64,000 nt of DNA. Origin: Streptomyces antibioticus (lineage in GTDB: Bacteria; Actinomycetota; Actinomycetes; Streptomycetales; Streptomycetaceae). Under the pieces are notes generated by a model, which saw only the letters and a program-made list of their open reading frames with translations, searched no databases and was not told where the DNA came from. Below are positions 1-64,000 of this stretch, one piece after another. The stretch is taken from positions 5,071,798 to 5,135,797 of the forward strand of contig NZ_CM007717.1 of assembly GCF_002019855.1 (NCBI RefSeq). The letters run 5' to 3'. The translations under genes and the position numbers were made by a program. The stretch's first letter is position 1. Each line of letters starts with the position of its first letter.

Positions 1-322
1 CACCCGGAGTGAGGATGTCGTGGTCGGCGAAGTGCAACTGGAACGAGGAGACACCGGGCAGGGTGCCGGCGGGGGCACGGATCTCGGCGGGGAAGTTCGG
101 CAGGGTCGACAGGTCGTTGCCGAACGACGCCGTCTCCGAGGTGAAGCGGTCACCGGTGAGCTGCATACCGTCACCCGAGTCGCCCGCGAACCTGATGATC
201 ACCCGGTCGAGACGGCGTACATCCTTCGTCCCGGCCGGTTTGCGCTGTTCTCCCACGACGGCCCCGTCGGCCCCGTCAGCCTGATCGGCCTGTTCCGCTG
301 CGCTGCTGACCTGACTGGTCAC
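1..322 (-). CDS. korA: 2-oxoacid (2-oxoglutarate):ferredoxin oxidoreductase alpha subunit, 5' part
   Basis: Only the first 107 codons are inside the window; the gene runs off the left edge. It starts at GTG 322-320 behind a strong ribosome binding site (AGGGAGGT on the minus strand, 331-338). After about 40 linker residues the frame reads [17 protein letters not shown], typical of the gamma-type domain at the start of KorA-like alpha subunits. The family oxidatively decarboxylates 2-oxoglutarate or related 2-oxoacids with CoA and passes electrons to ferredoxin in the cytoplasm. Its closeness to a nuo operon without NADH-input subunits fits ferredoxin as a shared carrier, which is inference. 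The beta subunit is expected beyond the left edge. Confidence 0.85.
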
Positions 323-545
323 TGAACTGGACCTCCCTCAAGGTGGCTGTCCCGCGGGAGGGGCCTTCCCGAAGACCCTCCCTGGATCAACCCTACGTCT
401 GTCAGGGCCGCCTTCCCTTGGCCATCCGCATGACAAATCACTGCCCCGAGACGGCCCGGCACCCCGACTTGTCATGATTTACCGCCTGGAGGTGTTGCCC
501 TGGTAGACGCACCGCCAGGAACCCCGGTTCTCCCGCCGGCCCCCC

Positions 546-1217
546 TCAGGAGTTCAGATAGGTGAGCACCGCGAGGACCCGGCGGTGGTCCCCGTCGCTC
601 GGCGACAGCCCGAGCTTCAGGAAGATGTTGCTGACGTGCTTCTCGACCGCCCCGTCGCTCACCACGAGCTGCCGCGCGATCGCCGAGTTCGTCCGCCCCT
701 CCGCCATCAGCCCCAGCACCTCCCGCTCCCGCGGGGTGAGCCCGGCCAGCACGTCCTGCTTGCGGCTGCGCCCGAGCAACTGCGCGACGACCTCCGGATC
801 GAGCGCGGTGCCCCCGGACGCCACCCGCACCACGGCGTCCACGAACTCCCGCACCTCGGCCACCCGGTCCTTCAGCAGATACCCCACCCCACGACTGGAA
901 CCGGCCAGAAGTTCGGTGGCGTACCTTTCCTCCACGTACTGCGACAGCACCAGCACCCCGAGCCCCGGATGCGCCTTGCGAAGCTGTACGGCGGCCCGCA
1001 CGCCCTCGTCCGTGTGCGTCGGCGGCATCCGCACATCGGCGACGACGACGTCCGGCAGCGCGTTCTCCGCGTGCAGCTCGGCGATGGTCTTCACCAACGC
1101 CTCGGCGTCCCCGACCCCGGCGACCACCTCGTGCCCCCGGTCGGTCAGCAACCGGGTCAGCCCCTCCCGCAACAGCACCGAATCCTCGGCGATGACCACC
1201 CGCACCCTGTCCTCCAC
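546..1217 (-). CDS. NarL/FixJ (LuxR-type) response regulator
   Basis: This 223-residue protein has an N-terminal receiver domain (about 1-125) with acidic residues E11/D12, phosphoacceptor D61 in VVVADVRMPP, S92 and K116. A LuxR-type helix-turn-helix follows (about 158-220) with the LTPREREVLGLMAEGRTN signature. It should be phosphorylated by one or both sensor kinases encoded just upstream on the same strand and then bind DNA. The 437-bp gap to the nearer kinase is unusually long for a two-component operon and contains a G-rich tandem repeat, so separate transcription is possible. The targets cannot be read here; the flanking kor and nuo genes are obvious candidates by position only. Confidence 0.9.
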   Translation of the reverse strand: MEDRVRVVIAEDSVLLREGLTRLLTDRGHEVVAGVGDAEALVKTIAELHAENALPDVVVADVRMPPTHTDEGVRAAVQLRKAHPGLGVLVLSQYVEERYATELLAGSSRGVGYLLKDRVAEVREFVDAVVRVASGGTALDPEVVAQLLGRSRKQDVLAGLTPREREVLGLMAEGRTNSAIARQLVVSDGAVEKHVSNIFLKLGLSPSDGDHRRVLAVLTYLNS

Positions 1218-1337
1218 GATCCTCGGCCCCCCAGCCGTCCCTCAGCCGTCCGCCGGCCGTCCGCCGGCCGTCCACCCGTCAACGGTCCGGTCCAGCATTC
1301 CAGTATCCGGGCCGTCTGTACCGGGGAACGGGGGGAT

Positions 1338-1414
1338 GAGCTGGGGGTGAGCTGGAGTTGGGCTGGGGTCGGGCTGGGGTTGGGCTGGGGTCGGGCTGGG
1401 GTTGGGCTGGGGGA
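1338..1414 (+). repeat. 11-bp G-rich tandem repeat between kinase and response regulator genes
   Basis: Seven units of 11 bp run head to tail, and the central ones alternate GGGCTGGGGTC and GGGCTGGGGTT (1360-1370, 1371-1381, 1382-1392, 1393-1403). More degenerate units lie on each side. It sits in the 437-bp non-coding gap 1218-1654, which stays very G-rich on the plus strand through about 1640, with runs of up to nine G. I see no gene in this gap. G-quadruplex formation or replication slippage are possible. Confidence 0.85.
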
Positions 1415-1654
1415 GCGGGCCGGGAGGAGGCCGGGTGGGGGCGCGACCAGGAGGGGCGTGCGGGCATGGGGCGCTGTCCTGGGAGGGGTGCGGGGCCGGG
1501 GGGGGGGCTCCGGGAGGGGTGCGGGGCGCGTGGGCTGGTCCGGGAGGGGGTGGGCGCGGGGTCCGGTCCCGGCAAGGGCGTCGGGCGCGTGGGCCGGTCC
1601 CGAGAGAGGTGTGTGGGGGCGTGGCTTGGGGAGGTGAGGTGCGCGGCGGGGCCG

Positions 1655-3031
1655 CTATCCCCGGGACTCCCGCCAGGGCAGCTCCGCCGTGACCGTCGTG
1701 GGCCCTCCGGCCGGTGAGTCCACCACCAGGATCCCGTCCACCGCGTCCAGTCGGCCCGCGAGCCCGGCCAGCCCCGACCCGGCGGAGGCGTCCGCGCCGC
1801 CCACGCCGTCGTCCGTGACCTGCAACATCAGCCGGTCCTCCGCCCGCCACACGTCGACCGACGCCGACCGGGCCCGGCTGTGCTTGCTGACGTTCTGGAG
1901 CAGCTCGGAGACGGTGAAGTACGCGATGCCCTCGATCGCCGGCGTCGGACGGTCCACCAGGTCCACCTCCACCCGCACGGGCACCGTGCACCGCGAGGCC
2001 ACCGACGACAGCGCCGCGTCCAGCCCCCGGTCGGTCAGCACCGCCGGATGGATGCCGCGTGCCAGGTCCCGCAGCTCCTGGAGGGCCGTCTTCACCTCGC
2101 CGTGCGCCGAGTCGACCATCTCCGCCGCCGCCCGCGGGTCCTCCCGCAGCTTCTCCTTCGCCAGCCCCAGATCCATCGCCAGGGCCACCAGCCGGGCCTG
2201 CGCGCCGTCGTGCAGATCCCGCTCGATGCGCCGCAGATCGGCGGCGGCCGTGTCGACGACCACCCCCCGGTCGGACTCCAGCTCCACCACCCGCGACGCC
2301 AGCCGCGACGGCCCCAGCAGGCCGTGCACCAGCAGCCGGTCCACCGTCGTCAGCGCCCGCACGATCCACGGCGTCGCCATCGTCACCAGCAGGCCGACCA
2401 GCGCCGTCACGGTGATCTCGAACGGGTTGTCCAGATACACCTGGTGCTGCGCGTCGCCGTAGAGCTGCAACCCGCCCTGCCCGCCGTACAGCGGGAACAC
2501 CCAGAACCACAGCGGATACGTCAGCATCGTCCAGCCGAGCAGCCACACCGTCAGGGTGACGGAGAACGAGAACACCGCCCAGGGAAACTGCACCAGCGCG
2601 AACAGCGCGTGCCGCCACGACGTCCCGCTCCGCAGCACGGCGCCCATCCAGGCCATGGCCCCGCCCCGGCCACCCCGGCTCCGGTTCCGCACCCGCAGCG
2701 GCTCGGGGTCGGAGATCTCCAGCCCCAGCAGGGCCCGCGCCCGCGCCCGCTCCAGCGCGCCGAACCCACGGCACATCGCGAGACCCGCCGCCAGCACCGG
2801 GATCCCGAGGAAGGTCAGCGTGAGACCGACCCCCGTCGACAGCATGGTGACCGTGAGGACGAACAGCACGACACTCACCGGGAACCCCACCAGCACATAC
2901 AGCAGCTCACGCCAGTGCCGCCCGGAGAACGGCTCCCGCAGCGCCGTCGGCACCCGGTGCGGCCGCTCCCCGACGCCTTCCGCCGCCGGGCGCCCGTACC
3001 CCGGTCCGTAATTCCCGTACTGCGTGGCCAT
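1655..3031 (-). CDS. Membrane sensor histidine kinase (HisKA_3 type), copy 1
   Basis: The 458-residue kinase has a short N-terminal tail and four hydrophobic segments in two pairs (about 43-88 and 143-225), resembling the paired-helix sensor domain common in Streptomyces kinases. A HisKA_3 dimerisation domain follows with RRIERDLHDGAQARL, phosphoacceptor H274. The C-terminal HATPase domain shows VSELLQNVSKHSRA and a DDGVGG G-box. It autophosphorylates and should pass phosphate to the NarL-type regulator downstream. The catalytic half is nearly identical to that of the upstream paralogue, including nucleotide blocks differing by about one base in 85, which suggests tandem duplication with later homogenisation. 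Confidence 0.92.
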   Translation of the reverse strand: MATQYGNYGPGYGRPAAEGVGERPHRVPTALREPFSGRHWRELLYVLVGFPVSVVLFVLTVTMLSTGVGLTLTFLGIPVLAAGLAMCRGFGALERARARALLGLEISDPEPLRVRNRSRGGRGGAMAWMGAVLRSGTSWRHALFALVQFPWAVFSFSVTLTVWLLGWTMLTYPLWFWVFPLYGGQGGLQLYGDAQHQVYLDNPFEITVTALVGLLVTMATPWIVRALTTVDRLLVHGLLGPSRLASRVVELESDRGVVVDTAAADLRRIERDLHDGAQARLVALAMDLGLAKEKLREDPRAAAEMVDSAHGEVKTALQELRDLARGIHPAVLTDRGLDAALSSVASRCTVPVRVEVDLVDRPTPAIEGIAYFTVSELLQNVSKHSRARSASVDVWRAEDRLMLQVTDDGVGGADASAGSGLAGLAGRLDAVDGILVVDSPAGGPTTVTAELPWRESRG

Positions 3032-3181
3032 CCGCGTCGTCCGTTCTACTCGTCTCGTCCGTCCCGTCCGCTCATCGCGCGGCTGGTGGCTCGTACCTCA
3101 CACCCTCCTCGCCCCCGAGCCCGCGCACCATGAAGGCCGTCGGCCTCTGGAACGGGGGGTTTTCCCTACCCCTGGCGCCCG

Positions 3182-4432
3182 TCAGCCGCGCTCGCGCCAG
3201 GGCAGCTCCGCCGTCACCGTCGTGGGACCCCCCACCGGCGAGTCCACGACGAACAGCCCGTCCACCGCGCCCAGCCGGTCCGCCAGCCCCCGCATCCCGG
3301 AGCCGCCGTCGAGACGCGCGCCGCCCTGGCCGTCGTCCCAGACCTGGATCAGCAGCCGGTCGTCGGTCCGCCACACGTCGACCGACGCCGACCGGGCCCG
3401 GCTGTGCTTGCTGACGTTCTGGAGCAGCTCGGAGACGGTGAAGTACGCGATCCCCTCGATCGCCGCCGCCGGCCTCGACTCCAGATCGGCGGTCACCTTC
3501 ACCGGCACCGTGCACCGCGAGGCCACCGACGACAGCGCCGCGTCCAGCCCCCGGTCGGTCAGCACCGCCGGATGGATCCCGCGCGCCAGATCCCGCAGCT
3601 CCTGGAGGGCCAGTTTCACCTCGCCGTGCGCCTCCTCCACCATCGCCGAGGCCGCGTCCGGGTCCTCCAGCAGCTTCTCCTTCGCCAGACCCAGCCCCAT
3701 CGCGAGATTCACGAGCCGGGCCTGCGCCCCGTCGTGCAGATCCCGCTCGATCCGCCGCAGATCGGCCGCCGCCGTGTCGACGACCACCCCCCGGTCGGAC
3801 TCCAGCTCCGCGATCCGCCGCTCCAGCTCGTCCGACGGCGACAGCAGCGCCCGCACCATCGCCCGGTCCGCGTTGGCCAGACCCCGCGCCAGATACGGCA
3901 GCACCGGCCACAGCACGAACATCGAGGTCAGCGCCACCGTGAAGGTGAGGATCCCCCAGGGCAGCCGGATCACGTCGTACAGCACGGTCCGCCACGCCAC
4001 CGGATCCTTCAACGCCAGCCACATCCACGACAACGGCCCACCGGCCCGCTGCACGGGCAGCGGACTCGGCTCGTCGATCCGCAGCCCGAGCAGCAGCCGC
4101 GCCCGCCCCCGCTCGAACCGCCCGATCAACCGCGCCCCCGCCAGACCGAGCGCCAGCAACGGCAACCCGATCACGGTGACACTCATCGCGGCCCCGGTCA
4201 CGATCACCGACATCACATACGTGAACCCGAACAGCGACACCGGCAGATTCGCCAGCAGATGCGCGATCTCCTGCCAGGTCCACGGGTCGTAGGCGAAATG
4301 CACCGGCGGCGGCCGGTCGTCGTCGTACCCGCCGGCCCCGGCACGGCGAGGGGAGACGGACTCCCCGACGGCGGTCCGACGCGGGTCATGGGCGCCGCCC
4401 CGGGCGGAGGCGGTGGACTGGGATGCGGTCAT
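3182..4432 (-). CDS. Membrane sensor histidine kinase (HisKA_3 type), copy 2
   Basis: This 416-residue paralogue of the neighbouring kinase has hydrophobic pairs at about 60-105 and 150-180, phosphoacceptor H233 in LRRIERDLHDGAQARL, and an HATPase domain with VSELLQNVSKHSRA and DDGQGG. The N-terminal 50 residues are polar and charged and differ from copy 1, so the two proteins probably sense differently while sharing a signalling core. It is transcribed divergently from nuoA across about 270 bp. Two kinases for one regulator may form heterodimers, but nothing in the sequence proves this. Confidence 0.92.
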   Translation of the reverse strand: MTASQSTASARGGAHDPRRTAVGESVSPRRAGAGGYDDDRPPPVHFAYDPWTWQEIAHLLANLPVSLFGFTYVMSVIVTGAAMSVTVIGLPLLALGLAGARLIGRFERGRARLLLGLRIDEPSPLPVQRAGGPLSWMWLALKDPVAWRTVLYDVIRLPWGILTFTVALTSMFVLWPVLPYLARGLANADRAMVRALLSPSDELERRIAELESDRGVVVDTAAADLRRIERDLHDGAQARLVNLAMGLGLAKEKLLEDPDAASAMVEEAHGEVKLALQELRDLARGIHPAVLTDRGLDAALSSVASRCTVPVKVTADLESRPAAAIEGIAYFTVSELLQNVSKHSRARSASVDVWRTDDRLLIQVWDDGQGGARLDGGSGMRGLADRLGAVDGLFVVDSPVGGPTTVTAELPWRERG

Positions 4433-4533
4433 ACGGGCCAGCCTGCCGCGCCGCGGACCCTGACGCCATGAGGTTCCCCGCCTCCACCACCCTGGGGAAA
4501 ACCCCCGGTCCCGGATCGAGGCGTGACGGGCTG

Positions 4534-4562
4534 CTTACCGTCCCTTTATCAGGGCCTAGACT
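4534..4562 (+). promoter_or_regulatory. Candidate promoter of the nuo operon
   Basis: CTTACC (4534-4539) and TAGACT (4557-4562) are separated by 17 bp in the region between the divergent kinase and nuoA. The -10 element fits the Streptomyces vegetative TAnnnT pattern; the -35 is a weak match. Confidence 0.4.
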
Positions 4563-4704
4563 CCCTGCGTACAGATCGTCGACGGCACGGATGGTGTCGA
4601 CGGCGCCTGTCGATGCCGAGGACGACGAAGTGGCCGGTGAGGCCAGAGCGGTCACGGTCACGGCCACGCAGGCCGGGACCTGGGCCAGGGAGCGAGGGAC
4701 GGAC

Positions 4705-5100
4705 GTGCGGGAACCGACCGTCGAGGTCGCGGCGGACTACTTCCAGTCGTATTCGGTCGTCGGACTGCTCGCCGTCGTCGGCGTGCTCTTCGTCGCCGTC
4801 GCCTTCGGCGCGGGACGCCTCCTGCGCCCGGTGGTCCCCACCCCCGAGAAGCTCCTCACCTACGAGTGCGGCGTCGACCCCGTCGGCGAGGGCTGGGCCC
4901 ACACCCAGGTCCGCTACTACGTCTACGCCTTCCTCTACGTCATCTTCGCCGTCGACTCGATCTTCCTGTTCCCCTGGGCGACGGTCTTCGCCGCCCCCGG
5001 CTACGGCGCCACCACCCTCGTCGAGATGTTCATCTTCCTCGGCTTCCTCGCCGTCGGCCTGCTGTACGCGTACAAGAAAGGGGTCCTGGCATGGACGTGA
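4705..5100 (+). CDS. nuoA: NADH-quinone oxidoreductase subunit A (second nuo copy)
   Basis: NuoA is a small membrane-arm subunit of complex I, next to the quinone site. I chose GTG 4705, which gives 131 residues, the normal family length, with GAGGGAC just upstream. The frame is open further upstream (ATG at 4591 is possible) but that part does not look like NuoA. Family hallmarks are visible: [33 protein letters not shown] and a final helix ending LLYAYKKG, with three membrane helices in all. Its stop overlaps the start of nuoB by 10 bp, so translation is coupled. Confidence 0.93.
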
Positions 5101-5696
5101 CCCCACCCGCCTCCGAGCCGGTCCTGCTGCCCGAGCCCCAACGCCTCGGCGCCCTCTCCCGCCTCGCGCCCGAGCCCATGAAAGTGGTCCTCAACTGGGG
5201 CCGCCGCTACTCGCTCTGGGTCTTCAACTTCGGCCTCGCCTGCTGCGCGATCGAGTTCATCGCCGCGTCGATGGCCCGCCACGACTTCATCCGCCTCGGT
5301 GTCATCCCCTTCGCGCCCGGCCCCCGCCAGGCCGACCTGATGGTCGTCTCCGGCACGGTCACCGACAAGATGGCCCCGGCCGTGAAGCGCCTCTACGAGC
5401 AGATGCCCGAACCGAAGTACGTCATCTCCTTCGGGGCGTGCAGCAACTGCGGAGGCCCCTACTGGGACTCCTACTCGGTGACCAAGGGCGTCGACCAGAT
5501 CATCCCCGTCGACGTCTACGTCCCCGGCTGCCCGCCCCGCCCCGAGGCCCTCCTCCAGGGCATCATCAAGCTCCAGGAGAAGATCGCCCGCGAGTCCCTC
5601 GGAGAGCGCTACGGCACCTCCCGCCCCTCGACCGCGGCCCTCCAGAGCGACCTGGTGAAACCCCCGGCCGAACCCTCCGCGCAGGAGGACCGATGA
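5091..5696 (+). CDS. nuoB: NADH-quinone oxidoreductase subunit B
   Basis: NuoB carries iron-sulfur cluster N2, the last carrier before quinone. The 201-residue protein has the expected ligands C51-C52, C117 (FGACSNCGG) and C147 ([10 protein letters not shown]); C120 is an extra cysteine in the second motif. The start ATG 5091 lies inside the end of nuoA and the stop overlaps nuoC (ATGA). NuoB normally contacts NuoD and NuoI. NuoD is not encoded in this operon, so D must come from another locus or the complex must be atypical. Confidence 0.95.
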
Positions 5697-7093
5697 CCAC
5701 CATCGGCTGGCTCCCCGCCCCCGCCGACGAACTCTTCGGCCCGGACGCCACCGCCGAGGAGTCCTACGACGTCCTCACCGTCGACGTCCCCCCGGCATCC
5801 TGGCTCACCTCCCTCCGCGTCGCCCGCGACGACCTCTCCTGCACCTACTTCGACTGGCTGAGCGCCGTCGACGAACCCGGCACCGGCTTCCGCATCGCCG
5901 TCCACCTCGTCGCCCTCACCCCGGTCCGCCGCCTCCTGGTGCGCACGACCGTCCCGCACGCGTCACCCACCCTCCCCTCCGCCGTCGACCTCTACGCCGG
6001 CGCCGCCTGGCACGAACGCGAGACGCACGAGATGTTCGGCGTCCGCTTCGACGGCCACCCCGGCCTGGACCACCTCCTCCTCCCCGAGAACTTCGAGGGC
6101 CACCCCCTCCGCAAGGACTTCGTCCTCGCGGCCCGCGTCGCCAAGGCGTGGCCCGGCGCCAAGGAACCGGGGGAGTCGGAACACGGCGGCCCCAAACGCC
6201 GCCAGATGCTGCCCCCCGGAGTCCCCGACCCCAACGAGTGGGGCCCCCTCAAGGGCCAACTCCCCCCAGCCCCCTCCCGCCCCACCCGGGCAGCAGGCGA
6301 ACGCCCACCCCGCCGCACCCGCACGACAGACGAGGGCTCAGCGAGCCAGCCCCCGGCGCCAGGTGCGGGGACCGGTGCTGCCGGCACCGGCGCGGGCAGG
6401 GAGACGGAAGCGGCGTCCCCCCCTGCACCCCCGCAGGCCCCCACCGGCCCCCGCCGGGCGCGCACGGCAAGCGGCGGCTCGGCCTCCCAGCGGGCGACGA
6501 CACCGGAGAACGCCCCAGACACCCCGGCCGCCGCCCCACAGACTCCCGCCGGCCCCCGCCGAGCCCGCACGGCGAGCGGCGGTTCGGCCTCCCAGCGAGC
6601 GACGCCCGAGGCGACCCCGGAGACCCCCGAGGCGAGCCGCCCCCCGGCCGGCCCGCGCCGATCCCGCACCGCCTCCGAGGGCTCCGCCTCCCAGCGCACC
6701 CAACCGCCCACCCCGGACCGCCCCGCCACGGCCCCCCGCAGCGCGGACGCCCCCTGGCACCACGCCCGCCCAGCCTTCGCCGACCGTGACGAGGGGCCCA
6801 AGCGGCCAGCACCGGGGAAGCCCGAGCCGGCCGAAGAGCCGAAGCAGCCCGCGCCCGGGGAGCCCGAGCTGGCGGAGGAGCCGCAGCGGCCCGCGCCCGG
6901 AGGGTCCGAGCCGCTCGAGGAGCCGCAGGCGGGCCCGGCCCAGGAGCCGGAGTCGCCTCAGGAGCCGGAGGCTGCCCAAGAGCCTGGGCCCGGGTCCGCG
7001 CCCGACCAGGCGTCGGACTCTGAGCAGCCCCAGCCCGACTCCCCCTCGACCGAACCCCCCACGCCCGAAACCCCTCCAGGAGGCTCGCGATGA
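5693..7093 (+). CDS. nuoC: NADH-quinone oxidoreductase subunit C with long repetitive tail
   Basis: The start ATG 5693 overlaps the nuoB stop. Residues 1 to about 190 are a normal 30-kDa subunit domain ([33 protein letters not shown]). The remaining 275 or so residues are low complexity and rich in Pro, Ala, Arg, Glu and Ser, with no sign of a NuoD fusion. The tail holds four spaced copies of an RRxRTxxxGSASQ motif, followed by PAPGxPExxEEP repeats. The base-level repeats show recent internal duplication. The total of 466 residues is more than twice the usual NuoC length. The tail looks disordered and basic-then-acidic; a tethering or partner-binding role is only a guess. The stop overlaps nuoH. 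Confidence 0.93.
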
Positions 7094-8058
7094 ATGACGC
7101 GCTCGACGTCGCGCTGCGTCTCCTGATCGTCTTCGTCGTCTTCCTCACCTTCCCCCTGATCGTCGGTCAGACCGAGCACAAGGTGATGGCCCATATGCAG
7201 GGCCGCCTCGGTCCGATGTACGCCGGTGGCTTCCACGGCTGGGCCCAGCTCATCGCGGACGGCGTGAAGTTCGCGCAGAAGGAGGACGTCGTCCCCGCCG
7301 GCGCGGACCGCCGTATCTTCCAACTCGCCCCCGCCGTCGCCCTCCTGCCGTACCTCCTCGTCCTCCTCGCGATCCCCGTCGGCCCCGGCGAGGGCGCCGT
7401 CGGTCAGGTCCTGGACGCGGGTGTCTTCTTCGTGCTCGCCGTGATGGGCGTCGGTGTCCTCGGCTCCCTCATGGCCGGCTGGGCCAGCGCCAACAAGTTC
7501 TCCCTCCTCGGCGGACTGCGCACCGCCGCCCAACTCCTCGCCTACGAACTGCCGATGCTGCTCACCGCCGCCTCCGTGGCGATGGCCGCCGGCACGGTCT
7601 CCCTGCCCGGCATCGTGGACGCCTTCGAGTGGTGGTGGCTGCCCTGGCAGATCGTCGGCGCGATCGTCTTCTTCGTCGCCGGCCTCGCCGAGCTCCAACG
7701 CCCCCCGTTCGACATGCCCGTCGCTGACTCGGAGATCATCTTCGGCGCGTACACCGAGTACACCGGCCTGCGCTTCGCTCTCTTTCTCCTCGCCGAATAC
7801 GCCGGAATCGTCGTCCTGTGCGGTCTGACCACCGTCCTCTTCCTGGGCGGCTGGCACGGCCCCTGGGGTGCGGACGGCCTGGGCTGGGTCTGGACCCTGC
7901 TCAAGGCCGCCGTGCTCGCCTTCATCGTGATCTGGCTGCGCGTGACCTATCCCCGCCTGCGCGAGGACCAGCTCCAGAAGCTCTCCTGGACGCTCCTCGT
8001 CCCCCTCTCTCTCGCTCAGATCGCCCTCACCGGCGTCGTCAAGGTGGTGATCCGGTAG
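7090..8058 (+). CDS. nuoH: NADH-quinone oxidoreductase subunit H
   Basis: NuoH is the eight-helix membrane subunit that forms the quinone tunnel with B and D. The 322-residue protein shows [14 protein letters not shown] near the N-terminus, [27 protein letters not shown] (the conserved charged loop) and [15 protein letters not shown]. It starts at ATG 7090 inside the nuoC stop and ends 2 bp before nuoI. The quinone-loop acidic residues are intact, so it looks functional. Confidence 0.97.
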
Positions 8059-8060
8059 CC

Positions 8061-8669
8061 ATGGCCCCCTTCCCCGGCAGCGGCCTCGCCAAGGGCCTGG
8101 CCGTCACCCTGCGCACGATGACGAGGAAGACCGTCACCGAGCAGTACCCGGACGTCCAGCCCGAACTCCCGCCCCGCACCCGCGGCGTGATCGGCCTGTT
8201 CGAGGAGAACTGCACGGTCTGCATGCTCTGCGCCCGCGAGTGCCCCGACTGGTGCATCTACATCGACTCCCACAAGGAGACGGTCCCGCCCGCCGCCCCG
8301 GGCGGGCGCGAGCGCAGCCGCAACGTCCTCGACCGCTTCGCCATCGACTTCTCCCTGTGCATGTACTGCGGTATCTGCATCGAGGTCTGTCCTTTCGACG
8401 CGCTGTTCTGGTCCCCGGAGTTCGAGTACGCCGAGACCGACATCCGGGATCTCACCCATGAGCGGGACAAGCTCCGCGAGTGGATGTGGACCGTGCCGGC
8501 CCCGCCCGCCCTCGACCCCGCCGCCGAGGAACCGAAGGAGATCGCGGCCGCCCGCAAGACCGCGGACAAGCTGGCCGCCGCCCAGGCCGCAGCCGAGGCG
8601 GAAGCCGACGCCGAGGCCGAGGCTCAAGCCGGATCCGAGCCCACCACCCCCGAGGGAGGAGAGTCATGA
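8061..8669 (+). CDS. nuoI: NADH-quinone oxidoreductase subunit I, 2x[4Fe-4S] ferredoxin type
   Basis: NuoI carries clusters N6a and N6b between the peripheral arm and NuoB. Two complete CxxCxxCxxxC motifs are present: C51-C54-C57-C61 and C100-C103-C106-C110, with C61 and C110 each followed by proline. The protein has 202 residues; about 55 C-terminal residues form an Ala/Glu-rich tail ([13 protein letters not shown]) not needed for cluster binding. In complexes lacking E-F-G, as in cyanobacterial and archaeal types, NuoI is a natural point for electron entry from ferredoxin. Applying that here is inference. Confidence 0.96.
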
Positions 8670-9310
8670 CCCTCGCCTCCGCAGCCGCGCCGCAGGGCTT
8701 CCTCTCCCCGACCGGAGTGGAGATCGCCTTCCTCCTCGTCGGCCTGGTCACCCTGGCCGCCGCCCTTGTCACCGTCACCACCCGGCAACTGGTGCACGCC
8801 GCCTTGTGGCTGGTGGTCGCCCTCGGCGGGCTCGCCGTCGAATACCTTCTGCTCACCGCCGAGTTCATCGCCTGGGTGCAGGTCCTCATCTATGTGGGTT
8901 CCGTAGTCGTCCTCCTTCTCTTCGGTCTGATGCTCACCCGGGCCCCCATCGGCCGCTCCCCGGACGCGGACTCCGGGAACCGCTGGGCCGCCCTCACGGT
9001 TGCCGTCGCCTCGGCCGCCGCCCTGGTCTGGGTGGTCGTCGACGCCTTCCGCACCACCTGGATCGACCTGGACGGGCCGGCCGCCGGCTCCACCGAGGTC
9101 ACCGGAGCGAGCCTGTTCCAGAACTGGGTCCTCCCCTTCGAGGCCCTCTCCGTCCTTCTCCTCGCCGCACTGGTCGGGGCCATCGTCCTGTCCCGCAAGG
9201 CGAAGGCGGAGTGGAACTCTCCCCCTGTGAACTCCCGAGACGTCACGGAGAGTTCCCGAACGGTCACGGAAAGTTCGAAGAATTCACGTGACGAGGAGGG
9301 CACCCGCTGA
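8666..9310 (+). CDS. nuoJ: NADH-quinone oxidoreductase subunit J
   Basis: This 214-residue membrane subunit has five predicted helices, with the family segment [26 protein letters not shown] in the middle. Its start ATG 8666 overlaps the nuoI stop and follows GAGGGAGGAG. The C-terminal tail ([23 protein letters not shown]) comes from a short imperfect DNA duplication of about 17 bp at 9236-9280. The stop overlaps the first base of nuoK. Confidence 0.95.
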
Positions 9311-9717
9311 TGCACCTCGCCTACCCCGCCGTCCTGGCCGTCCTTCTCTTCTGCGTCGGCGTGTACGGCGTCCTCGCCCGCCGCAACGCGATCCTCGTCC
9401 TGATGTCGGTCGAGCTGATGCTCAACGCCGTCAACCTCAACCTCGTCGCCTTCGACGTCTGGCTCAGCCGGGCCGCCGAAGAGACCCTGCACTCCGGCCA
9501 GGCCCTCACCCTCTTCACCATCGCCATCGCCGCCGCCGAGATCGGCATCGGCCTGGCGATCGTCCTCGCCGTGTACCGCAACCGCGGCACCTCGGACATC
9601 GACCGGCTCCGCGACACCGCCGAGGGCCACGAAAGCCCCACGGCCGACGACACCGACGCCGCCACCACAGGCACCCCCACCACCGGCGGGACCGAGAAGG
9701 CTGAGGCCACCGCGTGA
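9310..9717 (+). CDS. nuoK: NADH-quinone oxidoreductase subunit K
   Basis: NuoK is an MrpC-like three-helix subunit of the proton path. Membrane glutamates E35 ([11 protein letters not shown]) and E77 ([10 protein letters not shown]) match the two essential glutamates of the family. Residues beyond about 92 are a hydrophilic Thr/Asp-rich tail, making the protein 135 residues against the usual 100 or so. ATG 9310 shares a base with the nuoJ stop, and the stop overlaps the GTG start of nuoL. Confidence 0.95.
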
Positions 9718-11708
9718 CCACGACCACCCTCGCCGTCCTCGTCCCCCTCCTTCCCTTCCTGGGCGCCGTCGCCGGTCTGCTCCTCGGCCGCACCGCCCCC
9801 GGCTTCGTCCGCCCGATCGCCGTCCTGCCCGTCCTCACCTCCCTCGTGCTGGCCGCCGTCGTCGCCGTACGCCAGGGCGGTGACGCCGCCGTCGACGCGG
9901 CCACCGAACTCACCCCCACCGGCTCGGTCCCGATCGAACTGGCCCTGCACATCGACGGCTTCGCCGCCCTGGTCGCCGCCCTGGTCTGCCTGGTCGCCGG
10001 CTGCGTCCAGGTCTACTCGACCGGCTACCTCCGCGACGACCCCCGCTACCCCTCCTACGCCGCGCTCGTCTCCCTCTTCACCTCCGCGATGCTGATCGTC
10101 GTCTACACCGGCGACCTGATCGTGCTGCTGGTCGGCTGGGAGGTCATGGGCATCTGCTCCTACTTCCTCGTCGGCCACTACTGGGAGACCCCGGAGGCCC
10201 GCGCCGCCTCGATCAAGGCGTTCCTCGTCACCAAGCTCGGAGACGTCCCCTTCCTCCTCGGCCTCTTCGCGCTCGCCGTCGACGCCGGCTCCTTCCGCAT
10301 CACGAAGGTCCTCGCCACCGTCGAGAACGGCGGCCTCGACCACCCGACGCTCATCGCCCTGCTGCTCCTGGCGGGCGTGGCCGGCAAGTCGGCGCAGTTC
10401 CCGCTGCACACCTGGCTGCCCGACGCGATGGCCGGCCCGACCCCCGTCTCCGCGCTGATCCACGCCGCGACGATGGTCGCCGCCGGTGTCTACTTCGTCG
10501 CCCGTCTCCTCCCGGTCTTCGAGGCGTCGCAGGCCGCGATGGTCGTCCTCGCCGTGATGGCCGCCGTCACCATGGTCGGCTCGGGTCTCGCCGCGCTCGC
10601 CCAGGACGACATCAAGCGCGTCCTCGCCTACTCGACGATCGGTCAGCTCGGCTACATGACCGGCGCCCTCGCCGTCGGCGACCGGGGTGCCGCCGTCTTC
10701 CACCTCCTCTCGCACGGCGCCTTCAAGGGCCTGCTGTTCCTCGCGGCCGGCGTGATCATCCACGCCGCCGGCACCAACTCGCTGGCCGCCATGTCCCGCA
10801 TGAGCCATCTGCGCGACCGCGTGCCCGACGCCTTCTGGACGATGACCGTGGCGCTCCTCGCGCTCGCCGCCATCCCGCCGTTCAGCGGCTTCTTCTCCAA
10901 GGAGTCCGTCCTCGGCGCCGCCGAGCACGTCACCACCGGCCACACCGAGCACGCGCCCGGCGCCGCGGGCTGGCTGATCCTCGTCTCCGGCCTGCTCACC
11001 GCCCTCCTCACCGCCGCCTACGCGACCCGCCTGTGGCTGCTCGCCTTCCGGGGCCGGGGCGCCGAGGCCCCCGACCACGGCCGCCAGCCGCTGTCCATGA
11101 CCGTCGTGCTGTGGGTGCTCGCCGTCCCCTCCCTCGCGCTCGGCGGGCTCGCCTACCGCACGCTCCCCGACTGGTTCGACGGCGGCGACCTCGCGCCCAC
11201 CCTCGTCACCTCGGTGATCGGCACCGGCGTGGCCCTGGCCGGCGGGATCGTCACCTACGCGACCTGGCGTCACCTCACCGCGCTCACCGCCGTCACCCCG
11301 CTCGGCGCGGTCGCCGCCCACCCCGACAGCGACGCCGGCCAGATCGAGGCCGAGGCGATCGCCACCCACGCGCCCGCGTACGGGGACGTGGCCTCCGCCC
11401 CCGACCCGGCCGACCCCGGGCGGCTCCTGCTCGGCCCGCTGCACCGCCACGCGGCCGTCGGCTTCCACCTCGACGCCGTCTACGGGGCGCTGTTCGTCCG
11501 CCCGGTCCAGGCCGCCGCGAGCCTCGTGCGGTTCCTCGACCGCGAGGTCGTCGACACCTACGTACGGGGTGCGGGCACCCTGCCCCGCTGGCTCGGCATC
11601 GCCGTACGGCGCGCCCAGACCGGCAACGTCCAGACCTATGTGAGCGCGCTGCTCGCCGGCACCGTCGTCCTGGCGGTCGCCGCCCTTCTCGTCGCCTCGG
11701 GAGCGTGA
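9714..11708 (+). CDS. nuoL: NADH-quinone oxidoreductase subunit L (antiporter-like)
   Basis: NuoL is the distal proton-pumping subunit. The 664-residue protein starts at GTG 9714, overlapping the nuoK stop. Recognisable blocks are the lumenal [16 protein letters not shown] region, [18 protein letters not shown] (helix 5 glutamate), [31 protein letters not shown] (helix 7 lysine and helix 8 histidine) and an extended C-terminal part with the lateral helix. Length and motifs are normal. The next gene starts 6 bp downstream. Confidence 0.96.
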
Positions 11709-11714
11709 GCAGGC

Positions 11715-13289
11715 GTGATCGATATCAGCGAGTCCGTGATGCAGTTTCTTCTGGCGTTCGTCGTCGTCGGCCCGCTCCTGGGCGCCGCCGCGGCCCTGCT
11801 GCCCGCCCCGCCCGGGCTGAAGGGGAAGTCGCCCGAGCAGGCCGTGCTCCGGCACGGCGTCACGGTCACCGGCGTGATCCTCGCCGCCACGATCGTCCTC
11901 ACGGCCGGCTTCGACCACGACCAGCCCTCGACGATGCAGGCCGGCACCGACATCAGCTGGATCCCCGCACTCGACGTGCGCATCCACCTCGGCATCGACG
12001 GCATCTCCCTCCCCCTTCTGGTCCTGACCGCGCTGCTGACCTTCCTCTGCGCGCTCTACTCGTACTTCAAGATGCCCGCGGGCCCGACCCCGAAGGCTTT
12101 CGTCGCCCTGCTGCTCGTCCTGGAGTCCGGCACCCTCGCCACCTTCGCCGTCCTCGACCTGCTGCTGTTCTTCCTCGCCTTCGAGATGGTCCTGATCCCG
12201 ATGTACTTCCTCATCGCCCGCTGGGGCGGCGAGGGCCGGGCCGGCGCGGCGATGAAGTTCATCCTGTACACGCTGCTCGGATCCGTGGTCATGCTGCTCG
12301 GCCTGCTCCTGATCGGAATCAAGGCGGGCACTTTCGACATGGTGGCACTCGCCACTGACAACGGCCGGTCGCTGACCACATCCGTGCAGGTCATCGCCGT
12401 TCTGGCGATCGGGCTCGGGCTCGCGGTCAAGACCCCGATGTGGCCCCTGCACAGTTGGCTGCCCGACGCCCACACCGCCGCCCCGACCGTCGGCTCGGTC
12501 CTGCTGGCCGGCGTCCTGCTCAAGATGGGTACGTACGGGTTCGTCCGGATTCTCCTTCCGGTCGCGCCCGACGGCTTCCACACCTTCGCGCCCTACCTCG
12601 CCGCCTTCGCCGTCGTAGGGATCATCTACGGCTCCCTGGCCTGCCTGGCCCTCGCCAAGAAGGGCGCGAAGGGCGACCTCAAGCGCCTGATCGCCTACTC
12701 CTCCGTCGGCCACATGGGCTTCGTCCTGCTCGGCATCGCCTCCACCACCCCGACCGGAGTCAACGGCGCCCTGTTCGCCAACATCGCCCACGGCCTCATC
12801 ACCGGCCTGCTCTTCTTCCTGGTCGGAGCCCTGAAGGACCGCACGGGCACCACCGACCTCGACACCCTCGCCGAACAGACCGGCGCCGCCCTGTACGGCA
12901 AGGCGCCCCGCCTCGGCGGTCTGCTGGCCTTCGCCGCCGTCGCCTCGCTCGGCCTGCCCGGCCTGGCCGGGTTCTGGGGCGAGATGCTCGCGATGTTCGG
13001 CGCGTTCGACCCCGCCGACGACCTCAGCCGCCCCGCCTTCCTCACCTTCACCGCGATCGCCGCGTTCGGCACCCTCCTCACGGCCGCCTACCTGCTCGTC
13101 GTGGTCCGACGCGTGTGCATGGGCAGCCTGCCGCAGGACGCCCCGAAACTCGCCGACGTCCAGACGTACGAGTTCGCGGCCTGGACGCCGCTCGTCGCCC
13201 TCACCGTCGTCGCCGGCCTGTGGCCCAAGGCCCTCCTCGGCCTGACCGACCCCGCCGTGCAGCAGCTCCTCGCAGGAGGCACCCGATGA
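11715..13289 (+). CDS. nuoM: NADH-quinone oxidoreductase subunit M (antiporter-like)
   Basis: This 524-residue antiporter-like subunit has FLAFEMVLIPMYFLIARWGG, KTPMWPLHSWLPDAHTAAPTVGSVLLAG and DLKRLIAYSSVGHMGFVLLG, the classical proton-channel helices. I used GTG 11715; an in-frame ATG lies at 11739, so the exact N-terminus is open. The stop overlaps the nuoN ATG. Confidence 0.96.
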   Translation: MIDISESVMQFLLAFVVVGPLLGAAAALLPAPPGLKGKSPEQAVLRHGVTVTGVILAATIVLTAGFDHDQPSTMQAGTDISWIPALDVRIHLGIDGISLPLLVLTALLTFLCALYSYFKMPAGPTPKAFVALLLVLESGTLATFAVLDLLLFFLAFEMVLIPMYFLIARWGGEGRAGAAMKFILYTLLGSVVMLLGLLLIGIKAGTFDMVALATDNGRSLTTSVQVIAVLAIGLGLAVKTPMWPLHSWLPDAHTAAPTVGSVLLAGVLLKMGTYGFVRILLPVAPDGFHTFAPYLAAFAVVGIIYGSLACLALAKKGAKGDLKRLIAYSSVGHMGFVLLGIASTTPTGVNGALFANIAHGLITGLLFFLVGALKDRTGTTDLDTLAEQTGAALYGKAPRLGGLLAFAAVASLGLPGLAGFWGEMLAMFGAFDPADDLSRPAFLTFTAIAAFGTLLTAAYLLVVVRRVCMGSLPQDAPKLADVQTYEFAAWTPLVALTVVAGLWPKALLGLTDPAVQQLLAGGTR

Positions 13290-14809
13290 GCGCCCCGGCT
13301 CAGCCCCTCGCCGCGTCGCTGGTCCAGTCCGTCGACTGGCTCGCCATCGCCCCGCCGACCCTCGCGGCCGTGGTCGCCCTCGCCGTCCTCGTCGCCGACC
13401 TCTTCCTGAGCGAATCCAGGAAGCCGCTGCTCGGCTGGTTCTCGGTCGCGGGCCTCGCCGCCGCCACGGCCCTCCTGCTGCCCCTCCTGGACGGCGACCG
13501 CTCCACGTTCTGCCTGAACGGCGACCCGGCCGTGTGCAGCTACACCGCCGACCGCTTCACCCTCGTCATCCAGTTCCTCGTCCTCGGCGGAGCCCTGCTG
13601 GCGGCCCTGCTGTCGGTCACCGCCCTCAAGGACGCCCACGGCAGACTCCCCGAAGGGGAGTTCTGGTTCCTGCTGCTGTCCTCCGCCGCCGGCGCCGCCC
13701 TGCTGCCCGCCTCCCGCGACCTCGCCACCCTCGTCGTCGCCCTGGAGGTCGCCTCCCTGCCCGCGTTCGCCCTCGTCGGCCTCCGCCACGGCGACCGCAG
13801 GTCCTCCGAAGCGGCCCTGAAGTTCTTCCTGTCCTCCGTCACCGCGACCGCCGTCAGCCTGATGGGCATCAGCTTCCTCTACGCGACGACCGGCACCCTG
13901 TACCTCACGCAGATCGCCGAGCGCATCCAGCACGTCGACGGCCGATTCGACACCCTCGCCCAGACCGGCGTGGTCCTCACCCTGGTCGGCTTCGCCTTCA
14001 AGACAGCCGCCGTGCCCTTCCACTTCTGGGTCCCCGACACCTACACCGGCGCCCCGCTGCCCGTCGCCGCCTACCTGTCGGTCGTCGGCAAGGCGGTCGG
14101 CTTCTCCGGCCTCATCCTCGTCACCGTCGTCGGCCTGCCGTCCTACGCCGACGTCTGGGGCCCCGCCCTGGCCGCCCTCGCCGCGCTCACCATGACCGTC
14201 GGCAACGTCGGCGCCCTCCGCCAGCAGGCCACACGCGCGTACAGTGCCGTACGCCTGCTCGCCTGGTCCTCGGTCGGACAGGCCGGCTACCTCCTCGTCC
14301 CGATCGCCGCCGCCGCGTACTCCGACGACGCCGAACACGCCGTGGGCTCCACGCTCGCGTACGCCCTCATGTACGCCGCCGTGAACCTGGGCGCCTTCGC
14401 CGTCGCCGCCCTGGTGGGCCGTACGAGCCCGCGCAACCGCCTCACGGACTACCGCGGCCTCTACGCGAGGAACCCGCTCTCCGCGCTTTTCCTGGCCTTC
14501 TTCCTGCTCTGCCTCGCAGGACTCCCGCCGGGCGTGATCGGTCTCTTCGCGAAGGTCACCGTCTTCGCGGCGGCCGTCGACACCGGCCTCGGCTGGCTCG
14601 CCGTCGTCATGGCCGTCAACGTGGTGATCGCCCTCTCCTACTACCTCCGGTGGACGGGCCTGCTGTTCCGCGCCCCCGAGGGCGAAACGGCGAGACACCG
14701 CGTGCCCGCGCCCCTCACCGCCGCGATCGCCCTCACCGCGGTCATCGGCATCGTCCTCTCCGGAGCCCCCCAGCTCGTCCTGCGCTTCGCCGACACCGGC
14801 CTCTTCTGA
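13286..14809 (+). CDS. nuoN: NADH-quinone oxidoreductase subunit N (antiporter-like)
   Basis: This is the last gene of the operon: 507 residues starting at ATG 13286 behind GGAGG and overlapping the nuoM stop. It has the third antiporter-like fold with LVVALEVASLPAFALVGLRHGDRRSSEAALKFFL, KTAAVPFHFWVPDTYTGAP and VRLLAWSSVGQAGYLL. With H, J, K, L and M it completes the membrane arm, while the peripheral-arm genes D-G are missing from this locus. Confidence 0.96.
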   Translation: MSAPAQPLAASLVQSVDWLAIAPPTLAAVVALAVLVADLFLSESRKPLLGWFSVAGLAAATALLLPLLDGDRSTFCLNGDPAVCSYTADRFTLVIQFLVLGGALLAALLSVTALKDAHGRLPEGEFWFLLLSSAAGAALLPASRDLATLVVALEVASLPAFALVGLRHGDRRSSEAALKFFLSSVTATAVSLMGISFLYATTGTLYLTQIAERIQHVDGRFDTLAQTGVVLTLVGFAFKTAAVPFHFWVPDTYTGAPLPVAAYLSVVGKAVGFSGLILVTVVGLPSYADVWGPALAALAALTMTVGNVGALRQQATRAYSAVRLLAWSSVGQAGYLLVPIAAAAYSDDAEHAVGSTLAYALMYAAVNLGAFAVAALVGRTSPRNRLTDYRGLYARNPLSALFLAFFLLCLAGLPPGVIGLFAKVTVFAAAVDTGLGWLAVVMAVNVVIALSYYLRWTGLLFRAPEGETARHRVPAPLTAAIALTAVIGIVLSGAPQLVLRFADTGLF

Positions 14810-14913
14810 CCCGAGCACCGCTCCTGGGCCGTCCGGGCCCGCCGTACGGCGTCCACCCGCGCGTACGGCCCCGCCGTCACCCGGACGGCCCACACCCGCG
14901 CCCGTCTGCACAA

Positions 14914-14940
14914 GGGAACTAGTGGCCTCCGCCTGGCGTT
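14914..14940 (+). promoter_or_regulatory. Candidate ECF-sigma promoter upstream of htpX
   Basis: GGGAAC (14914-14919), 18 bp, then GTT (14938-14940). The AAC-type -35 and GTT -10 pattern resembles promoters of Streptomyces stress ECF sigma factors (sigma-R and sigma-E class). It lies about 115 bp before the htpX start, which suits a membrane-stress gene. Confidence 0.4.
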
Positions 14941-15052
14941 GACCAGTACGGGAGGGTCCACTGGACGTGGCATCACGAGACCAGGGCCACCGGAGAACAG
15001 CACAGATTCGCAAGCAAAGGGTTCCCCTGCTGCACGACTTGGAGGGCGTACC

Positions 15053-15916
15053 GTGCACCGCCGGCACAACGGGCTCAGGACCGCAGTACTCCTCGGGGGA
15101 CTGTCCGCGCTCATCATCGTCATCGGCAGCTTCTTCGGCCGCGCCGGACTCGTCGTCGCGGTCGTGATCGCACTCGGCACGAACGCGTACGCGTACTGGA
15201 ACAGCGACAAGCTGGCACTGCGCGCCATGCGCGCCCGCCCGGTCAGCGAGTTCGAGGCACCGGCCCTCTACCGGATGGTCCGCGAACTCTCCAACCAGGC
15301 CCGCCAGCCCATGCCCCGCCTGTACATCTCCCCGACCGAGGCGCCCAACGCCTTCGCGACCGGCCGCAACCCGCGCAACGCCGCCGTGTGCTGCACGGAA
15401 GGCATCCTGCGCATCCTCGACGAGCGTGAACTGCGCGCCGTCATCGGCCACGAACTCAGCCACGTCTACAACCGGGACATCCTCATCTCCTCGGTCGCGG
15501 GCGCCCTCGCCTCCGTGATCATGTTCCTCGTCAACTTCGCGTGGCTGATCCCGATCGGCCGCTCCAACGACGACGACGGCCCCGGCATCCTGGGCATGCT
15601 CCTGATCATGATCCTGGGACCCCTGGCGGCCAGCCTCATCCAGCTCGCCATCAGCCGCTCCCGCGAGTACGAGGCGGACGCCTCCGGCGCCCGGCTCACC
15701 GGCGATCCGCTCGCCCTCGCCAGCGCGCTGCGCAAGCTGGACGCCGGCACCAAGCAGCTTCCGCTGCCCCCCGAGCCCCGTATCGAGACCGCGAGCCACA
15801 TGATGATCGCGAACCCCTTCCGTCCCGGTCAGGGCATGTCCAAGATGTTCTCTACGCACCCGCCGATGGCGGAACGCATCGCCCGGCTGGAGAAAATGGC
15901 AGGTCGACCGCAGTGA
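15053..15916 (+). CDS. htpX: HtpX-type membrane zinc metalloprotease (M48)
   Basis: The start is GTG 15053 behind GGAGGG, giving 287 residues, the usual HtpX length; the frame is open further upstream but lacks family sequence. Two hydrophobic segments (about 10-45) precede the HEXXH motif (H133, E134, H137 in [13 protein letters not shown]). Two more follow, then [13 protein letters not shown] with the third zinc ligand. HtpX degrades damaged or misfolded membrane proteins. The stop overlaps the start of the YccF-like gene, so the two are probably co-expressed as a membrane-quality unit. Confidence 0.95.
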
Positions 15917-16305
15917 AGACCATCCTGAACGTCATCTGGCTCGTCCTGAGCGGCTTCTGGCTGTTCCTCGCCTACCTCCTGGCAGGCGTGCTGCTCTGCA
16001 TCACCATCATCGGCATCCCGTTCGGCATCGCGGCGTTCCGCATCGGCATCTACGCCCTCTGGCCGTTCGGCTACACGACCGTCGAGCGCCGTGACGCCGG
16101 TGCCGCCTCCTGCCTCGGCAATGTGCTCTGGCTGGTGCTGGCCGGCTGGTGGCTGGCCATCGGACACATCGTCACCGGCATCGCCCTGTGCCTCACCCTC
16201 ATCGGTATCCCGTTCGGCATCGCGAACTTCAAGATGATCCCGGTCTCGCTGTTCCCGCTGGGCCGCGAGATCGTGCCCTCGGACGAGCCGTTCGCCGGGC
16301 GCTGA
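15913..16305 (+). CDS. YccF-domain small membrane protein
   Basis: The 130-residue protein has two similar halves, each with a hydrophobic stretch ending in an IGIPFGIA motif (about 35-42 and 96-103). This is the duplicated YccF inner-membrane domain. GTG 15913 overlaps the htpX stop, so translation is coupled. The biochemical role of the family is not known; the context suggests membrane stress. Confidence 0.85.
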
Positions 16306-16424
16306 CCGGGCACTGAGGAGCCGCTGGCACAGCAGGTCCCCCGCAGGGGTGGCCCGGTTGTCCACAGCCGGCCGGCCGTCCACAGGCCGGCCCGATTGTC
16401 AGTGGCGGCGTGCACCATGAACGC

Positions 16425-17054
16425 ATGACCGAGAACGAGCAGTTGCTGGCGAGGGTGGCGGCCAAGGCGGCCACGACCCGCCCCTGGGGCTGGCCCTCAC
16501 TCCCCGATCCCGCGGACGAGGCCACCCTGGCCCGCGCCGAGGCCGCCCTCGGTTTCCGCCTGCCCCCGCTCCTCGCCGACCTCTATCTGCGCACGGGGGA
16601 CGGCGGGTTCGGCCCGGAGTACGGCCTGCTGCCCCTCCTCGACAGCGCCCCCGCCGGCGAACCCTCCGCCGTCAGCCAGTACCTCGCCCAGCGCAAGAGC
16701 GGCCAGGAGGACCCGGAGTGGCCCTGGCCCGAGGGCGTCCTGCCGATATCCCACTGGGGCTGCGGGATGTACGCGTGCGTGGACTGCCACTCCCCGCAGG
16801 CGACGGTCCTGCTCTTCGAACCCAACCCCGGAGACCCCGACCAGGCATGGTTCGTCGACGCCCCCAGCCTCACCGACTGGCTCAACGCCTGGCTCGACGG
16901 CACCGGCTGGTACGACGTCCCGGACGAGGGGCTGGAGATGGCCCCGTGGACGGAGTTCCGGATACGTGTGGCGCCCGCGCAGGAACAGGGGCAGGGCAAA
17001 GACCAGGATCAGGATCAGGATCAGGCGCAGGGGGCGGCGGGCGCTACGGCCTAG
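16425..17054 (+). CDS. SMI1/KNR4-family protein
   Basis: I start at ATG 16425; a GTG in frame at 16410 is an alternative. The 209-residue protein carries a SMI1/KNR4-like fold: TLARAEAALGFRLPPLLADLYLRTGDGGFG near the N-terminus, then WPEGVLPISHWGCGMYACVDC and the WFVDAPSLTDWLNAWLDG region. Family members are often immunity proteins of polymorphic toxins or general interaction domains. No toxin gene is adjacent, so a housekeeping role is as likely. The tail is a Gln/Asp repeat (GKDQDQDQDQAQ) built from tandem hexanucleotides. Confidence 0.75.
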   Translation: MTENEQLLARVAAKAATTRPWGWPSLPDPADEATLARAEAALGFRLPPLLADLYLRTGDGGFGPEYGLLPLLDSAPAGEPSAVSQYLAQRKSGQEDPEWPWPEGVLPISHWGCGMYACVDCHSPQATVLLFEPNPGDPDQAWFVDAPSLTDWLNAWLDGTGWYDVPDEGLEMAPWTEFRIRVAPAQEQGQGKDQDQDQDQAQGAAGATA

Positions 17055-17078
17055 CAGCCGGGGCCGCGCGCCACGCTC

Positions 17079-18344
17079 TTACCGCGACCCGGACCCGCCG
17101 CCCACCCACCGTCGCCGAACTCCGTACGCGAGCACGCCCACCGTCAGCACACCCGCCCCTACGACGACGGAGGTCGCCGGCAGCGCGAACGCCAGCACCA
17201 GGCACCCCGCCAGACCCACCACCGGCAGCGTGCGGGAAGCAGGGGACGGATCCAGGGTCCAGGCCGAGGCGTTGGCCACGGCGTAGTACACCAGCACACC
17301 GAAGGAGGAGAAACCGATCGCGCCCCGCACGTCCACCGTGGCGGCGAGGACCGCGACCACCGCGCCCACGGCCAGTTCGGCCCGGTGCGGTACCCGGAAA
17401 CGCGGATGCACGGCAGCCAGGGCGCCGGGCAGATGGCGGTCCCGGGCCATGGCCAGGCAGGTGCGCGAGACGCCCAGGATCAGGGCGAGCAGCGAACCCA
17501 GCGCGGCCACGGCCGCCCCGACCCGGACCACCGGAACCAGACCCGGTACCCCCGCGGCCCGCACCGCGTCCGCCAACGGCGCCTCGGCCCGGCCCAGGGC
17601 CCCCGCCCCCAGCACGGAAAGGACGGCGACCGCCACGCACGCGTACACGACCAGCGTGATGCCCAGGGCCAGGGGGATCGCGCGGGGAATCGTGCGCGCC
17701 GGATCGCGCACCTCCTCGCCGAGAGTCGCGATGCGCGCGTACCCGGCGAACGCGAAGAAGAGCAGACCGGCGGCCTGGAGCACCCCGCCGACACCACCCG
17801 AGGCCCCGATGTCCAGCCGCCCCGCGTCGGACGCCCCGGAGCCCAGACACACCACGACCACGGAAGCGAGGACAGCCAGGACCACCGCCACGATCATCCG
17901 CGTCAGCCAGGCCGACTTCTGGACGCCGCCGTAGTTCACCGCCGTCAGCGCCACCACGGCCGCTACCGCCACCGCGTGCGCCTGCCCGGGCCAGAGGTAC
18001 GCCCCGACGGTCAGGGCCATCGCGGCGCAGGAGGCCGTCTTGCCGACGACGAAGGACCAGCCGGCCAGGTAGCCCCAGAACGCCCCCAGGCGCTCACGCC
18101 CGTACACGTAGGTGCCGCCCGAGGCCGGGTACCGGGCGGCGAGCCGTGCCGACGACATGGCGTTGCAGTAGGCGATGAGTGCGGCGAGGGCGAGTCCGGG
18201 GAGCAGTCCGGAACCGGCCGCGGCCGCTGCGGGAGCCAGGGCGGCGAAGACGCCCGCCCCGATCATCGAGCCGAGCCCGATGACGACGGCGTCGCCGACG
18301 CCGAGGGTCCGTCGCAGCCGAGGGGAGGATCCGGACCCTGTCAT
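17079..18344 (-). CDS. APC-superfamily amino acid permease
   Basis: About twelve membrane helices are visible in 421 residues. The N-terminal motif GVGDAVVIGLGSMIGAGVFAALAPAAAAAGSG is the substrate-binding helix 1 of amino acid-polyamine-organocation transporters, and GEEVRDPARTIPRAI is the typical loop after helix 6. I use ATG 18344; an in-frame start upstream at 18413 would add 23 Arg/Cys-rich residues unlike the family. The substrate cannot be assigned. It is transcribed toward the SMI1/KNR4 gene and divergently from the small membrane protein at 18497. Confidence 0.9.
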   Translation of the reverse strand: MTGSGSSPRLRRTLGVGDAVVIGLGSMIGAGVFAALAPAAAAAGSGLLPGLALAALIAYCNAMSSARLAARYPASGGTYVYGRERLGAFWGYLAGWSFVVGKTASCAAMALTVGAYLWPGQAHAVAVAAVVALTAVNYGGVQKSAWLTRMIVAVVLAVLASVVVVCLGSGASDAGRLDIGASGGVGGVLQAAGLLFFAFAGYARIATLGEEVRDPARTIPRAIPLALGITLVVYACVAVAVLSVLGAGALGRAEAPLADAVRAAGVPGLVPVVRVGAAVAALGSLLALILGVSRTCLAMARDRHLPGALAAVHPRFRVPHRAELAVGAVVAVLAATVDVRGAIGFSSFGVLVYYAVANASAWTLDPSPASRTLPVVGLAGCLVLAFALPATSVVVGAGVLTVGVLAYGVRRRWVGGGSGSR

Positions 18345-18496
18345 GCCCCGCACCCTACTGACCGGCAGGAACCGGCGAGGGGTGTCCTGACGTCGTGCAC
18401 ATCGACACGACATGAAGCGAGTACCGCCCGTCCGGAGCGAGCAAGATCACAGCGTCCGGACAGTGAGGGCACAGCACGGAGGGGCAGGTTCAGGAC

Positions 18497-18763
18497 ATGG
18501 GCATCATCAGCTGGATCATCCTGGGGCTGTTGGCCGGAGTCATCGCCAAGGTCCTGCTGCCGGGGCGCGACCCGGGCGGCTTCATCGGGACGACGTTCAT
18601 CGGCATCGCGGGCGCGTTCATCGGCGGCTGGATCTCGGCCCGCTGGCTGGACCACCCCATCAGCAAGGACTTCTACGACGGGGCCACCTGGGCCGCGGCG
18701 ATCGGCGGCTCGCTGGTGCTGCTCATCGCCTACCGGATCCTCTTCGGCAACTCACGCGACTAG
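18497..18763 (+). CDS. GlsB/YeaQ/YmgE-family small membrane protein
   Basis: This 88-residue protein has three hydrophobic segments and the family pattern IISWIILGLLAGVIAK...GRDPGGFIGTTFIGIAGAFIGGW. Family members are small stress-linked membrane proteins of unproven function, loosely called transglycosylase-associated. The gene stands alone between the divergent permease and a bidirectional terminator. Confidence 0.88.
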   Translation: MGIISWIILGLLAGVIAKVLLPGRDPGGFIGTTFIGIAGAFIGGWISARWLDHPISKDFYDGATWAAAIGGSLVLLIAYRILFGNSRD

Positions 18764-18787
18764 CGGACACGTGTGAACGAGAAACGA

Positions 18788-18832
18788 GAAGGGTGGGCAC
18801 CCTCGGGCTCCAGGCCCGGGCACCCACCCTTC
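18788..18832. terminator. Bidirectional terminator between convergent genes
   Basis: A GAAGGGTGGG arm (18788-18797) pairs with CCCACCCTTC (18823-18832), with a smaller inner CGGG/CCCG stem. It sits between the plus-strand small membrane gene and the minus-strand yajQ. Confidence 0.75.
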
Positions 18833-18843
18833 CCTGCTGCCGG

Positions 18844-19332
18844 CTACCGGTAGTTCACGAACTGGAGCGCGAAGTCGAAGTCCTGGCCCTTCAGCAGGGC
18901 GATGACGGCCTGGAGGTCGTCGCGGCTCTTGGAGCTGACGCGCAGTTCGTCACCCTGGACCTGGGCCTTGATGCCCTTGGGGCCCTCGTCGCGGATGAGC
19001 TTGGCGACCTTCTTCGCGTTGTCCTGGGAGATGCCTTCCTTGATCTCCGCGAAGAGCTTGTACTCCTTGCCGGAGAGCTGGGGCTCGCCCGCCTCCAGGG
19101 CCTTCAGCGAGATCCCGCGCTTGATCAGCTTCGACTGGAAGACGTCGAGGACAGCGTTGACCCGGTCCTCGGAGTTCGCCTCCATCAGGATCTTTTCACC
19201 GGACCACGAGATCGAGGCGCCCACGCCCTTGAAGTCGTAGCGCTGCGAGATCTCCTTGGCGGCCTGGTTGAGGGCGTTGTCGACCTCCTGCCGCTCGACC
19301 TTCGAGACGATGTCGAAACTGGAGTCGGCCAT
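18844..19332 (-). CDS. YajQ family cyclic-di-GMP/nucleotide-binding protein
   Basis: The 162-residue protein starts at ATG 19332 behind AAGGAG and matches the whole YajQ family: [66 protein letters not shown]. It is a cytoplasmic two-ferredoxin-fold protein. Some homologues bind cyclic di-GMP or nucleic acid; that has not been shown for every actinobacterial member. It lies immediately left of the tRNA-Tyr insertion site. Confidence 0.93.
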
Positions 19333-19553
19333 GTCCTGTGGCTCCTTGTATCGGGGTATCGGGGTGCGTGTCGGCGACGGTGGGGCGGCCGCCGAGCCCG
19401 GCGTGTACCCGGGCCGCATCCGGACAAGCCTAGCCACCCGAGCTGCTCCCGGCGCAGATCAATCCGGTGGCGAAGCACCCCTCGGCATCGGGTATTGTTT
19501 ACGTCGTTGCCACGGAGCACCGCCGCAAAGCGGTTCGAACGGCAGCGAAACCC

Positions 19554-19635
19554 GGCGGTGTGCCCGAGCGGCCAAAGGGAGCAGACTGTAAATCTGCCGG
19601 CTCAGCCTTCCCAGGTTCGAATCCTGGCGCCGCCA
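19554..19635 (+). tRNA. tRNA-Tyr (GTA)
   Basis: This 82-nt class II tRNA has acceptor GGCGGTG/CGCCGCC with discriminator A at 19635, anticodon GTA at 19588-19590 and a long variable arm. CCA is not encoded. From 19586 onward the sequence is the left copy of the element's 57-bp att repeat, so integration has rebuilt an intact tRNA gene from chromosomal 5' and element 3' parts. Confidence 0.97.
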
Positions 19636-19642
19636 CGCTGAG
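19586..19642 (+). repeat. attL core (57-bp direct repeat, left copy)
   Basis: It is identical base for base to 38452-38508. It covers the tRNA-Tyr anticodon loop to the 3' end plus seven bases. Copies diverge on both sides. Confidence 0.95.
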
Positions 19643-19644
19643 GG

Positions 19645-19690
19645 AAACCCCCTCTGATCAGGTTAATCACCTGGTCAGAGGGGGTTTCTT
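19645..19690 (+). terminator. tRNA-Tyr terminator supplied by the element
   Basis: A 19-bp stem with one mismatch (arms 19645-19663 and 19669-19687, AAACCCCCTCTGATCAGGT type) is followed by T residues. It lies just inside the element, and a different stem of similar build follows attR at 38511. Confidence 0.88.
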
Positions 19691-19809
19691 ATTGACTCGC
19701 CCTGTTCGATCCGTTGCGGACGGAGCTTGGGCGTGTCTCACTCGGTACCGCCCATATCCCATCGTTGATCAGTGCGTGTCCCCCAGGTGTCCCCCGGGGG
19801 AGAGCAAGA

Positions 19810-21189
19810 TCACTCGGGTTCGTTCCACTCCCGAAGAGCTGCGTCGATCCGGCTGTTCGCGTGCTCCCGCGTCTGGTCAAGCACCTTGGCGTACACCTTG
19901 TGCAGTACGGCGATGCTGTGTCCGGCACGGCGGGCGCACTCCATCGCGTCGACCCCGGAGCTGAGCCAGAACGAGACGCCGGCGTGCCGCAGGTCGTAGG
20001 GGCGACGGGCCAGCAGCGAGGCCGTTTCCGCCTCGCTCAGCACGTCCTTCCGGGCCTTGGCCCACACCTCCCCGTAGCCGGTTTCCTGTAGTAGGCCATT
20101 GCGGTTGGTCCGAAAGAGCCGGCCATCGGGCGCCGTGCCGTGCGTGGCGATGTGCTGCCGCAGCAGGCGCACGAAGTGCGGCGGGATCGGCACCGGACGA
20201 GAGTCCTTCTTGGCGCGGGCCTTGAGGTGGCGTGTCTCATGCGCCGTTCCGTCGTCGGTCCAGCTCCGTCCGGCCCGGACGACTCCTTGCCGCAGCGTGA
20301 GCATCCCCCATCCCGTCTCCGGAAGATGGCACTGACTCACGTGCAGTCCGGCAGCCTCAGCGGGACGCATGGCCGCGTAGTACAGGCACCCGAAGAACGC
20401 TTCCAAGTGCCGCCCACGCGGGCCCTGCTCGCGCACCCCTGCCAGTAGCGCGCGGACCTGGCGAGGGTTGGCGACGCTCTCAGGGTCCACCGCTTCCACC
20501 GACTTCGGGGCGGTCCACTTCACGGCCCTGATCGGGTTGACCGGCATCGTGAAGTACTGCTCTTCCACGGCGAGCCCGAGAACGTCGCTGAGACATGCCC
20601 GCTTGCGCTTCGCGGTGCGCGGCGACGCCTCTTTCCCGTCCAGCCGCAGGGACAGTGCGTCCAGGGCCAGACGTACGGTCGCGGGGTCTTCCATGGCGGA
20701 GACCGGCATGGAGTGCTTGGAGATCCAAGCGAGGGCGCGGGCCACATCATCCGGCGGGGTCTCGTTCCAGCGGTTCCGGTTGTACGCCCACCCGTACAGC
20801 GCGCGCCGCATGAGCGCGGTGTCAGGCATCCCCGTCTTCGTCTTCACGAGTGCGGGGGTGATGGTCGCCAGCGCATCGGCGTAGTTCTTCCGCGACTTCG
20901 CCGGCGCCAATGCCCACTTGCGGTCGACGTACGTGCGGCTGTGCTCGTACCACGTGATGGAGCCCTGTTTGGCGCGCAGTTCGGATACGGGCAGGCCCGT
21001 ATCCTCGTCGAACTGGTCGCCGCGTCGCACGGCGGACATCAGCTCCGAGCGGCGCCCCTCGGCCTGAACCTTGAGCGTGTAGCTCTTGGAGTGCTTGCGC
21101 TCCCCGACCAGCCAGCGCAGGCGGTAGGGCTTCGGGCGATCCTTGCGAACCTCGATGGAGTAGAGGCGAACGTCGTAGGTCAATGCCAT
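19810..21189 (-). CDS. int: Tyrosine site-specific integrase
   Basis: This 459-residue phage-type tyrosine recombinase has an N-terminal arm-binding region, a core-binding domain (about 75-180) and a catalytic domain. Visible residues are the first arginine in YYAAMRPAEAAGL, R401 in the YDLRHAG box, H424 in RRAGHS and nucleophile Y433 in LHKVYAK. The usual histidine of the HxLRH box is replaced by tyrosine (Y398), seen in many Streptomyces element integrases. It should recombine attP with the tRNA-Tyr attB. The gene reads toward attL and follows xis on the same strand. Confidence 0.95.
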   Translation of the reverse strand: MALTYDVRLYSIEVRKDRPKPYRLRWLVGERKHSKSYTLKVQAEGRRSELMSAVRRGDQFDEDTGLPVSELRAKQGSITWYEHSRTYVDRKWALAPAKSRKNYADALATITPALVKTKTGMPDTALMRRALYGWAYNRNRWNETPPDDVARALAWISKHSMPVSAMEDPATVRLALDALSLRLDGKEASPRTAKRKRACLSDVLGLAVEEQYFTMPVNPIRAVKWTAPKSVEAVDPESVANPRQVRALLAGVREQGPRGRHLEAFFGCLYYAAMRPAEAAGLHVSQCHLPETGWGMLTLRQGVVRAGRSWTDDGTAHETRHLKARAKKDSRPVPIPPHFVRLLRQHIATHGTAPDGRLFRTNRNGLLQETGYGEVWAKARKDVLSEAETASLLARRPYDLRHAGVSFWLSSGVDAMECARRAGHSIAVLHKVYAKVLDQTREHANSRIDAALREWNEPE

Positions 21190-21200
21190 ATGAACTCCAA

Positions 21201-21227
21201 AGGGGCCCGCCGTCTCGGCGGGCCCCT
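21201..21227 (-). terminator. Strong hairpin between xis and int
   Basis: AGGGGCCCGCCG (21201-21212) pairs perfectly with 21216-21227 around a 3-nt loop. It lacks a T tract, so it may attenuate read-through from xis into int or stabilise the mRNA rather than fully terminate. Confidence 0.55.
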
Positions 21228-21252
21228 CGTGTCTCGTGTGTGCGAAAGGTGG

Positions 21253-21438
21253 TCAGGCAGCGTCTTCCATGGACGCCCACCACGCGTCGAGGTCGCTGCG
21301 GCGGCAGCGGAGCTGACCGTTGGGCAGTTTGATGAGCTTGGGAGCCTTGCCACGGGCGCGCATGCGGTAGAACGCGGCGCGGCTCATCTCGATCTCTTCG
21401 AGCACTTCGCGGAGCTTGAGCTTCTCGGTGCCAGCCAA
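21253..21438 (-). CDS. xis: Excisionase / AlpA-like helix-turn-helix protein
   Basis: The 61-residue MerR-like winged-helix protein reads LKLREVLEEIEMSRAAFYRMRARGKAPKLIKLPNGQLRCRRSDLDAWWASME, the usual pattern of element excisionases that bend att DNA and steer the integrase. It sits immediately upstream of int on the same strand, with the iteron array upstream of it. Confidence 0.85.
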   Translation of the reverse strand: MAGTEKLKLREVLEEIEMSRAAFYRMRARGKAPKLIKLPNGQLRCRRSDLDAWWASMEDAA

Positions 21439-21488
21439 GGTGGTGACTCCTTCGACGTGTCTGGCCGTTCGGCCCCGTTCTCAGATGT

Positions 21489-21698
21489 CCGCTACATCCG
21501 CTACGCCGCTACATCGCAGGTCAGCGGGGGTGCTTGTGTAGCGGACGTGTGGGATGTAGCGGCTACGGCGCTACGCGCGGGTGTGGCCGTAGCCGCTACA
21601 TCGGGTGGTTGCCGCTACAGGATTTGGGGCTTTGACCTGGGGTGTAGCGGATGTAGCGGCAGTAGCGGACCTACGGGGAGGGGGGCGGGCAGTAGCGG
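21489..21698. repeat. Iteron array GTAGCGG/CCGCTAC, candidate replication origin
   Basis: Eleven exact copies of the heptamer occur in 210 bp. Five read CCGCTAC (at 21489, 21498, 21506, 21593, 21612) and six read GTAGCGG (at 21538, 21556, 21644, 21653, 21662, 21692). A one-base variant is near 21568. The last copy lies inside the 3' end of the DUF3631 gene. Clustered short iterons beside replication genes suggest an initiator-binding origin. An operator for xis-int is the alternative. Confidence 0.7.
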
Positions 21699-22798
21699 GC
21701 CCACGCGTCTTCGAGGTCTTCGCTGTAGTAGCCCTTGAGGACCCCGCCGGCCGTGCGGATGTTGCGTGAGGCGACGGGGGTTCCGTCCGCGGTGACGTAC
21801 TGGCTGAGCATCTTGGACAGGCGCCGGTTGTCGAGTGCCTTGCCGTCGAGGTCGGCCCACGGGGCGTCATCGAGGGCGTTGAGCCTGTCGAGTACGGCGA
21901 TGGTGGGCAGGCGGTCGATGCCCACCATGACGTGGTCGCGCAGGTCGGTGAGCAGGCGGATGCCGATGCTGCCCTTGTCGTTGACCTGGGATGCCTTGAC
22001 CAGCTCGATGCAGGCTTCGCGGGCGCGCTTGGGCCAGTCGCCGCCGACCGCGTCCGCGACGGCGAGCAGTGGTTCCCACACGTCGGCGGGGCGGTCGGTG
22101 ACGCCCTCGGGCATCTGCGGCCAGGCGCCCGCGATGAACTCGCTTGTCTCTTCAGCCCACTTCGCGAGGCGGTCGCGCAGGGCGAAGCCTTCCTTTTCGT
22201 GGATGCGCGAGCGGTATGGTTCCGCCTTTTCGTTTCTGGCCCGCCGGCGCATGCGGATGATGACCGAGCGGGTCAGGATCGTGTCGGGCAGCGAGCCGAG
22301 ACCGGCGACCGCTACGGCGGTGTAGGAGGGGAACGCCTGCACGGTCTGGTTGGCGCCGTCCCCGACGCACCGGTACATCACCTTGCCGCGCCGGTGCCCG
22401 GCGTTGATGAATCCGCGGAGCTGTTCGTTCTCCCCAGCTTTGGGGCCGAAGATGGTGTCGATCTCGTCGAACAGGATCGTGGGCCGCTTGCCGTCGACCC
22501 CGGAAACGGCGCGGAACAGGGCGGCGGCGGATGCGTCGACCGCAGCCATGGGGTTGGGCACGAGGGTTTCCACGATCTCCAGCGCCCGCGACTTCCCGGA
22601 TCCCGGTTCGGGGCTGAGGAAGGCGAGGCGGGGGGTGGACTCGAAGCAGTCGAGCAGGTGGGCGTGCGCATCCCACAACGTCACGGCGACGTAGGCGGCT
22701 TCGGTGGGGAAGACGTTGAAGCGCCGGTGGAAGGCTTCCACCTCGTTGAGCAGCGCGGCGCCGTCGATGGTGGGCGAGGCGGGGGGCTGGCTGGTCAT
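21671..22798 (-). CDS. DUF3631 P-loop ATPase (replication helicase-like)
   Basis: The 375-residue protein has Walker A SPEPGSGKS (G66-S70), Walker B TILFDEID (D111, E112) and the DUF3631 C-terminal part (WEPLLAVADAVGGDWPKRAREA, LDRLNALDDAPWADLDGKALDNRRLSKML). Such proteins pair with prim-pol primases in actinobacterial elements and are thought to act in replication initiation or unwinding. Its start overlaps the stop of the 69-residue gene (ATGA), which overlaps prim-pol in the same way, so the three are translationally coupled. The iterons lie at its 3' end. Confidence 0.88.
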   Translation of the reverse strand: MTSQPPASPTIDGAALLNEVEAFHRRFNVFPTEAAYVAVTLWDAHAHLLDCFESTPRLAFLSPEPGSGKSRALEIVETLVPNPMAAVDASAAALFRAVSGVDGKRPTILFDEIDTIFGPKAGENEQLRGFINAGHRRGKVMYRCVGDGANQTVQAFPSYTAVAVAGLGSLPDTILTRSVIIRMRRRARNEKAEPYRSRIHEKEGFALRDRLAKWAEETSEFIAGAWPQMPEGVTDRPADVWEPLLAVADAVGGDWPKRAREACIELVKASQVNDKGSIGIRLLTDLRDHVMVGIDRLPTIAVLDRLNALDDAPWADLDGKALDNRRLSKMLSQYVTADGTPVASRNIRTAGGVLKGYYSEDLEDAWARYCPPPSP

Positions 22799-23004
22799 GC
22801 GGCCCGTCCTTCCTGAGAGTTGCGCAACGGGCAGGCGGCGCGGTGCCCGTCATGGCCGTGCGGGTTACTGCCAAGGGAAGTTCGGACGCCTTCGGCGACG
22901 CCCTTCGGGGCGCCCACGGCCGGTGCGGGCGAGGCGAGTTCGGCGGCCTGCCCTGCGTCCGCGAGTGGTTGGCCTTCCAAGGGGGAGGTGAGGGGGGCGT
23001 TCAT
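22795..23004 (-). CDS. 69-residue protein coupled between prim-pol and DUF3631 ATPase
   Basis: The start ATG 23004-23002 overlaps the prim-pol stop and the stop overlaps the ATPase start, both as ATGA. This makes it a real coding frame despite its size. It is Ala/Pro-rich in the first half and ends with NPHGHDGHRAACPLR, a cluster of His and one Cys that could bind metal. I do not recognise a family. Position suggests an accessory or bridging part of the replication complex. Confidence 0.7.
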   Translation of the reverse strand: MNAPLTSPLEGQPLADAGQAAELASPAPAVGAPKGVAEGVRTSLGSNPHGHDGHRAACPLRNSQEGRAA

Positions 23005-23909
23005 GCCGCGTCCCGGGGGCGGGCCTTGCGGATGGAGCTGTCCAGGGCGCTGCGGATGGTGGCGCGGCACTCGGCGGCGGTGAGTCCCCGCGCCTCGCCC
23101 GCCCCTTGGAAGGCTTCTTCCACCACGTGGCGGGGGACGTCGCCCCACGCGACGAAGCGCCCCACCTTGAAGGCGCACCGGTTGAGTGTGGTGTTGCGCT
23201 GCCTGTCCGGCGCCGCAGACACGACCGCGCACTCGGCTTCCAGCGCGGCCACGGCCGCGCGGTTCCCGTCGACCACAGGCAGCCGCAGCGGCCCCGCAGA
23301 GCGCGCGGGGGCAGGTTCCAGGATGGTGTGCAGCCATCCGGGCAGCGGAGCCGCCACGGAGCCGTTGACGGCTTTGTAGGTTCCGGTGTCGGTGGTGCTG
23401 CCCGCGGCGACGACGTAGCCGCCCCATGCGCGGGTGTCGATCAACTCACCGATGGTTCCTGCGGTGTTGGCAAACCGCGCGTCGGGTGGGGCGGTGAAGT
23501 ACAGGTGTGTCCCGCCGCTCGCGGTCCGCACCCGGTAGGTGTCGGGGACGGGGTGTCCGGCGCGCTCGCAGAGCGCCTCAAAGGTCGTCGCGCCGCAAGG
23601 CGCGTCCGCACTGCCCTTGGACTTGGGCATGTCGAGGTCGACGACGACCAGCCCGGAGGGGCCGGTGGCGATGCCGACGTTGAACGCGCCGGACGACCAT
23701 GCGGCGCGGATGCGCTCGGGGTCGGTGGTGGCGCGCTGCTCCCACTTCACGTGTCCGCCGGCGCATCGGCCCGTGCGGGGGCAGGTGACTTCGCCGTGCA
23801 GAGCGGGCCGCTTGGTGCCGGGGCGGAGGGGGAAGACGTGCCAGCCGCGGGCGGCGGCATCCAGGGCCGCCGCCAGGGGGTCTCGCGGGACGGTGCCTGC
23901 ATAGGTCAT
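23001..23909 (-). CDS. Bifunctional DNA primase/polymerase (prim-pol domain)
   Basis: The 302-residue protein has the prim-pol fold: RGWHVFPLRPGTKRP at the N-terminus, a C43-x5-C49-GG-H53 zinc-like insert, NVGIATGPSGLVVVDLDMP with catalytic D91 and D93, and SGGTHLYF with H135. The family synthesises primers and extends them, allowing autonomous replication of excised elements. It is preceded by the first copy of the 89-bp leader hairpin and followed by the coupled 69-residue gene and the DUF3631 ATPase. Confidence 0.93.
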   Translation of the reverse strand: MTYAGTVPRDPLAAALDAAARGWHVFPLRPGTKRPALHGEVTCPRTGRCAGGHVKWEQRATTDPERIRAAWSSGAFNVGIATGPSGLVVVDLDMPKSKGSADAPCGATTFEALCERAGHPVPDTYRVRTASGGTHLYFTAPPDARFANTAGTIGELIDTRAWGGYVVAAGSTTDTGTYKAVNGSVAAPLPGWLHTILEPAPARSAGPLRLPVVDGNRAAVAALEAECAVVSAAPDRQRNTTLNRCAFKVGRFVAWGDVPRHVVEEAFQGAGEARGLTAAECRATIRSALDSSIRKARPRDAA

Positions 23910-23992
23910 GCTGGGGGTTCTCCTGATCTCTTGGAGGGACGGGAGGACCGGGGCGGGCGCAGGCTTGTGGTGAGACGGCGCCCGCCTCGGGC
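23904..23992 (-). promoter_or_regulatory. Conserved leader hairpin, copy 1 (before prim-pol)
   Basis: An 89-bp block is repeated at 25269-25357 with one mismatch. Read on the minus strand it has a 9-bp stem (plus-strand arms 23952-23960 and 23978-23986) closing a 17-nt loop CGTCTCACCACAAGCCT. A C/T-rich stretch follows, then AGGAG and the prim-pol ATG. A third copy at 31346 keeps the loop but has different, still complementary arms. Confidence 0.75.
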
Positions 23993-23996
23993 GTAC

Positions 23997-25274
23997 CTAG
24001 GCGATGTCCAGGGCGAGTTGCGACGGGGCATCGGCCGACGCTTCGGGCGCGTCGACAGCGAGCAGCGTGCGGTAGGCGAGGGCGGCCTGATGGATGACCA
24101 CGCCGTTGCCGAGGATCTTGAGTTGGTCGGAGCGGGACAGACCCAGGTCCGTGCCAGTCACCCAGCCGGGATCGGCGCCCATCATCCATTCCACGAACGC
24201 GGGGGCCAGGCGGCGGTTTCCCTTGGTGCCCGCTTCGGTCGGCTCCGGCGCCGGGCGTCCCAGGACCGTTTCCCACCGGTGGATGGCGGGGCCGTAGTCG
24301 GTGCCGTTGGTTGCCACCCACCGCCCGTCCAGACGCACGGCCTGGCCGGGCAGGTAGTAGTTGCCGGCCGTGTCGCGCTGGTTGGGTCCGCCGTGCGGCC
24401 CGTCGGAAGCCTTCGGGGTGGGCAGCAGATTGACCACCACCTCGTTCAGGGGGCGGGAGTTGGTCCCTAAGAGGTTGGAGGCGCCGGACTTCCAGTCGCG
24501 GGCCGCAGGGGTGGGCAGCAGCGTCACGGCGGTACGCAGGTTCAACCCGCCCTTGCGTTTGGGGGAGGTGCCGGGGCCACCGGTGCCGTCGGCGGCAGCC
24601 GGGGTGGGCAGCAACCTCAGCCATCCGTCGGAGGCAGCAAGAACACCACTTCGTCCTCCAGCGTCGGCCCGTGCCCGCCCGCCTTGCGCTTGTCCGGATG
24701 CTGCGGCCCCCCATTGCGTCCCAACTGTGAGGTGGGGGTCTTCAGCAGCGGGATACGCGACGGCGAACCAGCGGTCGCGCCGGTGGCAGGCTCCGACTTC
24801 GGGATCTCCAGCGCGTAGGCACATCCACCGCGCGTCGTACCCGATCGCGGCCAGGTCGGCGGCGACGACGTCGAGTCCCCGGCTGCGGAGGGCGGCGACG
24901 TTCTCCAGGAAGACGAGTCGGGGGCGAAGATGGCGAATGGCTTGGGCGATCGTTTTCCAGAGTCCTGAGCGGTCACCGGCGATCCCTCCCCGAGGTCCGG
25001 CGTTGGAGATGTCCTGGCAGGGGAAGCCAGCGGTCAGTGCCGCCGGGCGCGCCAGCGTTGCAGACAGGCTGGCCCAGTCGACGGCGGTGATGTCGCCGAG
25101 GTTGTGGACACCGGGCAGGCGGGCGGCGAGCAGCCGGGACGCGGCCGGGTCCTTCTCGCCGACCATGACCGTGGGCAGGCCGGTGACGGCTTCCACGGCC
25201 TGGTCAAGCGCACCGGAGCCGGTGCACAGGCTGATGTTGCCGCCCTCCGGCGGCGCGACGGGGTGATGGGTCAT
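23997..25274 (-). CDS. DNA (cytosine-5) methyltransferase
   Basis: This 425-residue C5 methyltransferase has the ordered motifs: I (SLCTGSGALDQAV), IV with catalytic C86 in GFPCQDIS, VI ENV (124-126), VIII CHRRDRWF and X ILGNGVV near the C-terminus. The target-recognition part (about 200-340) has a repeated LLPTPxAxDG phrase. No restriction endonuclease is next to it, so it is an orphan enzyme that could mask the element from host restriction or mark origin DNA. It has its own copy of the leader hairpin just upstream. Confidence 0.93.
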   Translation of the reverse strand: MTHHPVAPPEGGNISLCTGSGALDQAVEAVTGLPTVMVGEKDPAASRLLAARLPGVHNLGDITAVDWASLSATLARPAALTAGFPCQDISNAGPRGGIAGDRSGLWKTIAQAIRHLRPRLVFLENVAALRSRGLDVVAADLAAIGYDARWMCLRAGDPEVGACHRRDRWFAVAYPAAEDPHLTVGTQWGAAASGQAQGGRARADAGGRSGVLAASDGWLRLLPTPAAADGTGGPGTSPKRKGGLNLRTAVTLLPTPAARDWKSGASNLLGTNSRPLNEVVVNLLPTPKASDGPHGGPNQRDTAGNYYLPGQAVRLDGRWVATNGTDYGPAIHRWETVLGRPAPEPTEAGTKGNRRLAPAFVEWMMGADPGWVTGTDLGLSRSDQLKILGNGVVIHQAALAYRTLLAVDAPEASADAPSQLALDIA

Positions 25275-25357
25275 GCTGGGGGGTCTCCTGATCTCTTGGA
25301 GGGACGGGAGGACCGGGGCGGGCGCAGGCTTGTGGTGAGACGGCGCCCGCCTCGGGC
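25269..25357 (-). promoter_or_regulatory. Conserved leader hairpin, copy 2 (before methyltransferase)
   Basis: It is identical to copy 1 in 88 of 89 positions. Stem arms are at 25317-25325 and 25343-25351. It lies directly between the 131-residue gene upstream and the methyltransferase ATG. Confidence 0.75.
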
Positions 25358-25361
25358 ATAG

Positions 25362-25757
25362 CTACAGGTCGTCGTCGGTGTGGTCGATCGGGCCGCAGTA
25401 ACCGAGCGGGCCGGCGGCGCGGTGGGCGCGTTCCAGGGCTTCGGCCATCGCGGTGGCGTGCTGCTCAGCCTCGCGCAGCGCCTTCGAGACGGTGTTGGCG
25501 TGCTCGGTGGGGGTGCCGTGGTCGGCGGTGAGGTGTCCGGCCGTGTGGAGGTCGGCCAGCATGGTGCCGATCTGGTCGAATGCCTGCGGCAGCCGGTGGG
25601 CGAGCGTGCCGAAGGCGCCGATGGCGCGGTACACGGTGCCGGGGTAGGCGATGCCGGTGCGCCTGCCGACGCTGCGCACGGTGGTGTGGTTGAAGGCACG
25701 CACGGCCTCAGCGGCGGCGCGCGGGTGCTCGATCGGGTCGGTGTCGCGGTTGGGCAC
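25362..25757 (-). CDS. Conserved element protein of unknown function (131 aa)
   Basis: A soluble, mainly helical 131-residue protein with no motif I can name. The middle reads AYPGTVYRAIGAFGTLAHRLPQAFDQIGTML, and a helical ALREAEQHATAMAEALERAHRAAG segment could form a coiled coil. It ends four bases before leader copy 2 and follows the zinc-ribbon gene. A DNA-binding or partition-like role is possible but not supported directly. Confidence 0.65.
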   Translation of the reverse strand: MPNRDTDPIEHPRAAAEAVRAFNHTTVRSVGRRTGIAYPGTVYRAIGAFGTLAHRLPQAFDQIGTMLADLHTAGHLTADHGTPTEHANTVSKALREAEQHATAMAEALERAHRAAGPLGYCGPIDHTDDDL

Positions 25758-25773
25758 AGGAGTTCCTCTCGGG

Positions 25774-26061
25774 TCAGAAGGGGGGTTCGTCGCTGTAGCC
25801 GACAGGGCCCCACGGATCGCGGTGCCGGTTGCGGCGCAGCCACCGGGGCGGTCGCGGGAGGGGCATGAGGAGCCAGCGGCGGTTCTCGTCCCAGCACTCG
25901 CAGGGGTCCCACTCGGTTCCGGCGTACTCGCCGGTCTCGTGGTCGCCGTAGTCGTACGCGGTGCCGCCTTCGCCCTCGCACCGCGGGCAATCGGGGTGGG
26001 GAGTGTCGGTCAGGACCAGGGACCGGCGCGGCCAGGTCGTGAGCTGAATGCGCAGTCGCAT
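25774..26061 (-). CDS. Small CxxC...CxC zinc-ribbon-like protein (95 aa)
   Basis: ATG 26061 opens a 95-residue frame with CPRCEGEGG at about 25-33 and CEC at about 57-59, a DnaJ-type half-site arrangement suited to one zinc ion. A basic Trp/Arg-rich part follows (RPPRWLRRNRHRDPWGP). Small zinc-ribbon proteins are common in actinomycete transfer elements; the function is unknown. Confidence 0.65.
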   Translation of the reverse strand: MRLRIQLTTWPRRSLVLTDTPHPDCPRCEGEGGTAYDYGDHETGEYAGTEWDPCECWDENRRWLLMPLPRPPRWLRRNRHRDPWGPVGYSDEPPF

Positions 26062-26078
26062 CACAGGCGTTGCTCTCC

Positions 26079-26531
26079 TCAGCCGTGGAAGTGGTTGCGC
26101 TTGATCACGGCCTTGCGGATGTGGACCGTGGTCCCGCCGCGATGGCCGCCCGCGCTGAAGACCTGCACGGCGATGAAGCCGCCGAAGATGACGGCGGCGA
26201 GGATGACGAGCTGGGTGACCAGGGCGGCGAGGGCGGTGATGAACGCGGTCAGTAGGAACAGCCCACCGCACACGGCAAGGAACCCCACGCCCCCGAGGGC
26301 GACGTTCACCGCAGCCCGCGAGACCACCGGCTTGGCGGCGGCCGGTTCCGGCTGCACGGGGGTGATGGCGTAGCCGGTGACGACACGGCCGTCGGGGAGG
26401 ACGACGCTCGCCACGGCCGGGATGCCAGCGGCCTGCACGGGCGCGATCGGCGCCAGGGGCGCGGGCGCGATCGGGGTGGGGCGGTGGACTTCCACGGCCG
26501 CCGCGGCAGGGGCGTGGGCGGGCTGGTTCAT
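26079..26531 (-). CDS. Spread-type membrane protein (DUF6251-like)
   Basis: The 150-residue protein has a Pro/Ala-rich N-terminal half and two strongly hydrophobic segments (about 75-97 and 100-122), then a basic end HIRKAVIKRNHFHG. The position in the run of small genes downstream of the transfer ATPase fits Spd proteins, which help plasmid DNA spread through septa of the recipient mycelium. The DUF number is from memory of similar proteins and is tentative. Confidence 0.65.
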   Translation of the reverse strand: MNQPAHAPAAAAVEVHRPTPIAPAPLAPIAPVQAAGIPAVASVVLPDGRVVTGYAITPVQPEPAAAKPVVSRAAVNVALGGVGFLAVCGGLFLLTAFITALAALVTQLVILAAVIFGGFIAVQVFSAGGHRGGTTVHIRKAVIKRNHFHG

Positions 26532-26544
26532 GTGGGTCTCCTTC

Positions 26545-26739
26545 TCAGTTGCCGAGGGCCGTGAGGGCGTCGGCGGACGCCTGCACGACGTTGTGGATGG
26601 GCTCGTAGGCGCCGGTTCCGGCGGCGAAGAACCCGAACAGGAACAGGACCAGGGCGGCGCCGCCGCCGGCGGACTTGGTCTTGACGGCGAAGACGGAGGC
26701 GGCGCCGAACAGCAGCACGGCGGAGATGTTGAGGATCAC
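26545..26739 (-). CDS. Two-helix small membrane protein (64 aa)
   Basis: GTG 26739 opens a 64-residue frame with two hydrophobic helices (about 3-18 and 26-42) separated by KTKSAGGG, and a polar tail. The open frame continues upstream but that part is Arg/Pro-rich and unlike a protein start. It is a probable spread or transfer accessory protein in the same small-gene cluster. Confidence 0.6.
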   Translation of the reverse strand: MILNISAVLLFGAASVFAVKTKSAGGGAALVLFLFGFFAAGTGAYEPIHNVVQASADALTALGN

Positions 26740-26895
26740 GGCAGACAACTCGCTTTCGGGCGAGGCGGATGGGTGGATACGCTCTGCGCGCCCCGGGTGC
26801 TGGCAAGTTCGGGGCGCGCAGACCGGCGACCGTGCCCGCCTGGCTCCAGCTAGGAGCGGGGTCCGTCTCATGACGGGCGGTCGCCGGTCGCCTGC

Positions 26896-27147
26896 TCAGC
26901 CGGTGCCGGCGCGGTAGATGCGGGCCCAGCGGTTGTAGAGCCAGCGGCCGACGCGTATGCGCTTGCCGGTGGCGTGGCAGCGGCGGCAGTCCTTGCCGCG
27001 CTTCATGCGGCCCTTGCGGTCGGTCTTCATCTCGAACCCCCATCCCCGGCACCTGCGGCAGGGGCCGAACGGGGAGACCGCGCACATCCCGGCGTAACCG
27101 AGCGTGATGGTCAGTAGGCAGGCGATAGCGAGCAGGGCAAGGCTCAT
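26896..27147 (-). CDS. Membrane-anchored DnaJ-type zinc-motif protein (83 aa)
   Basis: ATG 27147 follows GGAGGG. One N-terminal membrane helix (about 2-20) is followed by two CRRC-type motifs, CRRCRGWG and CRRCHATG, about 20 residues apart, and a basic tail RIRVGRWLYNRWARIYR. The two CxxC pairs should bind one zinc. It lies directly downstream of the palindromic CCGCTA cluster, which could control it. Confidence 0.7.
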   Translation of the reverse strand: MSLALLAIACLLTITLGYAGMCAVSPFGPCRRCRGWGFEMKTDRKGRMKRGKDCRRCHATGKRIRVGRWLYNRWARIYRAGTG

Positions 27148-27190
27148 GAGGGGCCCTCCGGGGCAGGATTCTGGGGTTTCCGCAGGTGGG

Positions 27191-27278
27191 CCGCTATCCG
27201 CTAGCGGCCTGATCAAAGGCGGTTTGGGGCGCTAGCGGGGCCGCTAACGTTAGCGGGGTGTGCCGCTAGCGTTAGCGG
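27191..27278. repeat. Palindromic CCGCTA cluster, candidate operator or transfer site
   Basis: Within 88 bp there are CCGCTAGCGG (27198-27207), GCTAGC in GGCGCTAGCGG (27231-27236), the perfect 16-bp palindrome CCGCTAACGTTAGCGG (27241-27256), and CCGCTAGCGTTAGCGG (27263-27278). They lie just downstream of the transfer ATPase gene. The half-site CCGCTA is shared with the iteron array at 21489-21698. Confidence 0.65.
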
Positions 27279-27288
27279 CCCCGGAGCG

Positions 27289-29517
27289 TCAGCCCGCGTC
27301 CCGCTTTCCGTCACGCTCCGCAATCACGGCGGTGATGTGGGAGCGGTCGATGCCGCGGCGGTTGACGACCTTGCCGTCCACCCGGCGACCCACCTGGATG
27401 GTGGAGATGCCGTGCGGCTTGAGTGCGGCGGCGAGCGCGTCGGGCTCCCATCCGCCGTAGACGTCCGGGCGCAGTTCGGCGAGCCGGGCCACGACCGCCT
27501 CGGACCATTCCTTGGCCTGCGCGGCGGGGACGACGGCGAGGATGTCGGCGAGCAGGTCGTAGGACGGCCCGGTCACCGCCTCCGCAGCCTCTCCGAGGGC
27601 GTGGCCGGTGAGGAGTCCGGCCGTCTCGCGGGCCTTGCGGGCACGGGCGGCGATGGTCTCGGCGCCGGGGGCGTCGACGTAGACGCCGGCGACGATCCGG
27701 GCGTCCGCCCCTTCGCCCACGAAGTAGTGGATGCCCTTGTCACCCCACGCGAACATGGTCGCCCGCACGCCGCGCTTGTAGGCGGACGTTCCGAGCACCA
27801 TGTCGTTCTCGGTCTGGCCCATGACCTTCATGCACCACCGGGCGGACGCGTTCGCGGAGATGCCGGTGGGCAGCGACTTGGCGTCGGGGCGCTGCGTGGC
27901 CAGCAGCATCACGATGCCGGTGGCGGGGCCGCGCTTGACCAGGTCGGTGGCGATCTCCTCGAACTCCTTGCCGTGCTCGGGGTGCTCGAACAGCACCTGG
28001 CACTCATCCACCCCGACCACGATCGGGTGCAGTCCGAGCGAGCGCTTGTCGGCGAGTTGGCTGGTCACCTTCGACTCAGGGCAGATGTCGCGGGGCAGGG
28101 AGCGGATCACCTTGGTGCGGCGGCGCAGTTCCTCGCGCAGCGCCCGGAAGTCGGCGAGCGCGTAGCCGATGGCTTCGTCGTCGTCGCCAGCGGCGTGCCG
28201 GTGGGAGACGGCGTTGCCGACCGGGTCCAGGTCGCCGGTGCCCTTCATGTCGTAGGTGTGCAACTCCGCCCGCGGGTCCAGCGCGGCGATGAGCAGCAGC
28301 AGACGCAGCAGGAACGTCTTGCCCATGCGCGGGATGGCGCCGATCACCCCGGCGATGTACATCAGGGTGACGTCGATCCAGCGTCCGCGCTGGTCGGTGC
28401 CGTAGGCGACGGGCTTGAACAGGTCCACCGCGCCCGCCTTGGCCAGCGGCCATTGCGGCTTCTTCGCCGTGGTCAGGTCCTGATCCCCCACCCACAGCAC
28501 CAGGTGCCCGGTGTGCTCCTGCGCCACCGCCTCGGGCCACACGCAGCCGAGCGGGCGGCGCAGACCGGAGGCGAGCCGGTCGCGACGCTCGATCACGTCG
28601 GTGACCGTCACGCCGAAGGGGAGGTTGCCCTGCGCGCGCCAGCCGGGGCCGTCGCGAGTGATCGGGGCGGTGAACTCGAACCCGTCGCGGCCCTTGGCCT
28701 GCGCCTGATTGATCGCCGGAATGCCCAGCGCCCCGAGCGCCCGCAGCACGATGTCACTGGTGAGCTTGGTGGCCTTGGGCAGTTCCACCGCACGGTGGAC
28801 GACCGGGGCGTCCGCCTTGCGGCCGACGACTCCGAGCGCCATCACCAGCGCGGTGACCGAGACGGCCTGAAGCCAGTCGGGGGCGAGGACGTACAGGGCC
28901 AGTGCGGTCGCCAGACCGGTGAACATGCCCAGCGCGGTGACCAGGGTGCGCATCCGCACCCGGCCGTCGCGCTGCCGGGACAGCTTCAGATACTCGGCCG
29001 CGTCCTCGCGGCGGACCGCGGCCAGTCGGACGGGTTCGCCCTCCCGGTCGGCCATCCACCGCATCGTGCCCCCGACGAACCGAGCGGCGCCGGCCGGGGC
29101 TTGAAGGGCGAGGCGGGCGGCGTAGACCGGCGTGCGAAGCGCGTGGTAGCCGGTGGTGTGGGCGTAGTGGCGGGCTGCCCACGCCGACGCGGTGCGCAGT
29201 TCGGCGAGCGAGTGCAGCCACGCCGGGACGATCGGACGGCGCTGCGCTGCGGCAAGCCGACCGAGGTAGCCGGGGCCGACCGCCTTCAGCGTCGGCGAGT
29301 CGACCAACACCGTGCCGGACGGGTCGGCCGACTCAACACCCGACTCCCCGGGACCGGAGTCGGCCGACCGGTCGGCGGCGGGCCGGGCGGTCGGGTCGGT
29401 CGACTCCGAGCGGGCCGACCGTGCCTTGCCGAGGTCGACCACCTCGCCCCCGGAGTCGGCGGCCATCTCGGCTTCCAGACGGTCGAAGAGTTCGTGGTCG
29501 TCGTCGGGATGCTTCAC
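27289..29517 (-). CDS. tra: FtsK/SpoIIIE-type DNA transfer ATPase (Tra)
   Basis: I start at GTG 29517 behind AAGGAAG, giving 742 residues; ATG 29553 upstream is possible. The order is an acidic N-terminal region, two membrane helices (about 190-233), a long central part, Walker A GAIPRMGKT (393-401), Walker B PIVVGVDECQVLF, an FtsK-type LLATQRPDAKSLPTGISANAS segment and a C-terminal winged-helix-like end. This matches TraB-like translocases that move double-stranded DNA between mycelia as hexamers. It is the key conjugation gene of the element. Confidence 0.93.
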   Translation of the reverse strand: MKHPDDDHELFDRLEAEMAADSGGEVVDLGKARSARSESTDPTARPAADRSADSGPGESGVESADPSGTVLVDSPTLKAVGPGYLGRLAAAQRRPIVPAWLHSLAELRTASAWAARHYAHTTGYHALRTPVYAARLALQAPAGAARFVGGTMRWMADREGEPVRLAAVRREDAAEYLKLSRQRDGRVRMRTLVTALGMFTGLATALALYVLAPDWLQAVSVTALVMALGVVGRKADAPVVHRAVELPKATKLTSDIVLRALGALGIPAINQAQAKGRDGFEFTAPITRDGPGWRAQGNLPFGVTVTDVIERRDRLASGLRRPLGCVWPEAVAQEHTGHLVLWVGDQDLTTAKKPQWPLAKAGAVDLFKPVAYGTDQRGRWIDVTLMYIAGVIGAIPRMGKTFLLRLLLLIAALDPRAELHTYDMKGTGDLDPVGNAVSHRHAAGDDDEAIGYALADFRALREELRRRTKVIRSLPRDICPESKVTSQLADKRSLGLHPIVVGVDECQVLFEHPEHGKEFEEIATDLVKRGPATGIVMLLATQRPDAKSLPTGISANASARWCMKVMGQTENDMVLGTSAYKRGVRATMFAWGDKGIHYFVGEGADARIVAGVYVDAPGAETIAARARKARETAGLLTGHALGEAAEAVTGPSYDLLADILAVVPAAQAKEWSEAVVARLAELRPDVYGGWEPDALAAALKPHGISTIQVGRRVDGKVVNRRGIDRSHITAVIAERDGKRDAG

Positions 29518-29553
29518 TGGAACTTCCTTCCGCTTACGGGCGTGAGGGAGCAC

Positions 29554-29593
29554 GGGCCCGGCCGAACGCTGTAGGAGGTGAGCGGTCGGGCCC
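29554..29593 (-). promoter_or_regulatory. Leader hairpin before tra, possible fourth family member
   Basis: Arms 29554-29564 and 29583-29593 pair in 10 of 11 positions around an 18-nt loop that includes CTCACC on the minus strand. This resembles, weakly, the conserved loops of the three clear leader hairpins. It lies about 36 nt before the tra GTG. Confidence 0.35.
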
Positions 29594-29676
29594 TGTCGGG
29601 ACTCTTGCGGCTGGCACCTGGTCTGAACAGGTCCTTTAGCCGGTCTTCTACCTGCCCTTTGGTGGCCCTTTTCGCC

Positions 29677-30072
29677 TCAGGCAGCGTGGGCAGCGGCGCG
29701 CTGTTCCTCGGGATAGGCGCAGAGGATGCACATCCCGAGGGAGGTCGGGATGCAGTAGCTGTAGGTCGTCCGGCAGGCGGGGCAGGTGTGGCGGGCGAGC
29801 ATCGCCAGGGCGAGCGCACCCCACTTGCGCGACGTCATCGGTCGCACCGGCTTGGCGAGGTCGACCCGATAGAGGTAGGCGACCTGCGCTCCCGTCCTGC
29901 GGCCCCGGTGACTGCGCATCACTTGTGCGGCCACCGGCTGACCACCCGGCCGCAGACCTGCCGCGCGGAGCTGGCGGCGGGTGGCGTAGCCGTCCGGGGC
30001 GAACTGCCACGGGAATGTGGGGATACCGAACCGGGCGCCGGCGGGATCGAAGCACTTCGTATAGGCGGACAT
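29677..30072 (-). CDS. RRQ(R)L-motif zinc-binding protein
   Basis: The 131-residue protein has TRRQLRAAGLRPGGQPVAAQV near residue 31, the hallmark phrase of a zinc-binding family common in Streptomyces integrative elements. A C-terminal CPAC...CILC pair could hold one zinc. Its start overlaps the stop of the DUF2637 gene, so they are coupled and co-transcribed toward tra. Confidence 0.75.
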   Translation of the reverse strand: MSAYTKCFDPAGARFGIPTFPWQFAPDGYATRRQLRAAGLRPGGQPVAAQVMRSHRGRRTGAQVAYLYRVDLAKPVRPMTSRKWGALALAMLARHTCPACRTTYSYCIPTSLGMCILCAYPEEQRAAAHAA

Positions 30073-31064
30073 CAGGCCGCCACCCCAGCGTCAGCCTCAG
30101 GTCCGGACGGATCGACGGGACGCAGTATGCGGGCGTCCGCCCGCTCGGCGAGCAGGGCATCGCGTACCTGCCGGGCGGGACCCGAACCGCAGCGCAGGGC
30201 CTTGCGGAGCGCCTCGGCGTTGATCCCGGCGTCCGGCCAATCGGCCGTGGCCGTACGCGCCTCGGTCAGCAGGTCCGCCACCGAACGCGGCGGCGCGGTC
30301 TTGGCCCTGCCCTTCGCGGCCTGCTTCCGTGGCGCCCTCGGAACGGAAGGAACGGACTCTTCCGCAGCCTCCCCGGGCTCGGGGCCGGGGTCGGTGACCG
30401 CGCCAGCGGGGTTCAGCTCACCCAGACGCAGAAGGACGCGTTCGCGGCGCGGTGTCCGGCGCCGCCAGGCACGGCCGTAGCGCTCGCGCAGGTCCGCACG
30501 GGCCAGCAGCCTTTCCCGCTCGCGGGCGAGCGCGTCGGCGTAGGAGGTGACCTCCCACAGCGTCATCCGCCGCCACAACGCGAACGTCGACAGCGGGGCG
30601 AGCAGCCAGCGCGAGAACCGCACCTTCTCCATCCGCCGGCCCGTCGCGGCGCCGATCCGCACGGCGTAGACGTGCGCGCCGATCTCGGAGAACACCACCC
30701 ACAGCAGCGGCATCGTCCCGTGCGCCACCTTCGCCGACAACGAGTGCCCGGCGGCGACGTTTAACCCGCACGTGATCAGCGTCAGTACCCAGGGCACGAA
30801 CCGCACCCAGGCCAACGCCATGTCCATGCGGATCAACAGCAGGTTGGCGAGCGTGAACACCGGGATCGCCGTGTCGATACCGACCGGCAGCATCCACGGC
30901 TCGCCGAATCCCCACCGCACTGCCGCAGCGGACACTGCGTCGAACGACGACACCAAGCCCAACGCGCCGACCCCGGCGGCGGCGAGCGCCCCCAGACCGG
31001 CCAGGCCCAGTTCCGGGCGCGTCAGCGGCGGCACGGCCAGACGCTCACTGGTCTGCGCGCTCAT
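30072..31064 (-). CDS. DUF2637 (SpdB-like) membrane protein
   Basis: ATG 31064 overlaps the stop of the 95-residue gene (ATGA), giving 330 residues. Four hydrophobic segments lie in the first 150 or so residues, with the family pattern WMLPVGIDTAIPVFTLANLLLIRM. A basic region, a Pro/Ala-rich linker and a small C-terminal domain (PRSVADLLTEARTATADWPD...LRKALRCGSGPARQVRDALL) resembling a DNA-binding helix-turn-helix follow. DUF2637 proteins are typical of conjugative elements and are likely spread factors. Confidence 0.82.
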   Translation of the reverse strand: MSAQTSERLAVPPLTRPELGLAGLGALAAAGVGALGLVSSFDAVSAAAVRWGFGEPWMLPVGIDTAIPVFTLANLLLIRMDMALAWVRFVPWVLTLITCGLNVAAGHSLSAKVAHGTMPLLWVVFSEIGAHVYAVRIGAATGRRMEKVRFSRWLLAPLSTFALWRRMTLWEVTSYADALARERERLLARADLRERYGRAWRRRTPRRERVLLRLGELNPAGAVTDPGPEPGEAAEESVPSVPRAPRKQAAKGRAKTAPPRSVADLLTEARTATADWPDAGINAEALRKALRCGSGPARQVRDALLAERADARILRPVDPSGPEADAGVAA

Positions 31065-31348
31065 GCCGCCACCCCCCGACGGGGCATCCGACGGCGGGCG
31101 GCGTGGTGCAGAGAGACGATGGCGAACAGCTCTGGATGCGCCTCTACGACCCCGGCCGCGATGCGGATCAGGTCGTCCGGCATCTCCGGGTGGTCGGCGA
31201 GGATGTCGCGCGCGGCGTCCTCGCGGGCCGCGCGCTCTTCGTCCGTCTCGCCCTCGACCCCGAGCCACAGCTCAACCGGGGTACCGAGCGCCAGTTCGGC
31301 GAACTCTTCGACAGAGACGGCCTGATGGCCGCCGATGTACGTGCGCAT
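31061..31348 (-). CDS. Small acidic element protein (95 aa)
   Basis: ATG 31348 follows AGGAG at the end of leader copy 3. The 95-residue protein reads AVSVEEFAELALGTPVELWLGVEGETDEERAAREDAARDILADHPEMPDDLIRIAAGVVEAHPEL and is acidic and helical. I do not recognise a family. It starts a coupled run of 95-aa protein, DUF2637 and RRQ(R)L protein, then tra. Confidence 0.7.
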   Translation of the reverse strand: MRTYIGGHQAVSVEEFAELALGTPVELWLGVEGETDEERAAREDAARDILADHPEMPDDLIRIAAGVVEAHPELFAIVSLHHAARRRMPRRGVAA

Positions 31349-31420
31349 GAGGGCTCCTGAGTCGGAGGGACGGGAGAACCGGAGGGCCGCAGGCGTGTGG
31401 TGAGACGGCAACCACTCCGG
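31346..31420 (-). promoter_or_regulatory. Conserved leader hairpin, copy 3 (diverged)
   Basis: The loop (plus strand 31391-31407) differs from copies 1 and 2 in one of 17 positions. The arms (31379-31390 and 31408-31420) have a wholly different sequence yet pair over 12 bp, with two G-U wobbles and one bulged base. The C/T-rich spacer and AGGAG before the start codon are also kept. Confidence 0.75.
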
Positions 31421-31523
31421 AAGAAACCCCAGCCGCATCGCGGAAAGGGGAGAGCGCCCCGGGCCGGATCCGATCCGGCGCCCATCACGGCTGGTTGCCG
31501 GGGCTGTAGAAGCGGGAGGAGCG

Positions 31524-31691
31524 CTATCGGGGTTGCTCGGTCAGGTGAGCGGCGTCCTCGTAGGCGGTGCGGATCTCCTGCTGCTGCCAGGCCAGCTCAG
31601 CAGCAGACGGGGCAGGGTCCTGCCGGCCGAGGTCGGCGGCCCATGCGTCCGCGCTCGCCTCCAAGCGCCAGGCAGCCGGGTCGGTCGCCAT
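31524..31691 (-). CDS. Tiny coupled ORF 3 (55 aa)
   Basis: ATG 31691 shares a base with the stop of the 35-residue ORF (TGATG). Sequence MATDPAAWRLEASADAWAAD... is acidic with many Ala and Trp. The context of coupled starts and good Shine-Dalgarno sequences supports coding; the function is unknown. Confidence 0.55.
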   Translation of the reverse strand: MATDPAAWRLEASADAWAADLGRQDPAPSAAELAWQQQEIRTAYEDAAHLTEQPR

Positions 31692-31798
31692 CAGCACGCC
31701 TCCTCGTACGCGGCCGTGTGACCTACCGCGTGCGGGTGTGGGCGAGGGGGACGGACCGGAAGCGGCGGCTTGGTCTTCGCGTGCTCGGTCTCGGCCAT
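31691..31798 (-). CDS. Tiny coupled ORF 2 (35 aa)
   Basis: MAETEHAKTKPPLPVRPPRP... is Pro/His-rich. Start and stop both overlap neighbours as TGATG, and GAGGAGG within its end serves as the ribosome binding site for the next ORF. It may act mainly as a translational coupler. Confidence 0.45.
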   Translation of the reverse strand: MAETEHAKTKPPLPVRPPRPHPHAVGHTAAYEEAC

Positions 31799-31902
31799 CA
31801 ACGACCGCCCCGAACACGCGCGTTGTCCTCACTGCGCTTGTTCGCCTCTGCGGCCTTACGGGCCAGTTCCGCCCGCTCCGCGTCTGTCAGACTGGTGATC
31901 AC
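31798..31902 (-). CDS. Tiny coupled ORF 1 (34 aa)
   Basis: GTG 31902 follows GGAGG. The product, M-ITSLTDAERAELARKAAE..., is a single charged helix. Its stop overlaps the next start. It is the first gene of the minus-strand element run. Confidence 0.45.
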   Translation of the reverse strand: MITSLTDAERAELARKAAEANKRSEDNARVRGGR

Positions 31903-31928
31903 AGGTGCCTCCACTCAGGTGCCTGTAC

Positions 31929-31958
31929 GCGGTCCCCGGGTCGCACCCCGGGGACCGC
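31929..31958. terminator. Perfect 12-bp GC hairpin at the head of the minus-strand gene run
   Basis: GCGGTCCCCGGG (31929-31940) pairs with CCCGGGGACCGC (31947-31958) across six bases. It lies 27 bp upstream of the first tiny ORF. It may insulate this run from plus-strand transcription or be part of a control region. Confidence 0.5.
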
Positions 31959-32545
31959 TCTTGTGTGTGGTGGGGCCGTCAAATCCCGGCTCCCCCCGCC
32001 CCGCCCGGACGGACCTGCGCACGCAAGGCGCGCTCCGCACGGGCGGGAAGAGGCAACCGGCCGCAGCGCTAGCCGCCGCGAATCGGTGAAAGGCGACCGG
32101 TCGTCCGCAGCACTCCGAGGCGCTCACGGACCGGGGATGAAACGGCGCCGCCATGCCGGTCGATCACGGCCGCGCCCATCGCATTCGTCGACTCACTGCC
32201 ACTCCTTCAGCCAGATGAACAGGGGAAACGCACTGCAAGGGGGACCGTGTCCCCACTCACCGGCCGTTGCTCGCGGTCACCGGGCCACCTCGCCAGTCGG
32301 GCCGAAGCCCTGTCCCCTGGCCTTCAGCGGGATTGCAGCGTCCCCGCCTTGTGCATCTGTGCAGGTCAAGCAGGCATTGCAAGGACTCCGGCCTTTGCGG
32401 GACCGAGCCTTCAACTCTGTCTCAGAGTGCACTGTGAGGCAGAGTTGGTCAAGTGCCCAAGCGGAAGAAGCGGTGTGGGCCGCTGGTTCTAGCTCTGAGG
32501 CTTGTGCACTATGAGGCAGAGACCTAGATGAGGCTTGGGGTGCAG
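31959..32545. other. Regulatory gap between divergent gene runs
   Basis: About 590 bp separate the minus-strand transfer run from the plus-strand GntR gene. I see no convincing coding frame on either strand. The right part holds two 18-bp direct repeats (listed separately). This is where the divergent promoters of the element are expected. Confidence 0.5.
32427..32521 (+). promoter_or_regulatory. Two 18-bp direct repeats upstream of the GntR gene, candidate operators
   Basis: GTGCACTGTGAGGCAGAG (32427-32444) and GTGCACTATGAGGCAGAG (32504-32521) differ at one base and start 77 bp apart. CTCTGTCTCAGAG, a small palindrome, touches the left copy. Their place directly before the gntR start suggests autoregulation. 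Confidence 0.6.
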
Positions 32546-32899
32546 ATGGTCGAGTGGACCGGCAAATTCGCCTACCAACAGGTGGCTGACGACCTGCGGC
32601 GACGTATCGCCGATGGCGAGTTCGTCGTCAACGGCCAACTTCCCTCGCTCGCAGACCTTCAACGGACCTACAAGGTCACAGTGACCGTCGCTCGCGCGGC
32701 CATACGTCAACTGACGATGGACGGGCTCGTGGTGAGCCATCAGGGCAAGGGGGCTTTCCTGACGTCCGACGCTGCTGGCCGTGCCACGCAGCATGCGGAC
32801 CCAATCGGGGCCGTGGCTTCGCTGCGCGAGGAAGTCGAGCAACTGCGGACCGAGGTGGCTGACCTGCGCGAGCGCGTCGCGACCCTTGAAAGAAGCTAG
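32546..32899 (+). CDS. GntR-family transcriptional regulator (KorSA-like role)
   Basis: I use ATG 32546; ATG 32528 in frame is an alternative that nearly touches the right operator repeat. The protein has an N-terminal GntR winged helix (YQQVADDLRRRIADGEF, LPSLADLQRTYKVTVTVARAAIRQLTMDGLV) and no large effector domain. Instead it ends with a leucine-rich coiled coil (LREEVEQLRTEVADLRERVATLE). Short GntR proteins of this type repress transfer and replication genes in Streptomyces elements, limiting lethal tra expression. That role is inferred. Confidence 0.85.
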   Translation: MVEWTGKFAYQQVADDLRRRIADGEFVVNGQLPSLADLQRTYKVTVTVARAAIRQLTMDGLVVSHQGKGAFLTSDAAGRATQHADPIGAVASLREEVEQLRTEVADLRERVATLERS

Positions 32900-33133
32900 C
32901 TGCCTGGCGGGGCGGATCGGTGCCGCATCGTGCGTGCCGCGGAACATCTGAACCCCCTCGTTCGGTGTGGGGACAAGTTCACCGCCGGAACGTCGAAATC
33001 TGTATCACGTCCCGCTACCTGAGAAAGTTCCGGCACTTTTATACATCCGCTTACACATGCGCTATCACGAATTTCCATTGGCCTAGTCGGGCCGCTACAC
33101 TCGCGGCTCCGACCAGCTATCTAGGAGGGGCAG

Positions 33134-34150
33134 ATGGCTCGGAAGCACCCGGATTGGAAACCCGATCTCCTGCGAATGCATCGCGAGGAAATAGGGCTGA
33201 CTCTGGAAGACACGGGGGAGAAACTCCGAGAAATCGCGGAGCGTCATGGCTTCAACATCGCCGCGAACTTCCAGACGATCTGGGGCCACGAGAAAGGAAC
33301 GGTGTACCCCGGCCCGCATTATCGCCGGGCGTACTGCCGCCTCTATCGTCGCAATGAGGCTCAACTTGGCTTCCGTAAGGCCCTGCCCGGAGAGGATGCC
33401 CCTGTGGAATACGTACCGGCGCCCGCTTCCGCTGAGCGAAAGCTTCCCGGCCAACCAGATGCAGTACGTCAAGCGCTCAGTAGCATCCGCGAAGGCACCG
33501 GCGACGTGGATAGCGAGGCTCTGCGCAATCGCGTGGTGGATGCATGGCGCCGGCACACCGCAGCGGGAAGCGTAGATGGCCCTACCGTGATCCTGGTCGG
33601 GGGGTATGCAGGCTCCGGGAAGTCCGAGTTTGCGAAGTTCCTCGGCGGACTCACCGGCTGGCCCATCCTGGACAAGGACTCCCTGACGCGCCCTTTGGTC
33701 GACCAACTCTTGGTCGCACTCGGGGGAGAGGCTCACGACCGGAGTTCGGCGCTGTATCGGGAAAAGGTTCGGCCGCTCGAATATCGGTGCCTCATGGAGG
33801 CCGCTTGGGACAACGTAGATTGCGGAATTTCGACAATCCTTGATGCCCCATTCATTTCTGAATTCTCGCAGTCTGAATGGATGCAGCGCTTCCAGAACCG
33901 ATGCCGCTCGAAGCGTGTCTCCGTTGCGACGATATGGGTTGAGTGCGACCCGGAATCTATGCGTGAGTACATCGAGTTCCGTGGAGCGGCGCGCGATGCT
34001 TGGAAGATGGAATCGTGGGATGAGTACCTTGCAGGGCTCGACTTGAAGATGCGCCCGCAGGGCCCGCACTTCGTCGTCGACAACCGGCTTGGTGCCGCCG
34101 TGGCACTGGTTGACGAAGCCCGTGACGTGCTGAGCGGAGGCGGCCTGTGA
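33134..34150 (+). CDS. XRE-like domain fused to P-loop kinase (AAA_33 / zeta-like)
   Basis: The 338-residue protein starts after AGGAGGGG. Residues 1-82 resemble an XRE DNA-binding domain of Streptomyces regulators (TIWGHEKGTVYPGPHYRRAYCRLYRRNEAQLGFR). Residues 150-330 form a small-molecule-kinase-like P-loop domain with Walker A GGYAGSGKS (156-164) and DKD (180-182), followed by the likely specificity region. It could be a regulator with a kinase sensor, a zeta-toxin-like enzyme or a nucleoside kinase. Its stop overlaps the guanylate-kinase-like gene, the first of two coupled junctions in this cassette. Confidence 0.75.
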   Translation: MARKHPDWKPDLLRMHREEIGLTLEDTGEKLREIAERHGFNIAANFQTIWGHEKGTVYPGPHYRRAYCRLYRRNEAQLGFRKALPGEDAPVEYVPAPASAERKLPGQPDAVRQALSSIREGTGDVDSEALRNRVVDAWRRHTAAGSVDGPTVILVGGYAGSGKSEFAKFLGGLTGWPILDKDSLTRPLVDQLLVALGGEAHDRSSALYREKVRPLEYRCLMEAAWDNVDCGISTILDAPFISEFSQSEWMQRFQNRCRSKRVSVATIWVECDPESMREYIEFRGAARDAWKMESWDEYLAGLDLKMRPQGPHFVVDNRLGAAVALVDEARDVLSGGGL

Positions 34151-34734
34151 ACCCTTCGGGCGTCATCCTGTACGGGCCCCCAGGGTCCGGCAAGGACACG
34201 GTCGCGGCCGAACTCGCCGTGCTTCGAGGGGAGTTCAAGTTCTTTCGCCGACTCAAGGCAGGCCCCGGACGGACCGAGGGATACCGGCTGACGACAGCCG
34301 AGCACATCGAAGAATTGGCGCAGGCCGGAGAGGTTCTGTACCGCAACAGCCGATATGACGCGGAGTACGCCGTTGACCGTGCCGAAGTCGCTGCGGTCGT
34401 CGGCTCGGGGAGTGTTCCTGTCCTTCACATCGGCCAGGTGGCCGGGGTGCATGCCGTCACGGCCTACCCCATCAACTGGGTACGTGTGCTCCTGTGGTGC
34501 CCCGAGGATGTGACGCGGCAGCGGTGCAGGGACCGCGGGGACAAGGACGTGGAAGCCCGCCTGAAGGTGTGGCACGAGACTCGCCAGGATCTCTTGGACC
34601 ACACAGCCGAGCCATGGTCACTCGTCCTCAGAACAGACAAGGTCAGTGCGGCTCAGGCAGCCCAAGCTGTCGATGAAGCGCGGTTGGTCGGCGCACCCGC
34701 AGAAGCGCGTGACATCCGTGAGCTTGTCGGATGA
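34147..34734 (+). CDS. Guanylate-kinase-like P-loop protein
   Basis: GTG 34147 overlaps the upstream stop. The 195-residue protein has Walker A GPPGSGKDT (10-18), FFRRLKAGPGRTEGYRLTTAEHIEELAQAGEVL, like the GMP-binding region of guanylate kinases, and an RQRCRDRGDKD lid-like segment. It differs from housekeeping Gmk in the substrate loop, so another nucleotide or phosphorylated substrate is possible. It is coupled to the dehydrogenase-like gene by a 4-bp overlap. Confidence 0.7.
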   Translation: MNPSGVILYGPPGSGKDTVAAELAVLRGEFKFFRRLKAGPGRTEGYRLTTAEHIEELAQAGEVLYRNSRYDAEYAVDRAEVAAVVGSGSVPVLHIGQVAGVHAVTAYPINWVRVLLWCPEDVTRQRCRDRGDKDVEARLKVWHETRQDLLDHTAEPWSLVLRTDKVSAAQAAQAVDEARLVGAPAEARDIRELVG

Positions 34735-35582
34735 CCGTCGTCGGAATCCTGCATCCGGGAAGCATGGGCGCCGCTGTGGCAGCGCAGGCGAGGCAATCCT
34801 GTGCCCAGGTTCTCTGGTGCCCAGCCGGTCGCAGCCTCGCAACCAGGAAGCGGGCTGAGCGTTACGGGCTCACCGCGGCAACCGACCTCGGCGAACTGAC
34901 GGAGCGAGCCAGCGTTATTCTCAGCATCTGTCCGCCGGCATACGCGGAAGACGTCGCAGCCGAGGTTTCGGCACACCCGTTCTCCGGGATCTACGCGGAC
35001 TGCAATGCCATCTCGCCGGCCAGCATGGCGCGCGTATCCACAATCGTGGGCCGGACCGGGGCGACCGTCATTGACGGCTCCGTCATCGGCTCGCCCCCGT
35101 CCGCGACTAAGTCCGCCCGTTTGTACCTGTCCGGACCGGCTGCCGCGCTTTCGCCCGTCGCCTCGCTGTTCGCCGGCACAGCGGTACTGGCCCGCACCCT
35201 GTCCGGCGGCATCGGCCGTGCTTCCGCACTGAAGTTGTCGTACAGCAGCTATCAGAAGGCGAGCCGCGTCCTCGCCGCAGTCTCGTATGCCCTCGCCAGT
35301 GATTACGGTGTGGAGGAAGAACTACTCGACATCGCGCAGGGGCGATCTACCAGCTACCTCGCGGAAACGGCCTACATTCCGAAGGTGGCCGCGAGGTCAT
35401 GGCGGTGGGGGCCTGAAATGGGCGAGGTCGCGGACGCCTTGCGGGAAGTCGGGCTCCCTGCTGACTTGGCGGTGGCGTCGGCCGCGATCATGGGGCGATG
35501 GGATGACCGCAGAGATTCATCCTTGAGCGTCCTTGAGGCACTGGAGCATCTACACCGCGGCGATGAAGGCGAGGGAACCTAG
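34731..35582 (+). CDS. NAD(P)-dependent beta-hydroxyacid dehydrogenase-like protein (DUF1932 C-domain)
   Basis: The 283-residue protein has a Rossmann start VVGILHPGSMGAAVA, the SVIGSPPS substrate-loop region, and GGIGRASALKLSYSSYQKAS with K168 at the place of the family's catalytic lysine. A DUF1932-type helical C-terminal domain follows. The architecture is shared by 6-phosphogluconate-dehydrogenase relatives and some imine reductases. The substrate is unknown. The 3' end overlaps the convergent HAD gene by 4 bp. Confidence 0.78.
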   Translation: MTVVGILHPGSMGAAVAAQARQSCAQVLWCPAGRSLATRKRAERYGLTAATDLGELTERASVILSICPPAYAEDVAAEVSAHPFSGIYADCNAISPASMARVSTIVGRTGATVIDGSVIGSPPSATKSARLYLSGPAAALSPVASLFAGTAVLARTLSGGIGRASALKLSYSSYQKASRVLAAVSYALASDYGVEEELLDIAQGRSTSYLAETAYIPKVAARSWRWGPEMGEVADALREVGLPADLAVASAAIMGRWDDRRDSSLSVLEALEHLHRGDEGEGT

Positions 35583-36220
35583 CCTGCCGCCAAGAGCGCT
35601 TCGATGGCCTCCGCGACGTCTCGCGCCACGACGTCGGGCTCACGGGGACCAAAGATCCACCTTCGGCCATTGGATACCCACGCCGTACGCAGTCCCGCCC
35701 CTCGCCCGCCACCCATGTCAGTATCGGGTCCGTCTCCGACCATCCAACCTCCGGTATGGATCGATGCGCCGCAAAGTTCTGCTGCCGCCTCGAAGTGATT
35801 TCGCGCCGGCTTCCTGACACCGATCTCTTCAGATATTGCGATTCCCTGGAAGAATGGCGCGAGCCCGGTCTCATTGAGTTTGGCACGCTGAATGTCCCCG
35901 GCGCCATTTGTCGCGATGCCGAGCGTCCAGCCTGCATCTCGCAAGGCTTTGAGGTATTGCCGAACTCCCTGATAGCAGCGCACCGATTGGGCGATACCTT
36001 GGACGTAGTCGCCCCACAGTTCGTCTGGAGTTTCGTTCAGTCGCAGCACCCGCCGCAGATACATGAAGTCCTCTCGGTAGGCGCGCTCGCGCAGACGCTC
36101 ACAGATGACGGACTCTGCACCGGCCGGGAGACGCCGTGACTGGACGAAACCGCGAGCCCAGGACGCCAATCCTTCATTGCGATTGAGCAGCGTGTTATCA
36201 AGGTCGAAGAGTGCCAGCAC
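35579..36220 (-). CDS. HAD-superfamily phosphatase
   Basis: GTG 36220 gives 213 residues starting just before motif I FDLDNTL (D6, D8). Motif II (IATNG), lysine in VRKPARNHFEAA and motif IV GDGPDTDMGGG are all present, so the enzyme should be active, with a helical cap at about 20-80. No strong ribosome binding site precedes the start, so translation may be leaderless or begin slightly elsewhere. It converges on, and overlaps, the dehydrogenase gene. Substrates of such enzymes are small phosphorylated metabolites. Confidence 0.8.
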   Translation of the reverse strand: MLALFDLDNTLLNRNEGLASWARGFVQSRRLPAGAESVICERLRERAYREDFMYLRRVLRLNETPDELWGDYVQGIAQSVRCYQGVRQYLKALRDAGWTLGIATNGAGDIQRAKLNETGLAPFFQGIAISEEIGVRKPARNHFEAAAELCGASIHTGGWMVGDGPDTDMGGGRGAGLRTAWVSNGRRWIFGPREPDVVARDVAEAIEALLAAG

Positions 36221-36453
36221 GTAGTGAAGGTACAGGACGATGCAACGCCAACTTTCGGCCGCTCGCGTCAATCGGCGCCAGGTCCGCGGGCATCTGGCTC
36301 TCTGAATGGAGACGGCCGTCTGACGCCGACAGCACTGGCGGCCGGTCAGGTCGGCCGAAGTGGAGCCGGCGCACGAGGGCGTGGGCGTGCTGCTCAGTAG
36401 GCGATGGGCTGACCGCACGGAGTTCCAGGCGGGTTAGGTCCCTACATCTAGGA

Positions 36454-38034
36454 TCACCGAGCAATCTTGGCGATTGCCACCCTGAAGGCAGACTTACGAA
36501 GGTCTTCGACTCTCTGCGCAAGATTTACCTTACTGAAGAAAAATAGTGAACTTGCAATCGGGCCCGGCTTTTCCGTGGCTATCGCCAGGACCATCCTCCT
36601 TTCTGCCTCGACCGTGTCGACAGTTCCCCATTTTTGCTTGTAGAGAGACTTGATGTGGTCGGCATAACCGGTGCTATTTGCCCCCTGTCCCTGGGCATTC
36701 ATGAAGTAAAGGTCAGCGGATACGGCGGCCTGGCTGAAGAGGTGGGACATTGTTGCAGAGTCCTCCATCTTCTTAACGCAGACGAAGTCGAAATCTGGAG
36801 TTATGAAGTCGCATACTTCAATTTTCTGGTGGGGTCCGCCGATGCTGAAGTTCTTGGCGTCCAAATGTATGTAACCGAATTGCTTGCAGACCCTTTCGTT
36901 ATATTCACCCTCCTTTCCCGATTTCCACGCGGGTAGGCGGATCGAGTCGGTTATATCCTCTATTCGGGATATTCTTTCGTTGATCTCCGCGACATAGTCG
37001 GAGGATATTTGGAACCACTGCCCCAGGCAGAGGGCGTAAGTTTCTCCGCTTGAGTCAAACTCGAATACGAAGTAGTCGGTCAGGGGTCTTTTGGTTCTAA
37101 TGGCCTCGTCCGATACGTTCAGTGGGACGATTTTCAGTTTTTCGCGGTCGGCCTCCAGCTTATCGACGTCTATTTGATCGACGATGGATGAGAAGCTCAG
37201 CTCTTCGACTGGCGCCCTGCCTCTCTTTCCATCTCCGAAGATCTTCCAGGAAGCAACGTCTGCCCCAAGAAGGTCGTCAGGTGATGCGACGCCAATCTTC
37301 TTTCCGTCGGGCTGTTTGATCGCTTCTATCAGGGCAGTCCAGAGGTCATCAAGAACCGGATCACCTTTAGCGATGGGAGTAAAGTTGTCTATGTACGGGA
37401 ACTTGCCCTTGTATGAGTCTGATTCAAACTCCGACAGGAGTGCACTTAGAATTGAAGGGAATTCGGCTAGCTCGTGATCCGTGGTCAGAGAGAGTGACTG
37501 TGAGCCGCCTACACCGTTGGCCCAATCTACGCCCGCTGTCACATCGGCCTTCAAGTAGCGCAACCATTCTCTTTCGACTTCCAGGTCGAAGTCTGCTACT
37601 CGCGATTTATTGGCCGTCTGGCTGCGTTGCTGCCGAGAATTTTCACTCAGAGTGCGCACTTGCATGGCTGCAATTTTCTCTGGGTCGGCCATGTTTGCTG
37701 TGACGCGCAACCCGAATTCCGGTTCTAGGAGTTCATGATTTAGCATGGACTGGGAGTATCCGAAACATACGGCGAAGAATCGATCGCCGGCCTTGAAGAG
37801 AATGGCTACAGAGGAAGTCGAGTTCCTCAGGTCGGACAGGTTAGCCAACGAGGTGACGTACTTGAGCCATGTGGGCGGCCTAGGCTCCTGTGGCATTATC
37901 CAAACTTCACACTCCATGTCCAAACCATCGGCAAGGTCTCGCTGCTCGGGGGCTCGTGAACCTTCCGGGAACTCGCGGAGCAATTCATCGAAAGAGGCTG
38001 CTTCGGTTCGGAAGAGATAGACAGTCGCACGCAC
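36454..38034 (-). CDS. DUF6119 (TIGR04141-like) sporadically distributed protein
   Basis: This 526-residue soluble protein matches, from memory, the sporadically distributed TIGR04141/DUF6119 group, which has an RTLSENSRQQRSQTANKSRVADFD phrase (here about 128-150) followed by LEVEREWLRYL. The function is unknown. Its base composition is clearly lower in GC than all neighbours, with Lys, Asn, Ile and Phe frequent, a sign of recent acquisition from a lower-GC source. It is the last gene before attR, a usual cargo slot. A defence role is plausible from its patchy distribution and location but is not shown. Confidence 0.72.
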   Translation of the reverse strand: MRATVYLFRTEAASFDELLREFPEGSRAPEQRDLADGLDMECEVWIMPQEPRPPTWLKYVTSLANLSDLRNSTSSVAILFKAGDRFFAVCFGYSQSMLNHELLEPEFGLRVTANMADPEKIAAMQVRTLSENSRQQRSQTANKSRVADFDLEVEREWLRYLKADVTAGVDWANGVGGSQSLSLTTDHELAEFPSILSALLSEFESDSYKGKFPYIDNFTPIAKGDPVLDDLWTALIEAIKQPDGKKIGVASPDDLLGADVASWKIFGDGKRGRAPVEELSFSSIVDQIDVDKLEADREKLKIVPLNVSDEAIRTKRPLTDYFVFEFDSSGETYALCLGQWFQISSDYVAEINERISRIEDITDSIRLPAWKSGKEGEYNERVCKQFGYIHLDAKNFSIGGPHQKIEVCDFITPDFDFVCVKKMEDSATMSHLFSQAAVSADLYFMNAQGQGANSTGYADHIKSLYKQKWGTVDTVEAERRMVLAIATEKPGPIASSLFFFSKVNLAQRVEDLRKSAFRVAIAKIAR

Positions 38035-38451
38035 GGTTCGCCCCTTAGTGTCCGGGATCTGTGCAACATGGTGGCAGATTCAACGAGTGCGGAGTAGGGG
38101 TCGTTGGGCTCTACGTGTCAGATGGCAATGGTCTCAGCGTGTCTGTCAGGACGCATCTTCCTGAGGTCTTTGAGGTGGACCGTCAGCCACGTCACAGGTG
38201 GGCAGACAGACTCATGCATTGAGCCGCCATGAGACCCCTGGTGTCAGGTGGCGGTCCATCCCCTATGCACTGGAGCCAGGTGCAGGGCTTCCGCCTCGCC
38301 GTGTTCCGCAGACACCATCCGCGTGGTCTATCAGATGCCGCTGGGACTGGCCCGCAGCCCGTGGGTGGATGGCGGAGCCGGATCCCCAGGCGTCCCCCGG
38401 TGAGACACCGATCAAGGAAACGTGCAGGTCATAGGACGCAGGCTGAGCCCG
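38035..38451. other. Non-coding gap between the DUF6119-like gene and attR
   Basis: About 420 bp with no frame I would call a gene. The DUF6119-like promoter should lie at its left end, and attR begins at its right end. No inverted repeats or transposase remnants are obvious. Confidence 0.45.
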
Positions 38452-38508
38452 CTGTAAATCTGCCGGCTCAGCCTTCCCAGGTTCGAATCCTGGCGCCGCC
38501 ACGCTGAG
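38452..38508 (+). repeat. attR core (57-bp direct repeat, right copy)
   Basis: It is identical to 19586-19642. It contains only the 3' part of tRNA-Tyr, with no 5' half before it, so it is not a second tRNA gene. It marks the right end of the element. Confidence 0.95.
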
Positions 38509-38510
38509 AG

Positions 38511-38552
38511 AATCGGTCCCCGACCAGCAAGTCTGGTCGGGGACCGATTTCG
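38511..38552 (+). terminator. Ancestral tRNA-Tyr terminator displaced by the insertion
   Basis: AATCGGTCCCCGACCAG (38511-38527) pairs perfectly with 38533-38549 around a 5-nt loop and is followed by T residues. Before insertion it would have stood directly after the tRNA gene. Confidence 0.8.
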
Positions 38553-38600
38553 TTTCCGGCTCGTGCCGGTGCCCCCGCCGCCTCCGGCGGAGTCGGGGGC

Positions 38601-38801
38601 CTAGAACGGCCTGTATGCCTCGGACGGTGTGTCCGGCGGCAGCGCGCGGGAGAAGGACACGTACACGGGCCCGTACGGCGTTTCGGTCTGCAAGTGCTCC
38701 CACTGATCGAGTTCATGCGCGCAGTACCGGCGCAGGAGATCACGGAACTGGTCGAACTCCAGGTCGGACAGGGGGCCGTCATGCGGGGCGGGCGTCGTCA
38801 T
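38601..38801 (-). CDS. Small conserved hypothetical protein (66 aa)
   Basis: ATG 38801 opens MTTPAPHDGPLSDLEFDQFR..., with LLRRYCAHELDQWEHLQTETPYGPVYVSF in the middle. The style matches small conserved Streptomyces chromosomal proteins. No known motif; a compact alpha-beta fold is likely. It is transcribed toward attR. Confidence 0.7.
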   Translation of the reverse strand: MTTPAPHDGPLSDLEFDQFRDLLRRYCAHELDQWEHLQTETPYGPVYVSFSRALPPDTPSEAYRPF

Positions 38802-38836
38802 GGCCCGCAGGTTAGTAGGCGGGCGGCGGAGCGACC

Positions 38837-39133
38837 TCAGTCCTCGGTCGGGGGTTCGGCCGTTGGGTCCGGGGACTTTGCCTCGCGTTTTACGTCTGCC
38901 TCGACATCGTTGCGGGGCTTGCCCTCCTCCTTGGCGTAGTCCGTCACCGCCGCCTGGACGTCGCGGGCGAGGTCGCGCCAGGCGCGCCAGGCGGTCTCGT
39001 AGGTGTCGGTCTGTGTCTCCGACCAAGGGGTGACGGTGGGCGCGCCGTAGGTGTCCCGCAGGTGAAGCACCCTCACGTGTGCCTCGTCGGCCGCGCGCTG
39101 CTTCTGGACGAGTTCCTCGAAGGTATGTGCCAC
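38837..39133 (-). CDS. Conserved hypothetical helical protein (98 aa)
   Basis: I use GTG 39133, before AHTFEELVQKQRAADEAHVRVL; the open frame continues upstream but becomes Arg/Pro-rich and atypical. The protein is helical (TYETAWRAWRDLARDVQAAVTDYAKEEGK), acidic at the end and probably coiled coil. The ribosome binding site is poor, so the start is uncertain. Confidence 0.65.
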   Translation of the reverse strand: MAHTFEELVQKQRAADEAHVRVLHLRDTYGAPTVTPWSETQTDTYETAWRAWRDLARDVQAAVTDYAKEEGKPRNDVEADVKREAKSPDPTAEPPTED

Positions 39134-39230
39134 CTTTCGGATGCTAGGGAGGCGGGGGCCGTTCCGCGCGGTGAGCGGGGCGTGCCTCGCGCGGAGGTAC
39201 CCGGGTGGCCCACTGGGGCACACTGACCCC

Positions 39231-39443
39231 ATGTCCAGCCGTCGCAGAACCTGCCCCGAGTGCCGTCGCGAGATCGCCGTCGTCGCCGGACGGTTCGCCC
39301 GGCACGACCCGCCCGGCGCACGCGAGATCGGGCAACTGGTCTCCTGTCCCGGCTCCCGCCGCACAGCACAACTCGGCGCCGCGCAGCCCACGTTGGACGG
39401 GTACGCCGTGCCGGAGTTTCCCGGTCAGTTGTCTCTCTTCTAG
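39231..39443 (+). CDS. Small zinc-finger-like protein (70 aa)
   Basis: ATG 39231 opens MSSRRRTCPECRREIAVVAGRF..., with CPEC, a nearby histidine (RHDPPGAREIG) and a further cysteine (SCPGS), a plausible single zinc site. It is divergent from the 98-residue gene. The function is unknown. Confidence 0.6.
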   Translation: MSSRRRTCPECRREIAVVAGRFARHDPPGAREIGQLVSCPGSRRTAQLGAAQPTLDGYAVPEFPGQLSLF

Positions 39444-39462
39444 GGCTTAATAAAGCCCCTGC

Positions 39463-40119
39463 TCAGTTGCCCGCCACCGACTTCACCGCCACCGGCACCG
39501 GTACCGGGCCGCCGATCAGTTCCAGGGTCAGGCCCGCCGTCGCCGGGGAGTCCAGGAGTTCCGCCAGCACCGCGGCCACGTCCTCGCGGGGTACCGGTCC
39601 GCGGCCCGTGTGCGCCTCCAGGCGGACCAGGCCCGTGCCGGGGTCGTCCGTGAGCGAGCCGGGGCGCAGGATCGTCCAGTCGAGGGACTTCTGCCGCTGC
39701 ACATGGGCGTCCGCCTCGCCCTTGGCACGCAGATAGACGTCGAAGACCTCACGGCCGTCGTGCTTCGGATTCGCGCCCATCGACGACACGACCACGAACC
39801 GCCGTACGCCCGCCAGGACCGCCGCGTCCGCGAACAGCACCGCCGCGCCCTTGTCGACGGTGTTCTTGCGGGCCGTACCGCTGCCCGGCCCGGCGCCCGC
39901 CGCGAACACCGCGGCGTCCGCGCCGCGCAGCCGCTCCGCGACCGCCTCGACCGACGCCGACTCCAGGTCCAGGACGACCGGTTCGGCTCCCGCCTCCCTC
40001 AGGTCGTCGGCCTGTTCGGGGTTGCGGATGATCCCCGCCACCTCGTCCCCGCGCGCGGCGAGCCGACGCTCCAGCAGCAGCGCGATCTGACCATGACCAC
40101 CAGCGATGACAATGCGCAT
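39463..40119 (-). CDS. NAD(P)-binding SDR-like protein (atypical SDR, NmrA/YwnB-like)
   Basis: The 218-residue protein begins MRIVIAGGHGQIALLLERRL, an atypical-SDR GxxGxxG nucleotide site. VVVSSMGANPK and DWTILRPGSLTDDPGTG follow, typical of the NAD(P)H-binding (PF13460-like) family. Start ATG 40119; the frame extends upstream without family sequence. These proteins act as redox-sensing regulators or quinone/flavin reductases; no substrate can be assigned. Confidence 0.85.
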   Translation of the reverse strand: MRIVIAGGHGQIALLLERRLAARGDEVAGIIRNPEQADDLREAGAEPVVLDLESASVEAVAERLRGADAAVFAAGAGPGSGTARKNTVDKGAAVLFADAAVLAGVRRFVVVSSMGANPKHDGREVFDVYLRAKGEADAHVQRQKSLDWTILRPGSLTDDPGTGLVRLEAHTGRGPVPREDVAAVLAELLDSPATAGLTLELIGGPVPVPVAVKSVAGN

Positions 40120-40287
40120 GCTTTCGACCGTACGCCCGGGCGTCGTCGTTCGCGCCCGCGCCGGACTGCGACCTCGCCGGGCGGCCCCGGTCCTCCTCTT
40201 GCCTGGCCGCTCGGCTACCCCGCCCGACCGCACCCGTCAGCCGGGGACCGCGTCCACCGCCAGCCCCGCAACTCCCTCCGACTTCCC

Positions 40288-40312
40288 GCAAGACGCAAGA
40301 CGCAAGACGCAA
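40288..40312 (+). repeat. Heptad tandem repeat GCAAGAC
   Basis: Three perfect head-to-tail copies of GCAAGAC and a partial fourth lie in the 300-bp gap 40120-40418, where I see no gene. Confidence 0.7.
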
Positions 40313-40418
40313 CGCCCACGGGCCCGCCCCGCGAAATGCCGCTCGGCCGTCGGCGCCGCGGACGCCCGCGCCGCCCCCCACGGCTCCACCCGACACAGCC
40401 GCCCCCCGGCCCCCACCC

Positions 40419-41708
40419 CTACGACAACTCCCCCCGCCCCTGCCGAGGCAACCCCGCTTCCGTCGCCGTCGAAGAGCCCGCCGAGTTGCAGTACTCGCGG
40501 ACCGCGCTCGTGCGGGCCACCACACGGCCCCGGTGGATCACGATGCGGCTGTACGCAAGGGAGAGCGCCGCGGAGAGGCGGTCGCCGCGGACCGCCAGCA
40601 GGTCCGCCGGGAAGCCCGCCTCGACCCGGACCTCGGGCAGCGCCAGCACCGCCCGCGCCGACGCGCTCACGGCGTCGTAGGCGTCCTCGGGGCGCAGGCC
40701 GTGGCGGGAGGCGAGCAGATAGGCGGCCTCCAGCGGGTCGCCGCGGCCGACAGGGTTGGAGACGTCCCGCAGCGCGCCGCTGCCGGCCGCCACCCGCACC
40801 CCGGCCGCGCGCAGCAGCCGTACGGGCGCCGTGCCGCGCTCCTGTGCGCCGCCCCCACAGCCCCCGCAGCCGCCCTGCGGCAGGCACACCACGCTGATCC
40901 CGGCGGCGGCGAGTTGGTCGGCCGTGCGGCCGGCGGCCTCGGCGGGCAGGCGGTCGAGGCCGCCGCAGGGGCTGAGGGTGACACCGGGGCGCAGGCCGCC
41001 CGCCATCGCGGCGAGCCGGGCCAGCCGCGCCGGATCGGCGGCGTCGGTGTGCAGGTCGACCGGGCAGCCGTGCTCGGAGGCGACCTCCAGGACGGCCTCC
41101 ACGTACCCCGTGGGGTCCGGGTCCAGGTCCGGGCAGCCGCCCACCACCGCGGCGCCCATCTTCAGCGCGTCCCGCAGCATCGCGAGGCCGTCCGCGCCGG
41201 CCGCCCCGGTCAGCAGCCGCGGCACCGCCACCGCCGAGAGGTCCGCCAGGCCGTGCAGCGAGCGCCGGACCCGCAGGACGGCGGTCAGCGCGCCGAGGCC
41301 CTGGACGTCGCCCACCCGCACATGGGCGCGCAACGCGGTCGCGCCGTGGCCGAGTTGCAGGAGCGCGGCCTCCGTGGCACGGCGCTGGACGTCCGGCGGG
41401 GCGTACGAGACGGGGCCGTCGGCGTCGGCCGACAGCGCGGTGTCGGCGTGGGCGTGGGGTTCGGCGGGGGCGGGCAGCAGGAGGTAGCCGCTGAGGTCCA
41501 CGCGGGTGCCGGGGGAGCGGGCCGGGCCCGGGGCCAGGCTGCCGACCGTGCCGACCGCCTCGATACGGCCGCGGCTCAGCCGTACGTCCACGGTCCGGCC
41601 GTCCGTCAGACGGGCCCCGCACAACAGCAGGGCGGCCGGATCCGGCATGCCTCCCGGGACGCCGGACGAGGACGACCAGGGGGACGGCTGCGGCTGGCTG
41701 TCGGGCAT
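40419..41708 (-). CDS. Amidohydrolase (cytosine-deaminase-like)
   Basis: The 429-residue metal-dependent hydrolase has an N-terminal beta-sandwich strand region (LLLCGARLTDGRTVDVRLSRGRIEAVG), the HxH metal pair in APAEPHAHADTAL, VDLHTDAAD with a third histidine, and GSGALRDVSNPVGRGDPLEAAYL with the expected aspartate. At the position of the usual fourth-strand histidine (SHCxxL in cytosine deaminases) it reads SPCGGL, so one conserved histidine may be lost. Activity and substrate are uncertain. A CGGCGGG loop near residue 290 is unusual. Confidence 0.78.
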   Translation of the reverse strand: MPDSQPQPSPWSSSSGVPGGMPDPAALLLCGARLTDGRTVDVRLSRGRIEAVGTVGSLAPGPARSPGTRVDLSGYLLLPAPAEPHAHADTALSADADGPVSYAPPDVQRRATEAALLQLGHGATALRAHVRVGDVQGLGALTAVLRVRRSLHGLADLSAVAVPRLLTGAAGADGLAMLRDALKMGAAVVGGCPDLDPDPTGYVEAVLEVASEHGCPVDLHTDAADPARLARLAAMAGGLRPGVTLSPCGGLDRLPAEAAGRTADQLAAAGISVVCLPQGGCGGCGGGAQERGTAPVRLLRAAGVRVAAGSGALRDVSNPVGRGDPLEAAYLLASRHGLRPEDAYDAVSASARAVLALPEVRVEAGFPADLLAVRGDRLSAALSLAYSRIVIHRGRVVARTSAVREYCNSAGSSTATEAGLPRQGRGELS

Positions 41709-41952
41709 CGCGCTCCAGGAGGATCGGGCACTGCGCGGGGGGACGCAAGATCACACAGAGTGAGTCGAGCCTAGGGCGGGGGCCCGGCGCTGTCGGGGAG
41801 GAGCGCAATAGTCGTACCGGTGCGCCCCGGGAGCCGGGAGGGGCTCGTGAGGGCGGCGGGGGCTGGGGAAACGGCCTCCCGCGCGGCCGCGACGGACCCC
41901 CGGAAACGGATTTGGGTGAACGGCTGCGGACCGTGTAATGTCTTCATCGCTC

Positions 41953-42025
41953 GCCCCAATAGCTCAGTCGGCAGAGCGTCTCCATGGTAAGGAGAAGGTC
42001 TACGGTTCGATTCCGTATTGGGGCT
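41953..42025 (+). tRNA. tRNA-Thr (GGT)
   Basis: Cloverleaf of 73 nt: acceptor GCCCCAA/TTGGGGC, D stem GCTC/GAGC, anticodon stem TCTCC/GGAGA with GGT at 41986-41988, T arm CCGTA type. CCA is not encoded. Confidence 0.97.
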
Positions 42026-42071
42026 CTGGTGTGTGAGGTTCCCGTCGCGAGGCGGGACCTGATCACATCAA

Positions 42072-42144
42072 AGCGGTGTAGCTCAGTCGGTAGAGCAAGC
42101 GGCTCATAATCGCTGTGTCACCGGTTCAAGTCCGGTCACCGCTA
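42072..42144 (+). tRNA. tRNA-Met (CAT), elongator type
   Basis: Cloverleaf of 73 nt: acceptor AGCGGTG/CACCGCT, anticodon CAT at 42105-42107, T arm ACCGG/CCGGT. The fully paired acceptor end suggests an elongator rather than an initiator. Confidence 0.95.
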
Positions 42145-42232
42145 CTGACAGTAGCCGATTGCGGGGTCGGTCCTTCGATCGGCTACTCTTTCTTGCGTTA
42201 AATGTCCTATCCGTTCGTCAAGGAGCACTCAC

Positions 42233-42397
42233 GTGGCTGCCACCGACGTCCGCCCGAAGATCACGCTGGCCTGCGTGGAGTGCAAGGAGCGGAACTACAT
42301 CACCAAGAAGAACCGGCGTAACAACCCGGACCGACTGGAGATGAAGAAGCACTGCCCGCGTTGCAACGCGCACACCGCGCACCGCGAGACGCGATAA
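42233..42397 (+). CDS. rpmG: Ribosomal protein bL33
   Basis: The 54-residue protein starts at GTG 42233 behind [27 protein letters not shown]... with CVEC and CPRC pairs, so this is the zinc-binding (C+) form. It is a small 50S subunit protein near the E site. The order tRNA-Thr, tRNA-Met, rpmG and then the MaoC pair is the conserved actinobacterial arrangement. Confidence 0.96.
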
Positions 42398-42580
42398 ATC
42401 AGGCTCGTACGTGAGGCCGTCCCCGAGAGATCGGGGGCGGCCTCACGTCGTTCACGGGCCGGTACCGGCCAGTAGAGCCGCACCACCGGTCCGTAGAGCC
42501 ACGACGCACAGTCACACGCACAGTCACAACGCAGAGTCACAACGCAGAGCAACCAGGAAGAGCCAGGAGGTGCCGAGCCC

Positions 42581-43033
42581 ATGGCGCTCGACCAGTCCTT
42601 CGTGGGGCGGAGCTACCCGCCCACCGACCCGTACGAGGTGGGCCGGGAGAAGATCCGCGAATTCGCGGAGGCCGTGGGGGACAGCAACCCGGTCTACACC
42701 GACCCGGAGGCCGCCAAGGCGCTCGGGTACGCCGATGTGATCGCCCCGCCGACCTTCGTGTTCTCCATCACCTTCAAGGCCGCGGGACAGGTCGTCCAGG
42801 ACCCCCAGCTCGGCCTCGACTACAGCCGGGTGGTGCACGGCGATCAGAAGTTCGCCTACAAGCGCCCCGTGCGTGCCGGTGACCGGCTCACCGTGACCTC
42901 GACCATCGAGAACATCAAGTCGATGGCCGGCAACGACATCCTGGACATCCGCGGCGAGGTGCACGACGAGGCCGGCGAGCACGTCGTGACCGCCTGGACC
43001 AAGCTCGTGGCCCGCGCGGCCGAGGAGGCGTGA
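42581..43033 (+). CDS. MaoC-type dehydratase, N-terminal-like subunit (HadA/HadC-like)
   Basis: The 150-residue hotdog-fold protein reads VGREKIREFAEAVGDSNPVYTDPEAAKALGYADVIAPPTF. The catalytic histidine of hydratases is replaced by tyrosine (Y39), as in the non-catalytic subunits HadA and HadC of mycobacteria. It should pair with the next gene, which keeps the catalytic dyad. The family dehydrates 3-hydroxyacyl thioesters in fatty acid or polyketide metabolism. Confidence 0.88.
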   Translation: MALDQSFVGRSYPPTDPYEVGREKIREFAEAVGDSNPVYTDPEAAKALGYADVIAPPTFVFSITFKAAGQVVQDPQLGLDYSRVVHGDQKFAYKRPVRAGDRLTVTSTIENIKSMAGNDILDIRGEVHDEAGEHVVTAWTKLVARAAEEA

Positions 43034-43040
43034 GACACCG

Positions 43041-43469
43041 ATGACGGCCAGGATCGCTTACGCCGATGTCGAGATCGGCACCGAGCTGCCGGCGCGCACC
43101 TTCCCGGTGACCCGCGCCACGCTCGTGCAGTACGCGGGTGCCTCCGGGGACTTCAACCCCATCCACTGGAACGAGCGGTTCGCCAAGGAGGTGGGCCTGC
43201 CGGACGTCATCGCGCACGGCATGTTCACCATGGCCGAGGCGATCCGCGTGGTCACCGACTGGACCGGGGACCCGGGCGCGGTCGTCGACTACGGCGTGCG
43301 CTTCACCAAGCCCGTCGTCGTCCCGAACGACGACCAGGGCGCCGAGATCGAGGTCACCGGCAAGGTGGCGGCCAAGCTCGACGACAACACCGTGCGGGTC
43401 GACCTGACGGTGACCAGCGGAGGCCAGAAGGTGCTCGGCATGTCCCGGGCGGTCGTACGGCTGGCCTGA
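43041..43469 (+). CDS. MaoC-type dehydratase, catalytic subunit (HadB-like)
   Basis: The 142-residue hotdog protein has the hydratase motif YAGASGDFNPIHWNERFAKEVGLPDVIAHGMFTM, with catalytic D37 and H42. It starts 7 bp after the HadA-like gene, so they form an operon and probably a heterodimer. In mycolic-acid bacteria this locus encodes HadAB for mycolate synthesis. Streptomyces makes no mycolates, so here the pair must serve another acyl-chain pathway. Confidence 0.9.
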   Translation: MTARIAYADVEIGTELPARTFPVTRATLVQYAGASGDFNPIHWNERFAKEVGLPDVIAHGMFTMAEAIRVVTDWTGDPGAVVDYGVRFTKPVVVPNDDQGAEIEVTGKVAAKLDDNTVRVDLTVTSGGQKVLGMSRAVVRLA

Positions 43470-43494
43470 GCACGGGTCAACGCGGTCTGTCTGC

Positions 43495-43529
43495 GTAAGG
43501 GGCGTCCTCCATTGCGGGGCGCCCCTTAC
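43495..43529 (+). terminator. Terminator after the MaoC pair
   Basis: GTAAGGGGCG (43495-43504) pairs with CGCCCCTTAC (43520-43529). The T tract is weak, as usual in Streptomyces. Confidence 0.75.
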
Positions 43530-43568
43530 CCGCGTCCGGCCCACAGGCGAATCCCGCCCCTTGACGTA

Positions 43569-43588
43569 GTTAGTGATTGAGTACTAAC
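43569..43588. promoter_or_regulatory. TetR operator 1, over the tetR promoter
   Basis: GTTAGT-N8-ACTAAC, nine bases before the tetR start. TTGACG at 43561-43566 is a likely -35, so the operator covers the -10 region and should give autorepression. The same 20-bp pattern precedes the MFS gene. Confidence 0.8.
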
Positions 43589-43596
43589 TTCATTCC

Positions 43597-44166
43597 ATGG
43601 CCAGGATGAGTGCGGAAGAACGGCGTGAGAGCGTCATCCGGGCGGCGACGAGCGAGTTCGCCCGGGGCGGCTATCACGGCACCTCCACCGAGGCGATCGC
43701 CCGGCGGGTCGGTGTCTCGCAGCCGTATCTCTTCCGGCTCTTCCCGGGCAAGAAGGCGATCTTCCTCGCGGCCTCGGAGCGGTGCATGGCCGACTTCGTG
43801 CGCATGTTCGAGGAGGCGGCCGAGGGTCTTGAGGGCGAGGAAGCCGTCATGGCCATGGGGAACGCGTATGCGCAGGTCATCGTCGAACAGCCCGAGCGGC
43901 TGATGATGCAGATGCAGACGTACCTCGCCGTGGCCGCCGCCGAGGCGGACGGCGACCGTGAGTTCGGCGAGGCCGTGCGGGCCGGATGGATGCGGCTGTG
44001 GGACACCGTCCATGTGCCGCTCGGCGCGGACGTGGACGAGACGACGACGTTCATGGCGTACGGCATGCTCATCAACTGCCTGGTCGCCATGGGGTTCGCA
44101 CCCGAGCACCGGGTGTGGCAGGGGATCTACCCGGCGGCCCGCGCTCTGGGCCGGCTGGAGAAGTAG
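43597..44166 (+). CDS. TetR-family transcriptional regulator
   Basis: The 189-residue protein has an N-terminal helix-turn-helix (RRESVIRAATSEFARGGYHGTSTEAIARRVGVSQPYLFRLFPGKKAIF) and a helical ligand-binding domain. It most likely represses itself and the downstream multidrug transporter through the matching GTTAGT-N8-ACTAAC operators before both genes. The ligand is probably a transporter substrate. Confidence 0.93.
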   Translation: MARMSAEERRESVIRAATSEFARGGYHGTSTEAIARRVGVSQPYLFRLFPGKKAIFLAASERCMADFVRMFEEAAEGLEGEEAVMAMGNAYAQVIVEQPERLMMQMQTYLAVAAAEADGDREFGEAVRAGWMRLWDTVHVPLGADVDETTTFMAYGMLINCLVAMGFAPEHRVWQGIYPAARALGRLEK

Positions 44167-44223
44167 CCGCGGGAAGCGCGTGCGCGGCAGTACGGGGGTC
44201 CGGGCAGTTCCATGGACTCAAAA

Positions 44224-44243
44224 GTTAGTCAGCGATTACTAAC
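44224..44243. promoter_or_regulatory. TetR operator 2, before the MFS transporter
   Basis: GTTAGT-N8-ACTAAC, 22 bp before the transporter start and identical in half-sites and spacing to operator 1. Confidence 0.8.
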
Positions 44244-44265
44244 CAACGATCTCTCTGGGGGAGAG

Positions 44266-45747
44266 ATGTCACAGGAAACGGCACAGCAGAGCACCCGGAC
44301 CGCCCCGCGCGGGGGAGCCGCCTGGGCTCTCGTCATCACCGGGGCCGCCGGATTCATGGCGGCCCTCGACAACCTGGTCGTCACCACCGCCCTGCCCTCC
44401 ATCCGCGAGGACCTCGGCGGGGCGCTGCACGATCTCGAATGGACCGTCAGCGCCTACACCCTCACCTTCGCCGTCCTGCTGATGTTCGGAGCGGCGCTCG
44501 GTGACCGGTTCGGACGGCGGCGTCTCTTCCAGGTCGGCCTCGTGATCTTCACGGGTGCCTCCGCCGCCGCGGCCATGGCACCCGGCATCGACTCCCTCAT
44601 CGCCGCCCGCGCGGTGCAGGGCGTCGGCGCGGCGATCATGATGCCGCTGACCCTCACCCTGCTCACGGCCGCCGTGCCCGAGGCCAAGCGAGGGATGGCG
44701 TACGGGATCTGGGGCGCCGTCAACGGCCTCGCCGTGGCGTCCGGGCCGCTGATCGGCGGCAGCCTCACCGAACACGTGTCCTGGCACTGGATCTTCTGGC
44801 TGAACGTCCCGCTGGGCCTCGCCCTCCTGCCGCTCGCCCGGCTGCGGCTCGCCGAGTCCTACGGCTCCGGCGCGCCCCTCGACATCCCCGGCACCCTCCT
44901 CGCCAGCGGCGGACTCTTCGGGATCGTCTACGGCCTGGTGCGCGGCCCGGCCGACGGCTGGACCAGCGCGGTCGTGCTGACCGGACTGTTCGCCGGCAGC
45001 GCCCTGCTCGCCGCCTTCGTGCTGCACGGCATCCGCGCCGCCAACCCCATGCTGCCGATGCGGCTGTTCCGCTCCCGGGCCTTCGCCGGCATCAACGCGG
45101 CCAGCCTGCTGATGTTCCTCGGCATGTTCGGCTCGATCTTCCTGCTCAGCCAGTACATGCAGGGCGTCCTCGGCTACTCGCCCACCGAGGCGGGGCTGCG
45201 GATGCTGCCCTGGACCGGGATGCCGATGCTCGTCGCGCCGATCGCCGGGATCCTCTCCGACCGGATCGGCGGGCGGCCGGTCGTCGCCACCGGCCTCTTC
45301 CTCCAGGCCGCCGGGCTCGCCTGGATGGCCACCGTGGTGACCGTCGACGTCTCCTACGCCGCCCAACTGCCCGGCCTGATCGTCAGCGGCGTCGGCATGG
45401 CGCTGTTCTTCGCCCCCGCGTCCAACCTGGTGATGTCCAGCGTCCGCACCGAGGAGCAGGGCATCGCCTCCGGGGCCAACAACGCGCTGCGCGAGGTCGG
45501 CGGCGCCCTCGGCATCGCCGTCATGGGGTCGATCTTCGCCGCGCAGGGCGGCTACGAGAGCGCGCAGACGTTCGTGGACGGACTGCGGCCCGCCCTGGTC
45601 ACCGGCGCGGCCGTGGTCGCCCTGGCCGCGATCGCGACCCTGTTCATTCCGTCGATGCGGCGGACCGGCAAGGGCGCGGCCACGGCGAAGGCGGATCTTC
45701 CGGCCGGGCCCGCCGAGGGCCGGGTGCTGGAGGGCGCCGACCGCTGA
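44266..45747 (+). CDS. MFS drug efflux transporter (DHA2, EmrB/QacA type)
   Basis: I start at ATG 44266 behind GGGGGAGAG, giving 493 residues; an upstream in-frame ATG would overlap the operator. Fourteen membrane helices are likely. Motif D1 (ALDNLVVTTALPSI, D35) and motif A (GDRFGRRR, 79-86) are typical of proton-driven 14-helix drug exporters. It is paired with the TetR gene and controlled by the shared operator. Confidence 0.93.
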   Translation: MSQETAQQSTRTAPRGGAAWALVITGAAGFMAALDNLVVTTALPSIREDLGGALHDLEWTVSAYTLTFAVLLMFGAALGDRFGRRRLFQVGLVIFTGASAAAAMAPGIDSLIAARAVQGVGAAIMMPLTLTLLTAAVPEAKRGMAYGIWGAVNGLAVASGPLIGGSLTEHVSWHWIFWLNVPLGLALLPLARLRLAESYGSGAPLDIPGTLLASGGLFGIVYGLVRGPADGWTSAVVLTGLFAGSALLAAFVLHGIRAANPMLPMRLFRSRAFAGINAASLLMFLGMFGSIFLLSQYMQGVLGYSPTEAGLRMLPWTGMPMLVAPIAGILSDRIGGRPVVATGLFLQAAGLAWMATVVTVDVSYAAQLPGLIVSGVGMALFFAPASNLVMSSVRTEEQGIASGANNALREVGGALGIAVMGSIFAAQGGYESAQTFVDGLRPALVTGAAVVALAAIATLFIPSMRRTGKGAATAKADLPAGPAEGRVLEGADR

Positions 45748-45801
45748 GCACGGCGTACGCGCACGACGTCCGACGCCGTACCGCTCTCGAAGAAGCGCAC
45801 A

Positions 45802-45843
45802 CGCGTGTGGGGCCCCGCCGACACCGGTGGGGCCCCACACGCG
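45802..45843. terminator. Terminator between the MFS gene and murB
   Basis: A perfect 15-bp stem CGCGTGTGGGGCCCC (45802-45816) pairs with 45829-45843 around a 12-nt loop. Confidence 0.85.
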
Positions 45844-45927
45844 CGTGGCGTGCCCGGAGCCACCCGCGCGGACCCGCGCCGGTCGGCGGTGTCGGCGCTG
45901 TCGGTGGGGTCTCGTAGGCTGGGGCGC

Positions 45928-46983
45928 GTGCTGGAACTCCACGACGCCCCGCTCGCCCCGCTGACCACCTTCCGGCTGGGCGGCCCCGCCACCCGGCTGG
46001 TGACCGCGACCACCGACGCCGAGGTGATCGCCGCCGTCCGCGCGGCCGACGCCGACGGCACACCGCTGCTGGTGATCGGCGGCGGCTCGAACCTGGTCAT
46101 CGGCGACAAGGGCTTCGATGGCACCGCGCTGCGCATCGCCACCCGCGGCGTCGAACTGACCGGCACCCGCCTGGAGCTGGCCGCGGGCGAGGTGTGGACC
46201 GACGCCGTGGCCCGCACCGTCGAGGCCGGGCTCGCCGGAGTCGAGTGCCTCGCCGGCATCCCCGGCTCCGCCGGCGCGACCCCGATCCAGAACGTGGGGG
46301 CGTACGGCCAGGAGGTCTCCTCCACGATCACCGAGGTGATCGCCTACGACCGGCACGCGGGGGAGACGGTCACGCTCTCCAACGCCGAGTGCGCCTTCTC
46401 CTACCGCCACAGCCGCTTCAAGGGCGACCCCGAGCGGTACGTCGTCCTGCGCGTGCGCTTCGAGCTGGAGGACGCCGGCGGTCTGTCGGCGCCCCTGAAG
46501 TACGCCGAGACCGCCCGCGCGCTGGGCGTGGAGGCCGGCGACCGGGTCCCCCTCGCCGCCGCCCGGGAGACCGTGCTGAAGCTGCGGGCGGGGAAGGGGA
46601 TGGTGCTGGACGCCGAGGACCACGACACCTGGTCGGCCGGCTCCTTCTTCACCAACCCGATCCTCACCGACGCCGGCTTCGCGGCGTTCCACGCGCGCGT
46701 GCGGGAGCGCCTGGGCGAGGGCGTGGAGCCACCCTCCTACCCGGCGGGCGACGGACACACCAAGACCTCCGCCGCCTGGCTGATCGACAAGGCCGGCTTC
46801 ACCAAGGGCTACGGCAGCGGCCCCGCGCGGATCTCCACCAAGCACACCCTCGCCCTCACCAACCGGGGCGAGGCCACGACCGAGGACCTGCTCGCCCTGG
46901 CCCGCGAGGTCGTGGCGGGCGTCCGGGACGCCTTCGGGATCACGCTCGTCAACGAGCCGGTGATGGTGGGCGCCGGGCTGTGA
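45928..46983 (+). CDS. murB: UDP-N-acetylenolpyruvoylglucosamine reductase
   Basis: GTG 45928 gives 351 residues. MurB reduces UDP-GlcNAc-enolpyruvate to UDP-MurNAc with FAD and NADPH in peptidoglycan synthesis. Visible are the FAD-binding VIGGGSNLVIGD (49-60), GIPGSAGATPIQNVGAYGQE, Y159-R160 in FSYRHSRF, catalytic S239 in SAGSFFTNP and the final E343 in NEPVMVG. The YRHSRF loop marks the type I-like form. Confidence 0.96.
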   Translation: MLELHDAPLAPLTTFRLGGPATRLVTATTDAEVIAAVRAADADGTPLLVIGGGSNLVIGDKGFDGTALRIATRGVELTGTRLELAAGEVWTDAVARTVEAGLAGVECLAGIPGSAGATPIQNVGAYGQEVSSTITEVIAYDRHAGETVTLSNAECAFSYRHSRFKGDPERYVVLRVRFELEDAGGLSAPLKYAETARALGVEAGDRVPLAAARETVLKLRAGKGMVLDAEDHDTWSAGSFFTNPILTDAGFAAFHARVRERLGEGVEPPSYPAGDGHTKTSAAWLIDKAGFTKGYGSGPARISTKHTLALTNRGEATTEDLLALAREVVAGVRDAFGITLVNEPVMVGAGL

Positions 46984-47002
46984 CGCGGACGCGCGGGCGG
47001 GG

Positions 47003-48034
47003 TTACGCGGCCAGCCAGTCGTCCACGCCCGCCAGCAGCTTCGCCTTGGTGTCCTGCGGTGCCGCCGAGCCCCGGATCGACTGACGGGCCAGCTCCGCCA
47101 GTTCCGCGTCCGAGAAGTCGTGGTGGCGGCGGGCGAAGTCGTACTGCGCGGCCAGCCGGGAGCCGAACAGCAGCGGGTCGTCCGCGCCCAGCGCCATCGG
47201 CACGCCGGCCTCGAACAGGGTGCGCAGGGGGACGTCGGCGGGCTTGTCGTAGACGCCCAGGGCCACGTTCGACGCCGGGCACACCTCACACGTCACGCCC
47301 CGGTCGGCCAGCCGCTTCAGCAGCCGGGGGTCCTCCGCCGCCCGCACCCCGTGCCCCAGCCGGTTGGCGTGCAGATCGTCCAGGCAGTCGCGCACCGAGG
47401 ACGGACCGGTCAGCTCGCCGCCGTGCGGCGCGGACATCAGCCCGCCGTCCCGCGCGATGGCGAAGGCCCGGTCGAAGTCCCGCGCCATACCGCGCCGTTC
47501 GTCGTTCGACAGGCCGAAGCCGACCACCCCGCGGTCCGCGTAGCGCACCGCGAGGCGGGCCAGGGTCCGGGCGTCCAGCGGATGCTTCATCCGGTTCGCG
47601 GCCACCAGCACCCGCATCCCGAGCCCGGTCTCCCGCGAGGCCGTCTCGACGGCGTCCAGGATGATCTCCAGCGCCGGGATCAGCCCGCCCAGCCGGGGCG
47701 CGTACGACGTCGGGTCGACCTGGATCTCCAGCCACCCGGAGCCGTCCCTGATGTCCTCCTCCGCCGCCTCCCGCACCAGACGCTGTATGTCCTCGGGCCG
47801 GCGCAGACAGGACCGCGCCGCGTCGTACAGCCGCTGGAAGCGGAACCAGCCCCGCTCGTCGGTGGCCCGCAGTCTCGGCGGCTCCCCGCTGGTCAGCGCC
47901 TCGGTCAGCGCGTCGGGCAGCCGCACGCCGTACTTGTCGGCCAGCTCCAGCACGGTCCCGGGCCGCATCGATCCGGTGAAGTGCAGATGCAGATGGGCCT
48001 TCGGCAGCTCAGAGACATCACGTACACGCTCCAT
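47003..48034 (-). CDS. Adenosine deaminase family protein
   Basis: The 343-residue zinc hydrolase shows KAHLHLHFTGSM (H16, H18), SAPHGGEL, RLGHGVR and GADDPLLFG in the order of the adenosine/adenine deaminase fold. The usual NTDDP is GADDP and HAGE is HGGE, so substrate preference may differ from classical adenosine deaminase. It is in the position of the adenosine deaminase beside the aminotransferase in Streptomyces. It is convergent with murB, 19 bp apart. Confidence 0.88.
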   Translation of the reverse strand: MERVRDVSELPKAHLHLHFTGSMRPGTVLELADKYGVRLPDALTEALTSGEPPRLRATDERGWFRFQRLYDAARSCLRRPEDIQRLVREAAEEDIRDGSGWLEIQVDPTSYAPRLGGLIPALEIILDAVETASRETGLGMRVLVAANRMKHPLDARTLARLAVRYADRGVVGFGLSNDERRGMARDFDRAFAIARDGGLMSAPHGGELTGPSSVRDCLDDLHANRLGHGVRAAEDPRLLKRLADRGVTCEVCPASNVALGVYDKPADVPLRTLFEAGVPMALGADDPLLFGSRLAAQYDFARRHHDFSDAELAELARQSIRGSAAPQDTKAKLLAGVDDWLAA

Positions 48035-48107
48035 CCAGGAATCCTGCCGTACGCCGCCGCCGTCCCGGTAGCCGATTCCCTGAACGGGGTCTTGCTCGCA
48101 CGAAGAA

Positions 48108-48139
48108 ACGGGCCGCCTCCCCGCGGGGAAACGGCCCGT
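48108..48139 (-). terminator. Terminator after the aminotransferase gene
   Basis: ACGGGCCG (48108-48115) pairs with CGGCCCGT (48132-48139), and an inner TCCCCGCGGGGA can form a smaller hairpin. It separates the aminotransferase from the deaminase gene downstream. Confidence 0.65.
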
Positions 48140-48184
48140 ACACGCGTGTGCGAGAAAGAAAGAGGGAGCCGAGAAAGGGGAAGC

Positions 48185-49414
48185 TCAGTCCCTGGCCTCC
48201 GCCAGCAGCTTCTGGAGCCGGCTCACGCCCTCGACGAGGTCCTCGTCACCCAGGGCGTACGACAGCCGCAGATAGCCCGGCGTGCCGAACGCCTCGCCCG
48301 GGACGACCGCGACCTCGGCCTCGTCCAGGATCAGCTCGGCCAGCTCGGTGCTGCTCTGCGGGCGCCTGCCGCGGATCTCCTTGCCGAGCAGCGCCTTCAC
48401 CGACGGGTACGCGTAGAACGCGCCCTCGGGCTCCGGGCACAGGACGCCGTCGATCTCGTTGAGCATCCGCACGATCGTCTTGCGGCGGCGGTCGAACGCC
48501 TCCCGCATCTTCTCCACGGCCGACAGATCGCCGGAGACGGCGGCCAGCGCGGCGACCTGGGCGACGTTCGAGACGTTCGAGGTGGCGTGCGACTGGAGGT
48601 TCGTCGCGGCCTTCACGACGTCCTTCGGGCCGATGATCCACCCGACCCGCCAGCCGGTCATGGCGTACGTCTTGGCGACACCGTTGACCACGATGCACTT
48701 GTCGCGCAGCTCCGGCAGGATCGCGGGCAGCGAGGTGAACGTGGCGTCGCCGTAGACGAGGTGCTCGTAGATCTCGTCCGTGAGCACCCACAGGCCGTGC
48801 TCGACGGCCCAGCGGCCGATCGCCTCGGCGTCCTCGGCGCTGTAGACCGCGCCCGTCGGGTTGGACGGCGAGACGAACAGCACGACCTTCGTCTTCTCGG
48901 TCCGGGCCGCCTCGAGCTGCTCGACCGAGACCCGGTAGCCGGTGGTCTCGTCGGCGACCACCTCCACCGGGACACCGCCGGCGAGACGGATGGACTCCGG
49001 GTACGTCGTCCAGTACGGCGCCGGGACGATGACCTCGTCGCCCGGGTCGAGGATCGCGGCGAACGCCTCGTAGATGGCCTGCTTGCCGCCGTTGGTCACC
49101 AGGATCTGCGCCGGGTCGACCTCGTAGTTCGAGTCGCGCAGGGTCTTCGCGGCGATCGCGGCCTTCAGCTCCGGAAGACCGCCCGCCGGCGTGTAGCGGT
49201 GGTACTTCGGGTTCTTGCACGCCTCGACGGCGGCTTCGACGATGTAGTCCGGGGTCGGGAAGTCCGGTTCGCCGGCGCCGAAGCCGATCACCGGACGCCC
49301 GGCGGCCTTGAGGGCCTTGGCCTTGGCGTCCACGGCGAGGGTGGCGGACTCGGAGATCGCGCCGATTCGGGCGGAGACCCGGCGCTCGGTGGGAGAGGTT
49401 GCAGCAGCGCTCAT
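48185..49414 (-). CDS. aspC: Aspartate aminotransferase (class I PLP enzyme)
   Basis: ATG 49414 gives 409 residues; ATG 49423 three codons earlier is possible. PLP-binding residues are visible: N185 in SPSNPTG, D213 and Y216 in LTDEIYEH, lysine K248 in [16 protein letters not shown]. The [14 protein letters not shown] start is typical of subgroup I-gamma (AspAT type 1b) enzymes, which interconvert aspartate and oxaloacetate. It is divergent from tRNA-Trp. Confidence 0.92.
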
Positions 49415-49631
49415 ACGGCCCATGTTTTCAGACGGGTAACAGGCCCGGCACACGGGTTTCACCCATCGGGCAGCCGACAGAACACCAGACGGAATCCGAT
49501 CAAGACCACTTTCCGTTCGACGGGGCGCTTCGGACCACGTACACTCATCCGTCGTTGGCCTTGAACAGCCCTGCCTCCACCGGTGCACACCGAGCACCCG
49601 GCCGGATGCGGTAAGTTGGGGGACGCAACAA

Positions 49632-49704
49632 AGGGTCGTAGCTCAATTGGTAGAGCACTGGTCTCCAAAACCAGCGGTTGGGGGTTCAAGTCCCTCCGGC
49701 CCTG
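49632..49704 (+). tRNA. tRNA-Trp (CCA)
   Basis: Cloverleaf of 73 nt: acceptor AGGGTCG/CGGCCCT, anticodon CCA at 49665-49667, T arm GGGGG/CCCTC. Located just upstream of secE, the usual actinobacterial order. Confidence 0.97.
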
Positions 49705-49812
49705 CTACACACACCTTCGCCAGGATGTGTGCGCATGTACGTACAGCAATGCACCGCCGTGCGGCTCAGACCGGGCGCGGCACGGCCACGACCCGGGAAC
49801 AGGTGAGGACGA

Positions 49813-50100
49813 ATGGCGGATGCCGTGGGCTCCATCGACACGCCTGATGCCCAGGACGAAGTGCCTGAGGCGAAGAAGAAGGGCCGCAAGGGCGGCAAGC
49901 GCGCCAAGAAGGGCCCGCTGAAGCGTCTCGCCCTCTTCTACCGCCAGATCGTGGCGGAACTCCGCAAGGTCGTCTGGCCCACGCGGAGTCAGTTGACCAC
50001 TTACACGACCGTGGTGATCGTCTTCGTGGTCGTCATGATCGGCCTGGTGACCGTGATTGACTATGGACTCAGCCACGTCGCCAAGTACGTCTTCGGCTGA
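49813..50100 (+). CDS. secE: Preprotein translocase subunit SecE
   Basis: The 95-residue protein has an acidic then Lys-rich N-terminus, the cytoplasmic amphipathic part FYRQIVAELRKVVWPTRSQL and one membrane helix (about 66-86). SecE clamps SecY in the translocon. It is the first protein gene of the secE-nusG-rplK-rplA run. Confidence 0.97.
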   Translation: MADAVGSIDTPDAQDEVPEAKKKGRKGGKRAKKGPLKRLALFYRQIVAELRKVVWPTRSQLTTYTTVVIVFVVVMIGLVTVIDYGLSHVAKYVFG

Positions 50101-50107
50101 GCCAAGA

Positions 50108-50141
50108 GCGAAGGGCGCCGGGTGATCGGCGCCCCTTTCGC
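50108..50141 (+). terminator. Hairpin between secE and nusG
   Basis: GCGAAGGGCGCC (50108-50119) pairs with 50128-50141 with a small bulge. It may partly terminate or process the message so that SecE and NusG differ in level. Confidence 0.6.
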
Positions 50142-50179
50142 GTGTTCCACCCCCATGTATCCAGGAAGAAGCAGCCACC

Positions 50180-51061
50180 GTGTCTGACCAGAACCTGAAC
50201 GACGCCATCGAGCCCGACGACGTCGACGACGAGCTCGACATCGTCGAGGGCGCTGACGAGGACCTGGACGAGTTCGAGGCTGCCGACGCCGAGGCGGGCG
50301 AGCCGGCCGAGGAAGCCGCGCTCCACGCCGAGGACGAGGACGAGGACACCGAGGCGGCCGCCGAGGACGCGACCGAGGCCGAAGCCGACGTCGAGGTGGA
50401 CGAGGCCGAGGTCGAGGTCGAGGAAGAAGAGCCGGCCGAGCCCGTCGACCCCGTCGCCGCCCTGCGTGAGGAACTGCGCACCCTCCCCGGCGAGTGGTAC
50501 GTCATCCACACCTACGCCGGCTACGAGAACCGCGTGAAGACCAACCTGGAGCAGCGCGCCGTCTCGCTGAACGTCGAGGACTACATCTTCCAGGCCGAGG
50601 TGCCGCAGGAAGAGGTCGTCCAGATCAAGAACGGCGACCGCAAGACGATCCGCCAGAACAAGCTCCCGGGCTACGTCCTGGTGCGCATGGACCTGACGAA
50701 CGAGTCCTGGGGCGTCGTCCGCAACACCCCCGGCGTCACCGGCTTCGTGGGCAACGCCTACGACCCGTACCCGCTGACCCTGGACGAGATCGTCAAGATG
50801 CTCGCCCCGGAGGCCGAGGAGAAGGCCGCCCGCGAGGCCGCCGAGGCCGAGGGCAAGCCCGCCCCGCAGCGCAAGGTCGAGGTCCAGGTGCTGGACTTCG
50901 AGGTCGGCGACTCGGTCACCGTCACCGACGGCCCCTTCGCCACCCTCCAGGCCACGATCAACGAGATCAACGCCGACTCGAAGAAGGTCAAGGGCCTCGT
51001 CGAGATCTTCGGCCGCGAGACCCCGGTCGAGCTGAGCTTCGACCAGATCCAGAAGAACTAG
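50180..51061 (+). CDS. nusG: Transcription termination/antitermination factor NusG
   Basis: GTG 50180 gives 293 residues. The NGN domain ([51 protein letters not shown]) and C-terminal KOW domain ([48 protein letters not shown]) are intact. About 95 N-terminal residues are an Asp/Glu-rich extension, typical of Streptomyces NusG and absent from E. coli NusG. It modulates RNA polymerase pausing and Rho action. Confidence 0.97.
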
Positions 51062-51083
51062 TTCTGGACCACACGCCTCCGAT

Positions 51084-51128
51084 CAGGTCAGACAGGCTGC
51101 CGAAGCCGGTCTGACCTGCTCGGTTTTT
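51084..51128 (+). terminator. Terminator after nusG
   Basis: CAGGTCAGAC (51084-51093) pairs with GTCTGACCTG (51109-51118), with TTTTT at 51124-51128. rplKA therefore likely has its own promoter. Confidence 0.85.
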
Positions 51129-51226
51129 GGCCGCACACCTATACCCGTTATCGTTGTGCGGTATGCCTGCGTCCGGGTTGTCCCCCGAACGCAGGCAGGA
51201 CCCGAACCGAAAGGACCCGGAGAGCT

Positions 51227-51661
51227 ATGCCTCCCAAGAAGAAGAAGGTCACGGGGCTCATCAAGCTCCAGATCCAGGCCGGCGCCGCCAACCCGGCTCC
51301 GCCGGTCGGCCCGGCGCTGGGTCAGCACGGCGTGAACATCATGGAGTTCTGCAAGGCCTACAACGCCGCGACCGAGTCGCAGCGTGGCTGGGTGATCCCG
51401 GTGGAGATCACGGTCTACGAGGACCGCTCCTTCACCTTCATCACCAAGACGCCGCCGGCCGCCAAGATGATCCTCAAGGCCGCGGGCATCGAGAAGGGCT
51501 CCGGCGAGCCGCACAAGACCAAGGTCGCCAAGATCACCGAGGCGCAGGTCCGCGAGATCGCCACGACCAAGCTGCCCGACCTCAACGCCAACGACCTGGA
51601 CGCCGCCGCGAAGATCATCGCCGGTACCGCGCGTTCCATGGGCGTCACCGTCGAGGGCTGA
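51227..51661 (+). CDS. rplK: Ribosomal protein uL11
   Basis: The 144-residue protein has [38 protein letters not shown] and [23 protein letters not shown], complete for the L11 N- and C-terminal domains. It forms the GTPase-associated centre with 23S rRNA, where thiopeptides bind. It is in operon with rplA, 78 bp apart. Confidence 0.98.
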
Positions 51662-51739
51662 CCTCACCCCCGTACCCAGCAGTAGTGGCAGGGCCTGCTC
51701 GGCCCGTACCACGACTCCTCAGAATCACCAGGAGCAGTA

Positions 51740-52465
51740 GTGAGCAAGCGCAGCAAGTCTCTCCGCGCTGCGGACGCCAAGATCGACCGGGAGAAGCTCT
51801 ACGCCCCGCTCGAGGCCGTCCGTCTCGCCAAGGAGACCTCCACGAGCAAGTTCGACGGCACCGTCGAGGTCGCCTTCCGCCTGGGTGTCGACCCGCGCAA
51901 GGCCGACCAGATGGTCCGTGGCACCGTGAACCTGCCGCACGGCACCGGCAAGACCGCCCGGGTCCTGGTCTTCGCGACCGGTGACCGTGCTGCGGCCGCG
52001 GAGGCCGCGGGCGCCGACATCGTCGGCTCCGACGAACTGATCGACGAGGTCGCGAAGGGCCGTCTGGACTTCGACGCCGTCGTCGCCACGCCGGACCTCA
52101 TGGGCAAGGTCGGCCGCCTCGGCCGCGTGCTCGGTCCCCGTGGCCTGATGCCGAACCCGAAGACCGGCACGGTCACCCCGGACACGGCCAAGGCCGTGAC
52201 CGAGATCAAGGGCGGCAAGATCGAGTTCCGCGTCGACAAGCACTCGAACCTGCACTTCATCATCGGCAAGACGTCGTTCGACGACACCAAGCTGGTGGAG
52301 AACTACGGCGCGGCCCTGGAGGAGATCCTCCGTCTGAAGCCGTCCGCCGCCAAGGGTCGTTACATCAAGAAGGCCGCGATCAGCAGCACGATCGGCCCCG
52401 GCATCCAGGTCGACCCGAACCGCACCCGCAACCTCCTCGTCGAGGAGGACCCGGCCGCGGTCTGA
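51740..52465 (+). CDS. rplA: Ribosomal protein uL1
   Basis: GTG 51740, 241 residues: [37 protein letters not shown]-like region [15 protein letters not shown], and [18 protein letters not shown]1 forms the L1 stalk for E-site tRNA release and usually represses its own operon by binding leader mRNA. Confidence 0.98.
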
Positions 52466-52506
52466 TTCGTCGACTCGTCGAAGTCGTACGGCTCACAGCA
52501 GTCGGT

Positions 52507-52552
52507 GACGAGCCCCGCAACCTTTCGAGGTGCGGGGCTCGTCCCTTTTTCC
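52507..52552 (+). terminator. Strong terminator after rplA
   Basis: GACGAGCCCCGCA (52507-52519) pairs perfectly with 52531-52543, followed by CCCTTTTTCC. Confidence 0.92.
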
Positions 52553-52639
52553 GTACGACTCTTCCGTACGACCTATTGCGCACGGGTGTCAGCGCCGTGC
52601 GTTAGCGTGCGGACACAGGATTCCTTGGGGGTGGAGCGA

Positions 52640-53545
52640 ATGAAGAGCACGACTCTGCGGCGTGCCGGTCTGACCATCGCGGCGGTGACCGTGCTGAGCG
52701 CGGTGACCGGCTGTAGCTCGGGGGGCTCAGGGGGCTCGGAGGGATCGAAGGGCTCCGGCGGTTCCGGCAAGGACGGGGCCGCGCGGTTCTCGCCGCTGGC
52801 CGCCCTGCGCAGCGCCGAGAAGTCCACCGACGCCGCCGACTCCGCGAAGGTCGAGTCGAGCACGACCATGGGCTCGGTGATGTCGATGACCGCCGACGGC
52901 GCGCTCGGCTGGGGCGACGGCCTCACCGGCACGCTCACCATCACCTACACCGGCGGCACCATGGCCGAGACGATGCGGCAGACCGGCAGCACCTCCATGG
53001 AGGCCCGCTATCTGCCCGACGCGTACTACGCCAAGATGGGCGACGCCTTCGCGGCGCAGGCCGGCGGCAAGCACTGGATCAAGTACGCGTACGACGACCT
53101 GGAGACCCTCGCGGGCGGCTCGGGCGCCTATCTCAAGGACCAGATGCAGAACACCACCCCGAACCAGTCGGTGAAGCTCCTGCTGGCCTCCGGGGACGTG
53201 CGCAAGGTCGGCGAGGAGAAGGTCCGCGGCCAGCAGACCACGCACTACTCGGGCACGGTCGACGTGGCCGACCTGGCCTCGAAGAACTCCAACCTCAGCC
53301 AGAAGCAGCTCGACGACCTGAAGAAGCAGCTCGACCAGGCCGGTGTCACCACCGAGACCGTCGACATCTGGGTCAACGACGACGATCTGCTGGTCAAGAA
53401 GGTCGAGAAGGGCGAGACCACGGCCGGCGCCTTCACCCAGACCGCGTACTACAGCGACTACGGCACCCCGGTGAGCGCCGAGGAGCCCCCGGCGAGCGAC
53501 ACCGCGGACTTCGCGGAGCTGGTCCAGCAGGGCGGGGCCTCTTAG
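52640..53545 (+). CDS. Secreted lipoprotein (LppX/LprAFG-like)
   Basis: ATG 52640 gives 301 residues. A lipoprotein signal peptide ends in VTGC with C25 as the lipidated residue, followed by a Gly/Ser-rich linker. The mature part ([66 protein letters not shown]) resembles LppX/LprG-like lipid-carrying lipoproteins. A lipoprotein between rplA and rplJ is a regular feature in Streptomyces. Its exact cargo is unknown. Confidence 0.88.
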
Positions 53546-53571
53546 GTCCGCCCGGCCCCGTACGGGCGGAT

Positions 53572-53601
53572 TTGCTTGCCGGCGTCCGCCTCCCGTACTC
53601 T
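53572..53601 (+). promoter_or_regulatory. Candidate promoter of rplJL
   Basis: TTGCTT (53572-53577) and TACTCT (53596-53601) are separated by 18 bp. Transcription would start near 53608, giving a leader of about 230 nt before rplJ. Confidence 0.55.
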
Positions 53602-53607
53602 CCTACA

Positions 53608-53789
53608 GAAGCCAAAGACCGCTGGTCGTTGCCGTGCTCTCGCAAGAGGGGACGGTGGCCGAAGGATCCGCTGATACGCGGACGACCCGCGCAGGTGACT
53701 GTGGAAGTTGCTCCCGGCCCGGAATCCGTACTGGATGCCGTTCCGGTCGAGTCACGCCCCGTGCGCCTGCGCCGGGGCGTTTCGTTTTG
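53608..53789 (+). promoter_or_regulatory. rplJ (L10) leader with attenuator hairpin
   Basis: The leader ends in a terminator-like stem CGCCCCG (53756-53762) / CGGGGCG (53774-53780), followed by TTTCGTTTT. This fits L10-leader control, in which L10/L12 protein binds the RNA upstream of the hairpin and represses rplJL. The upstream part can fold, but I cannot verify the exact Rfam-type structure by eye. Confidence 0.65.
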
Positions 53790-53838
53790 CCAGCCCCTTC
53801 TGAGCGGTCCTCATCACCCGGAAGGAGGCCGACGCTCT

Positions 53839-54369
53839 ATGGCAAGGCCCGACAAGGCTGCCGCGGTAGCCGAGCTGACGGAAGCGTTCCGCAGCTCGAA
53901 CGCCGCTGTGCTGACCGAGTACCGGGGTCTCACCGTGGCGCAGCTCAAGACGCTGCGTCGTTCGCTCGGTGAGAACGCCCAGTACGCCGTGGTGAAGAAC
54001 ACGCTGACCAAGATTGCGGCCAACGAGGCCGGGATCACCTCGCTCGACGACCTGTTCAACGGTCCGACGGCGGTCGCCTTCGTCACCGGTGACCCGGTGG
54101 TGTCGGCGAAGGGTCTTCGTGACTTCGCCAAGGACAACCCGAACCTCGTCATCAAGGGCGGTGTCCTTGACGGCAAGGCGCTGTCCGCCGACGAGATCAA
54201 GAAGCTTGCGGACCTCGAGTCCCGCGAGGTTCTGCTCGCCAAGCTGGCGGGTGCCTTCAAGGGCAAGCAGACGCAGGCTGCGCAGCTCTTCCAGGCGCTC
54301 CCCTCGAAGGTCGTCCGTACCGTGGACGCCCTTCGCGCCAAGCGCGACGAGCAGGGCGGTGCCGAGTAA
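53839..54369 (+). CDS. rplJ: Ribosomal protein uL10
   Basis: ATG 53839 behind GAAGGAGG gives 176 residues: [42 protein letters not shown], then [15 protein letters not shown]10 anchors the L7/L12 stalk and with L12 probably regulates the leader upstream. The frame is open upstream into the leader, but that part is non-coding. Confidence 0.97.
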
Positions 54370-54495
54370 CTCGGCTCGCAGCATGACCGCAGCCTGAGGC
54401 AGTCCGCCTGAGGCACGCGGTCACAGCGGGCCGATCGTACGCCCGCCAGACATGTACATCCGGCACCAGCCGAATTAGTGGAAGGATCGCCCACC

Positions 54496-54879
54496 ATGGC
54501 GAAGCTCAGCCAGGAAGACCTGCTCGCGCAGTTCGACGAGATGACCCTCATCGAGCTCTCCGAGTTCGTGAAGGCGTTCGAGGACCGCTTCGACGTCACC
54601 GCCGCCGCCGCGGTCGCCGTTGCCGGCCCCGCCGTCCCCGGCGCCCCGGCCGAGGCCGCTGAGGAGAAGGACGAGTTCGACGTCGTCCTGACCGGCGCCG
54701 GCGACAAGAAGATCCAGGTCATCAAGGTCGTGCGTGAGCTGACCTCCCTGGGTCTCAAGGAGGCCAAGGACCTCGTGGACGGCGCCCCGAAGCCCGTTCT
54801 CGAGAAGGTCGCCAAGGACGCCGCGGAGAAGGCCGCCGAGGCCCTCAAGGGCGCCGGCGCCTCCGTCGAGGTCAAGTAA
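54496..54879 (+). CDS. rplL: Ribosomal protein bL12 (L7/L12)
   Basis: ATG 54496 behind GGAAGGAT gives 127 residues. The N-terminal dimerisation helix ([27 protein letters not shown]), Ala/Pro hinge and C-terminal domain ([42 protein letters not shown]) are all normal. It recruits translation GTPases. Confidence 0.98.
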
Positions 54880-54951
54880 CACCCCGCGGTCGGCGACGAC
54901 CGCGAGCAAAGGCTGAAACAACCCCCTCGGGGGCTGTAACGCCGGTGCACC

Positions 54952-54985
54952 GAAGAGCGATCATCCATCCGGGTGGTCGCTCTTC
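54952..54985 (+). terminator. Terminator after rplL
   Basis: GAAGAGCGA (54952-54960) pairs with TCGCTCTTC (54977-54985). A smaller CCCCC/GGGGG hairpin lies at 54922-54933. The stretch 54880-55437 before rpoB has no gene; it holds these hairpins and the rpoB promoter. Confidence 0.8.
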
Positions 54986-55244
54986 GTCGTTCCCGGAGCG
55001 CGGCCGCGGTTGCCTCGAAGCCGCGTGAGCGGGGGGTATGGTGATCTTCGTCGTGTCTCCCGAGCATCCCGGTTCGGCAGGGGGGCCTTGACGAACCGCA
55101 CGCAGCGCGCAATTCTCAGGACGCGTCGTCACAAGGATCCGAATCCGAGGCATGGATCGACGGCGAAGAGGGCAGTATCACCGTGCGTCGAGGGCAAGCA
55201 GACCGAGGGCGTTGAGAACAACGAGGGTCTCGAAAAACCCGCAC

Positions 55245-55273
55245 TGGACATCAGTGTGCCAAGTGGCTACACT
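55245..55273 (+). promoter_or_regulatory. Candidate rpoB promoter
   Basis: TGGACA (55245-55250) and TACACT (55268-55273) with a 17-bp spacer form a good vegetative promoter. The leader to the rpoB start would be about 158 nt and includes a seven-codon frame at 55321 (ATG to TGA 55341). Confidence 0.6.
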
Positions 55274-55437
55274 GACCCTTTGCGCTGCCTGTTAGCTGTC
55301 CCCTGCCCGTCACCAGGGGCATGCCCTCACTTGAGCATTGACGATCAGAGTGCCTCCCATCTGGGATCTCTGTCTCTGTGCGCGGGAGAGGGACCGGTAC
55401 GCGCGTAGTGAGTCCGAGCCCTCGGAAGGACCCCCTC

Positions 55438-58400
55438 TTGGCCGCCTCGCGCAACGCCTCGACCGCGAATACGAACAACGGCGCCAGCACCGCCCCGCTG
55501 CGCATCTCTTTTGCAAAGATCAAGGAGCCTCTCGAGGTTCCGAACCTGCTCGCGCTGCAGACCGAGAGCTTCGACTGGCTGCTCGGCAACACCGCCTGGC
55601 AGAGTCGGGTCGAGGAGGCTCTGGAGAACGGTCAGGACGTCCCCACCAAGTCCGGCCTCGAAGAGATCTTCGAGGAGATCTCCCCGATCGAGGACTTCTC
55701 CGGGTCGATGTCGCTGACCTTCCGCGACCACCGTTTCGAGCCGCCGAAGAACAGCATCGACGAGTGCAAGGACCGCGACTTCACGTACGCGGCCCCGCTG
55801 TTCGTGACGGCCGAGTTCACCAACAACGAGACCGGCGAGATCAAGTCCCAGACGGTCTTCATGGGCGACTTCCCGCTCATGACCAACAAGGGCACCTTCG
55901 TCATCAACGGCACCGAGCGTGTCGTCGTGTCGCAGCTCGTCCGGTCGCCGGGTGTCTACTTCGACTCCTCGATCGACAAGACCTCCGACAAGGACATCTT
56001 CTCGGCCAAGATCATCCCCTCCCGGGGTGCCTGGCTGGAGATGGAGATCGACAAGCGCGACATGGTCGGTGTCCGCATCGACCGCAAGCGCAAGCAGTCG
56101 GTCACCGTCCTCCTGAAGGCGCTCGGCTGGACCACCGAGCAGATCCTCGAGGAGTTCGGCGAGTACGAGTCCATGCGCGCCACCCTGGAGAAGGACCACA
56201 CCCAGGGCCAGGACGACGCGCTCTTGGACATCTACCGCAAGCTGCGTCCGGGCGAGCCCCCCACGCGTGAGGCCGCGCAGACGCTGCTCGAGAACCTCTA
56301 CTTCAACCCCAAGCGCTACGACCTCGCCAAGGTCGGCCGCTACAAGGTCAACAAGAAGCTGGCCGCGGACGCGCCCCTCGACGCCGGTGTCCTGACCGTC
56401 GAGGACGTCATCGCGACCATCAAGTACCTGGTCAAGCTGCACGCCGGCGAGACCGAGACGGTCGGGGACAACGGCCAGACGATCGTCGTCGAGACCGACG
56501 ACATCGACCACTTCGGCAACCGTCGTCTGCGCAGCGTCGGCGAGCTCATCCAGAACCAGGTCCGCACGGGTCTGGCTCGTATGGAGCGCGTCGTCCGCGA
56601 GCGGATGACGACCCAGGACGTCGAGGCGATCACGCCGCAGACCCTGATCAACATCCGGCCGGTCGTCGCCTCCATCAAGGAGTTCTTCGGCACCAGCCAG
56701 CTCTCGCAGTTCATGGACCAGAACAACCCGCTGTCGGGTCTCACCCACAAGCGCCGTCTGTCGGCTCTTGGCCCGGGTGGTCTCTCCCGTGAGCGGGCCG
56801 GCTTCGAGGTCCGTGACGTGCACCCCTCGCACTACGGCCGCATGTGCCCGATCGAGACGCCCGAAGGCCCGAACATCGGTCTGATCGGCTCGCTCGCCTC
56901 CTACGGCCGGGTCAACGCGTTCGGTTTCGTCGAGACCCCGTACCGCAAGGTCGTCGACGGCCAGGTCACCGACGAGGTGGACTACCTGACCGCCGACGAG
57001 GAGGACCGCTTCGTCATCGCGCAGGCCAACGCCACGCTCAACGACGATCTCCGGTTCGAGGAGTCCCGCGTCCTGGTCCGCCGCCGTGGCGGCGAGGTCG
57101 ACTACGTCCCCGGTGACGACGTGGACTACATGGACGTCTCGCCGCGCCAGATGGTGTCGGTCGCGACCGCCATGATCCCGTTCCTCGAGCACGACGACGC
57201 CAACCGTGCCCTCATGGGCGCGAACATGATGCGCCAGGCCGTGCCGCTCATCAAGAGCGAGTCCCCGCTCGTCGGCACCGGCATGGAGTACCGCTCCGCC
57301 GTCGACGCCGGCGACGTGGTCAAGGCCGAGAAGGCGGGTGTCGTCCAGGAGGTCTCCGCGGACTACATCACCACCGCCAACGACGACGGCACGTACATCA
57401 CGTACCGCCTGGCCAAGTTCGCCCGCTCCAACCAGGGCACCTCGGTCAACCAGAAGGTCATCGTCAACGAGGGCGACCGGATCATCGAGGGCCAGGTCCT
57501 GGCCGACGGTCCGGCCACCGAGAACGGCGAGATGGCCCTCGGCAAGAACCTGCTGGTCGCGTTCATGCCGTGGGAGGGTCACAACTACGAGGACGCGATC
57601 ATCCTGTCGCAGCGCCTCGTGCAGGACGACGTCCTCTCCTCGATCCACATCGAGGAGCACGAGGTCGACGCCCGTGACACCAAGCTGGGCCCCGAGGAGA
57701 TCACCCGGGACATCCCGAACGTCTCCGAGGAGGTCCTCGCCGACCTCGACGAGCGCGGCATCATCCGCATCGGCGCCGAGGTCACCGCCGGTGACATCCT
57801 CGTCGGCAAGGTCACGCCCAAGGGTGAGACCGAGCTGACGCCGGAGGAGCGCCTGCTGCGCGCGATCTTCGGTGAGAAGGCCCGTGAGGTCCGTGACACC
57901 TCGCTGAAGGTGCCGCACGGCGAGACCGGCAAGGTCATCGGCGTGCGCGTCTTCGACCGCGAGGAGGGCGACGAACTGCCGCCCGGCGTCAACCAGCTCG
58001 TGCGTGTGTATGTTGCGCAGAAGCGCAAGATCACGGACGGCGACAAGCTCGCCGGCCGGCACGGCAACAAGGGTGTCATCTCCAAGATCCTGCCCATCGA
58101 GGACATGCCGTTCCTCGAGGACGGGACCCCGGTCGACATCATCCTCAACCCGCTCGGTGTGCCGTCCCGAATGAACCCGGGACAGGTGCTGGAGATCCAC
58201 CTCGGCTGGCTCGCCAGCCGCGGCTGGGACGTCTCCGGTCTCGCCGACGAGTGGGCGCAGCGCCTCCAGGCCATCGGCGCCGACCAGGTCGCCCCGGGCA
58301 CCAACGTCGCCACCCCGGTCTTCGACGGCGCCCGTGAGGACGAGCTGGCGGGTCTGCTCCAGCACACCATCCCGAACCGCGACGGCGAGCGCATGGTGCT

Positions 58401-58923
58401 CCCGTCCGGCAAGGCGCGGCTGTTCGACGGCCGTAGCGGTGAGCCGTTCCCGGACCCGATCTCGGTCGGCTACATGTACATCCTGAAGCTGCACCACCTG
58501 GTCGACGACAAGCTGCACGCCCGCTCGACCGGTCCGTACTCCATGATCACCCAGCAGCCGCTGGGTGGTAAGGCCCAGTTCGGTGGCCAGCGCTTCGGTG
58601 AGATGGAGGTGTGGGCGCTGGAGGCGTACGGCGCCGCCTACGCCCTCCAGGAGCTGCTGACCATCAAGTCCGACGACGTGACCGGCCGCGTGAAGGTCTA
58701 CGAGGCCATCGTCAAGGGCGAGAACATCCCCGAGCCCGGCATCCCCGAGTCCTTCAAGGTGCTCATCAAGGAGATGCAGTCTCTCTGCCTGAACGTGGAG
58801 GTGCTGTCCAGCGACGGTATGTCCATCGAGATGCGTGACACCGACGAGGACGTCTTCCGCGCGGCGGAGGAGCTCGGCATCGACCTGTCCCGGCGCGAGC
58901 CGAGCAGCGTCGAAGAGGTCTGA
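55438..58923 (+). CDS. rpoB: RNA polymerase beta subunit
   Basis: I start at TTG 55438, behind GGAAGGA, giving 1161 residues, the length I recall for Streptomyces RpoB. The frame is open upstream to 55378 but that part is not RpoB. The rifampicin-resistance region [33 protein letters not shown] is wild type at the usual resistance positions (D, H, S), so rifampicin sensitivity is expected. The C-terminal [20 protein letters not shown] and [25 protein letters not shown] are intact. Confidence 0.99.
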
Positions 58924-58932
58924 CGGGAGTTC

Positions 58933-58960
58933 GGCGGGCCTTGAGCGATCAAGGCCCGCC
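58933..58960 (+). terminator. rpoB-rpoC intergenic hairpin with GCGA tetraloop
   Basis: A perfect 12-bp stem (58933-58944 with 58949-58960) is capped by GCGA, a GNRA tetraloop. There is no T tract, so RNA processing, stabilisation or partial termination is more likely than full termination. Confidence 0.75.
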
Positions 58961-59020
58961 GGCCCCGGGACCCCCGTTTCAGACCCCAAGACTTACAACC
59001 CTGAGAGGGATTGACGCATA

Positions 59021-62920
<3,900 letters not shown>

Positions 62921-62979
62921 GGCGTCCGTCGAGGCGCCGAGCGGGCTGAGCCACTGAGCACCGCGCGCTGAGGCACAGG

Positions 62980-63010
62980 AGGGCGGTCACCCGATGGGGG
63001 TGACCGCCCT
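62980..63010 (+). terminator. Terminator after rpoC
   Basis: AGGGCGGTCACCC (62980-62992) pairs with GGGTGACCGCCCT (62998-63010) around a 5-nt loop. Confidence 0.88.
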
Positions 63011-63151
63011 TCGGCGCGCGCGGGGCCGTGGCGACGCTCCACCGGGGCCGAGAGCGCCGTGGGACGGGTCACGGGATGCCCCGGGAACCATCGCGCGACG
63101 CCCGGCGTAGGAGAACAATGAAGGCATTCGCGTTCAGCGGGGGAGGTGTCC

Positions 63152-63679
63152 ATGTCGTATCCGTCGCCGTGGCAGGGGCAGAGCGGTCCGCCGATGCTGG
63201 CCGCACACGCGGACCGCGAGCGCGCCGTCGATGTGCTCAGAGCGGGTTTCGCCGAGGGACGCCTGCTGCAGACCGAGTTCGAGCGCCGCGTCCAGCGGGC
63301 CTACGAGGCGCGGACCGTGGCCGAGCTGTCCCTGCTCGTCGCGGACCTGCCGCAGGGCCCGTCCGCCGTCCAGCAGCAGAACATCCCGCAGGTGATGGCG
63401 TACGGCCCGCCCGTGCCCCGCACCTTCCTCCCGGCCCCGCCGCCCACCAACGGCAAGGCGGTGGGCGCCATGATCTGCGGTGTCCTCACCACCATGACCC
63501 TCGGCGTCACCGGCATCCCGGCGGTGATCCTCGGGCACACGGCCCGCGGTGAGATCCGCCGCACCGGCGAGGGCGGCGACGGCCTCGCGATGGCCGGGCT
63601 CGTCCTCGGCTGGATCTCGGTGGTCGGCTGGGCCTTCTTTCTGGCGATCATGTTCCTGGCGGTCGCCTCGGGCTCCTGA
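63152..63679 (+). CDS. DUF1707/DUF4190 membrane protein
   Basis: ATG 63152 follows GGGAGG; GTG 63146 is an alternative. The 175-residue protein has an N-terminal DUF1707 domain (HADRERAVDVLRAGFAEGRLLQTEFERRVQRAYEARTVAELSLLVADLP), a Pro-rich linker and two hydrophobic helices of DUF4190 type (VGAMICGVLTTMTLGVTGIPAVILGHTARGEIRRTGEGGDGLAMAGLVLGWI). Such proteins are common in Streptomyces; the function is unknown. Confidence 0.88.
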   Translation: MSYPSPWQGQSGPPMLAAHADRERAVDVLRAGFAEGRLLQTEFERRVQRAYEARTVAELSLLVADLPQGPSAVQQQNIPQVMAYGPPVPRTFLPAPPPTNGKAVGAMICGVLTTMTLGVTGIPAVILGHTARGEIRRTGEGGDGLAMAGLVLGWISVVGWAFFLAIMFLAVASGS

Positions 63680-63724
63680 GCGCGACGGCGGGCCCGGCCC
63701 AGGGAGCGGCCGGGGCAGGCGGCT

Positions 63725-64000
63725 CTACGGAATGCCGAGTTCGAAGATCACGTAGTGCGCGTACCAGCCGGAGGCCAGTGCCGCGGTCGTGAAGAACACG
63801 GTGAGGCTCGGCCACTTCAGCCGGCCGAGGGCCGCCGCGGGGGCCAGCAGCAGGGGGAACGCGGGCAGCAGATAGCGCCCGGTGTTGCCGAACATCTGCT
63901 GGGTCCCCAGCACCGTCACGATCGACGCCAGGGTGTACGCGACCAGCACCAGCGGGGGCTTCTTGCGCAGCATCAGCGCGATCAGGAACGGCAGCGCCAG
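63725..64000 (-). CDS. Polytopic membrane protein, C-terminal part (glycosyltransferase-like)
   Basis: The last 91 codons of a gene that runs off the right edge. At least three hydrophobic segments are present, with NTGRYLLPAFPLLLAPAAALGR between them, a pattern seen in GT-C-type mannosyltransferases and related dolichol-phosphate-sugar-using membrane enzymes. With only the C-terminus the assignment is tentative. Confidence 0.55.
   Translation of the reverse strand: MALPFLIALMLRKKPPLVLVAYTLASIVTVLGTQQMFGNTGRYLLPAFPLLLAPAAALGRLKWPSLTVFFTTAALASGWYAHYVIFELGIP

Follow-up and report, generated by a model that had tools for sequence, protein, structure and literature searches.

A structured leader with element-specific loops precedes several genes of actinomycete integrative elements

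Three hairpin leaders in an integrative element of Streptomyces antibioticus

The window analyzed here is a 64,000-nucleotide stretch of the S. antibioticus genome (contig NZ_CM007717.1). It contains an integrative element of the AICE kind (PMC3218068) that extends from 19554 to 38510, bounded by a tRNA-Tyr attL (19554-19644) and a direct-repeat attR (about 38452-38510). The element encodes Int, an AlpA-like excisionase, DUF3631/RepAM, a prim-pol, TraB/FtsK and DUF2637. Between the DUF3631 and AlpA-like genes, at positions 21480-21660, GTAGCGG recurs many times in both direct and inverted orientation, resembling replication-origin iterons. Right after the TraB/FtsK gene, a cluster of GCTA(A/G)CG repeats with a 21-bp inverted repeat (27150-27285) is a candidate clt (transfer) site.

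Three genes on the minus strand of this element share a leader, as the first-pass annotation had noticed: the prim-pol gene (23001-23909; Pfam PF09250), a C5-cytosine DNA methyltransferase gene (23997-25274; PF00145) and a gene for a 95-aa protein with no Pfam or NCBIfam match (31061-31348). The leader blocks lie at 23917-23995, 25282-25360 and 31351-31425, all on the minus strand; in each, a hairpin (P1) whose loop is 17 nt long is followed by a pyrimidine-rich spacer, AGGAG and the start codon. In leader 1, which precedes prim-pol, P1 occupies 23948-23990, and a 13-position stem with one A.C mismatch closes the loop CGTCTCACCACAAGCCT (23961-23977). Leader 2, in front of the methyltransferase gene, is 96% identical to leader 1 across 99 bases and repeats its loop (P1, 25313-25355; loop, 25326-25342). 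The hairpin of leader 3, before the 95-aa gene, spans 31379-31420, and its loop, CGTCTCACCACACGCCT (31391-31407), agrees with CGTCTCACCACAAGCCT at 16 of 17 positions.

The stem of leader 3, CCGGAG-T-GGTTGC / GCGGCCCTCCGG, forms 12 pairs with one bulge and two G-U pairs, exactly as first reported. Its arms had also been called completely different from those of the other copies; they are diverged yet paired, but all three leaders share the outer CCGG and the inner GC pairs. A 20-mer spanning the loop has three matches where 0.07 would be expected, a count that none of 100 shuffles reached, and RNA folding gives P1 z-scores of -3.9 for copies 1 and 2 and -3.0 for copy 3.

A second helix, P2, is predicted just downstream of P1 in each leader, again on the minus strand. 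In leader 1 (23920-23945), CTCC would pair with the GGAG of the Shine-Dalgarno sequence AGGAG at 23920-23924. The predicted P2 of leader 2 (25285-25310) lies over the Shine-Dalgarno site at 25285-25289, and that of leader 3 (31354-31376) would join CTCC to the GGAG of the site at 31354-31358.

Several other features accompany these leaders. Leaders 1 and 2 form near-identical direct repeats around the methyltransferase gene (23901-23999 and 25266-25364), and the gene could therefore come or go by homologous recombination between them; the same leader-flanked layout is found at loci L001, L072, L081, L126 and L159. TraB/FtsK genes are preceded by hairpins of their own whose loops are different, namely CTCACCTCCTACAGCG in the window (29555-29605, minus strand) and CTCTTTCCACGG in L214 and L222; outside the window these hairpins lie at L218:6673, L210:11761, L214:7236 and L222:11608. 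Upstream of the 95-aa leader (31450-31503, minus strand) is a tRNA T-arm-like minihelix, GCCCCGG ... GCCGGATCGGATCCGGC CCGGGGC, with GGTTCGACTCC elsewhere, that recurs in 11 of 18 aligned elements (the window, L077, L087, L089, L090, L091, L106, L137, L138, L142 and L143). The fold z-score of the minihelix in the window is not significant; RNase P-type processing at this site is conceivable.

A covarying stem in a fixed position

The exact loop occurs in 24 public-genome stretches, 17 of which have the hairpin and come from Streptomyces. The other seven, including the matches outside Streptomyces, lack the hairpin and were set aside as chance. A covariance-model search, which the first-pass annotation had proposed, traced the leader well beyond the window. 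The first model, built from 16 copies, found it in 127 of 296 genomes of the genus, and the second, built from 115 copies, in 163 of 246 genomes of the order (E<=0.001); both models include the loop, so these surveys under-sample elements with very different loops. Outside the order there were few model matches, most of them weak. Weak matches at L186, L188, L190-L192, L195 and L365 show no leader features and were discarded as chance, and the matches from a short-loop scan of viral contigs were too numerous and unspecific to be used. A clear variant exists in one other family of the class, with the loop ACCGTCTCGCCAA(A/C)G(T/C)CACC before TraB and integrase genes and a second loop, CCAACCGCCAAGAAGCC, before SSB and a zinc ribbon. 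A third variant, with the loop CAGCATCGGCAA(A)GAGGC, is carried by two Streptomyces linear plasmids (NZ_CP109291.1 and NZ_CP059899.1).

The P1 hairpin is real and kept by selection. In the 115-copy alignment, 97.1% of 1478 stem cells are paired, and compensating changes on both sides are seen at 12 of 13 pairs. The alignment has a covariation score of 0.408, compared to 0.138 after shuffling and at most 0.059 when the partners are slid. This alignment is fitted to the structure. The first, unfitted alignment has 4 double-changed pairs against 0.3. In a check independent of the fitted alignment, native arms form 9.21 of 10 pairs, and exchanging arms among leaders whose stems differ lowers this to 4.76. 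The claim of a structured element under selection, which on three copies amounted to a single comparison, is thus borne out by strong arm covariation in related elements. Rather than recent duplications lacking arm covariation, these elements carry compensatory arms.

Support for P2 covering the Shine-Dalgarno site is moderate. The Shine-Dalgarno region is predicted to be paired in most leaders, but the excess over shuffled spacers is modest: its pairing probability with the spacer is 0.873, compared to 0.819 after shuffling. Of the tails, 89% are more stable than their own shuffles are on average (mean z, -0.97). Variants of the helix match on both sides (TCTCC/GGAGA, GCTCC/GGAGC, CCAG/CTGG and CCAAC/GTTGG); the P2 helices were chosen as the best for each sequence, and the matches are support, not proof. 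A pseudoknot between the loop and the Shine-Dalgarno site (UCUC with GAGA) is possible in many copies, but the flanking positions do not covary and we rejected it.

The position of the leader is as regular as its structure. Across 130 leaders, which lie between the upstream stop codon and the Shine-Dalgarno site, the distance from the end of the loop is 37 nt to the Shine-Dalgarno site (IQR 36-38) and 50 nt to the start codon (49-52). For 100 of the 130, the reading frame upstream ends no more than 15 nt from the stem (median, 6 nt); this count accepts any frame of at least 60 codons and is approximate in GC-rich DNA. Such placement after upstream stop codons suggests read-through transcription.

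The genes behind the leader are not homologous to one another. Prim-pol is the commonest (62 of the set); the others include the 95-aa protein (15), three C5-methyltransferase families, DnaB-like helicases, a DpdA-like protein, an AlpA-like excisionase, integrase, SSB and TraB. The association with replication, methylation and transfer genes seen at first pass therefore recurs and takes in excision as well. Unrelated proteins behind the leader start alike, with MT(Q/H)PTxxRR in the first 10 or so codons, so the module reaches into the coding sequence and may serve as a crossover point for gene swapping.

The annotator knew of no named RNA with this loop in such elements, and in Rfam release 15, where the leader would class as cis-regulatory, no family reaches the gathering score for the window leaders or for seven related loci; permissive matches are chance. 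The literature we searched contains no description of the leader, and two AICE papers do not mention the hairpin (PMC3218068, PMC8584621). We regard it as a new, widespread and previously undescribed structured leader and claim no membership in a named family.

One loop per element

The loop had been described as invariant. This does not hold: it is constant inside one element and varies from element to element. Across 29 elements and 47 pairs, the loop distance within an element is 1.96; permuting the element labels inside each gene class gives 5.18 +/- 0.23 (p<=0.0003). Among the 16 pairs whose arms differ by at least 7 edits, the loop distance is still 2.06, against 5.92 between elements. 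Three leaders of L221 have the loop CTCCCGGACA(A)GGACAG and three of L220 have CTCCCGTGCA(A)AGGACAT, the bracketed A being absent from one copy in each case; two leaders of L089 share TCTCTCGAAA. The genome of the window itself carries two elements with different loops, CTCACCACAAG and, in the second element, CTCGCCAAAG, which argues against a single host-wide specificity.

The arms, too, are partly alike within elements (p<=0.0003), pointing to some homogenization by gene conversion between leaders. Copying from leader to leader does not, however, account for leaders whose loops are equal while their arms differ and still pair. One loop per element, even on differing arms, is the mark of one common trans-acting partner per element, and this constancy, a pattern in the sequences, argues for such a partner more strongly than invariance of the loop would have.

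A candidate translational switch and its rivals

We infer from these patterns that the leader acts as RNA, that a trans factor reads it and that it controls translation in a particular direction. The leader would be a cis-acting RNA operator with an element-specific trans partner, coordinating the translation of excision, replication and transfer genes, a reading to which we assign a probability of roughly 0.58. P1 would present its loop for recognition, while P2 would pair the spacer with the Shine-Dalgarno site and keep translation low. A single factor per element, most likely one of the element's own products, would read the P1 loop of every leader and alter access to the Shine-Dalgarno site. 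The outcome would be a joint post-transcriptional switch for excision (Int, Xis), replication (prim-pol, DnaB, SSB), methylation and transfer (TraB, first operon gene).

Comparison of the proteins encoded by the elements revealed no partner factor. By clustering, TraB is the only near-universal protein (31 of 32 elements). Prim-pol was rejected as a general binder, given that L210 and L211 have leaders with no prim-pol nearby, and the RRQRL zinc protein and the 95-aa protein were rejected because each is missing from several elements. Most homologues of the 95-aa protein have an arginine-rich C-terminus; its AlphaFold model (pLDDT 75) has no recognizable fold and matches nothing solved.

This lack of any universal protein but TraB would also suit an antisense RNA, in which a counter-transcript from one leader, or another trans RNA of the element, kisses all the loops of that element and blocks translation as in plasmid copy control. 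Such a partner fits loop identity within elements and free divergence between them. It also fits L218 (G094), whose two leaders (at 3772 and 10675) have almost the same stem and carry the usual loop in reverse-complement form. This inversion, seen in one element among roughly a hundred loci, is unexplained by a protein-only model unless these copies are non-functional, and it warns against assuming a protein partner. Furthermore, the usual loop holds CUCR, fitting the U-turn motif YUNR, which speeds antisense pairing (PMC4485353). However, some loops (CUCU) violate this motif, and the loop is largely conserved between distant elements and in both families, beyond what complementarity needs. 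None of the elements tested has a separate complementary copy of the loop, so the source would have to be the leader itself, where no antisense promoter is apparent. On balance we consider an antisense partner unlikely.

Alternatively, the hairpin could function in single-stranded DNA, where it might serve in priming, nicking or protein docking during replication or transfer of the element. Hairpins with recognized loops are priming sites in other replicons, prim-pol is the gene most often found behind the leader, and an inverted loop such as that of L218 would still function in DNA. Wobble pairs fail to single out the sense strand, with 30 on it and 19 on the antisense strand, a difference that is not clearly higher and comes from a scoring that favoured G-T. 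A DNA site, however, has no need to keep its distance from the Shine-Dalgarno site and start codon constant to a few bases, and the leader is kept in elements that lack prim-pol. We judge this explanation improbable. An mRNA-processing or stability hairpin, or an operon terminator between genes, read by a host factor, would account for a GC-rich stem of 12-13 pairs directly after the upstream stop codon in most copies, but it is more improbable still: no U-tract of the kind that marks an intrinsic terminator follows the stem in the leader sequences inspected, neither a terminator nor a stabilizer requires a conserved loop, and a host factor cannot explain different loops within one host or rare loops common to one element.

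The RNA operator that we favor has known relatives in kind. T4 gp43, MS2 coat and ribosomal-protein operators are hairpins at or just upstream of the ribosome-binding site whose loops are specifically recognized. The leader resembles them in lying near the ribosome-binding site; unlike these operators, which are single and autogenous, it places one loop before several non-homologous genes and changes that loop by element. It shares with plasmid antisense targets of the CopT/CopA type an element-specific loop in the leaders of replication genes and a U-turn-like CUCR, but here a core of the loop is kept across families and several genes per element have the leader, not one rep gene. KorSA and Pra of the AICE pSAM2 coordinate replication, excision and transfer, as the leader would; they act on promoters.

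To our knowledge, the decision of actinomycete integrative elements to excise, replicate and transfer is understood in only a few models, and there as promoter-level control. The leader is present in about two thirds of the sampled genomes of the order and stands before nearly every key function of the element, which makes the decision testable by reporter fusions, and loop sharing within elements offers a natural assay for finding the partner. Tentatively, and at somewhat less than even odds, the loops may be an element-specific RNA address that lets co-resident elements keep separate post-transcriptional control, with loop and partner diversifying together like plasmid incompatibility groups. 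The loops could also become orthogonal RNA control parts for Streptomyces.
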